A stretch of 33,216 nt of DNA from Rhodopirellula europaea 6C (GTDB taxonomy: Bacteria > Planctomycetota > Planctomycetia > Pirellulales > Pirellulaceae): positions 1 through 33,216 of the forward strand of contig NZ_ANMO01000176.1 in NCBI RefSeq assembly GCF_000338295.1, in the 5' to 3' direction. The notes beneath the pieces were generated by a model that was not told where the DNA came from, did no database searches, and saw only the letters and a program-made list of their open reading frames with translations. Shown one piece after another: positions 1 through 33,216 of this stretch. Numbering within the stretch: the first letter of the stretch is position 1; every line of letters starts with the position of its first letter. The position numbers and the translations under genes are program-made.

Positions 1-3000
1 TTAATAATCGCACCATCAATGTCCAAGCTCGCAAGGGGAAGTAATGTGGTGCCAATGGCACCAGTCACTTGCACATTTCCGCTTGTGGTCGTGCCAGATG
101 CATCGATCACTAGGGCTTCATCTCCAGCTTCGCTTCCGCCAATCGTGCCCGTGACCGTCACGTTGCCCGCGGTAGTAGCCGTGTCGCCGGTGTCAATTGT
201 GGTCATCGCATCTTCTTTCGCTAGCGTGACATTTCCTGCGAGTTCTACATTTCCACCGTCGGTTTGGAGGTCGCCGCCGAGGCTGATCGTGTCGCCAGTG
301 ACGGCGATGCCGCCGTCGTGGACGGTGACGGCGCTGGTTAGGTCGATCGCGGCTCCGCTGATGACCAGCTTGTCGAGGTCGAGTGCTCCGCCACCGACGA
401 TTCCGTCGATGGTGACATCGCCTGCACTGAAGGTTGCGCCAGTGGTGGTGTCGATGATCAGGCCATCGACATCCATCGTCATGCCGTTGACGGTGCCGGT
501 GATCGTGACGGCACCCGCGTCGCTATTGTCATCCAGCTCCGTGTCAATCGTGATGTCCGTTCCGTTGACGGTCAGCGGACCGGTCAAGTCGACGGTGCCA
601 CCGTCGGTTTGCAGATCGCCACTGAGCTTGATGCTGCTGCCGGTTACATCGATCGCGCCCGTGGTGGCGACCGCGTCCACTTCCACGGAGGCCGCATCAA
701 TGGTCACGAATTCAAGTGGCGTTGTCCCGCCAACCGCACCGGCGATCGTGACGTCTCCGTCGGCAGTCGTATCGTTGGCGTTGATCGTCAGCGATTCTTC
801 GCCACCGGTCGTTCCGTCAATCGTGCTGCTGAAGCTGACAGCACCGGCGTTGCCGGTGGCCGCTGGGGCAGGGGCCATGTCCTCGGTGTCAGTGGTGTCG
901 ATCACGATGTCGACTCCGAGTACCACGGCTCCGTTGAGCGACACATCTCCGGTATTGTCGTCTTCGCCAGTGAAGATGTTCCCGCCCAAGGAGATGGTGT
1001 CAGCACTGGTGCTGCCACTGGTGATCGTGACCTCGTTGATGTCGTCACTGTCCGCATCGATGCCAATCTGGCCGACGCTGACACTGCCCGTGGTAGCAGT
1101 AATCGTGACGTCATAGATCTTATCTTTGTCGTCTTCATCACCGCAGATATTGCCAACTGAAATGTCGCCAGTTGCAGCAGTGAGCACAAGATCGGTGGAA
1201 AGCTCCAACTTGCTGCTGATGTTGATGCCGTTGGCGGTGATCGTGCCGTTCAGCTGAACCGAGTTGTACTGTTGCTCGGTGAAGGAACCGTCAAGCGTCA
1301 TGCCTCCGGTGCCGATGATCAGATCGCCCGTATCATCGCCATCCAAGAACACGTTCCCCCCATTGCCCGTTGTCACCGCAGCCGCATCCTCAAACGTGAC
1401 ATTCGGCACGTTGTCCAAACGCAAAACGTCGCCGCTGGATCCCTTGTCCAGGTCGATCGCCGCCTTAAACGTCGTCGTGCTTCCTGGTCCAGGTGTACCA
1501 AGAACTCCGGCGTCTTGGTCAAAGACCTGTGCCACGATGGATGCATTCACGGTCACATCATTCGCACTGACGATGTTGATCGTCCCCAGACGATCGTCCG
1601 CTGTCGTGGTGGCCCCGAAGGTGTCTCCACTTCCGCCCAACGTCACGTCACCGGTACCTGCGGTCAGAGTGAGATTCTCGGCAGCGGCACCCGTGTTGTT
1701 TGCTTCGACCGAGCCATTGATGTTGATCGCACCGTCGGAGGTGCCTGTCGTATTAATGGCCAATGCATTCCCATCGGTCGCAAAGGTGACGGTGTCATTG
1801 ATCGTGGCATCCCCGCCTGCGGTGGTGATGGTCACGCTGGTTGCGTTGACGCTGAATCCGTCCCCCGCACCATCACCATTGACAGTGAAGTCGCCGGCTG
1901 TGGTGATGCTGGCTTGCACATCGATTCCGGCACCGCTTGCACCTGCGGCTTCCAGCGTCAGGGCTGTCAGCACGGTCAAGGTGCCATTGTCATCGGCACC
2001 ATCGCCCACGGTGATCTTGCCAGTTTGGTTCATGGCTTCGCCGATCACGATTTCCGTCACGGTCGACTGGATTTGGGCGAGTGACGCTTCGGAGATATCC
2101 AAACCACCACCGGCATCGCCCAGATAGATTTCAGTTGCGGCGGTAATGCCAGATACGGTGACCGTTTCGGTTCCGGCATCCGGAGTTGATATAATCGGTG
2201 CACTGAATATGACATCCGAAGCTGCTTGAATCGCAAGGTTCGCACCACCCAGTTCGACACCACCGGCTAGAGTAACACTGGTAGTCGTCGCCAGATCCGG
2301 CGAGCTTGCATCATCGGCAACAATGCTGATGTCTGCGGTCGTGTCGATCTGCTCTGTGGCAGTGAGAGTGCTGGATTCCGTGACCGTTAAACCGGTGACT
2401 TGGGCCGGGTTATTGGCCGTGTCATCGAATACGACATCATTGGCGTTGGTGATCGTCACGAGTCCCAAGCGACTGGCACCGATCTGACCGGTGACAGAAA
2501 TATCGCCATCGGTACCAGCATCTATCGTCAGTGTTTCTGCTGAAGCCGCACCCGAGGCCGTCACAGCGGCCAGGCTGATGTTTGCACCTGCAGTCGCTGT
2601 TCCGCTGGCGGTCGTGTCCAACGCAATGTCCTTTGTCAACGTTGTGGGCGACGAGATCGAGATCGCTCCACCATTGGTCGTGATGTCCTCGCCTAGATCA
2701 ACGTTACCGAAGTTACCGTCAATGTTGACGCTGCCGTCGATACTCCAGCTACTCGCGGCTGTGTCATTAATCGTGACGCTGCCGCCAGCACCTGCGGAAT
2801 TGACAACGACATTGCCACCGTTGGCCGTTGTCAAATCGGCTGCCGCAGCGAAGGTCACTGTCCCCGCCGCTGCAACGGTGATGTCAAGGACATCCGCAGC
2901 CGAACCGTTATCCAGGTCAAGGGTTTCGTTGAAGGTCACCGCCGTCGGATTATCGCTACCACCGATAGTTATGCTCGCTGCGACGACGGTTGAATTGATG

Positions 3001-6000
3001 ACGACCGCATCAGTTCCGTCCAACGTAATCGTGCCAAAACGCGAACCCGTGTCTCCGATTTTGTCCGTGGCGGCATCGCCAAGCGTGATGGAACCACCAC
3101 CGGAGTGGACAACGAGATTCTCGTTCGATCCACCATCACCCTGAATGTCGCCGGTGACCGAAATAGCGGCTCCACCACCCGCATTATTGCCGTCGGAATC
3201 AAGCGTCAGTGTCACGCCATCGGCCAGTGTGACCGAGTCATCGATCGTGATCACCCCACCGTTGTCGGTGATGAAGGTCGAATTGTTCATGATCGTCGTG
3301 ACACCGGCCGCACCAGATCCATTGATCGTGATGCTGTTGCCTTCAATGTCCGAGATGATCGAATCGGTCACCTCCACATCGGCATCGACCGCCTGAATCA
3401 CCAAACTGGTGTTCAGAACAATGCCAGTCAACGATGGGTAACCTGATCGCGTCTGAGGCGAATTGCCGTCGATCGTGATCTTGCCAGATTGCGTTCCAGC
3501 GTAGCCAATTGCTAATTGCCCGATCGAATTGGCTACGGCAGCCAGTGCCGCATCGGTGACTCGGTCCGTGGCGGTTCCAGCGTCGTCACCGATATTGAAG
3601 GCCGTCGCGTCATTGAGCGGCCGGTACAACACGGCCGTATCTTTTCCGCCGGTCGAATCGATGATCGTCGAGCCAGCGTCCGCATCAATGAACGGTGAAT
3701 CGAACGAGGACTGGACGTTGTTGATGTCCAGGACAACCGCGCTGGTCGTACCGATCTCGATGCTGCTTTGGCCCGTCGCCGCGATGCCCGCTGCATCCAC
3801 GTTGGCATTGAAATCGATGTTGTCTGCGTCGATGGTCAGCAAGCCAATGGGACTTGCCGCACCAACCGTTGCGTTGATCGCGACGTCTGCATCACCGGCG
3901 TCGAGTGTTAACGGCTCCGTGGCCATGGCTTCCACTGGAATTGCGATGGTGATGTTCGCATCGGTCGTGGTCGCGTCGGTCAAGAAGCTGACCGTGCCGC
4001 CGGAATTGTTGAGCAACAGATTACCGCCGGCGGAGGTCAAAATAATCTCTCCAGCAGTCGCCTCGGTGCCGCCATCGGTCGTATCGATGGTGGAACCATT
4101 GAAGAAGATCGCGGTGCCGGTCGTTGCCGTCGCGTTCAGGTCAATGTTGCCGCCCGTTGTCACGATATTGCCGGCTGTGATCTGATCCGCGTCGACATCA
4201 ACGCTCGCCGCCGCGATGCTGGCGGGCAGGATCACATCGGCATCCGTGGCCGAAGCGGTTGCGTCAAAGACCAGTGCGACATCACCTGCGGTGATCGTGG
4301 CATTCATACCGAAGTCGATGTTGCCACCGTTTCCGGACGCACCGTCATTGGTGTCAATCGTCCACTGCGCCCCGTCGTTGCCTGTCACATCGATCGCGCC
4401 CGTGACGCCAGTGAAATCGACCGCGCCGCCTTGGGTGGCGATATCGCCGTTCCAGCTGATCGTGCCGCCGGAGGAATTGACAGCGACCGAACCCAGACGC
4501 GTGTTGCCGCCAAGGTCACTGTGAACCGTCAGGGCTCCGTCGCTGGACTGGATCGTCAGTGATTCCATTCCCGCTGTAGTCGCGTCGACCGCACTCGGAT
4601 TCGCTGAGTCACCAACCGTGATCGCACCATCGGTGGTTCCGCCCGTGGTCGCGTCGAGCGTGACGGAAATGGAAAGGTCAATGTCGGCTGAATTCAATGA
4701 GATCACACCTGCCACGTTCGGATGGTTCGCTCCCGAATCCAATGTCGCGCCGTTCAGATCGATGCGATTGACGGCGGCGGTTGATCCAATGTCAATCCCG
4801 CCCGAGGCACCTTCGCCGTCGGTCGAAACGCTCGGCAAATCGACGATGTCGGCCGATTGAATGTCGAGACGTCCGATCGTGATGTCGCCGGTCAGGTTCA
4901 CGTCCCCGCCCGTTCCGCCGATCAAATCCAAGGAATGAGGACCACTGGTCGCATCGTCGGTGATCGTGTTACTGATCGTGATGTTCGCTCCGGCCGCCGT
5001 GCTATTGCCGGTCGTATCGAGCGTCACATCCGCACAGAGTTCCACCGGCGAAGCGATCAATATCGCTCCGCCCGCCGTCGCGATATCGTCGCAGAGTTCA
5101 ACGACCGTAAAGTTGCTGTCGATGGTGACGGTACCTCCCGCCGCTTCGGCGTCGGTAACATCGATGACCGGCAACGCATCGGCGCCCGTCGCAGCCAGCG
5201 TCAACGTTCCGTTGTCACCGACCTTGCCCGCGATCAAGACATTGCCGGTATCGCCCGCCATGTCCCCATCCACGACGATTCGTGCACCGTCTTTGAACTC
5301 CACGTCTTTGGCGTCGACTCGAAGCGAGTTTCCAGCCAAGTCTTTGCCTTTGAGGGTAACCAGTCCCTCAAACGTAACCTTGTCTCCGGCAACGTTAAGT
5401 GACTTCACCGTCACGTCGTTGAGTGTCACATCTTTCGAGACGCCCGTTCCGTCGGCTCGCGCGTCGATGACAAAGTCGACGGTCGGTTCGTCAATATCAA
5501 GGTTTGCGGCACCAGTCAGAACGATCTGACCGGCGTCGCTCGAACCACCGGTCGCATCGGAATCGATCTGGATGGTTTGGTTGTCGGTCAAATCGAGCAT
5601 CGTGACGCCCGAGAAGTCAATCAAGCCATCCGCCGAGGCCCCCGTGGAATCGGTCAGAATATCGCCCGTAATCTCAAGCGTGTCCGCTGTGACGGTCAGG
5701 CCGCCCAAACGCTGAGTCGCACCGACGTCCTGTTTCAGGAACACGTTGGCTTTATTGCTAGTTCCACTGGTGTCAATCACCAATGTCTCAGCACCCAGGT
5801 TGGTGCCGTTGATCGTGCCATCGATTGTAACAACACCGCCCGTAGCCGAGGTGGTTGCGGTATCGATCGTCGTGGTGGCATTCTCGTTGGTCAGCGTGAC
5901 GGGACCGGTCAAATCAACATTGCTGCCCTCAGTGGTCAAATCACCACCGATGTTGATACCGCTGCCGTTAACCTCGATGCCCCCATCGTCAACCGTGATA

Positions 6001-9000
6001 GCCGATTGCAAATCAATGGCGTTGCCGTCGATGTCAATGCTGTCCAGAGGTGTGCTACCGCCGACCACGCCCGTGATCGTGACGGCACCCGCGGCATTCG
6101 TGTTCGCCGTGGCGTCGATTGTCAAAATGTCGGTGTTGCCGATATTGTCCATTCCGTTGATGGTTCCAGTGATGAGCACCAGTCCGGCATCGTCGTTGTC
6201 GCCGGATTCGGTATCGATCAAACGAGCCCCGTCAATTACAACGGGACCGTTCAGATCAATCGCGTCGCCGTCGGTTTGCAGATCGGCGGAAAGTTTGATC
6301 CCAGCCGCAACCGCTTTGATGCCGCCACCGACGGCGCTGATACCAGTGCCAGCGACGGTGATTTGATTGCCGGTTGAATCCACATCAACCAGACCATCGT
6401 TCGTGGTCACGCTCGTGAACGTGATGTCGGCGGTGCCTCGCAGCACAATGTCTCCCGTTCCGGTCGAATTGGCCGAAACACTGCCGCCCGCGATTTCCAA
6501 ACGACCTTCGGTGTCGGTGGTCGTTGGCGTTGCAGAACCACCGATGTCACCAACCGCTTCCAGACTGACGGTGGCCGCGGTGATATCAGCCGTCAAATCA
6601 TCGTCGGCTTCATTGATCGCGGCACTGGAATTCAGCGTGACCGTGCCGCTGGCATCGATCGCGCCGATCAAAATATCGCCGCCGGTCGTTGTCACATCCA
6701 CGTCACCGCTGGTGGCGTCAATGTTCTTCAGAGTGATCGCTCCCGGTGAGGTCAAACGAATGTTACCCGCCGTGGTCGAATTCGCGGTCACGACGCTTCC
6801 CGCGGCGACTTCCAAACGGTTGCCATCACCATCGGTGCCGGTTCCCGTCCCGTGGATGTTGGCACCGGCGGTCAGAATGATTTCACCAGTCGCCGTGATG
6901 TCGACGTCGGTATTGTCGTCTTGATCCAGGATGCTGCCGACGGTCGCTTCGATCGTGACATCTTTATCGGTACCAGCGGAGGTGACTGACACGATGGTGA
7001 CATCACCGGTGGTGGCGACCACGTTGACCGTGCCGTCATTGGTAGCGATGTTCGTCAGTTCAACACCCGTGCTTTCATCAATATCGATGTCGCCCGCGGC
7101 GTTCGTGGTCGCCGTAATCTTGTTGACGTTAGTATCTAGAGAAATGGCTCCACCAGCCGTCGCCGTCAGCACGTCACCGGCCGCGGCCGTACCGGGCATA
7201 CCGTCTTCAGTGATCGCCCCGGCGGCGGTCAGCGTGATGTCGCCATCGGCCCCGGCGTCGAGTGCGACCACCTCAATGTCACCACCCGCCGTTGCTACCA
7301 GGGTGATGTCGTTGTCATCGCTGTTGGTGTTGCTCGTTTCAACCAACGTCGCGGTGATCGTCCCAGCTGCCGTAATATCGACGGCACCATTAGCGGTCGT
7401 CACGCTCTGCAGCGTCAGATCTCCCAGACCCGCGACCAGGATGTTTCCGTTAGCCGTACCGGCGTCGGTCGTACTCGCGATCAGCGTGCTACCAGCGGCA
7501 AGTTCGAGGCGGCCTGCCGCGTCAGCGACGGTTGCAGTCGTTCCGGGATTGCCACCAATGCCAGTCGTGGCCTCCAATGAGATAGTGCCACCTGCATCGA
7601 GATCCGCCAACGCGTCGTTCTGCAAGTCATTGATCATGCCACCGGCAGTAACGGTGATGTCAGAGCCCGAGATCAGGCAATCAATCAAGATGTCACCATC
7701 GGAATCCAAGACGATTTCCGTGAGCGATTTGGCTCCGATCGAACCCACGTTCATTTCCAGCGGGTTACCGGTCGCGCCGATGCTTCCCGCTTCTGCGATC
7801 AAAACAGCACCACCCTGCGGGCTCCCGCCGACCGTGCTGACTTCCAGGTGGGTGTCACCCGCATCCAAGATGCTTCCCGTCGCTGTATTCACGACGATCG
7901 CCGCAGTGCTCATGGACGGATCGGTCTTGTTAAGACCCGCTGGTGTTGTGTTGGTCGTGAGAAGACCACCCAGCGTGATATTGCCATTGGCCGTTAGATC
8001 GATCAGACCACTGCCAGCGTCGATCAAGGCTCCATTGCTCATGAAGATGCCTTGAGCGGTCGCCGTTACGAAAACGTTGGCGTCTGTGCTGACAGTATTG
8101 GGCGCCCCAAAGTTGACCGAATCGGCAGCGGTGATAACGACCGCTCCACTGTCAGACTGAATGGGGTCATTGATGACAATCGGCGCGGAGGGAGCCGTTG
8201 TTTTCTCCGCTGTCAACGTGACCGAACCCGTTGTTGTTGAGATACCGGTCCCCTGGACGACATCAAGGAAACCATTCAGCGTCTTGATGTTCACCAAGCC
8301 GCCATCCTGATCGATGCCGTTAATCTTCAGCCCCGTCGCTTCTTCGATATAAACATCGCCCGAAGCACTATTGGTCACCACCAGCTTGGCAATGCTTGTA
8401 TCGATCGGCGCGGCCATGGTTCCGATCCCAGTCGCCGCATTGAGCGTGACGACCGCATCCGAACCGGTTGCCACAATGTCGGCACCACCGGTGTCCCCGA
8501 CTTCGCTGATGGCCCCGTTTGAGCTGTCGATCAAAACAGCCATCGGTGTGTTGTTTGTCGTCACCACCCGGCCGAGCGTCACGTTGCCGTAGGCGTTCAT
8601 GGCAATGGTGCCACTGCCCGCATCGACGACCGCACCGTCAACCATGGTGATCGCACCATCGACGACGACCGCGGCATCGGAATTCGTGTCCGCAGTGATC
8701 GCGATGTCCCCGGCCCCGGTGCCACTGCTGACATTGGCGTTCAGAGCGATGTTGTTGTCCGCCTGGATCGTGATCGGTCCGTCTTCCGCATCGATCGGTG
8801 CGTTGATCGTCAGATTCCCCGGCTCACCACCATCGACATCTACGTTGATAGTCACCGAACCGCCCGCAAAATCATTGTCGACGCCGATGACGCCATCGAT
8901 GCCTGGAGCCGCCGCGATCGTCAAATCGCCCAGGTTATTGATGTTGATGTTTCCGCCCAGCGTGGCACCGGTTTGATCGTTGTGAGCGGCCAAGTTGGTG

Positions 9001-10990
9001 ACCGAAACGTTGATGTCATCAGTGGAACCGATCCCACCCCCGGCCTGAATCGCCAGATTGGTCACCGTGATGTCGACCGTGGTATCGGCACTGGTATCCA
9101 CCACACCGCCTTGGGTGATCAACGAGAGAGTCGTGAATCCGGTTCCTGTCTCCGTTACAGCCGTAACCAGATCGATGTCACCGGTATTGATGGGTACCGT
9201 ATCGGCTCCCACTGTGGTCGTGGTCGTCGAACCAAGTCGAACGACCGCGCTCGTGGTAATCTCGTTCAAATCATCCTGTTCCAATCCGAGGATACCAGCG
9301 GCATCAGCATCGCCTAGGTGAATCTCGGTCGCAGCGGAGAGCGGTCGGATGGTGACATCCCCGGCAGACGCGGTCACCGATGCATTCAGGTCCAAAGCAT
9401 CCTGAATCAGCGTCACCTCACCGACCGTGGCTGCGGTTCCCGAAGTCGTAATCGCCGAGTCAACCGTCAGCGAAGTGGATTTGAGCACGACACTACCCGC
9501 GTTGGTGGTGATTCCTGAGGTCGTGTCGATAGCAGTCGACGGAATCGTCAGATCATCGATATCGTTAAACGTGAACGTATTTTCGGATCCAGTGACTTCC
9601 GCGACGAGGTTGTCCACATCATTCGCACCATCCAGCAAGACACTTCCACCCGCGACGATTTTCAGGTTCGTTTCGGTGATTGATCCAGGATTAGGCAATG
9701 CCGGGTCGTCGGTGATCGTCGAACCGGTCTCCAGAATGAGGGTGCTGGTTCCCACCGGCGCGATCGCTCCCTTAATCTCGATGGCTCCCGCATCTGCCTT
9801 ACCAATCTTCAACGAGTCGGCAGTGACCTGGTCCAATTCGGCGGCGGTGAGTTTGATATGGCTGCCGATCCCTGATCCAAGCGTGAATGTTTGGTTCGCC
9901 GCACTGTTGAGCAACTGAGTACGCCCGCTCGGCGACACCAACGATCCGCCCGAAAGCGGCGCAAGGCCACCCAGCGTCATGTCCGCCGCGGTGATGACCA
10001 AAGCGTTGTCGGTTGCATTGTTGGTGCTCACGTAGGTCGAACTGCCAACGATGGTGAAACTACCGCTGTCGTCGGCATCCGAATCAGCGGTAATGGTGAT
10101 GGCACCCGTGTCCGCCGTGACTTCAGCGGCTCCGTTAATCGCGACACCGCCGGTCGCGGTCAAAGCAATGGTGCCAGCACCCGTCGTGAAGACGGGCTGC
10201 GAAATCGTTACTGAGTTGTTCGTCGATTCAATTGAAATGTTTCCCCCGTCGGCGGATACCGATTCGGAAACACTCGTCGTGATGGCTTGCGTATTCGTGA
10301 TCACAACGCTGCCACCGGACGCATTGTTGTCGATCTTGTTCAAAGTGAGGCTATTAACCTCTTGTGCAATCTCAATTGCTCCCATGGACGCGTTTTCTGC
10401 GTCCACACTCAGGACGTTGGTCCGCACGTCAATGCCTTGGTCAGCAGTCAAGTTGAGATTACCGCCGCTGATCAGTCCAGTTGCACCGGACTCGGAGAGA
10501 ATTCTGCCTCCGGTGCTTTCCATGACGACCCCACCGGTTGCCGACGGGTTGATGGTGTCGACCGTGATATCGCCCGAAGCAAACAGATCCATCGTGATGC
10601 TTGCGACGGCGCTGGTTTCGATCGTCAGCGTTCCATCCGCATCCAAATCCAGATTTGTTGCCCCGACGATTTCATCGACCAACAAGTTACCCGGACCCGT
10701 ACTACCGGCCTGAATCGTGACAGCGTCGTTGCTGGCGGTCACCGATTGCAAAGTGACATCGCCACGTCCAATGATCGAGATCGCACTGTCCGCTTCGACA
10801 TCAGCCGTTGCTGTGATGGTATCCGCATCCATGTTCAATGCGCCATCGACCAACAGATCGCCGCTCACGTTGATCGTGTCGCCGGCTCCCAGGTTGATGT
10901 CCAAGTCGCCGGGCAGTTCAACGGCGTTGAGTGTCAAGACGTCAGTGCCGCTGCCACCATTAATCGTCAGGTTGCCCGAGGACGTTAACG
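1..10990 (-). repeat. Beta-helix / filamentous-haemagglutinin-like repeat array inside the giant protein
   Basis: About 3660 residues are built from short strands of the type 'GxVTIxGxI...IDTxxxxxxAGxVxI', typical of parallel beta-helix adhesins. Longer units are visible. The DNA string CCGTCGGTTTG recurs at 256, 601 and 6268, so two units lie exactly 345 nt (115 codons) apart and a third lies 5667 nt (1889 codons) away, all in frame. Stretches such as 'GDLQTDGG', 'TITGTVNGM' and 'GGSTPLDSIDIDG' recur near 30-750 and 5600-6330. A haemagglutinin-like segment 'IQAGGGIGSTDDINVSV' lies near 9050. Repeats are diverged, so this is old duplication rather than recent slippage. Confidence 0.85.
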
Positions 10991-13900
10991 TGAAGGTCAC
11001 GTCTTCGAAATCAGGGCTGGCGAGCGTGAACTCGTTCGGATTGGCGGTTTCCGACAACGTCGCAGTCGCATCGCCATCAGGCAGGTTGAAGACAACATCT
11101 GCTGCCGGTGTCGAATTCGTGACGGGCTCAAGGCCGGTGTAGCGAATCGTTCCGGAATCTGTGCCCGTAAGAGTGATGTCACCGGCAAAGTTATCCGAAG
11201 TTGTTGTGGCCGCGTCGTCAAAGTCATAGGTGACCGTAGTCACGCTGCCGCCGCTAATCGTCAGTGAATCACTATCGCCGCCGCTTTCGCCTCCGTCAAA
11301 GGTGAAGCCGGTAACCGATGCGGTGCCTGAAGTTGCGCCAGGGTGTACGGTAACGACATCGGAGCCATCACCACCGGTGACAACCAATTCACCCCCGGAA
11401 TAGCGACTGGCGATATCCTCGATGGATAGCGTGTCATCGCCGGCATCCATGTTGATCGTGATTGATTTGCCTGTTCCGTTGGGCGCTATAAAACTTGTCG
11501 TCTCAAAGGTCCCATTGAGACTCGAGAGTAGCAGATGCCCCGAAATCGCGGTGTCAATATCAAGGGACGCACTATCGGTATTGTTGGTTAGGTCGAAGAC
11601 GTACGAGTTGGTCGGCGATGAGTAAGTGACTGGTTCCAGGCCAGTAAATGTGATGGTCGAAGTCAGGCTGCCGTCGTCGAGCGTGATATCCCCCGAAAAC
11701 TCGTCTGCATTTGTCTCGAAGATGTTCGCATAGGCAAACGTTGCTGTCTCAAACGTTCCACCTTGGATCACTAGCGTGTCGTTGTCAGTTGCCCCGCCAT
11801 CACCACCGTTAAAGACGAAGTCGATGCCTGCGAGATTCGTCAAGTCTAAAGAAAGCGTGTCGTCTCCCTCGCCGGTGTCGAACACAATCGTATCGATTGA
11901 CCCCACTGGGATGGTGACAGCATGTCCGTTGCTGGAAGTCCCAAACGCCGAAACTAGACGGTTTACAGGATCGGTAATCGTAATATTTGTGCCGTCACTC
12001 GAAATTGCGAGGTCATCGGAAGCATCCGCAAATCCAGTGAGAGTGAGCGTGTCTCCACTTAAAGAAATTTCTGTATCAGGAGCCACATAGGACAACGCGT
12101 TTGCGATCAGCTGGGCACCGTCGGTCGATGGGTTGTAACCGTAGTAATACTGCCAGGAGTAAGCAAAGAAATTCAAACCCACAACAGAACCAACCTGTCC
12201 ACTCTGTTCCATCACCAGAGGACGATTGTCATTGGTTCTCGCAATAACATTAACACCACTTGCCGCACTGGATGAGTCAATTGCATTTACCTGAAGATTG
12301 GATACTGACTCCATGACTGGGTGGGCTGAATTGAAAGTCCCAAGCGATCGGGTGCCACTATAGAAATTTCCATTCTGGATAAATGGGCTGTACCCGTTCG
12401 ACGTCCAATCCCCGGTTACATGATAGGATTGAAATTGGTTGGGCTGATAGTAACGGTACCGTGTTGCCATCTCGACGACCCCGTACCCATCATCCACATA
12501 GTCCGCAAGCACATCTCCAATTGGGCCCGCTCGATACAGATAGTCCCAACCATTGACCAAAACCGCGTCGTATTGTTTGAGAAACGACAAAGACGGGACG
12601 AATGAGGAAAACCCTATCGTGACCACGTCCGCGTCATCAAATTGGCCTGTTGCCAGAATCGGATTGAGGATACCGACCTGATCAAGATTCCGACGGTAGT
12701 AGTTGCCATTGAGTAGAAGGAACTTCTTCTCCGTCGTTGACTCCTGCCCAACATCGATCGGAAAACTTTGTGGATCCGAAACATTTCCTAGCGTGTCGGT
12801 AACCGTGAAGTCGAAGCCGTCCGAAGACGCACCGACGTGGTCATACTTCAATAACCCATTATCCAGGTCAGCCTGCGTGAAGGTATCGCCGATGATGAGT
12901 GCAGTTTCTGAATTGTTGAGCGTGCCAGAGTCATCGAGATCGAGCCACAGTTGACCTGCCGGCGCAGTGGTCAGAGTAAAAGTGATATCAGAACCAGTTG
13001 TCGCAGTTCGGTCTGAAAATTGAAGGCGCGAATCATCAATTAGATTATTGCTGGAATTGGCAACAACGTTTAAACCCAGGTTCAACACCGCTTGAGGCGC
13101 TGAGGAATCAGTCGTGGTGAAAGTTCGACTCGCCGTAACTGTGTTGGCAGTCTCCGCCTGATCCGTTACCTCCACTTCGAGTGTGTAGGTTGCTTCATCG
13201 TCTAACGCTGAAAGATCCGCATCTGGATCAAGCTGCCACAAACCTCCTGCTTGCACCTGGGTGATTTCCGGCCCAAATACGACGGCGTCCGCTGCATCCT
13301 TGATTGTGATCATGACATCCTGCCCCACTTCTACACCGGTCGTACTGCCTTTTAGCACCACATCAAGGTCTTCCGAATCATCGACATCATCATTTATTTC
13401 GATTGCGTCGATGTTGATCGTGGCGGTGTCGACTTCGATGTTGAGGTCGGTCGGCAATGCAATGGCCGCATCATTGCCGGCGATGTCTCGGATGTAACTG
13501 GGATCGCCGACTGAGTTGTCGGGGATGACCAATCCGGTGACTTCCAGATCGTTCGCAATGGGAGTTGGAAGCGTGCTTTCATCCGTATCCTCGCTGGCCG
13601 ATTCGGCCACCGTATACGCGAACGAAAGAGTTGTTGAACCCGAACCGCCGGAATACGTCGCCGAGGCACCATTACTGAGCGTCAGCGTCGGCGCACCATC
13701 CGTTTCATCCACATAAACGGCTTCCGCGAACGTAACCTCAAACGTAATCGTTTCACCGATGCTGTAGTCCGAATCCCCAGCCGCTGCTTCAGCCACCGTT
13801 CCGTCGGCAATCGTCGTGTCAATCGTGACGTTGAGTGTTTCTGTGGTTGTGTTCCCGGCGGCGTCCGTCAGTTGAACAGTGATGATTTGGGGGCCATCGT

Positions 13901-16900
13901 CTGAGCCGTCCGTCGCGTAGCCACCGCTGAAGGTACGTTGCGTCGGCCCAGCTGCAGTGTCTGTCCCATCGGGCACAAAACCCTCCCCAGCCTTCCACTC
14001 GATTTCGATCGTCGAGCCGTTTTCTCCAAGGAAATCAATCGTCGGCGTGACATCACTAGTCAGATCATCCGAATTCGATTCGCCAAGATCAGAACTTGGT
14101 TGAAGATCGATAGCGCCGAGAGTCGGCGCTACAGTGTCAATCGTCACCGAGCCGGTCGTGGCGGCGGTAACTTCCATGCCTGGGTTTCCAGCGATGTCCG
14201 CGAAATTCACGCTGATGGAGGCGGCACCCTGCAGATCACCAGAGACGACGACCCACGTTGCGGTCCACTTCGTCTTGTCACTTGACCCCAATGTCTCGGC
14301 CACGGTCGCAGTTTTCTCCGCGATCATGACCGTCGGCTCATCAACGGGCTCAGCAAAGGTCAAATCGAGGGTGATCGTGTTTCCAATCGTTGCCTGAGCC
14401 GTGTCGGCGTTATCTGAATAGATCACAGCCGTGGAGAGCGTTGGAGAAACCGTGTCGACGTCTAAATTGACGCTGGCCTGCGTTGCGGGATTGCCCGCCG
14501 CATCCGACACATCGGCCGTTACGGCATAGGTCGTACCACTCGTGAGAGCTTGAAGGTGTGCCGCTGGCACTGAAACGCTCCACGCGTTACCACTTGCGTT
14601 GGCAGGATACGACTGGCTATTGAGCATTACCGTGACGGTTTGGCCATCCTCGGTATCGGTCGTCGTACCAGCGATCGTCAGTGGCGTATTGTTTTCGACG
14701 GCGTTGACCACATCGTCGGTCAAAATAGGCGTCGTGATCGCGATCGTCGGAGCGGACGTGTCCTTGGTCACAACAAACGTAGCCGCAGCCTGCCCGGTGT
14801 CTTGATTGCCAAGGTTGTCGGTGGCGACGACCGTGGCTGTGATTTGACCGTCGGCGAGTCCGCTCAGATCGACAGTGTGGTTGGTCGTCGTGATCGTGGC
14901 CGGCATCGCGATGTTCACATCGACTTTGGCACTGTTTTCGTCAGTGAACGTCACAACCGCGGTCGCGTCGGTGTCCAGACCGGTTACCGTGAATGGGAAC
15001 GCAGCTTGATTGGCAATTCGTACGTGCGTTGCGGTCGCCGCAATTTCAAGATCATTGGAGCTATCGGCATCAGCGTCGAAAGTAAAACTCTCGGCGGTTG
15101 ATAAGCCACTGACGTTCCCGGCGGCATCTGTCGCCGTCGCTGAAACAGTGAAGTCGTTGTGCCTGCTGGTCGCGGGCACAGAAAGTGTGGCAATCAAACT
15201 TGCGAGGGTTTCCGGGACGCTGTTTTGCAAAGCACTGGTGGCGATAGAAAATGCACCGCTTGTACCATCGGCCGTGGTGGTGCCGGTGTAGACAACGTCT
15301 GGATCCGCTGTGAGGTCTGTGACAGAAACGGTAACCGTCGCACCAGGCGCCGCCATTCCCGTGATCGCGATAAGTCCATTCACCTCATCAGCAGCCATGT
15401 CACCGATTGCATCAATCGAGGGTACTGCAGGAGCGGTCGTGTCGATGGTCACGGTGAAGTTTGGAGACGAAGCCGCACCTTCATTGCTGGCCGCATCCGT
15501 GACGGTCGCATTGAGTTGGTACGTCGTGCCGTCAGTCAGCGCCGGTGTGGTGATATCTACGTAGCCGTTGGTCGTGACATCCGTGGATGTCAGTGTTACA
15601 GCCGATCCCAGCGCCGTCGTGTCGTCATACAACTGCACGGTGTCGCCATCCACAGCGCCGGTTCCGCTCAGGCTCACGCGGACCACCAGTTCGGTATCGT
15701 TGGTGCTGTCGCCGCTGGTCAGCGGACCGGTCGACGGAGTCGCACCATCGTTCACCGATGTGATGCTCGGAGCACTCGGAGAAGTCGTGTCGACAGTCAA
15801 CGCGAACGTTGCTTCGCCTAGGCTGATATTTCCGGCGGTATCTTGCGTCCTGATTGAAAAACTATGCGGTCCTTCGGACAGGTCCGACGAAAGTTCATAG
15901 TCCCAAGTTGTACTGCCTACGGTCACTTCAAGTGGTGTTGATGCACCGTCGATATAGATCAGCAGTTTGTCGTTCGGACTTCCAACCGTCCCATAAAACC
16001 GTGGGCGAACATCGTTGGTGAATCCGCCGTCAGAAATTGCTGCTGTGACCGGATTCGCGTCGTCCTCAACGCTCGTGATCGTTGGATCGGTTGGAGCAAG
16101 CGTGTCGATGGTGAAGTTGATGGTTGATCCTGCTACCCCCGAGTTGCCGGCGATATCGGTGTAGGACCCTGCATTCACCTTCAGGAAGTTGTCGTGGATG
16201 TCCTCAATGTTGTCGACTGGAGTAAACGTGGCGGTGTAAACCTTGGGGTTACCACTGTTGACAACAAAATCGGTCAGCGTTCCGCTTGGGCTGCCACCAC
16301 TAAGTGCATCAACGATCAAATCCGTGGCATCGACCCCGCCTGGTTCTTCGCTAAATGTGACGGTCACCAAGGCCGTCTCGCCCTTTTTTAGGGCCGTGTC
16401 AGACATGGAGATGTTGACCGTCGGGGCGGTCGTGTCGATTTCAATATCTTGTTCCGTCAGAGCAACGGCGTCTCCATCCTCCAGAACACCGCCATCTGAC
16501 GACACAATGTTCTGCTCGTAACGCGCGAAAATCGCACCGGCCGCATATGTCGCATCCGTTGCCGGTTGATTCCCAGCAGCAGGATCCCAGTCCGTTGCCT
16601 GAATCGTGGTGGAACCGCTTCCGACGCCCGCCGTCGCAGAACCTAAAACCTGGCCGTAAGCGGTGTCGAGGTCAGAAACCGTATCGCTACTGTCCACGTC
16701 GCTGTAGGACCCATTCACCAGGTCAATCTGTTCGATGCCCGTGCCCCCCGTGTAGAAGATTTGAAAGATCGGGGTGGTATTACTTGTAATTCCATCGGTC
16801 GACGTTACACCCGTATCGTCGGTAGAATTCTGCAACAGCTGAACGCTGGTAATCTTGAACGGAACGTCGACGGTGTATTCTTCATCGGTTGTCGGCGTAG

Positions 16901-18215
16901 AGTCCAACAGGTTGCCGGCGAGATCACCGATGTCCAAGTTGGGCAAATTAAAATCCAAGCCGACGGTTCCGTCGCCAGCTACATTGTCGACGGTTACCTG
17001 ATAGGTGCTATCATCAGAGTCCCCGGCATCGTTCACAGTGACAGTTGGGTTGACCGACGCGGTTCCACTGGTTGCAACCGTGAAGTCGGAAGCGTCGACG
17101 TTTTGAACGTCTTCGTTGAAATCAACGCTGAATGAAACGCTCGTCGCATTGGATGGGTTGGCGTCGTCCCTCGTTATCGAAACGGTTGGAGGTACGTTGT
17201 CCATAACGCCGGTCGTGATCTGTAAGTTATCAAACTCAACACCGCCACTTCCGCCAAAGAAAATATGAGCATTTGAGCTTGTAAAACCAGTGACCTCCGA
17301 AACGGTTATGGCTTTCTCAAAGACCCCGTCATCGTTACCGTCGTAAGAAAAGGTGGCTTCGCTTTCACTATCGTCATACTGAATTCGAAACTCGTGGGTC
17401 CCCACTGCGAGATTCGCAAGATTATTGGTTGTGTCACCTGTTTCGAAGGTCTCCCCCGAGTCATATAGGCCGACGGAAATCTGCCCGTCAGCATGCAAGC
17501 GAAAAGTCATCGCCGGACCACCCGGCTCGGCGGCTGTTCCGCCTGGAACCCCGTCGCCAACTCCGAAATATGCAATGTTATCACCAGTCGTTCGGGTGAC
17601 TTGGATGTCAGCGGTGAAGTCGCCGGTCGCGTAACCACCGTCCGTTGTGCGCAGGTAGTCGCGGTCGCTGTCAGCGATTCCATCGAAAAGTACGTTATTG
17701 CTTGCATTCTCATCGTGGAATTGATAGTTCGCATCTCCACTCGTTCCATCTTCCAATCCGGCCGGGATTCCGGTGGCTCCATCGAAATTGATGCTCAGGT
17801 CGCCCGCCAACAGTTCCCGCCGCTCAAGTGCTTCAACGGAAACCTTCGACTGAGTGGGGCTGGCAAAACGTGGCGAGCGTCGCTTGACTTTGCCCTTGCG
17901 TTCGAAGCTGATGCCAAAGGGCAGCATCGCCGTGAAGGCGACGGCGGGTCGCTTTTCGATTCGGACAAAGAACGGCGGGTTCGTGATGAACTTCCAAATC
18001 GCTGCCATGCCCAATCCGATTTTGCTGATCCAGCTGGCTTTGAAAGCGTTCTTATAGCGCTCGATTCGGGCGGCTTGCTTGGCGATCCAGTGTGCCTTGC
18101 GATCGTTGGCTTTTTGCTCCCAGCGGTTGAAACGCTCCCGCATCTTCTGCATGCGAGCGACGGAGGTGTTTTGAGTGCGGCCGGCAAAGTTGTGATGGCT
18201 GGGTCGAATCGACAT
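1..18215 (-). CDS. Giant LEPR-XLL surface protein, beta-strand/beta-helix repeat adhesin (partial, C-terminus off window)
   Basis: The frame stays open from the ATG at 18215 to base 3, giving 6071 codons with no stop that I saw. Order by residue: basic N-terminal module 1-125; LERRELL motif 130-136; LamG/concanavalin-like domain about 138-337; roughly eleven bacterial Ig-like repeats to about 1695 (many beginning 'TTAPT' or 'TVSPT'); a cadherin/CSPG-like repeat to about 1810; a GATase/flavodoxin-like globular domain about 1818-2039; two 'TGLEPVT' units about 2130-2378; then a beta-helix array from about 2408 to the edge. The composition (Thr, Asp, Gly, Val, Ala; no visible Cys clusters) fits a secreted adhesin or matrix protein. 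The start is supported by the near-identical N-terminus of the gene at 32033. The ribosome site is weak (GAGAA about 7 nt upstream). No enzymatic role can be assigned. The C-terminal anchor is outside the window. Confidence 0.93.
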   Translation of the reverse strand, partial: MSIRPSHHNFAGRTQNTSVARMQKMRERFNRWEQKANDRKAHWIAKQAARIERYKNAFKASWISKIGLGMAAIWKFITNPPFFVRIEKRPAVAFTAMLPFGISFERKGKVKRRSPRFASPTQSKVSVEALERRELLAGDLSINFDGATGIPAGLEDGTSGDANYQFHDENASNNVLFDGIADSDRDYLRTTDGGYATGDFTADIQVTRTTGDNIAYFGVGDGVPGGTAAEPGGPAMTFRLHADGQISVGLYDSGETFETGDTTNNLANLAVGTHEFRIQYDDSESEATFSYDGNDDGVFEKAITVSEVTGFTSSNAHIFFGGSGGVEFDNLQITTGVMDNVPPTVSITRDDANPSNATSVSFSVDFNEDVQNVDASDFTVATSGTASVNPTVTVNDAGDSDDSTYQVTVDNVAGDGTVGLDFNLPNLDIGDLAGNLLDSTPTTDEEYTVDVPFKITSVQLLQNSTDDTGVTSTDGITSNTTPIFQIFYTGGTGIEQIDLVNGSYSDVDSSDTVSDLDTAYGQVLGSATAGVGSGSTTIQATDWDPAAGNQPATDATYAAGAIFARYEQNIVSSDGGVLEDGDAVALTEQDIEIDTTAPTVNISMSDTALKKGETALVTVTFSEEPGGVDATDLIVDALSGGSPSGTLTDFVVNSGNPKVYTATFTPVDNIEDIHDNFLKVNAGSYTDIAGNSGVAGSTINFTIDTLAPTDPTITSVEDDANPVTAAISDGGFTNDVRPRFYGTVGSPNDKLLIYIDGASTPLEVTVGSTTWDYELSSDLSEGPHSFSIRTQDTAGNISLGEATFALTVDTTSPSAPSITSVNDGATPSTGPLTSGDSTNDTELVVRVSLSGTGAVDGDTVQLYDDTTALGSAVTLTSTDVTTNGYVDITTPALTDGTTYQLNATVTDAASNEGAASSPNFTVTIDTTAPAVPSIDAIGDMAADEVNGLIAITGMAAPGATVTVSVTDLTADPDVVYTGTTTADGTSGAFSIATSALQNSVPETLASLIATLSVPATSRHNDFTVSATATDAAGNVSGLSTAESFTFDADADSSNDLEIAATATHVRIANQAAFPFTVTGLDTDATAVVTFTDENSAKVDVNIAMPATITTTNHTVDLSGLADGQITATVVATDNLGNQDTGQAAATFVVTKDTSAPTIAITTPILTDDVVNAVENNTPLTIAGTTTDTEDGQTVTVMLNSQSYPANASGNAWSVSVPAAHLQALTSGTTYAVTADVSDAAGNPATQASVNLDVDTVSPTLSTAVIYSDNADTAQATIGNTITLDLTFAEPVDEPTVMIAEKTATVAETLGSSDKTKWTATWVVVSGDLQGAASISVNFADIAGNPGMEVTAATTGSVTIDTVAPTLGAIDLQPSSDLGESNSDDLTSDVTPTIDFLGENGSTIEIEWKAGEGFVPDGTDTAAGPTQRTFSGGYATDGSDDGPQIITVQLTDAAGNTTTETLNVTIDTTIADGTVAEAAAGDSDYSIGETITFEVTFAEAVYVDETDGAPTLTLSNGASATYSGGSGSTTLSFAYTVAESASEDTDESTLPTPIANDLEVTGLVIPDNSVGDPSYIRDIAGNDAAIALPTDLNIEVDTATINIDAIEINDDVDDSEDLDVVLKGSTTGVEVGQDVMITIKDAADAVVFGPEITQVQAGGLWQLDPDADLSALDDEATYTLEVEVTDQAETANTVTASRTFTTTDSSAPQAVLNLGLNVVANSSNNLIDDSRLQFSDRTATTGSDITFTLTTAPAGQLWLDLDDSGTLNNSETALIIGDTFTQADLDNGLLKYDHVGASSDGFDFTVTDTLGNVSDPQSFPIDVGQESTTEKKFLLLNGNYYRRNLDQVGILNPILATGQFDDADVVTIGFSSFVPSLSFLKQYDAVLVNGWDYLYRAGPIGDVLADYVDDGYGVVEMATRYRYYQPNQFQSYHVTGDWTSNGYSPFIQNGNFYSGTRSLGTFNSAHPVMESVSNLQVNAIDSSSAASGVNVIARTNDNRPLVMEQSGQVGSVVGLNFFAYSWQYYYGYNPSTDGAQLIANALSYVAPDTEISLSGDTLTLTGFADASDDLAISSDGTNITITDPVNRLVSAFGTSSNGHAVTIPVGSIDTIVFDTGEGDDTLSLDLTNLAGIDFVFNGGDGGATDNDTLVIQGGTFETATFAYANIFETNADEFSGDITLDDGSLTSTITFTGLEPVTYSSPTNSYVFDLTNNTDSASLDIDTAISGHLLLSSLNGTFETTSFIAPNGTGKSITINMDAGDDTLSIEDIASRYSGGELVVTGGDGSDVVTVHPGATSGTASVTGFTFDGGESGGDSDSLTISGGSVTTVTYDFDDAATTTSDNFAGDITLTGTDSGTIRYTGLEPVTNSTPAADVVFNLPDGDATATLSETANPNEFTLASPDFEDVTFTLTSSGNLTINGGSGTDVLTLNAVELPGDLDINLGAGDTINVSGDLLVDGALNMDADTITATADVEADSAISIIGRGDVTLQSVTASNDAVTIQAGSTGPGNLLVDEIVGATNLDLDADGTLTIETSAVASITMDLFASGDITVDTINPSATGGVVMESTGGRILSESGATGLISGGNLNLTADQGIDVRTNVLSVDAENASMGAIEIAQEVNSLTLNKIDNNASGGSVVITNTQAITTSVSESVSADGGNISIESTNNSVTISQPVFTTGAGTIALTATGGVAINGAAEVTADTGAITITADSDADDSGSFTIVGSSTYVSTNNATDNALVITAADMTLGGLAPLSGGSLVSPSGRTQLLNSAANQTFTLGSGIGSHIKLTAAELDQVTADSLKIGKADAGAIEIKGAIAPVGTSTLILETGSTITDDPALPNPGSITETNLKIVAGGSVLLDGANDVDNLVAEVTGSENTFTFNDIDDLTIPSTAIDTTSGITTNAGSVVLKSTSLTVDSAITTSGTAATVGEVTLIQDALDLNASVTASAGDVTIRPLSAATEIHLGDADAAGILGLEQDDLNEITTSAVVRLGSTTTTTVGADTVPINTGDIDLVTAVTETGTGFTTLSLITQGGVVDTSADTTVDITVTNLAIQAGGGIGSTDDINVSVTNLAAHNDQTGATLGGNININNLGDLTIAAAPGIDGVIGVDNDFAGGSVTINVDVDGGEPGNLTINAPIDAEDGPITIQADNNIALNANVSSGTGAGDIAITADTNSDAAVVVDGAITMVDGAVVDAGSGTIAMNAYGNVTLGRVVTTNNTPMAVLIDSSNGAISEVGDTGGADIVATGSDAVVTLNAATGIGTMAAPIDTSIAKLVVTNSASGDVYIEEATGLKINGIDQDGGLVNIKTLNGFLDVVQGTGISTTTGSVTLTAEKTTAPSAPIVINDPIQSDSGAVVITAADSVNFGAPNTVSTDANVFVTATAQGIFMSNGALIDAGSGLIDLTANGNITLGGLLTTNTTPAGLNKTDPSMSTAAIVVNTATGSILDAGDTHLEVSTVGGSPQGGAVLIAEAGSIGATGNPLEMNVGSIGAKSLTEIVLDSDGDILIDCLISGSDITVTAGGMINDLQNDALADLDAGGTISLEATTGIGGNPGTTATVADAAGRLELAAGSTLIASTTDAGTANGNILVAGLGDLTLQSVTTANGAVDITAAGTITATLVETSNTNSDDNDITLVATAGGDIEVVALDAGADGDITLTAAGAITEDGMPGTAAAGDVLTATAGGAISLDTNVNKITATTNAAGDIDIDESTGVELTNIATNDGTVNVVATTGDVTIVSVTSAGTDKDVTIEATVGSILDQDDNTDVDITATGEIILTAGANIHGTGTGTDGDGNRLEVAAGSVVTANSTTAGNIRLTSPGAITLKNIDATSGDVDVTTTGGDILIGAIDASGTVTLNSSAAINEADDDLTADITAATVSLEAVGDIGGSATPTTTDTEGRLEIAGGSVSANSTGTGDIVLRGTADITFTSVTTNDGLVDVDSTGNQITVAGTGISAVGGGIKAVAAGIKLSADLQTDGDAIDLNGPVVIDGARLIDTESGDNDDAGLVLITGTINGMDNIGNTDILTIDATANTNAAGAVTITGVVGGSTPLDSIDIDGNAIDLQSAITVDDGGIEVNGSGINIGGDLTTEGSNVDLTGPVTLTNENATTTIDTATTSATGGVVTIDGTINGTNLGAETLVIDTSGTSNKANVFLKQDVGATQRLGGLTVTADTLEITGDILTDSTGASADGLIDFSGVTMLDLTDNQTIQIDSDATGGSSDAGQIVLTGAANLDIDEPTVDFVIDARADGTGVSKDVTLNDVTVKSLNVAGDKVTFEGLVTLKGKDLAGNSLRVDAKDVEFKDGARIVVDGDMAGDTGNVLIAGKVGDNGTLTLAATGADALPVIDVTDAEAAGGTVTIDSNFTVVELCDDIATAGGAILIASPVELCADVTLDTTGNSTAAGANITISNTITDDATSGPHSLDLIGGTGGDVNLTGDITIGRLDIQSADIVDLPSVSTDGEGASGGIDIGSTAAVNRIDLNGATLDSGANHPNVAGVISLNSADIDLSISVTLDATTGGTTDGAITVGDSANPSAVDATTAGMESLTIQSSDGALTVHSDLGGNTRLGSVAVNSSGGTISWNGDIATQGGAVDFTGVTGAIDVTGNDGAQWTIDTNDGASGNGGNIDFGMNATITAGDVALVFDATASATDADVILPASIAAASVDVDADQITAGNIVTTGGNIDLNATATTGTAIFFNGSTIDTTDGGTEATAGEIILTSAGGNLLLNNSGGTVSFLTDATTTDANITIAIPVEAMATEPLTLDAGDADVAINATVGAASPIGLLTIDADNIDFNANVDAAGIAATGQSSIEIGTTSAVVLDINNVQSSFDSPFIDADAGSTIIDSTGGKDTAVLYRPLNDATAFNIGDDAGTATDRVTDAALAAVANSIGQLAIGYAGTQSGKITIDGNSPQTRSGYPSLTGIVLNTSLVIQAVDADVEVTDSIISDIEGNSITINGSGAAGVTTIMNNSTFITDNGGVITIDDSVTLADGVTLTLDSDGNNAGGGAAISVTGDIQGDGGSNENLVVHSGGGSITLGDAATDKIGDTGSRFGTITLDGTDAVVINSTVVAASITIGGSDNPTAVTFNETLDLDNGSAADVLDITVAAAGTVTFAAAADLTTANGGNVVVNSAGAGGSVTINDTAASSWSIDGSVNIDGNFGNVDLGEDITTNGGAISISSPTTLTKDIALDTTASGTATAGANISLAAVTASGAASAETLTIDAGTDGDISVTGQIGASRLGLVTITNANDVVFDDTANNPAQVTGLTVTESSTLTATEQIDTTADISIVADDASSPDLATTTSVTLAGGVELGGANLAIQAASDVIFSAPIISTPDAGTETVTVSGITAATEIYLGDAGGGLDISEASLAQIQSTVTEIVIGEAMNQTGKITVGDGADDNGTLTVLTALTLEAAGASGAGIDVQASITTAGDFTVNGDGAGDGFSVNATSVTITTAGGDATINDTVTFATDGNALAINTTGTSDGAININGSVEANNTGAAAENLTLTAGTGDVTLGGSGDTFGATTTADDRLGTINIVSANDVTVNASIVAQVFDQDAGVLGTPGPGSTTTFKAAIDLDKGSSGDVLRLDNVPNVTFEDAAAVTTGNGGNVFLDGDDTGDLIIGTGGMTLDGSFTEQQYNSVQLNGTITANGINISSKLELSTDLVLTAATGDISVGNICGDEDDKDKIYDVTITATTGSVSVGQIGIDADSDDINEVTITSGSTSADTISLGGNIFTGEDDNTGDVSLNGAVVLGVDIVIDTTDTEDMAPAPAATGNAGAVSFSSTIDGTTGGEESLTINANDTTADGDVTIAGAVGGTTPLEFVTIDAASVEVDAVATTGAIDVTGSSIKLSGDLQTDGGTVDLTGPLTVNGTDITIDTELDDNSDAGAVTITGTVNGMTMDVDGLIIDTTTGATFSAGDVTIDGIVGGGALDLDKLVISGAAIDLTSAVTVHDGGIAVTGDTISLGGDLQTDGGNVELAGNVTLAKEDAMTTIDTGDTATTAGNVTVTGTIGGSEAGDEALVIDASGTTTSGNVQVTGAIGTTLLPLASLDIDGAII
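11080..11822 (-). repeat. Two tandem 'TGLEPVT' units with Gly-Asp-rich loops
   Basis: Two homologous segments of about 80 residues lie about 514 nt apart (11822-11585 and 11308-11080). Each begins with a Gly/Asp-rich loop ('FNGGDGGATDNDTLVI', 'FDGGESGGDSDSLTI'), passes through 'SGDITL'/'AGDITL', and contains the identical string TGLEPVT followed by 'VFDL' or 'VFNL'. Between and after them are further 'GGDGSDVV' and 'GGSGTDVL' turns that resemble calcium-binding RTX loops without the strict nonapeptide. I do not recognise a named family. The unit sits between the globular domain and the beta-helix array. Confidence 0.7.
12098..12770 (-). other. Embedded globular domain, GATase/flavodoxin-like, in the giant protein
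   Basis: This stretch of about 220 residues breaks the repetitive pattern. It is rich in Tyr, Phe, Asn and Trp, and opens with 'KKFLLLNGNYYRRNLDQ', followed by 'QYDAVLVNGWDYLY', 'LADYVDDGYGVVEM', 'AHPVMESV' and 'GSVVGLNFFAYSWQYYYGY'. The order of a beta strand ending in an open turn, a helix, 'D(A/V)VLV', a helix and 'GG/GYGVVEM' resembles class I glutamine-amidotransferase-like or ThuA-like folds. No catalytic Cys is visible (the stretch has none), so enzymatic activity is doubtful and a carbohydrate-binding or structural role is possible. Fold assignment is inference from pattern only. Confidence 0.55.
13120..17204 (-). repeat. Array of about eleven bacterial Ig-like domains
   Basis: Tandem units of about 100-130 residues begin with variants of 'DTTAPTxxI' (PPTVSI, TAPTVNI, LAPTDPTI, TSPSAPSI, TAPAVPSI, SAPTIAI, VSPTLST, VAPTLGA) and carry 'DxAGN' near their ends (AGNLL, AGNSGV, AGNISL, AGNVSG, AGNPATQ, AGNPGM, AGNTTTE, AGNDA). 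This is the signature of Big-type Ig-like domains of bacterial adhesins, which usually act as stalks that project a binding domain from the cell. Sequence identity between units is low, so they are unlikely to recombine readily. Confidence 0.85.
17838..18215 (-). other. Conserved basic N-terminal module preceding LEPR-XLL motif (copy 1)
   Basis: Residues 1-125 of the giant protein: an amphipathic, strongly basic helix-like part (about 21-58, rich in Arg/Lys/Glu, e.g. 'RMQKMRERFNRWEQK'), a short hydrophobic part with two Trp (about 61-77, 'SWISKIGLGMAAIWKFI'), then 'TNPPFFVRIEKRP' and 'FTAMLPFGISF', a Lys/Arg-rich linker and LERRELLAGD. By hand alignment about 80 of the first 100 residues equal those of the other giant protein. 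It is not a standard Sec signal peptide, because the basic region is very long and the hydrophobic core short. Confidence 0.85.
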
Positions 18216-18630
18216 TTGTTATTCTCGAAAAACTGCAAAATCAAATGAAAGCGGGGATAAAGCTCGGAGAAAATGTTCCCAAGCCGGACCATTTTGTGAA
18301 CGCGGTGGCACGTCCAAAGAAAAGAAGCGGCGGCGTCAATCGACACTGCGGCGGGCGAACCTAGCCCGAACACTCAGCGGGCAGAGGCGGACGAAAAACC
18401 TGCCATAGAGCAAGCGAAAGACGTCGTCGCAAAGCCCCAAACAGCCCCACGCTTGACCGCCCATTCGTCTGTCGATCCATCATCTCGACCGCCACACCGC
18501 ACTCCTGCGAAGTCGCCGTCGATCGCACACACCCTGTCATGAAGTCATCTCAAACGAGGAAGGTACGAACAGCCTTTCTGTGGCCGCTCAGTTCCATTCG
18601 CCCCCAATGGAGCACCTGAACACTTGATGC
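18216..18630 (-). promoter_or_regulatory. Long 5' leader of the giant gene at 18215
   Basis: About 415 nt lie between the conserved block and the start codon and hold no credible gene. Hairpins are visible: TCCATT/AATGGA with a 7-nt loop at 18593-18611, and CGGGC/GCCCG with a 7-nt loop at 18352-18368. The last 40 nt resemble the matching region before the other giant gene ('CATTTGA' then 'GAGAAT' shortly before ATG). Ribosome site: GAGAA about 7 nt upstream of ATG, weak. That this is transcribed leader is inferred from the position of the conserved block. Confidence 0.5.
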
Positions 18631-18719
18631 GAACAGGAGAGCAATCCCCCCTTCTACGGGGTAACACCTGGGGTATTGAGGAAAGATCCTAACTGGGGGT
18701 TTTAGGCGGAACAAGCATT
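18631..18719 (-). promoter_or_regulatory. Conserved leader/promoter block, copy 1
   Basis: This block matches 32445-32531. The core at 18684-18706 is identical over 23 nt and, read on the minus strand, contains the inverted repeat CCTAA-N9-TTAGG with a C-run in the loop. Next to it are AATGCTTGTT (upstream side, identical in both copies) and the hairpin ACCCC-N6-GGGG (18648-18661 for the CCCC/GGGG part; the loop differs between copies). The core begins 469 nt before the ATG here and 463 nt in the other copy. It could be a regulator-binding site or a folded RNA element. Confidence 0.7.
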
Positions 18720-19151
18720 GAATCGATGAAAAAAGAAAGAACTCTTCCAAGGCAAAATAAGAACCAATTAAACACCAACGAATTTGAACTAAGAATCAAT
18801 TTGACTCAGCAAAACTGGGCGTTTCCAACCAATCGACTGGTCAAATTCCTTTCCAAAATCTTGTTTTTCTTGAGTACTTTCAAGTGGCAATCTGACTCAG
18901 CCCGCTCGCTGCAGAGGGGACCAATGGAACCAAAAGTGCTTGCAAGTGGTCCCCCGAACGACGATTGGCTCAGTCAGGGCTTCCTATCAGTCCGTTCCAA
19001 CCGGGTGGTGCCAAAATTGAACAAACGCACATAAATAGCCCCGGCCAAAATGGACCGTTATGTCTCCCAAGAAGGACGCGTCCTGCAAGAACGCCCCTCT
19101 TCAACTCGCCGCACGCTCTTCTTCACCCAGTTCTCAGAATTAGAGAGAGTT
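18720..19151. other. Intergenic region between the PEP-CTERM gene cluster and the downstream giant gene
   Basis: No convincing gene on either strand. The part 18720-18900 is AT-rich and probably carries the promoter for the giant gene. At 18861-18877 a string reading GTACTCAAGAAAAACAAG on the minus strand has a counterpart at 32673-32689 at nearly the same distance from the conserved block (about 165 nt). No clear intrinsic terminator follows the stop codon at 19152. Short open frames here have no start signals or recognisable products. Confidence 0.5.
19073..19084. promoter_or_regulatory. 12-bp perfect palindrome AGGACGCGTCCT
   Basis: The sequence AGGACGCGTCCT is its own reverse complement. 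It lies about 70 bp past the stop codon of the protease gene and about 860 bp before the next giant gene. With no loop it is a poor RNA hairpin, so a dimeric DNA-binding site is the more natural reading. A chance occurrence is possible. Confidence 0.25.
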
Positions 19152-20003
19152 CTAAGATGCCAAACGCCGTTTCAGGAGTTTACGCCGCGCCTCAACAGCC
19201 AGCCCCAAAACTGACCACAACAGCGTTGAACCTGGCTCTGGCACAGCCGTGGCACTCGTCGTTGCGAACCCGATGTCACGAAACGCAGCCAGTGTCAATT
19301 CACTGATGAACGAGTTCGGATTCAGCCAGCCGGTCATCAGCTCGAAGGTCATGTCTCGACCAAGCCCATCGGTGATCCCAGTGAAGTTGGCACCATTATC
19401 AAACTCGTTCCAATGCCCGTTGGCAGTCCCGGTTCCTCCGCTGAGCTCAACATCTGGTGTTCCGATTTGACCAAACTCGATTTGCCAAACAGCAGTCGCG
19501 TTGGCTCCCGTGAATTCGCCCGATCCATTCACGTAGACACTGTTGTCAGTCCACAACGTGCCAAAGCCAAGCACGTGAGCCATCTCATGCAGCACAAGAG
19601 CATTTAACTGAGAAGAGGAGAGCGTTCCGATATCGTCGGCGTCAAACTGCATTTGCCCATCGGTCGCGAGTTTGTAGCCGCTCGAATCAAACCCATACTC
19701 AGTGAATCCAGCTTGCCCCAATGTGCCACCGGCTCCATCGATAGAGGTCACGGAAGCTTGAATCCGCACGGTATCGAGGATTTGATTATCGAACGCGGAG
19801 CTACCGAAGGATCGGCTGACGATCAATCCATCCTGGTAACCACCAAGCAAACCTTGCCAGGTATTGGCGGCGGACTGGAACGCGGCTTCGTACGCTGCCA
19901 CGCCTGTGTAGTCCACCTCAACCACCAACGCCGCGGACGCGGATCGCGCAAAGAAAAGGCTGGCGAAAACCGCCAGCCCAAATGCCTCTTTGAGATGCCG
20001 CAT
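19152..20003 (-). CDS. Secreted leishmanolysin-like (M8-type) zinc metallopeptidase with PEP-CTERM sorting tail
   Basis: Counting from the upstream GTG at 20033 (293 residues), the zinc motif is HEMAHVLGFG with His149, Glu150 and His153. The usual third ligand of HExxHxxGxxH is Thr, but 'NGHWNE' (His207) and 'ELMTGW' (Met233) follow, as in leishmanolysin-type metzincins, where the third His comes after an insertion and precedes the Met-turn. The C-terminus is VPEPGS, a hydrophobic stretch and a basic tail (EARRKLLKRR), the PEP-CTERM signal recognised by exosortase systems. I prefer the ATG at 20003 (protein of 283 residues) because it gives a normal signal peptide (MRHLKEAFGLAVFASLFFAR, cleavage near SASA-A) and sits 2 nt after the stop of the preceding gene. 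The GTG at 20033 is the alternative. Likely exported and perhaps cell-surface retained. Substrate unknown. Confidence 0.88.
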   Translation of the reverse strand: MRHLKEAFGLAVFASLFFARSASAALVVEVDYTGVAAYEAAFQSAANTWQGLLGGYQDGLIVSRSFGSSAFDNQILDTVRIQASVTSIDGAGGTLGQAGFTEYGFDSSGYKLATDGQMQFDADDIGTLSSSQLNALVLHEMAHVLGFGTLWTDNSVYVNGSGEFTGANATAVWQIEFGQIGTPDVELSGGTGTANGHWNEFDNGANFTGITDGLGRDMTFELMTGWLNPNSFISELTLAAFRDIGFATTSATAVPEPGSTLLWSVLGLAVEARRKLLKRRLAS

Positions 20004-20005
20004 TC

Positions 20006-20677
20006 TCAAACCAACGTGCCGTTCGCTTTGCACCGCCTTAGACGACGCCCCATGACTCCGCTCAAGGCTGCCACACTCGCTATTGCAATCAGAGAACTTG
20101 GCTCTGGAACAGCCGAGGCCTGAATCGTGATGGTACTCCCGATCGAGTCGGAGTTAAGTTCGGTAAAATTGCTATCACTAATGACATTTGATGCGAACAC
20201 CAGATCAAAATCGCCCGCTTGACCCTCAGGGACTGAGAACGACACGGACATCAAACCGGCAGCGTCGAATAGAGCTGGATTAGACTCATCAAGGAATGAA
20301 CTCGAACCGAGACTTTCGGAGGCGTTGGATGCTGAATCCTCTACCAAGCTACCTGGAAACAGATCCGTAAATCGGACTGGTTCTGCCGCTGGCCCAAACG
20401 TCACCTCAGAGATACTGCCACTGATATCGCTTGCCAGGACCCGGGACTGCCAATTGGCAATCTGGCTTCCTAGATCATCGCCATCGACCTCAAGATAGAC
20501 ATCCACGCTTCCAGTCGTCGGCCCGTTACTATTTGCAGCTAGCACCGCGGACTCAATCCGAAACGTGATCGCCGCTTGGCAGCGATCACACCAAAACGAG
20601 ACGAATAGAATCAGAACGAGCAATATCCATGGCCTGGATACATCTCGCTTCAACTTAGCGAGCAGGTGTACTAACAC
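20006..20677 (-). CDS. PEP-CTERM secreted protein (paralogue of the preceding gene)
   Basis: 223 residues. A signal peptide with a basic start and hydrophobic core (WILLVLILFVSFW, residues 17-29) is likely cut after A35. The mature part is a beta-rich domain without catalytic motifs. The C-terminus is VPEPSS (from residue 190), a hydrophobic helix and GRRLRR, a PEP-CTERM anchor. It aligns throughout with the 215-residue neighbour: 'NGPTTGSVDVYLEVDGDDLG' versus 'VNPTTGIVDVYVTADGGDIG', 'DLFPGS' in both, 'SNPALFDAAGLMS' versus 'SNPALFDDAGLMS', and 'FDLVF' in both, so the pair is a tandem duplication. The start is a GTG that overlaps the stop of the upstream gene by 7 nt, suggesting translational coupling. 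Function is unknown; the domain resembles the cohesin-like or general beta-sandwich part of many PEP-CTERM proteins. Confidence 0.88.
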   Translation of the reverse strand: MLVHLLAKLKRDVSRPWILLVLILFVSFWCDRCQAAITFRIESAVLAANSNGPTTGSVDVYLEVDGDDLGSQIANWQSRVLASDISGSISEVTFGPAAEPVRFTDLFPGSLVEDSASNASESLGSSSFLDESNPALFDAAGLMSVSFSVPEGQAGDFDLVFASNVISDSNFTELNSDSIGSTITIQASAVPEPSSLIAIASVAALSGVMGRRLRRCKANGTLV

Positions 20678-21318
20678 GCGACAAATTTCGCTTTCTTCAA
20701 ACGCTTTCGAGAAGCTTGCCCCCCAAGACCTACCCCCAGAAGGCTCAACGCCAGGAGCGAAGAGGGCTCAGGAACCGCGACAGCAGAGATTGTGATGCTC
20801 CCAGGACTAAAGGCCTCTGCGAAACTTCCTCCACCACCGCCACGACTCATACCAGTTGGTATTTCGTTGAAAACCAGATCGAATGAACCAGTTTGCCCAG
20901 TCGCAACGCTGAATTGAAAAGACATCAGTCCGGCGTCGTCAAAAAGTGCAGGATTTGAGGTATCCGAAAAATTTGAAGATCCACCTGCAGTGACCCCAAC
21001 TGTTTGGGGAACAACTGCTGATCCTGGGAACAAATCAACATGACTGACCGGCTCGCTAATGGCACTGAATGTCACGCCTGATATTGTCCCGGTCAGATTC
21101 GCTGCATTGACAAACGCGTTCCAACCAGCGACCTGATCCCCGATGTCACCACCATCCGCCGTCACATAGACATCAACGATGCCCGTGGTGGGGTTAACGC
21201 CATCGCTGATAAACGAATCATCGTCGATGGTAAAGGTAACAGCAGCCGGACAAGCTGTCGCAAAACAAATCATCAGCACGCAAAGTGCGGATGCAAGAGA
21301 TTTTCGAACGAGGGACAT
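20671..21318 (-). CDS. PEP-CTERM secreted protein
   Basis: 215 residues from an ATG at 21318. Signal peptide of about 25 residues (hydrophobic ASALCVLMICFA, cleavage near CPA-A). The beta-rich mature domain holds 'TTGIVDVYV', 'DLFPGSAVV', 'SNPALFDDAGLMSFQFSV' and a glycine run (RGGGGGS) before the end. The C-terminal 34 residues start VPEPSS and finish with a hydrophobic helix and a basic cluster (SRKRLKKAK), the PEP-CTERM form. The downstream gene is its paralogue, and both C-terminal signals are 34 residues long. It lies 113 nt after the giant dockerin protein and may be co-transcribed with it. No catalytic residues recognised; role unknown, probably extracellular or envelope. Confidence 0.9.
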   Translation of the reverse strand: MSLVRKSLASALCVLMICFATACPAAVTFTIDDDSFISDGVNPTTGIVDVYVTADGGDIGDQVAGWNAFVNAANLTGTISGVTFSAISEPVSHVDLFPGSAVVPQTVGVTAGGSSNFSDTSNPALFDDAGLMSFQFSVATGQTGSFDLVFNEIPTGMSRGGGGGSFAEAFSPGSITISAVAVPEPSSLLALSLLGVGLGGQASRKRLKKAKFVAC

Positions 21319-21431
21319 AAGACTTACCAGTTAAACCAAAATATTTGACGACGCGATGTAAAACTAACATCCGCCCCCCCACTGAGCTATCGGCGGAGGG
21401 ATAGAATAGCTGCGAATGAACTCGGAATCCA
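21319..21431 (-). other. Gap after giant gene with a GC-rich inverted repeat (possible attenuator)
   Basis: Between the TAG of the giant gene and the first PEP-CTERM gene is an inverted repeat TCCGCC/GGCGGA (21370-21375 and 21392-21397, 16-nt spacer containing a G-run on the minus strand). On that strand it is followed by TGTTAGTTTTA, a poor T-tract. It may act as a weak terminator that lowers expression of the small genes relative to the giant gene, or the small genes may have their own promoter in the AT-rich part that follows. Neither is certain. Confidence 0.35.
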
Positions 21432-24400
21432 CTAGAAATCCAGGGAATCCAAAGCTGCATCCACGGACGATGCTTCCAAAGTGGATGGATCTGACATTTC
21501 ACCCAGTCCATCGACCGAATCATCATCATCCTCGAAGGCCATCAATGACATCATCGGAGGGGATGGCAAAGTCGCGGTCTGCGGCGGAATCAGGCCAAAT
21601 GCGAACTGCGCGTCTGCAGTGTCAACTTGACCCGAGCCGTCAAGGTCCTTCCTCACATCGTAAGCGTTGCCGGTTAGGAAGGACGCAAAAGAAGTTGAAC
21701 CATCAGTGAAGGAGAACCTGGAACTGTAAACCGTCGAGGCATCATTGATATTTACCTCTTCGTTTGCATTCGCATCACCGGGAAGCACGTTGAACTGGAA
21801 CACGAAGTCTCCACCCTCGCTGTCGTTACCAGACGGCAGGGCACTGAGGTATTCACCATCCAGATCGATTGTTCCACCCAATCCGGCGGCGACCGTGTCG
21901 AAAACCGTTAAGGTGACTCGATCGTTAACGATAAAATCGCTTAACGTCAACGTTGCGATGTGCGAGACAGGATCATAGTCAACAGATGTGATCGACGGGG
22001 TATCCACCCCCTGAAGCCCTGCAAATGCAAAATCACTTGCAGAGAGCGTGCTGGTGACTTGGGCGTTAAATTCAACGTGAATTTGATTCAAGTTGATCCA
22101 GGGCAGTGTGTCGAACTGATTCGCCGGATTGATGGAATAACCCTGGCGACCATCCGGTGAAGATCCGTCAACGAAATCGTTGAAGGCATCCGCCCAAATT
22201 GTACTACCAACCTTGATCGCGTTGATCTTCAAATTGTCGTTGTCGACAATCAAGGCAAGCGCTTCGTCACTGAAGTTAGCACCTGGCCCCGACACACCAG
22301 GGCTATAAGTCGAACTTAGACTGACTGCGAAGCCTTCATTTCCTTCAACAAGGGCGTCATCGGTAATGTTGAAGGAGACGTTTTTGAATTCATCACCCTC
22401 TTCAAAGGTGACGGTTTTGCCACCAGCAAAATCATAGTCAGCACCTTCCGTCGCACCAAAGAGATCCAGGGTGTTCAGCGTCACCTCAATGGTGACCCCC
22501 GTGGGAATGGGAGAACTCACCGAAATGGTGAACATTCCGGTCCCATCGTCTTCACTCACTGTCAGATCGTCGACGGTGAACGTCAAGATTGGCTCGACGG
22601 TCACTTCGATCGTCTCAGTATCGACCACGCTGTCCTTGTCGGTCACCGTTACCGTGATCGTGTAAGTTCCTGGGTCGGCATAGGTGTGACTGAGAGCGAA
22701 CTCCTTCGGATCACCGCTGCCGATCGAACCACTGTCCATTGCTCCGGCATCGTCGTAGTCGACGGTGTAACCCCAGTCCGCATCAGCACCCGGATCGGTG
22801 AAGGTCACTGTACGAGTGAACGTGTCGCCTTGCACGATCGACGCAGCCATGCCGACGGACAAATCGGGTGCAACATCTTCGACGGTGATGTTAAAGGAGG
22901 CCGTTGACGAATTAATGCCGTCGCTTACTCCTATAACGATTGGCTCTACCGTATCGCCATCTGTTGGAGTGTAGGTGTACTGATCACCGTTAACTCCAGT
23001 GATCATTCCATCACCAGTTACAACGCTGTAAGTCAGCGTATCGCCATCGGGATCGAAACCAGCCAACGTGATTGTTACTGGTGAGCCTTCCTCAACGATC
23101 TGATCAGCAACCGTCAGAGTCGGCGTGTCGTCAACACCGTCGACGGTAATCGTCACCGTGGTTGTGCTCGTCAGTGCCCCATCACTGATGGTGTACTCGA
23201 ACGTGACGTCCTCGCTTTCGGTTTCATCGAGATCATCAAAATCTGAACCTGGATCGTAGGTAAACGTTCCATCGGCAGCCACGGTGACAGTACCGCCAGG
23301 ACCGCCGCCGGTTCGAGTCAGCGAAACCGGCATCCCAACGTCACCGCTCACACCATTAACTTCAGTCACCGTCAATGTTGGCGAGTCGACGTCGGTGTCA
23401 TTTGCCAACACGCTGTCATCGGTCGTGTCACCCATGGTGGTGTTGCCATCGGCGTCGTCGGCAGTGAGAGTCGAATCGGCATCGACCGAGTAACTGTCCG
23501 CGGCAGCTTCCGGAGCATCGTTGACCGGTGTGACGTTGATCGCGAAGATCCGCTCCATGCTTTCGCCGCCGTTACCATCAACGACCTTGAACGAGAACGA
23601 ATCGTTGCCGACGTAGTCTTTATTCGGCATGTAGGTGAAGGCACCCGTTGTCGGATCGGTGATTGTCAGCGTGCCGTTGCTGACATCGACAACAACTTGG
23701 AACTCCAGGTTGGGAACGTCGGAAGTATCGACATCACCGCCGGTGAGAGCATCTGTCAGCAGCGTGTCTTCCGGTGTTGTTGCACTGTCGTTGGCGGCGG
23801 TCGGAGCATCGTTGACGCCGGTGACCGTGACCACAACGTCACCATTGGTCGTGCTGTTGCCGTCCGAGACGGTGTAGCTGAACGTTTCGGTGGCATCTTC
23901 GGTGACCGCCAAGTACTCAAACTGACCATTCGGATCGAACGTCAACGTATCGTCACCATTCAAAGTAACGGTACCGTTGCCACTGGTCAAAACAATTGGA
24001 ACCCCGACTGTCGGTGTCTGCCCGTCAATTGCAGTGATACTTAGCGTATCCCCTTCGGGATCAGTGTCGTTGCCGAGAACATTGATTGGGCCGCTCGCCG
24101 TGTCTTCATCCGTCGTCGCAGTGTCGTCGACGACCACCGGCGAATCATCGACACCGTTGACGGTAATCGTCACCGTCGCCGTATTGGAATTGGCGAAGGT
24201 GTCAGTCGCTTCGTAGGTGAACTCGACGATCACAAACTCACCGCTATCCAAGGCGTCGAAATTGCCTTGCTGATCGTAGGTGAACGAACCGTCCGCATTG
24301 AGCGTGACCTCTCCGGCAGCATCGCCACCAAGCGGCGAAGCCCCAGCGGCCGAGGTGACAACCGTAATGGTTCCCGGCGAAGCGACCGTCAGCGGGTCAA

Positions 24401-27400
24401 GATCGACATCGGTGTCGTTGCCAAGCACACCCGGTGCTGCGACAGATAGCGTGCCGTCTTCATCGACTGAGTAGGCATCGTCGTCCGCTTCCGGTGTGTC
24501 TTGCTGGGCGATCACCGTGATCGTCACATCAACGGGTGCCGACAGGGCACCGTTATCATCCTCCGCTTGATACTGGAAGGTATCGGTGCCGTTGAAGTCG
24601 GCGTTCGGAGTGTACGTAAACGTGCCGTCGGAGTTGAACGTCACGGCACCGTTGCTGGGCGATGAGAACTGCGTCGCCGAGACGACTGTTCCGTCAATAT
24701 CCGAATCATTCACCAGAACGGTCGATCCATTCAGAACGGCGTCTTCGTTGACCGTATACGAATCATCAGCAACGGCCACAGGTGCGTCGTTGACACCCGT
24801 AATATCGACGTCGACATTGGCGGTCGAGGAAGGCAATGTTCCGTCGCTGACCGTGTAGGTGAAGCTGTCACTACCGGAGGGCTGAATATCATCGTCATCC
24901 AGGAAATCAAACGCACCACTCGGGTCATACGTCAATGTACCATCAAGTTCCAGGGTGACCGTCGCGCCACTAGCCAGCGTGACGGTGTCCTCAGGAGCCA
25001 CGGACATTCCGTCGATCGAAACGACCGCGACATCTTCGCCGTCCGGATCGAAATCGTTGTCGACCACATCGATCGAAACGCTGCTGTCTTCGTCAGTCGA
25101 AGCCGTATCGTCTACGGCAACCGGAGCGTCATCGACACCCGTCACCACGATGCTGACCGTAGCCGGGGCAATGGAGTCATCCAATCCGTCGTTGGCGAGA
25201 TAGGTGAATGTTACCGTCACCGTTTCGCCAGGAAGCAATGCGTCCAGAGACCCTTCTGGGTCGTAGTCGAAACTTCCGTCTGCGTTAATGACGACCGAAC
25301 CGGCCGATGCTCCGTCAAGGATGCTGGGGGTTAGACCATCACTATCACCTGCTGCGGTAGCAGAAACGGTGCCAGGCGATGACACTTCCAGCGTGTCACC
25401 GACATCAATATCGGTGTCATTGTCCAACACACCCGGTGCAGCAACCGACAACGTGCCGTCAGCCTGAGCCGCATAATCACCCGGGGTATCAGGGTCGTCG
25501 TTGGCGACCGGTGCGTCGTTGGTACCGACAACGGTGAATTTGACCGTTCCGGTATCGCTGAGCGAACCATCAGTGACGGTGAAATTGACAATGACTTCCG
25601 CAGAAACTCCTTCGGCCAAGCTTTGGTAGATTGCAACCGATGGATCTAGACTGAAGTCTCCGCTCCCCTGGTCGTACGTGATCCCCGCTTCTCCGAGCGT
25701 GGCGGGCACGCCGGCAACCGTCGCGTTATCAAAGGTAAAGGAGCTCGTCGTTAGTGTGTCGTCGACATCAGTGGCCAAATCACTGATTTGAGCTTCAACG
25801 CCACCTAGCGTTCCGTCAAAGACGGCGTCATCTTCGTCGATCGAAGCTCCGGTGTCGAAGTCTTCTGCAACTGGTGCGTCGTTGACAGCTTCGACCGAGA
25901 TCGTCAGCATCAATTGAGTCGTTTCCTCGTTACCGATTGTGGGGGCGGGATCCCCGGTGTCGGTGACATCGGCCACGATGAGAATATCGCCGAAGAAGTC
26001 GGGAGCCGTGGTGAACGACCACATGCCGTCCGTACCCGTGGTCAATACTCCTTCACTGGCCGTGATCGGTACTCCCCCCACCGTTGCCGAGCTAAGCGTG
26101 AAGACCAGCGATGCATCGGGGGTCTCAATGTCGTCCGCCAACGTCTGCAAGTTGATGCTCAATGGTGTCATTTGGTCTTCGGTCATCGGGAAGACCTGAC
26201 CGTTGGTAACCGTCGGTGCGGTGTTGACTGGATCGATCGTGATCCCAACCGATGTGGTGGTCGTCGCAGAAGCCGGAGGAGCTGTCACACCTAAATCATC
26301 AACGGTGATCACCAACGAGTCGGTGCCATTGACATTTTCATTTGGAGTGTAGGTCACCGATGCCAAGGCGGCGTTTAGCTCGGCACGAGTGCCAGAGAAC
26401 GTGAGCGTTCCATCGCTGCCATCGATGTCCGTGCCCGTGATCGCAGTTGCCACAGCAATTGAACCGCTCGTGACGCTGAGCGTCACTTCCATCGCATCAG
26501 GACCTTCACCCAGGGCGATGTCCGCGTCATCCACCACAATCGGACCGATTCCGATGGAGGTAGGTACCGCAGCAGTATTTTCATCAAGCGTTACGTCTGC
26601 AGGAACAACGACGGTAGGACTGTCGTTGACCGCAGTCACGTTGATCACGACCGATGCGGCGTCTGACTTTTTAAAGTCGTTCTCAAGCATGCCCGAGCCA
26701 CTGTTGTAGGTCTGCCCGTTGTCGGTGACCTTGTAAGTGAACGTGACTGGACCGTTGAAGTTGGTGGTCGGTGTGAACCGGATCACCTGGGTTCCCATCA
26801 CCGTCAACACATTGATTGTGCCGAGTGCAGGCGGAATCGTCGTGACGTCGGTGATTGTCAACGCCTGGAAGTCCTCATTGGCCGGTCCGGCCGTGGTGCC
26901 GGCGGCGTTGAGCACATCAATGTCGACGAACGATGTGTCTTCGTCGACCGTCACCGTCACCGGACCGGCGGTCGGCTTGTCGTTAACACGACGGTAGTTG
27001 ATCGTCACCGTCGCCGTGTTTGAGCTTTCCGGAGTCGTTCCATCGTCGACGATCGTGTAGGTGAAGGAATCGCTGCCGAAGTATTCACCGTCGCTTGGCG
27101 TGTAGGTGAACGAACCGTCGGTGTCGATGATAACGCTACCGCCATCGTCAGTCGCAACCGTCGTCGGGCCGGTTACCGCTGTTCCTTGAACTGTGGCAAC
27201 AGTGATCGTGTCCGACTCATCATCGAAACCGATCTCTTCGTCGTTGTCGTTGCCGAGCACCGAACCGGTCACATCGGCATCCCCTTCGGTTGCCTCGAAG
27301 TCATCATCGACCGCGACAGGTGCATCGTTGACCGGGTCGACCGTCAACGCGATCGTCGCATCGTCGAATTTCGTGGGCGTAGGCGAATTACCAAGGTCGC

Positions 27401-30400
27401 TAACATCGACGATCAGCTCATCGGGACCGCTGAAGTTCGCATTCGGCGTGTAAGTCAAACCATCGGCTAGTGCCGAGTTGACATCGCTCAAAAGTCCGGT
27501 CAGCGTCATTGTGCCGTCCGAACCGTCCAGGTCACCGCCAGCCAACGCACCCGGGTCGACAAGCGACAGAGTGCCTTCGGTGACCGTGAGATCCACAGTC
27601 ACTTCACCCGTGCCAGGAGCTTCATCCACGTCAACATCGGTGATCTCAAGTGTGCTGATTGTCAACGGCGTGTCTTCATCAGTCGAAGCCGCCATGGGGG
27701 CACCGTTGATGACCGGTGCGTCGTTAACAGGATCGACCGTGATCGTCACATCAGCGACAAAGCCAAAGCCACCGTCACCGTCACCCAGCAAGTAAGTGAA
27801 CGAATCGGTGCCGTTGAAGTCATCATCCGGTGTGTAAGTGAACGAACCGTCAGGGTTCAGTGTCAGGTCGCCGTTGGAAGCATCTCCACCGGGAGCAAGC
27901 GAGGCGACCAGCATCGTCCCCTCGTCGAGATCACTATCGGGTCCGTTTCCGTTGTCATCGAACACGTTGCCCGACAGCGCTGTGTCTTCAAGCGTGTCGA
28001 ACTCATCATCTTGGGCAACAGGAAGGTCATTCTCACCCGTAATGTTGATCGTGACATTCGCAGTCGCGGAAGCGCCATTGGAGTCTTCAATCGTGTAGGA
28101 AAATGTCTCGGTCGCCCCGTCAACCGACGGGAAATCGCTGACGGCGTAATCAAACGTGCCGTTCTCATTGATCGTCAAGGTTCCATAGGTCAGCGGGATC
28201 GCTTGAGGGTTGGAAGTGAGCCCCACCCCTTCAATCTCAGTTTCAATCTCAGTGACGGTGAAGGTGTCCCCATCAGGATCACTATCGATGCCGTTTCCAG
28301 TGTTCGCAAACAGATCACCGCTAATTGGGCCTGCACCTTCGACTGCCGCGTAGGTGTCGTCGTTAGCAATCGGCGCGTCGTTTTGACCGGTGATCGTGAT
28401 CGTCGCTTCAGCCGTGTCGGTTCCGCCATTACCGTCGCTGACGGTGTAGCTGAATACTTCGTCGACCATATCACCGGCTGCGATACTCGCGGTAACCTGA
28501 TAGTCAAACGATCCGTTTGCATTGATCGTCAAATCACCGTATGCCAGGGTGACTGTGTCGCCACTGGCAACAGGAGTATTCGTTGTTCCATCGTCGATTT
28601 CGGTCACGCTGAGCGTGTCCATCGCATCGACGTCGGTGTCGTTGGCCAAAAGGCCACTTGCGTCATCCACCTCCAATAAACCGGTTGGTTGCTCGTTGAC
28701 GGCATAGCTGTCGTCATCCGTTGCCACCGGAGCATCATTCTCACCGGTCCCGCTGATGTTCACGGTAACCGTGTTGGATGTCTTGAAGTCATCCTCGAGC
28801 ATCCCCGTACCGAGGTTAAACGTCTGCCCGTCGTCAATCAGGCTGTAGGTAAAGCTATCCGAGAAAGCTTCGCCCGCGGACAAGCTTTGATTTGGCGTGT
28901 AGGTGAACGTGCCGTTGGAATTAACTGTGACCGAACCGTTGCCCAGCGTAAGAGGACTGGACGCGTCGATGGTCAAGGTGTCGTTTTCTTCATCGGAGTC
29001 TGCTCCGTTGCCGTTGTCGACCAGCAAGTTGCCGCTCAGTCCGGCGTCTTCAGCAACGCCTGTGAAGTCATCAGCTTGGGCGACAGGTGCATCGTTCACA
29101 GCCACGACACTAACCCAGATTTCACCATCGATGAAATGACCTGAGCCGTCGGTGATCTCATAGACAATTTTGGCGGTGCCGTTGAACTCGACGTTACTGG
29201 TGTACTGCACCGTGCCGCCGGTACTGCTGACTGTGCCATCGAAGCCGGGAGCAACCTGAAACTCGGAAATCGTATCAAAGTCACCTTCAGTGACCAGGAT
29301 TGCCTCGGTGGAAACCTCACTTCCAGACCCGTCTTGCTCTGGAATGAACCAAGTCACATTCGATGACCGCACGAGCGGCGTTGCACCATCAAGGGCCGCC
29401 GGTATCGCTGCCGCCGTGGCGTCTTGAATCGTGTCGAATGCCTCGAAATCATAAACCAAGTCAGCGACGTTCGAAGGCATTGGGTAGATGCCGTTGGTCG
29501 GAGTCCAGGTCACCAGATCTCCCGACTCCAGAGCGCCCATGTCTTGATCGATGTAGGTTTGGTCCGCGTAGAAAGTCGTCGGTGCCCCTGCTGGCTGACT
29601 GATCGTCGCGACGACATCATTGCCGTCACCCCCGTCGTAGTTGATCGCGACCAAGACAGTACCACTTCCTCCGATAATCGGAACGACAACTTCGGTATCA
29701 TCGATAAATCCGGCGAACTCACCGGCAACCCCGTCCGATCCGTCATTGTCGATCAAGACGTAAGAAGTCCCCGGTGCAGGAGCGCCGACCAACTGCAGAT
29801 CAAGCGTTGCACCGGTTACATCAACCGTACCTGTGACGGCAAGCTGATCGTGCCCACTGCCAGGTCCGCTCGCGTCGACAATTTCAAGAACAACCGTTGC
29901 ACCGGAGACATCGAGGTCGCCGGAAGTTATCACGCCTGGACTGAATCCTGGGTCGAGCACTGCACCGGGATTGGAGAGCGTCAGAGATCCGTTGATTGTG
30001 GGCGTGCCAGAGAGAGCGACTGGCTGGGTGATATCAATGTTTTCCCCATAGACACCGTCCTGCACAACAACGGTACCGCCGGAATTAACGACAGCAATGC
30101 CTTCTGCAATCCGCCCCGTCGAACCGACCTGCGATCCGGACGTATGAACGTAAACAGTCTCGAAATCGAGCGCCGCATCAAGCAACACGGTGTAGTCGAC
30201 AGAACCAAACGCAGTGACTGACGCGGCGTCGCTCAAACTGGCAGGGCCAAAGTAGTTGCCCGAAGCATTGATGGTAAAACCAGTGCTGCCGTTTCGAATT
30301 GGCAGCGTCGTTTGACCAGAAAAATCGCTTCCTGAAATGGTTGCACCACCCACCCCAGCGAAGGTCCCGATTCCGCCGGTCGGATTACCAGCAATCATGC

Positions 30401-32033
30401 TATCGCTGACGACTAGCGAATTGATGTCCGAGACTGCGATCCCATATTGACTGTTGTTAATCGCACTGACATTGTCGATCACCAAATCAAGGGCCGGACT
30501 AGTTGTCGCACGAATACCATGACGTGATGGCGAACCAGTCACCGTCAGGTCAGCAATTGTGATTGCGGTCGCCGCCGATCCAATGATCGAGATGACTCCA
30601 TCATCCGGCCCGCCAGACGTCCCGTCGATCACAACATCAGCGGAGCTACCGCTCGCACCCTGCAAGGTTAGGTTCACAGAAACTGCGACCACTTCGTTGT
30701 ATGTCCCTGCTGCCACTGTAATAGTCGCATTGTCATCCGCGACTGCGGTGGCACCTGAGATCGTCGAGAAAATTGCTTGCTCGTACCACGAACCAGTAGC
30801 GTCATCCAGTGCTGCTGCGTTTTCAAACGTGTTGTCGCTCAGCATGTCAGCAAACGTTTGCGATCCGTCAAGCGTCACGCCAGCGGCAATGCTGATAAAG
30901 CGATCTGTTGGATTCGAAAAACTATTGCCCGCGATCGGCGCCGCCAAAGTAGCCCCGCCACCGAGCCCCAAGCCTCCGTTATCAAAAGCATTGTTCACGA
31001 CAGTTAGGTTCGTGACATTCTCGGTACTTCCAATGCCATTGTTAACAAACAAATTGCCACTAATCGTTGCCACATTGACCCATCCTGGGCTGGCTCCACC
31101 GGCAAGAGAAACCCCTGTGACCCAATCTTTGATCACATTATTTTCAATCATCACATTTGATTGGGATGCGGTATTGGCAACCAAAATCCCACGTTTGGCC
31201 AGGGCCGGTGTCTGATCAACGCCGCTGCCATCAATCGTGAGACCCGCGATGGTGACATCATCTGCTTCCACACGAATGACCCCTTCCAGCACTGCTTCGC
31301 TGCCCCGAGCGACATCATTGCCAAGAAGACTCGCGTTCGGACCAACTAATGTCAGTCCCGGAGTGCTGATCAACAAACTTTCCGTGTACGTGCCTGGGGC
31401 AATATTGATAATTGAACCAGAAGTTGCAGCATCGATTGCTTCTTGAATCGTGTCGTATGCAGTGCTGTCAACGGTAACTGGTGCCGTGGGCTCAAAGGTC
31501 AAACCAGCAACATCGTCGCCGCCCGTGCTGACCACACCATCCGCTCCGCCCCAAGTGACAACGGTATCAGCAGTCGGATTTGCTGTAACAAAATCCGAAG
31601 GATTGTCAACGTACAGCAAATCCCCAGCCAACAACTGACGTTGCTCGAGCGTTTCGGGGCTTAGCCTATTTCTCGTGGTGCTCTTGCGCCGTGTGCTCTT
31701 GCGTTGCTTGTCGTTCTTTTTGAAACTTACACCAAACGGCAACATCGCGGTGAAGGGGACGCTGGGTCGTTTTTCGATGGAAACGACGAACGATGGGTTG
31801 GTGATGAAGTTCCAGAGTGCAACGAGCCCAAGACCGATCTTGGTAATCCAACTGCCTTTGAACGCGTTGCGGTAGCGTTCGATGCGTGCCTTTTGACGCT
31901 CGATGAACATCGCCTTCCGTTCGTTGGCTTTGTGCTCCCAACGATTGAATCGTTCCCGCATTTTGTTCATGCGAGCGACGGAGGTGTTTTGAGTGCGGCC
32001 GGCGAAGTTGTGATGACTGGGGCGAATCGACAT
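21432..32033 (-). CDS. Giant LEPR-XLL surface protein with beta-helix, cadherin-like repeats, PKD, Calx-beta and dockerin-like domain
   Basis: Complete, 3533 residues. Order: basic N-terminal module 1-125; LEQRQLL 129-135; right-handed beta-helix about 193-640, opening 'YDTIQEAIDAATSGSIINI' as in pectate-lyase-like folds; an autotransporter-like strand region about 690-810 ('DPGFSPGVIT', 'HDQLAVTGTVDVTGATLDL', 'YDGGDGNDVV'); about 18 cadherin/VCBS-like repeats 978-3052; a PKD domain about 3053-3145 ('HTYADPGTYTITVTVTD'); Calx-beta about 3146-3272 ('VSEDDGTGMFTISVS', 'EGADYDF'); dockerin-like 3417-3481; acidic tail ('FEDDDDSVDG'). The repeats and Calx-beta suggest calcium-dependent rigidity. 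Role: cell-surface adhesin or scaffold, inferred. The N-terminus matches the other giant gene, fixing the ATG at 32033; ribosome site GAGAA about 5 nt upstream. No active site of a known enzyme is seen, and the beta-helix lacks recognisable lyase residues. Confidence 0.95.
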   Translation of the reverse strand: MSIRPSHHNFAGRTQNTSVARMNKMRERFNRWEHKANERKAMFIERQKARIERYRNAFKGSWITKIGLGLVALWNFITNPSFVVSIEKRPSVPFTAMLPFGVSFKKNDKQRKSTRRKSTTRNRLSPETLEQRQLLAGDLLYVDNPSDFVTANPTADTVVTWGGADGVVSTGGDDVAGLTFEPTAPVTVDSTAYDTIQEAIDAATSGSIINIAPGTYTESLLISTPGLTLVGPNASLLGNDVARGSEAVLEGVIRVEADDVTIAGLTIDGSGVDQTPALAKRGILVANTASQSNVMIENNVIKDWVTGVSLAGGASPGWVNVATISGNLFVNNGIGSTENVTNLTVVNNAFDNGGLGLGGGATLAAPIAGNSFSNPTDRFISIAAGVTLDGSQTFADMLSDNTFENAAALDDATGSWYEQAIFSTISGATAVADDNATITVAAGTYNEVVAVSVNLTLQGASGSSADVVIDGTSGGPDDGVISIIGSAATAITIADLTVTGSPSRHGIRATTSPALDLVIDNVSAINNSQYGIAVSDINSLVVSDSMIAGNPTGGIGTFAGVGGATISGSDFSGQTTLPIRNGSTGFTINASGNYFGPASLSDAASVTAFGSVDYTVLLDAALDFETVYVHTSGSQVGSTGRIAEGIAVVNSGGTVVVQDGVYGENIDITQPVALSGTPTINGSLTLSNPGAVLDPGFSPGVITSGDLDVSGATVVLEIVDASGPGSGHDQLAVTGTVDVTGATLDLQLVGAPAPGTSYVLIDNDGSDGVAGEFAGFIDDTEVVVPIIGGSGTVLVAINYDGGDGNDVVATISQPAGAPTTFYADQTYIDQDMGALESGDLVTWTPTNGIYPMPSNVADLVYDFEAFDTIQDATAAAIPAALDGATPLVRSSNVTWFIPEQDGSGSEVSTEAILVTEGDFDTISEFQVAPGFDGTVSSTGGTVQYTSNVEFNGTAKIVYEITDGSGHFIDGEIWVSVVAVNDAPVAQADDFTGVAEDAGLSGNLLVDNGNGADSDEENDTLTIDASSPLTLGNGSVTVNSNGTFTYTPNQSLSAGEAFSDSFTYSLIDDGQTFNLGTGMLEDDFKTSNTVTVNISGTGENDAPVATDDDSYAVNEQPTGLLEVDDASGLLANDTDVDAMDTLSVTEIDDGTTNTPVASGDTVTLAYGDLTINANGSFDYQVTASIAAGDMVDEVFSYTVSDGNGGTDTAEATITITGQNDAPIANDDTYAAVEGAGPISGDLFANTGNGIDSDPDGDTFTVTEIETEIEGVGLTSNPQAIPLTYGTLTINENGTFDYAVSDFPSVDGATETFSYTIEDSNGASATANVTINITGENDLPVAQDDEFDTLEDTALSGNVFDDNGNGPDSDLDEGTMLVASLAPGGDASNGDLTLNPDGSFTYTPDDDFNGTDSFTYLLGDGDGGFGFVADVTITVDPVNDAPVINGAPMAASTDEDTPLTISTLEITDVDVDEAPGTGEVTVDLTVTEGTLSLVDPGALAGGDLDGSDGTMTLTGLLSDVNSALADGLTYTPNANFSGPDELIVDVSDLGNSPTPTKFDDATIALTVDPVNDAPVAVDDDFEATEGDADVTGSVLGNDNDEEIGFDDESDTITVATVQGTAVTGPTTVATDDGGSVIIDTDGSFTYTPSDGEYFGSDSFTYTIVDDGTTPESSNTATVTINYRRVNDKPTAGPVTVTVDEDTSFVDIDVLNAAGTTAGPANEDFQALTITDVTTIPPALGTINVLTVMGTQVIRFTPTTNFNGPVTFTYKVTDNGQTYNSGSGMLENDFKKSDAASVVINVTAVNDSPTVVVPADVTLDENTAAVPTSIGIGPIVVDDADIALGEGPDAMEVTLSVTSGSIAVATAITGTDIDGSDGTLTFSGTRAELNAALASVTYTPNENVNGTDSLVITVDDLGVTAPPASATTTTSVGITIDPVNTAPTVTNGQVFPMTEDQMTPLSINLQTLADDIETPDASLVFTLSSATVGGVPITASEGVLTTGTDGMWSFTTAPDFFGDILIVADVTDTGDPAPTIGNEETTQLMLTISVEAVNDAPVAEDFDTGASIDEDDAVFDGTLGGVEAQISDLATDVDDTLTTSSFTFDNATVAGVPATLGEAGITYDQGSGDFSLDPSVAIYQSLAEGVSAEVIVNFTVTDGSLSDTGTVKFTVVGTNDAPVANDDPDTPGDYAAQADGTLSVAAPGVLDNDTDIDVGDTLEVSSPGTVSATAAGDSDGLTPSILDGASAGSVVINADGSFDYDPEGSLDALLPGETVTVTFTYLANDGLDDSIAPATVSIVVTGVDDAPVAVDDTASTDEDSSVSIDVVDNDFDPDGEDVAVVSIDGMSVAPEDTVTLASGATVTLELDGTLTYDPSGAFDFLDDDDIQPSGSDSFTYTVSDGTLPSSTANVDVDITGVNDAPVAVADDSYTVNEDAVLNGSTVLVNDSDIDGTVVSATQFSSPSNGAVTFNSDGTFTYTPNADFNGTDTFQYQAEDDNGALSAPVDVTITVIAQQDTPEADDDAYSVDEDGTLSVAAPGVLGNDTDVDLDPLTVASPGTITVVTSAAGASPLGGDAAGEVTLNADGSFTYDQQGNFDALDSGEFVIVEFTYEATDTFANSNTATVTITVNGVDDSPVVVDDTATTDEDTASGPINVLGNDTDPEGDTLSITAIDGQTPTVGVPIVLTSGNGTVTLNGDDTLTFDPNGQFEYLAVTEDATETFSYTVSDGNSTTNGDVVVTVTGVNDAPTAANDSATTPEDTLLTDALTGGDVDTSDVPNLEFQVVVDVSNGTLTITDPTTGAFTYMPNKDYVGNDSFSFKVVDGNGGESMERIFAINVTPVNDAPEAAADSYSVDADSTLTADDADGNTTMGDTTDDSVLANDTDVDSPTLTVTEVNGVSGDVGMPVSLTRTGGGPGGTVTVAADGTFTYDPGSDFDDLDETESEDVTFEYTISDGALTSTTTVTITVDGVDDTPTLTVADQIVEEGSPVTITLAGFDPDGDTLTYSVVTGDGMITGVNGDQYTYTPTDGDTVEPIVIGVSDGINSSTASFNITVEDVAPDLSVGMAASIVQGDTFTRTVTFTDPGADADWGYTVDYDDAGAMDSGSIGSGDPKEFALSHTYADPGTYTITVTVTDKDSVVDTETIEVTVEPILTFTVDDLTVSEDDGTGMFTISVSSPIPTGVTIEVTLNTLDLFGATEGADYDFAGGKTVTFEEGDEFKNVSFNITDDALVEGNEGFAVSLSSTYSPGVSGPGANFSDEALALIVDNDNLKINAIKVGSTIWADAFNDFVDGSSPDGRQGYSINPANQFDTLPWINLNQIHVEFNAQVTSTLSASDFAFAGLQGVDTPSITSVDYDPVSHIATLTLSDFIVNDRVTLTVFDTVAAGLGGTIDLDGEYLSALPSGNDSEGGDFVFQFNVLPGDANANEEVNINDASTVYSSRFSFTDGSTSFASFLTGNAYDVRKDLDGSGQVDTADAQFAFGLIPPQTATLPSPPMMSLMAFEDDDDSVDGLGEMSDPSTLEASSVDAALDSLDF
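21591..21785 (-). other. Dockerin-like calcium-binding domain at the C-terminus
   Basis: Residues 3417-3481 hold two F-hand-like loops: DANANEEVNIND (3420-3431) and DLDGSGQVDTAD (3463-3474), each with Asp/Asn at the ligand positions and a hydrophobic residue at position 8. The two loops start 43 residues apart, longer than in classical cellulosomal dockerins, so there is an insertion ('FTDGSTSFASFLTGNAYDVR'). Dockerins bind cohesins. In planctomycetes they occur on many secreted proteins outside any cellulosome, and the partner here is unknown. Confidence 0.75.
22878..29100 (-). repeat. About 18 cadherin/VCBS-like repeats
   Basis: Units of about 85-125 residues begin with variants of 'VNDAPVAxxDxYxxxED' (also QNDAPIA, ENDLPVA, VNDKPTA, VNDSPTV, VNTAPTV, VDDAPVA, QQDTPEA, VDDSPVV, VDDTPTL) and contain 'VLxNDTDxD', 'GTFTYTP' or 'GSFTYD', and 'DSFTYTVSD'. 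This is the pattern of VCBS/cadherin-like (Cadherin_4/5, Big_9) repeats, which bind calcium at the junctions. Two units carry a similar insert ('GQTFNLGTGMLEDDFKTSN' and 'GQTYNSGSGMLENDFKKSD'). Confidence 0.88.
31622..32033 (-). other. Conserved basic N-terminal module preceding LEPR-XLL motif (copy 2)
   Basis: Residues 1-137. The arrangement is the same as in the gene at 18215: identical MSIRPSHHNFAGRTQNTSVA, a basic helix-like stretch to residue 58, hydrophobic 'SWITKIGLGLVALWNFI' (61-77), 'IEKRP', 'FTAMLPFG', a Lys/Arg/Ser/Thr linker (105-123) and LEQRQLLAGD. Similarity stops right after LLAGD, which marks the motif as the border of the shared cassette and perhaps of a processing or sorting site. 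Confidence 0.85.
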
Positions 32034-32444
32034 GGAAATTCTCTAGAAAGCTAAGTCAAATGAATTCGGGAATGAGGCCTTGGGGAAACAAACTTCTGGT
32101 CAAGGCTTGATTGGCTTCAGCGACGTTTTCGTCGCGGGGTGCGGCATGGCCCAGAGGGGCCAGCCAGGAACGTTTGATCACGTCCCAATCAAAGGATGCG
32201 GAGGGCGAAATACTTGCCAACGTGATTGGCAAACCCGCCCTCGTGTGAGCGTGGAAAACAGGATCAGTGACGCACAAAAATCGCCCTGTTTCGCCTCACT
32301 AATCGCACTCTGGCGATTTCGTGGAGTCGCGGTTGCTTGAATGCACCCAACCATTGCGTCTTCTCAATCGAGGTAATTTTGCCGCCAAAAAGCGGCTTGA
32401 AATCAATTCGCTCGAACCCCAGCCCCCCCTTTATTTCACTAGAG
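32034..32444 (-). promoter_or_regulatory. Long structured 5' leader of the 3533-residue giant gene
   Basis: About 410 nt without a credible gene. Four perfect stems are visible: GCGACG/CGTCGC with a 4-nt loop at 32120-32135; TGGCCC/GGGCCA with a 4-nt loop at 32147-32162; TTGCCAA/TTGGCAA with a 5-nt loop at 32214-32232; and GCCGC/GCGGC with a 6-nt loop at 32381-32396. The stretch next to the start (CATTTGACTTAG...GAGAATTTCC on the minus strand) resembles that of the other giant gene. A structured leader RNA is likely but unproven; a promoter inside it cannot be excluded. Confidence 0.5.
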
Positions 32445-32531
32445 GAACAGCATTCGCGCACCCCGTCTCAGGGGTACCAGCTCGAGTATGAGGGGAGATC
32501 CTAACTGGGGGTTTTAGGGGAAACAAGCATT
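32445..32531 (-). promoter_or_regulatory. Conserved leader/promoter block, copy 2
   Basis: Counterpart of 18631-18719. The identical 23-nt core lies at 32496-32518 with the inverted repeat CCTAA-N9-TTAGG on the minus strand. AATGCTTGTT precedes it, and the hairpin ACCCC-N6-GGGGT (32460-32475) follows with a loop different from copy 1 but the same 6-nt loop length. The core begins 463 nt upstream of the ATG. The rest of the leader is far less similar, so this block appears to be under selection. Confidence 0.7.
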
Positions 32532-32823
32532 CAGTTCATTAAAATCCGGAGAATCCCCCTCGCTTGGAAAAAAGTTCCTTGTGACGATAAGCGATCATGT
32601 GAACACCAACCCGTAAAATGCAATCTTTTCCTGCTTTTTTCAGTTCCAAACGCCCCCAACGACACAAAAACTTTTTTTCTTGTGAGTACAAATCCGGCGG
32701 TCGAGCGTACAGACGTTCATTCACTGAACTTCCACTTGGAAACAAACCACCCAACCGGACGAGTGACATTTCGTTCCCTATTGTGATTCGAGCGTCTCAC
32801 CTCCTTGATACCAAGCACCGCTA
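32532..32823 (-). promoter_or_regulatory. Probable promoter region of the 3533-residue giant gene
   Basis: No gene is seen. The part 32560-32700 is relatively AT-rich and holds the string GTACTCACAAGAAAAAAAG (minus strand, 32672-32690) and GTTGGTGTT (32602-32610), both with counterparts upstream of the other giant gene. I cannot assign -35 and -10 boxes with confidence. The conserved spacing to the downstream block suggests the promoter was duplicated with it. Confidence 0.4.
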
Positions 32824-32861
32824 TCAGGCTTATCTCCTGAGAAGACGTATTCGTCGTCTCC
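32824..32861 (-). terminator. Tandem hairpins, possible terminator or RNA element
   Basis: Two adjacent stems: TCAGG/CCTGA with a 7-nt loop (32824-32840), and GAAGACG/CGTCTCC with a 7-nt loop (32841-32861). In the second, one pair is a G-U wobble on the minus strand but an A-C mismatch on the plus strand, which favours a minus-strand RNA. No T-tract follows, so it is not a typical intrinsic terminator. It may end a gene lying beyond the window. Confidence 0.3.
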
Positions 32862-33216
32862 GGGGGACCGCCGAAGAATGCAATGGCCCGTCCCCATTCA
32901 GGCTGCATCCACCGGAAGAACCGGCCATCGCGACTTCACCGCAGGGTCAACCGGACAGGGCATTACGACCTCGTATGCGAACGAAGCTTGGCGTTGAGTC
33001 AGTCGTCTCAGCGATGGAGGACGGCGATCAAAAACCTTGCCAACCACCCGCTGGCAACGGGGGCTTGCACGCCGTTGAGCACAACCCTTGCGTGGGTGGC
33101 TCGTTGTGCGTTGATCGCAGCGTGAGGACCGAATTCTGGCGGATGCGGCTACGGGTGAACCGGCCTTGCTGACGCGGCGGGTTGTGACAGCTTGAGGGGC
33201 GGACGTGAGACTCACT
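32862..33216. other. Region without a supportable gene, possibly a genomic repeat
   Basis: GC-rich and open in several frames on both strands. The predicted peptides are rich in Arg, Ser, Pro and Cys with no domain, no signal peptide and no ribosome site, which is typical of non-coding DNA. The feel of the sequence (e.g. 'ttgcgtgggtggctcgttg', 'ggcggatgcggctac') is that of a dispersed intergenic repeat seen in Rhodopirellula-type genomes, but that is a recollection, not something shown here. Confidence 0.3.

Follow-up and report, generated by a model that had tools for sequence, protein, structure and literature searches.

A promoter-like block and a conserved leader open reading frame upstream of giant planctomycete genes with a common N-terminal module

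The giant genes and the repeated block

The window, by which we mean the whole stretch of 33,216 nucleotides that was analysed, carries two giant genes on its minus strand, each with one copy of a repeated block several hundred nucleotides before its start codon. The genes and the parts of the two blocks are as follows:

3..18215, minus strand: giant gene 1, cut off by the window edge after 6071 codons
18648..18662, minus strand: copy 1 hairpin (ACCCC/GGGG), near the predicted 5' end of the transcript; weak evidence of function, with a fold z score of 0.07
18684..18717, minus strand: copy 1 promoter-like element, TGCTTG-N20-TAGGATCT, which includes the 23-nt core; defined on sequence, boxes invariant in eight of eight leaders
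21432..32033, minus strand: giant gene 2, 3533 codons
32460..32475, minus strand: copy 2 hairpin (ACCCC/GGGGT); weak evidence of function, with a fold z score of -0.97
32496..32529, minus strand: copy 2 promoter-like element, TGCTTG-N20-TAGGATCT, defined in the same way, boxes likewise invariant in all eight leaders

Much of what the preliminary description had reported about the repeat was reproduced. Both blocks are present on the minus strand and have the same 23-nt core, CCTAAAACCCCCAGTTAGGATCT, which occupies 18684-18706 in copy 1 and 32496-32518 in copy 2. For a window of such length, chance would produce about 1.6e-5 shared 23-mers, and a 201-nt query searched against the whole own genome retrieved the second copy at E = 6.2e-14. 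The hairpins at 18648-18662 and 32460-32475 keep their stem and loop size, with GTAGAA in one loop and TGAGAC in the other. Apart from these two copies, the own genome contains no core at three or fewer mismatches. The distances from the core to the ATG, recomputed from the coordinates, are 469 and 463 nt as had been reported; the spacing thus holds within the window but is not strictly kept in the relatives, among which TAGGAT lies 470-476 nt from the ATG in four leaders, 504 and 508 nt in two, and 599 and 608 nt in another two.

The two giant genes had been called unrelated, which does not apply to their starts. Their N-terminal ~110 residues are 77% identical, and only the bodies carry different domains. 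The shared module reads MSIRPSHHNFAGRTQNTS... and is followed by LEQRQLLAGDL or LERRELLAGDL. Behind the module, giant gene 1 encodes Big_13 and Cadherin_3 domains (domain scan of 4995 residues), and giant gene 2 encodes a beta-helix, Cadherin_4/Big_9 repeats, Cadherin_5, PKD and Calx-beta. As to membership in LEPR-XLL or Planc_extracel, the Planc_extracel profile scored 20.3 bits in giant gene 2 and 12.9 bits in giant gene 1, below the curated cut-off of 25.5, and the LEPR-8K profile scored 12.5 bits in giant gene 2, below the cut-off of 17.

Between the giant genes, Pfam assigns the product of a gene at 19152-20033 (minus strand) a leishmanolysin/M8-like metallopeptidase domain at E 2.8e-6, a score above the cut-off. 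The adjoining ORFs at 20006-20677 and 20671-21318, on the same strand, have PEP-CTERM-like C-termini that scored 18.8 and 19.6 bits at a Pfam cut-off of 20.7.

Distribution of the block and its promoter-like boxes

The survey covered 60 relatives, and the genus, which we take to be Rhodopirellula in the GTDB sense, is represented by 13 genomes including our own. A search with the N-terminal module gave eight strong copies (E 2e-63 or better) in six genomes, all of one genus, with two copies each in G000 and G002. Distant copies were found in G025 (44%) and G023 (37%), and weaker matches, at E 3e-4 to 9e-4, in G008, G001, G009 and G048, those in G001 and G009 involving the LEPR part only. The preliminary description had proposed to test for an association of the block with genes encoding the same N-terminal module, and we found the element upstream of all eight close module copies, in 6 of the 13 genomes of the genus. 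A BLAST search of the 60 relatives with an 85-nt piece of the element returned seven matches at E <1e-5 (the window's two included), every one upstream of a module copy; the eighth leader, that of G001, was found by reading upstream of the G001 module, not by BLAST. The next match, at E 0.0017 with 23 nt aligned, lies in G011, a genome without a module match, and the remaining ones in the list are mostly at chance level. In the leaders that precede the distant G025 and G023 modules, neither exact boxes nor an ORF with the motif described below was found. In a wider collection of genome contigs, which may omit near relatives, a degenerate core pattern had no matches and the N-terminal module gave 15 pattern-matching stretches, none of which was confirmed. 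The idea of a regulatory element shared by giant surface genes stands in so far as the element is common to eight of eight same-module genes; the wider regulon that was part of it is not supported, with the core occurring twice in the own genome. These data support the repeated block as a regulatory leader that goes with this N-terminal module and is shared among the giant genes starting with it.

In both G000 and G002 the module genes form a tandem pair on one strand, and copy 1 clusters with the second G002 leader, G002b, with a support of 0.94; an old duplication is therefore the likely origin of the pairs. The same tandem arrangement and grouping would fit a functionless similarity, the block being simply the 5' flank inherited when the gene was duplicated. 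This we consider extremely improbable, as the boxes and the peptide motif have been kept where the neighbouring leader sequence has diverged, and the pattern of synonymous and nonsynonymous change given below disfavours it as well.

Three strings are invariant over the eight leaders, TGCTTG, CCCAG and TAGGATCT, and TGCTTG stands exactly 20 nt from TAGGATC in every leader. This layout puts 17 nt between TTG and TAGGAT, the spacing of a sigma-70-type promoter. The consensus boxes of such promoters are TTGACA and TATAAT; TAGGAT agrees with the latter at four of six positions and TTGTTC/TTGTTT with the former at three of six. The exact pattern TGCTTG-N20-TAGGATC has 21 matches in the 60 genomes, eight of them in these leaders. 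Seven of the 13 others lie in a gap, at most 300 nt upstream of a co-oriented ORF, in comparison with 34 of 650 random positions from the same loci. The TAG inside TAGGAT favours non-coding DNA on its own, which counts against the promoter reading. Scanning spacers of 15-25 nt gave 68 non-family matches, distributed as 4, 3, 8, 5, 5, 13, 7, 7, 5, 7 and 4; the peak of 13 falls on 20 nt (P 0.008), a spacing set by the giant-gene leaders, yet the 13 matches at 20 nt had been seen beforehand. At up to two mismatches the boxes are not enriched in the own genome (135 matches and 141 in the reversed control), and TTGACA-N12-22-TAGGAT has 15 matches in the 13 genomes, none of them at a spacing of 17. 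By the same rule on upstream gaps, two of the eight one-mismatch sites of the own genome precede a co-oriented ORF; the site L122 is also followed by an ORF start, but the rule discounts it since a longer frame runs antisense there. Weighing these results, we consider TGCTTG-N20-TAGGATCT quite probably a promoter; as to the sigma-70 type, they point both ways.

The alignment shows a further conserved block, GGAACTTTTT, upstream of TGCTTG in copy 2, G005, G004, G002a and G009. Between it and TGCTTG, the same five leaders have GTTCT/GATTCT-like and ATTT-rich stretches. The GGAACTTTTT block may act as an activator site or as a second promoter. At the other end of the leader, most of the aligned sequences have retained a TTCATTTGACTT-like stretch, 20-40 nt ahead of the giant ATG.

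RNA structure and the leader ORF

The block had been read as a structured regulatory RNA or an operator, built on the inverted repeat CCTAA-N9-TTAGG and capable of two alternative folds. As such a reading would have it, the two window copies do not differ in the core and most relatives conserve it, but the arms of the repeat change without compensation. The repeat is fully Watson–Crick in three of the eight leaders: pair 14-28 is broken in two, pair 16-26 is broken in one and a G–U wobble in three, and the C-run of the core is interrupted in G001. Folds of copy 1, copy 2, G005, G004, G002a and G009 contain a CCCC/GGGG stem, and in the two other leaders the hairpin is absent or altered, G001 having nothing comparable and G002b folding differently. 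Across the leaders the named structure is paired in 80% of cells as against 78% after shuffling, and no covariation was detected in the palindrome and hairpin of the eight leaders, the score being reached by 331 of 500 shuffles. A search of Rfam gave no match, either at the gathering cut-off on the whole window or in E-value mode on 18200-19200, and folding the first 60 nt of the eight leaders gave z scores from -1.39 to 1.12 with no consistent signal. With the repeat broken, the hairpin not universal and the covariation at the level of shuffles, the palindrome and the alternative fold are both unsupported, and neither an Rfam match nor covarying helices place the block among structured cis-regulatory RNAs. 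We regard the structured RNA or operator as very improbable.

The main feature of the leader is a probable leader peptide, which the preliminary description missed. An ORF of 58-64 codons is present in six of the eight leaders (copy 1, copy 2, G005, G004, G002a and G009), beginning with an ATG 149-153 nt downstream of TAGGAT and leaving 143-175 nt between its stop and the giant ATG. Its positions in the window are as follows:

18361..18540, minus strand: copy 1 leader ORF, 59 residues plus stop, ending in WQVFRPPLPAECSG
18379..18405, minus strand: copy 1 codons for WQVFRPPLP
32178..32354, minus strand: copy 2 leader ORF, 58 residues plus stop, ending in WQVFRPPHPLIGT
32193..32219, minus strand: copy 2 codons for WQVFRPPHP

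All six ORFs encode WQVFRPPxP followed by a tail of 4-10 residues. In the alignment of the six peptides 15 of 65 columns are invariant, seven of them being WQVFRPP, and Met1, Cys4, Thr8 and Ala9 are also the same in every peptide. Between G005 and G009, which are two species, 9.0 of the 9.0 synonymous sites in the 13 codons around the motif have changed and 0 of the 30 nonsynonymous ones. Over the nine motif codons of the six leaders, the variable columns number 0, 1 and 8 on codon positions 1, 2 and 3, respectively (P 3.5e-5); part of the six leaders come from close relatives, and the sample thus amounts to about four independent lineages. Synonymous change around the motif is saturated and nonsynonymous change nil, and together with the codon-position counts this amounts to peptide-level selection. 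It is less strong when the ORF is taken as a whole, with copy 1 and copy 2 differing by 0.62 at synonymous and 0.48 at nonsynonymous sites. The substitution pattern strongly indicates that the leader ORF is translated, and as a conserved short upstream ORF under such selection it is a candidate regulatory leader peptide.

The motif is confined to these leaders in the searches made. A peptide profile run on 117 genomes gave the six leader ORFs at E <1e-26 and the others among the matches listed at E >1e-3; in most genomes scoring covered 55 of the first-look candidates, a depth at which a diverged homologue could be missed. Codons for WQVFRPP with at most one mismatch occur at 27 places in the 60 genomes, six exact ones, all in these leaders, and 21 with one mismatch. 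Reading the open frames of all 27 gave no clear leader-like copy among the 21. One of these one-mismatch places, L065, has WQVFQPP in an open stretch of 24 residues. Among the top-ranked literature matches, a set that leaves subscription titles largely uncovered, we found no account of a WQVFRPP leader peptide.

Two leaders deviate. In G002b (L033, the second leader of G002:C1, minus strand) the ORF start MIGC is kept and WQVFRPP is lost, and no such ORF was seen in the leader of G001. Two of the eight giant genes therefore do without the motif of the leader ORF. A similar stretch, IFRPA, stands in another frame of G002b, as it would after a frameshift. The data point to WQVFRPP having been lost in G002b after the duplication, or not kept in frame. 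A second frame in the leader, ending in ...PEFI just before giant gene 2, was dropped from consideration as it is broken by a 1-nt deletion in G004.

Selection on the peptide is also what one would see if the small ORF were the first gene of an operon and encoded a stable small protein acting in trans, for example in the export or anchoring of the giant protein. The invariance of Met1, Cys4, Thr8 and Ala9 in six of six and the exclusive pairing of the ORF with module genes would suit such a protein. Most of the conservation, however, sits close to the C-terminus, with a divergent middle and a tail of anywhere between 4 and 10 residues, and the copy 1 and copy 2 peptides match no family in Pfam or NCBIfam; a protein working in trans is unlikely, though we give it some weight. 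Alternatively, translation of the ORF may set or raise the expression of the giant gene by ribosome loading or reinitiation, with no arrest involved. The ORF is close upstream of the giant gene, and such a role has been proposed for bacterial leader genes (PMC4833913). If the role did not depend on the sequence, WQVFRPP would not have survived where synonymous change is saturated, and reinitiation would have to bridge a rather long gap, of 143-175 nt; this second alternative is decidedly improbable.

Possible control of the giant genes

The sequence between the leader ORF and the giant gene has a biased composition:

18216..18360, minus strand: copy 1 gap, 145 nt; C 0.28, G 0.22
32034..32177, minus strand: copy 2 gap, 144 nt; C 0.33, G 0.20

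In all six ORF-bearing leaders the gap has more C (0.28-0.34) than G (0.20-0.23), and their 5' UTR has more G than C. Folding the gap of seven leaders gave z scores from -2.12 to 0.16, six of the seven not beyond their shuffles and copy 2 alone below -2.

The best explanation that we have for the locus is a promoter followed by an arrest-type leader peptide that gates the giant gene, like SecM, ApdA or CruR, and we rate its chances as roughly even. The repeated block would supply the promoter and the 5' end of a leader transcript some 460 nt long, transcription presumably beginning just after TAGGATCT. About 150 nt past this start, the leader would encode the peptide of 58-64 residues that ends in WQVFRPPxP, and the nascent peptide may slow or arrest its own ribosome around Arg-Pro-Pro. 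The position of that ribosome would then decide whether RNA polymerase and ribosomes enter the giant gene of 10-25 kb, most likely by covering the C-rich, G-poor gap of 143-175 nt, which could load Rho; alternatively, the arrested ribosome might change the folding of the gap. The strongly conserved ending of the peptide suggests that the cell checks its translation before the giant gene. Counting against the model are the two leaders that lack the motif, the weaker selection over the full ORF, the mostly unremarkable folding of the gap, a core that differs from RAPP, and the fact that neither an export signal nor a sensor was recognised.

The arrangement resembles several known systems. ApcA, ApdA and ApdP, as well as SecM, also have a small ORF upstream of the regulated gene; its product likewise carries an Arg-Pro-Pro-like core close to the C-terminus, preceded by conserved residues (PMC12992588). 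The core here is R-P-P-(H/L)-P, not RAPP, RGPP or RAGP, and arrest is in our case a prediction; RPPHP or RPPLP is found in six of six peptides in place of a C-terminal RAPP, RGPP, RAPG or RAGP, and we therefore do not file the leader peptide as a RAPP-type member. With the Ala of RAP replaced by Pro, arrest is still possible in part in ApdA and ApdP but not in ApcA, and RxPP, where x is Gly, Ala, Ser or Pro, is among the arrest-inducing sequences of Escherichia coli (PMC12992588). In contrast to the RAPP-type peptides and SecM, the leader peptide has no known export signal, and the gene that follows it is giant and of surface type rather than an export component.

CruR (DUF2946) of Bordetella is similar in its upstream ORF with a C-terminal arrest motif, in the following gap with C > G and in a downstream gene that lies beyond the Sec pathway; there, arrest at RAPP keeps Rho off the C > G region and is so coupled to Rho termination (PMC9426467). 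The six leader peptides differ from it in containing neither CXXC nor RAPP, copper and Rho are features of the CruR system of which Rho is proposed for the giant genes as well, and the two window peptides have no Pfam match up to E 1 that would make them CruR/DUF2946 members. The RPP core, given that R-P-P is partly permissive in ApdA and ApdP, the precedent of CruR and the excess of C over G in the gap together lead us to propose arrest-controlled Rho attenuation. Within the Planctomycetota, the uA_LPPP arrest peptides also come from an upstream ORF with a proline-rich C-terminal motif (PMC10987492). They belong to the orders Phycisphaerales, UBA1161 and WQYP01 and are named upstream-of-secA ORFs; most have a predicted signal sequence, and their motif differs from WQVFRPPxP (PMC10987492).

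More tentatively than the gating itself, and at somewhat less than even chances, the peptides may constitute a new class of nascent-chain arrest with the core WQVFRPPxP and without a recognised export signal, a checkpoint before surface-protein genes of 10-25 kb. A leader peptide that is confined to one genus, ends like an arrest peptide and lies outside the protein-export genes would enlarge the range of genes under nascent-peptide control, and the WQVFRPPxP codons offer precise targets for tests. If true, Rhodopirellula would incur the cost of a giant protein only under the right cue, as read by the ribosome. Giant genes are a frequent feature of planctomycetes (PMC5177795), and on how they are controlled we found, within the accessible literature, a single remark, a guess about the gene RB11766 (PMC2754498).

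That gene bears directly on the leader of G004, a genome that we take to be R. baltica SH1. RB11769, annotated as "probable aggregation factor core protein MAFp3", is given as 24,522 bp at position 6,335,006 (PMC1274298). The module in G004 starts at 6,335,006, and by this position RB11766/RB11769 and the G004 leader and module are the same locus. RB11766, of 129 aa on the plus strand, is repressed in heat, cold and high salinity, and it was suggested that it might regulate the giant gene RB11769 (PMC2754498). The region L037:1-3100 of G004 contains 34 ORFs of at least 40 aa, a single one of which has 129 aa, at 2356-2745 on the plus strand. It runs across the boxes and the hairpin into the beginning of the leader ORF and is read in a different frame from the latter. 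On its length and place this ORF is probably RB11766; its computed pI is 9.55 and the one printed for RB11766 is 10.4, a mismatch that leaves the identity likely, not proven. In the same register relative to TAGGAT, six of the other seven leaders contain stops and G002b is open, and the 129-aa ORF looks poorly conserved and spurious. The conserved leader ORF is a different ORF from this one, in another frame. This suggests that RB11766, the proposed regulator of its giant neighbour, is a misreading of the WQVFRPPxP leader, and since the 129-aa ORF overlaps the leader, the array signal of RB11766 may report the leader.
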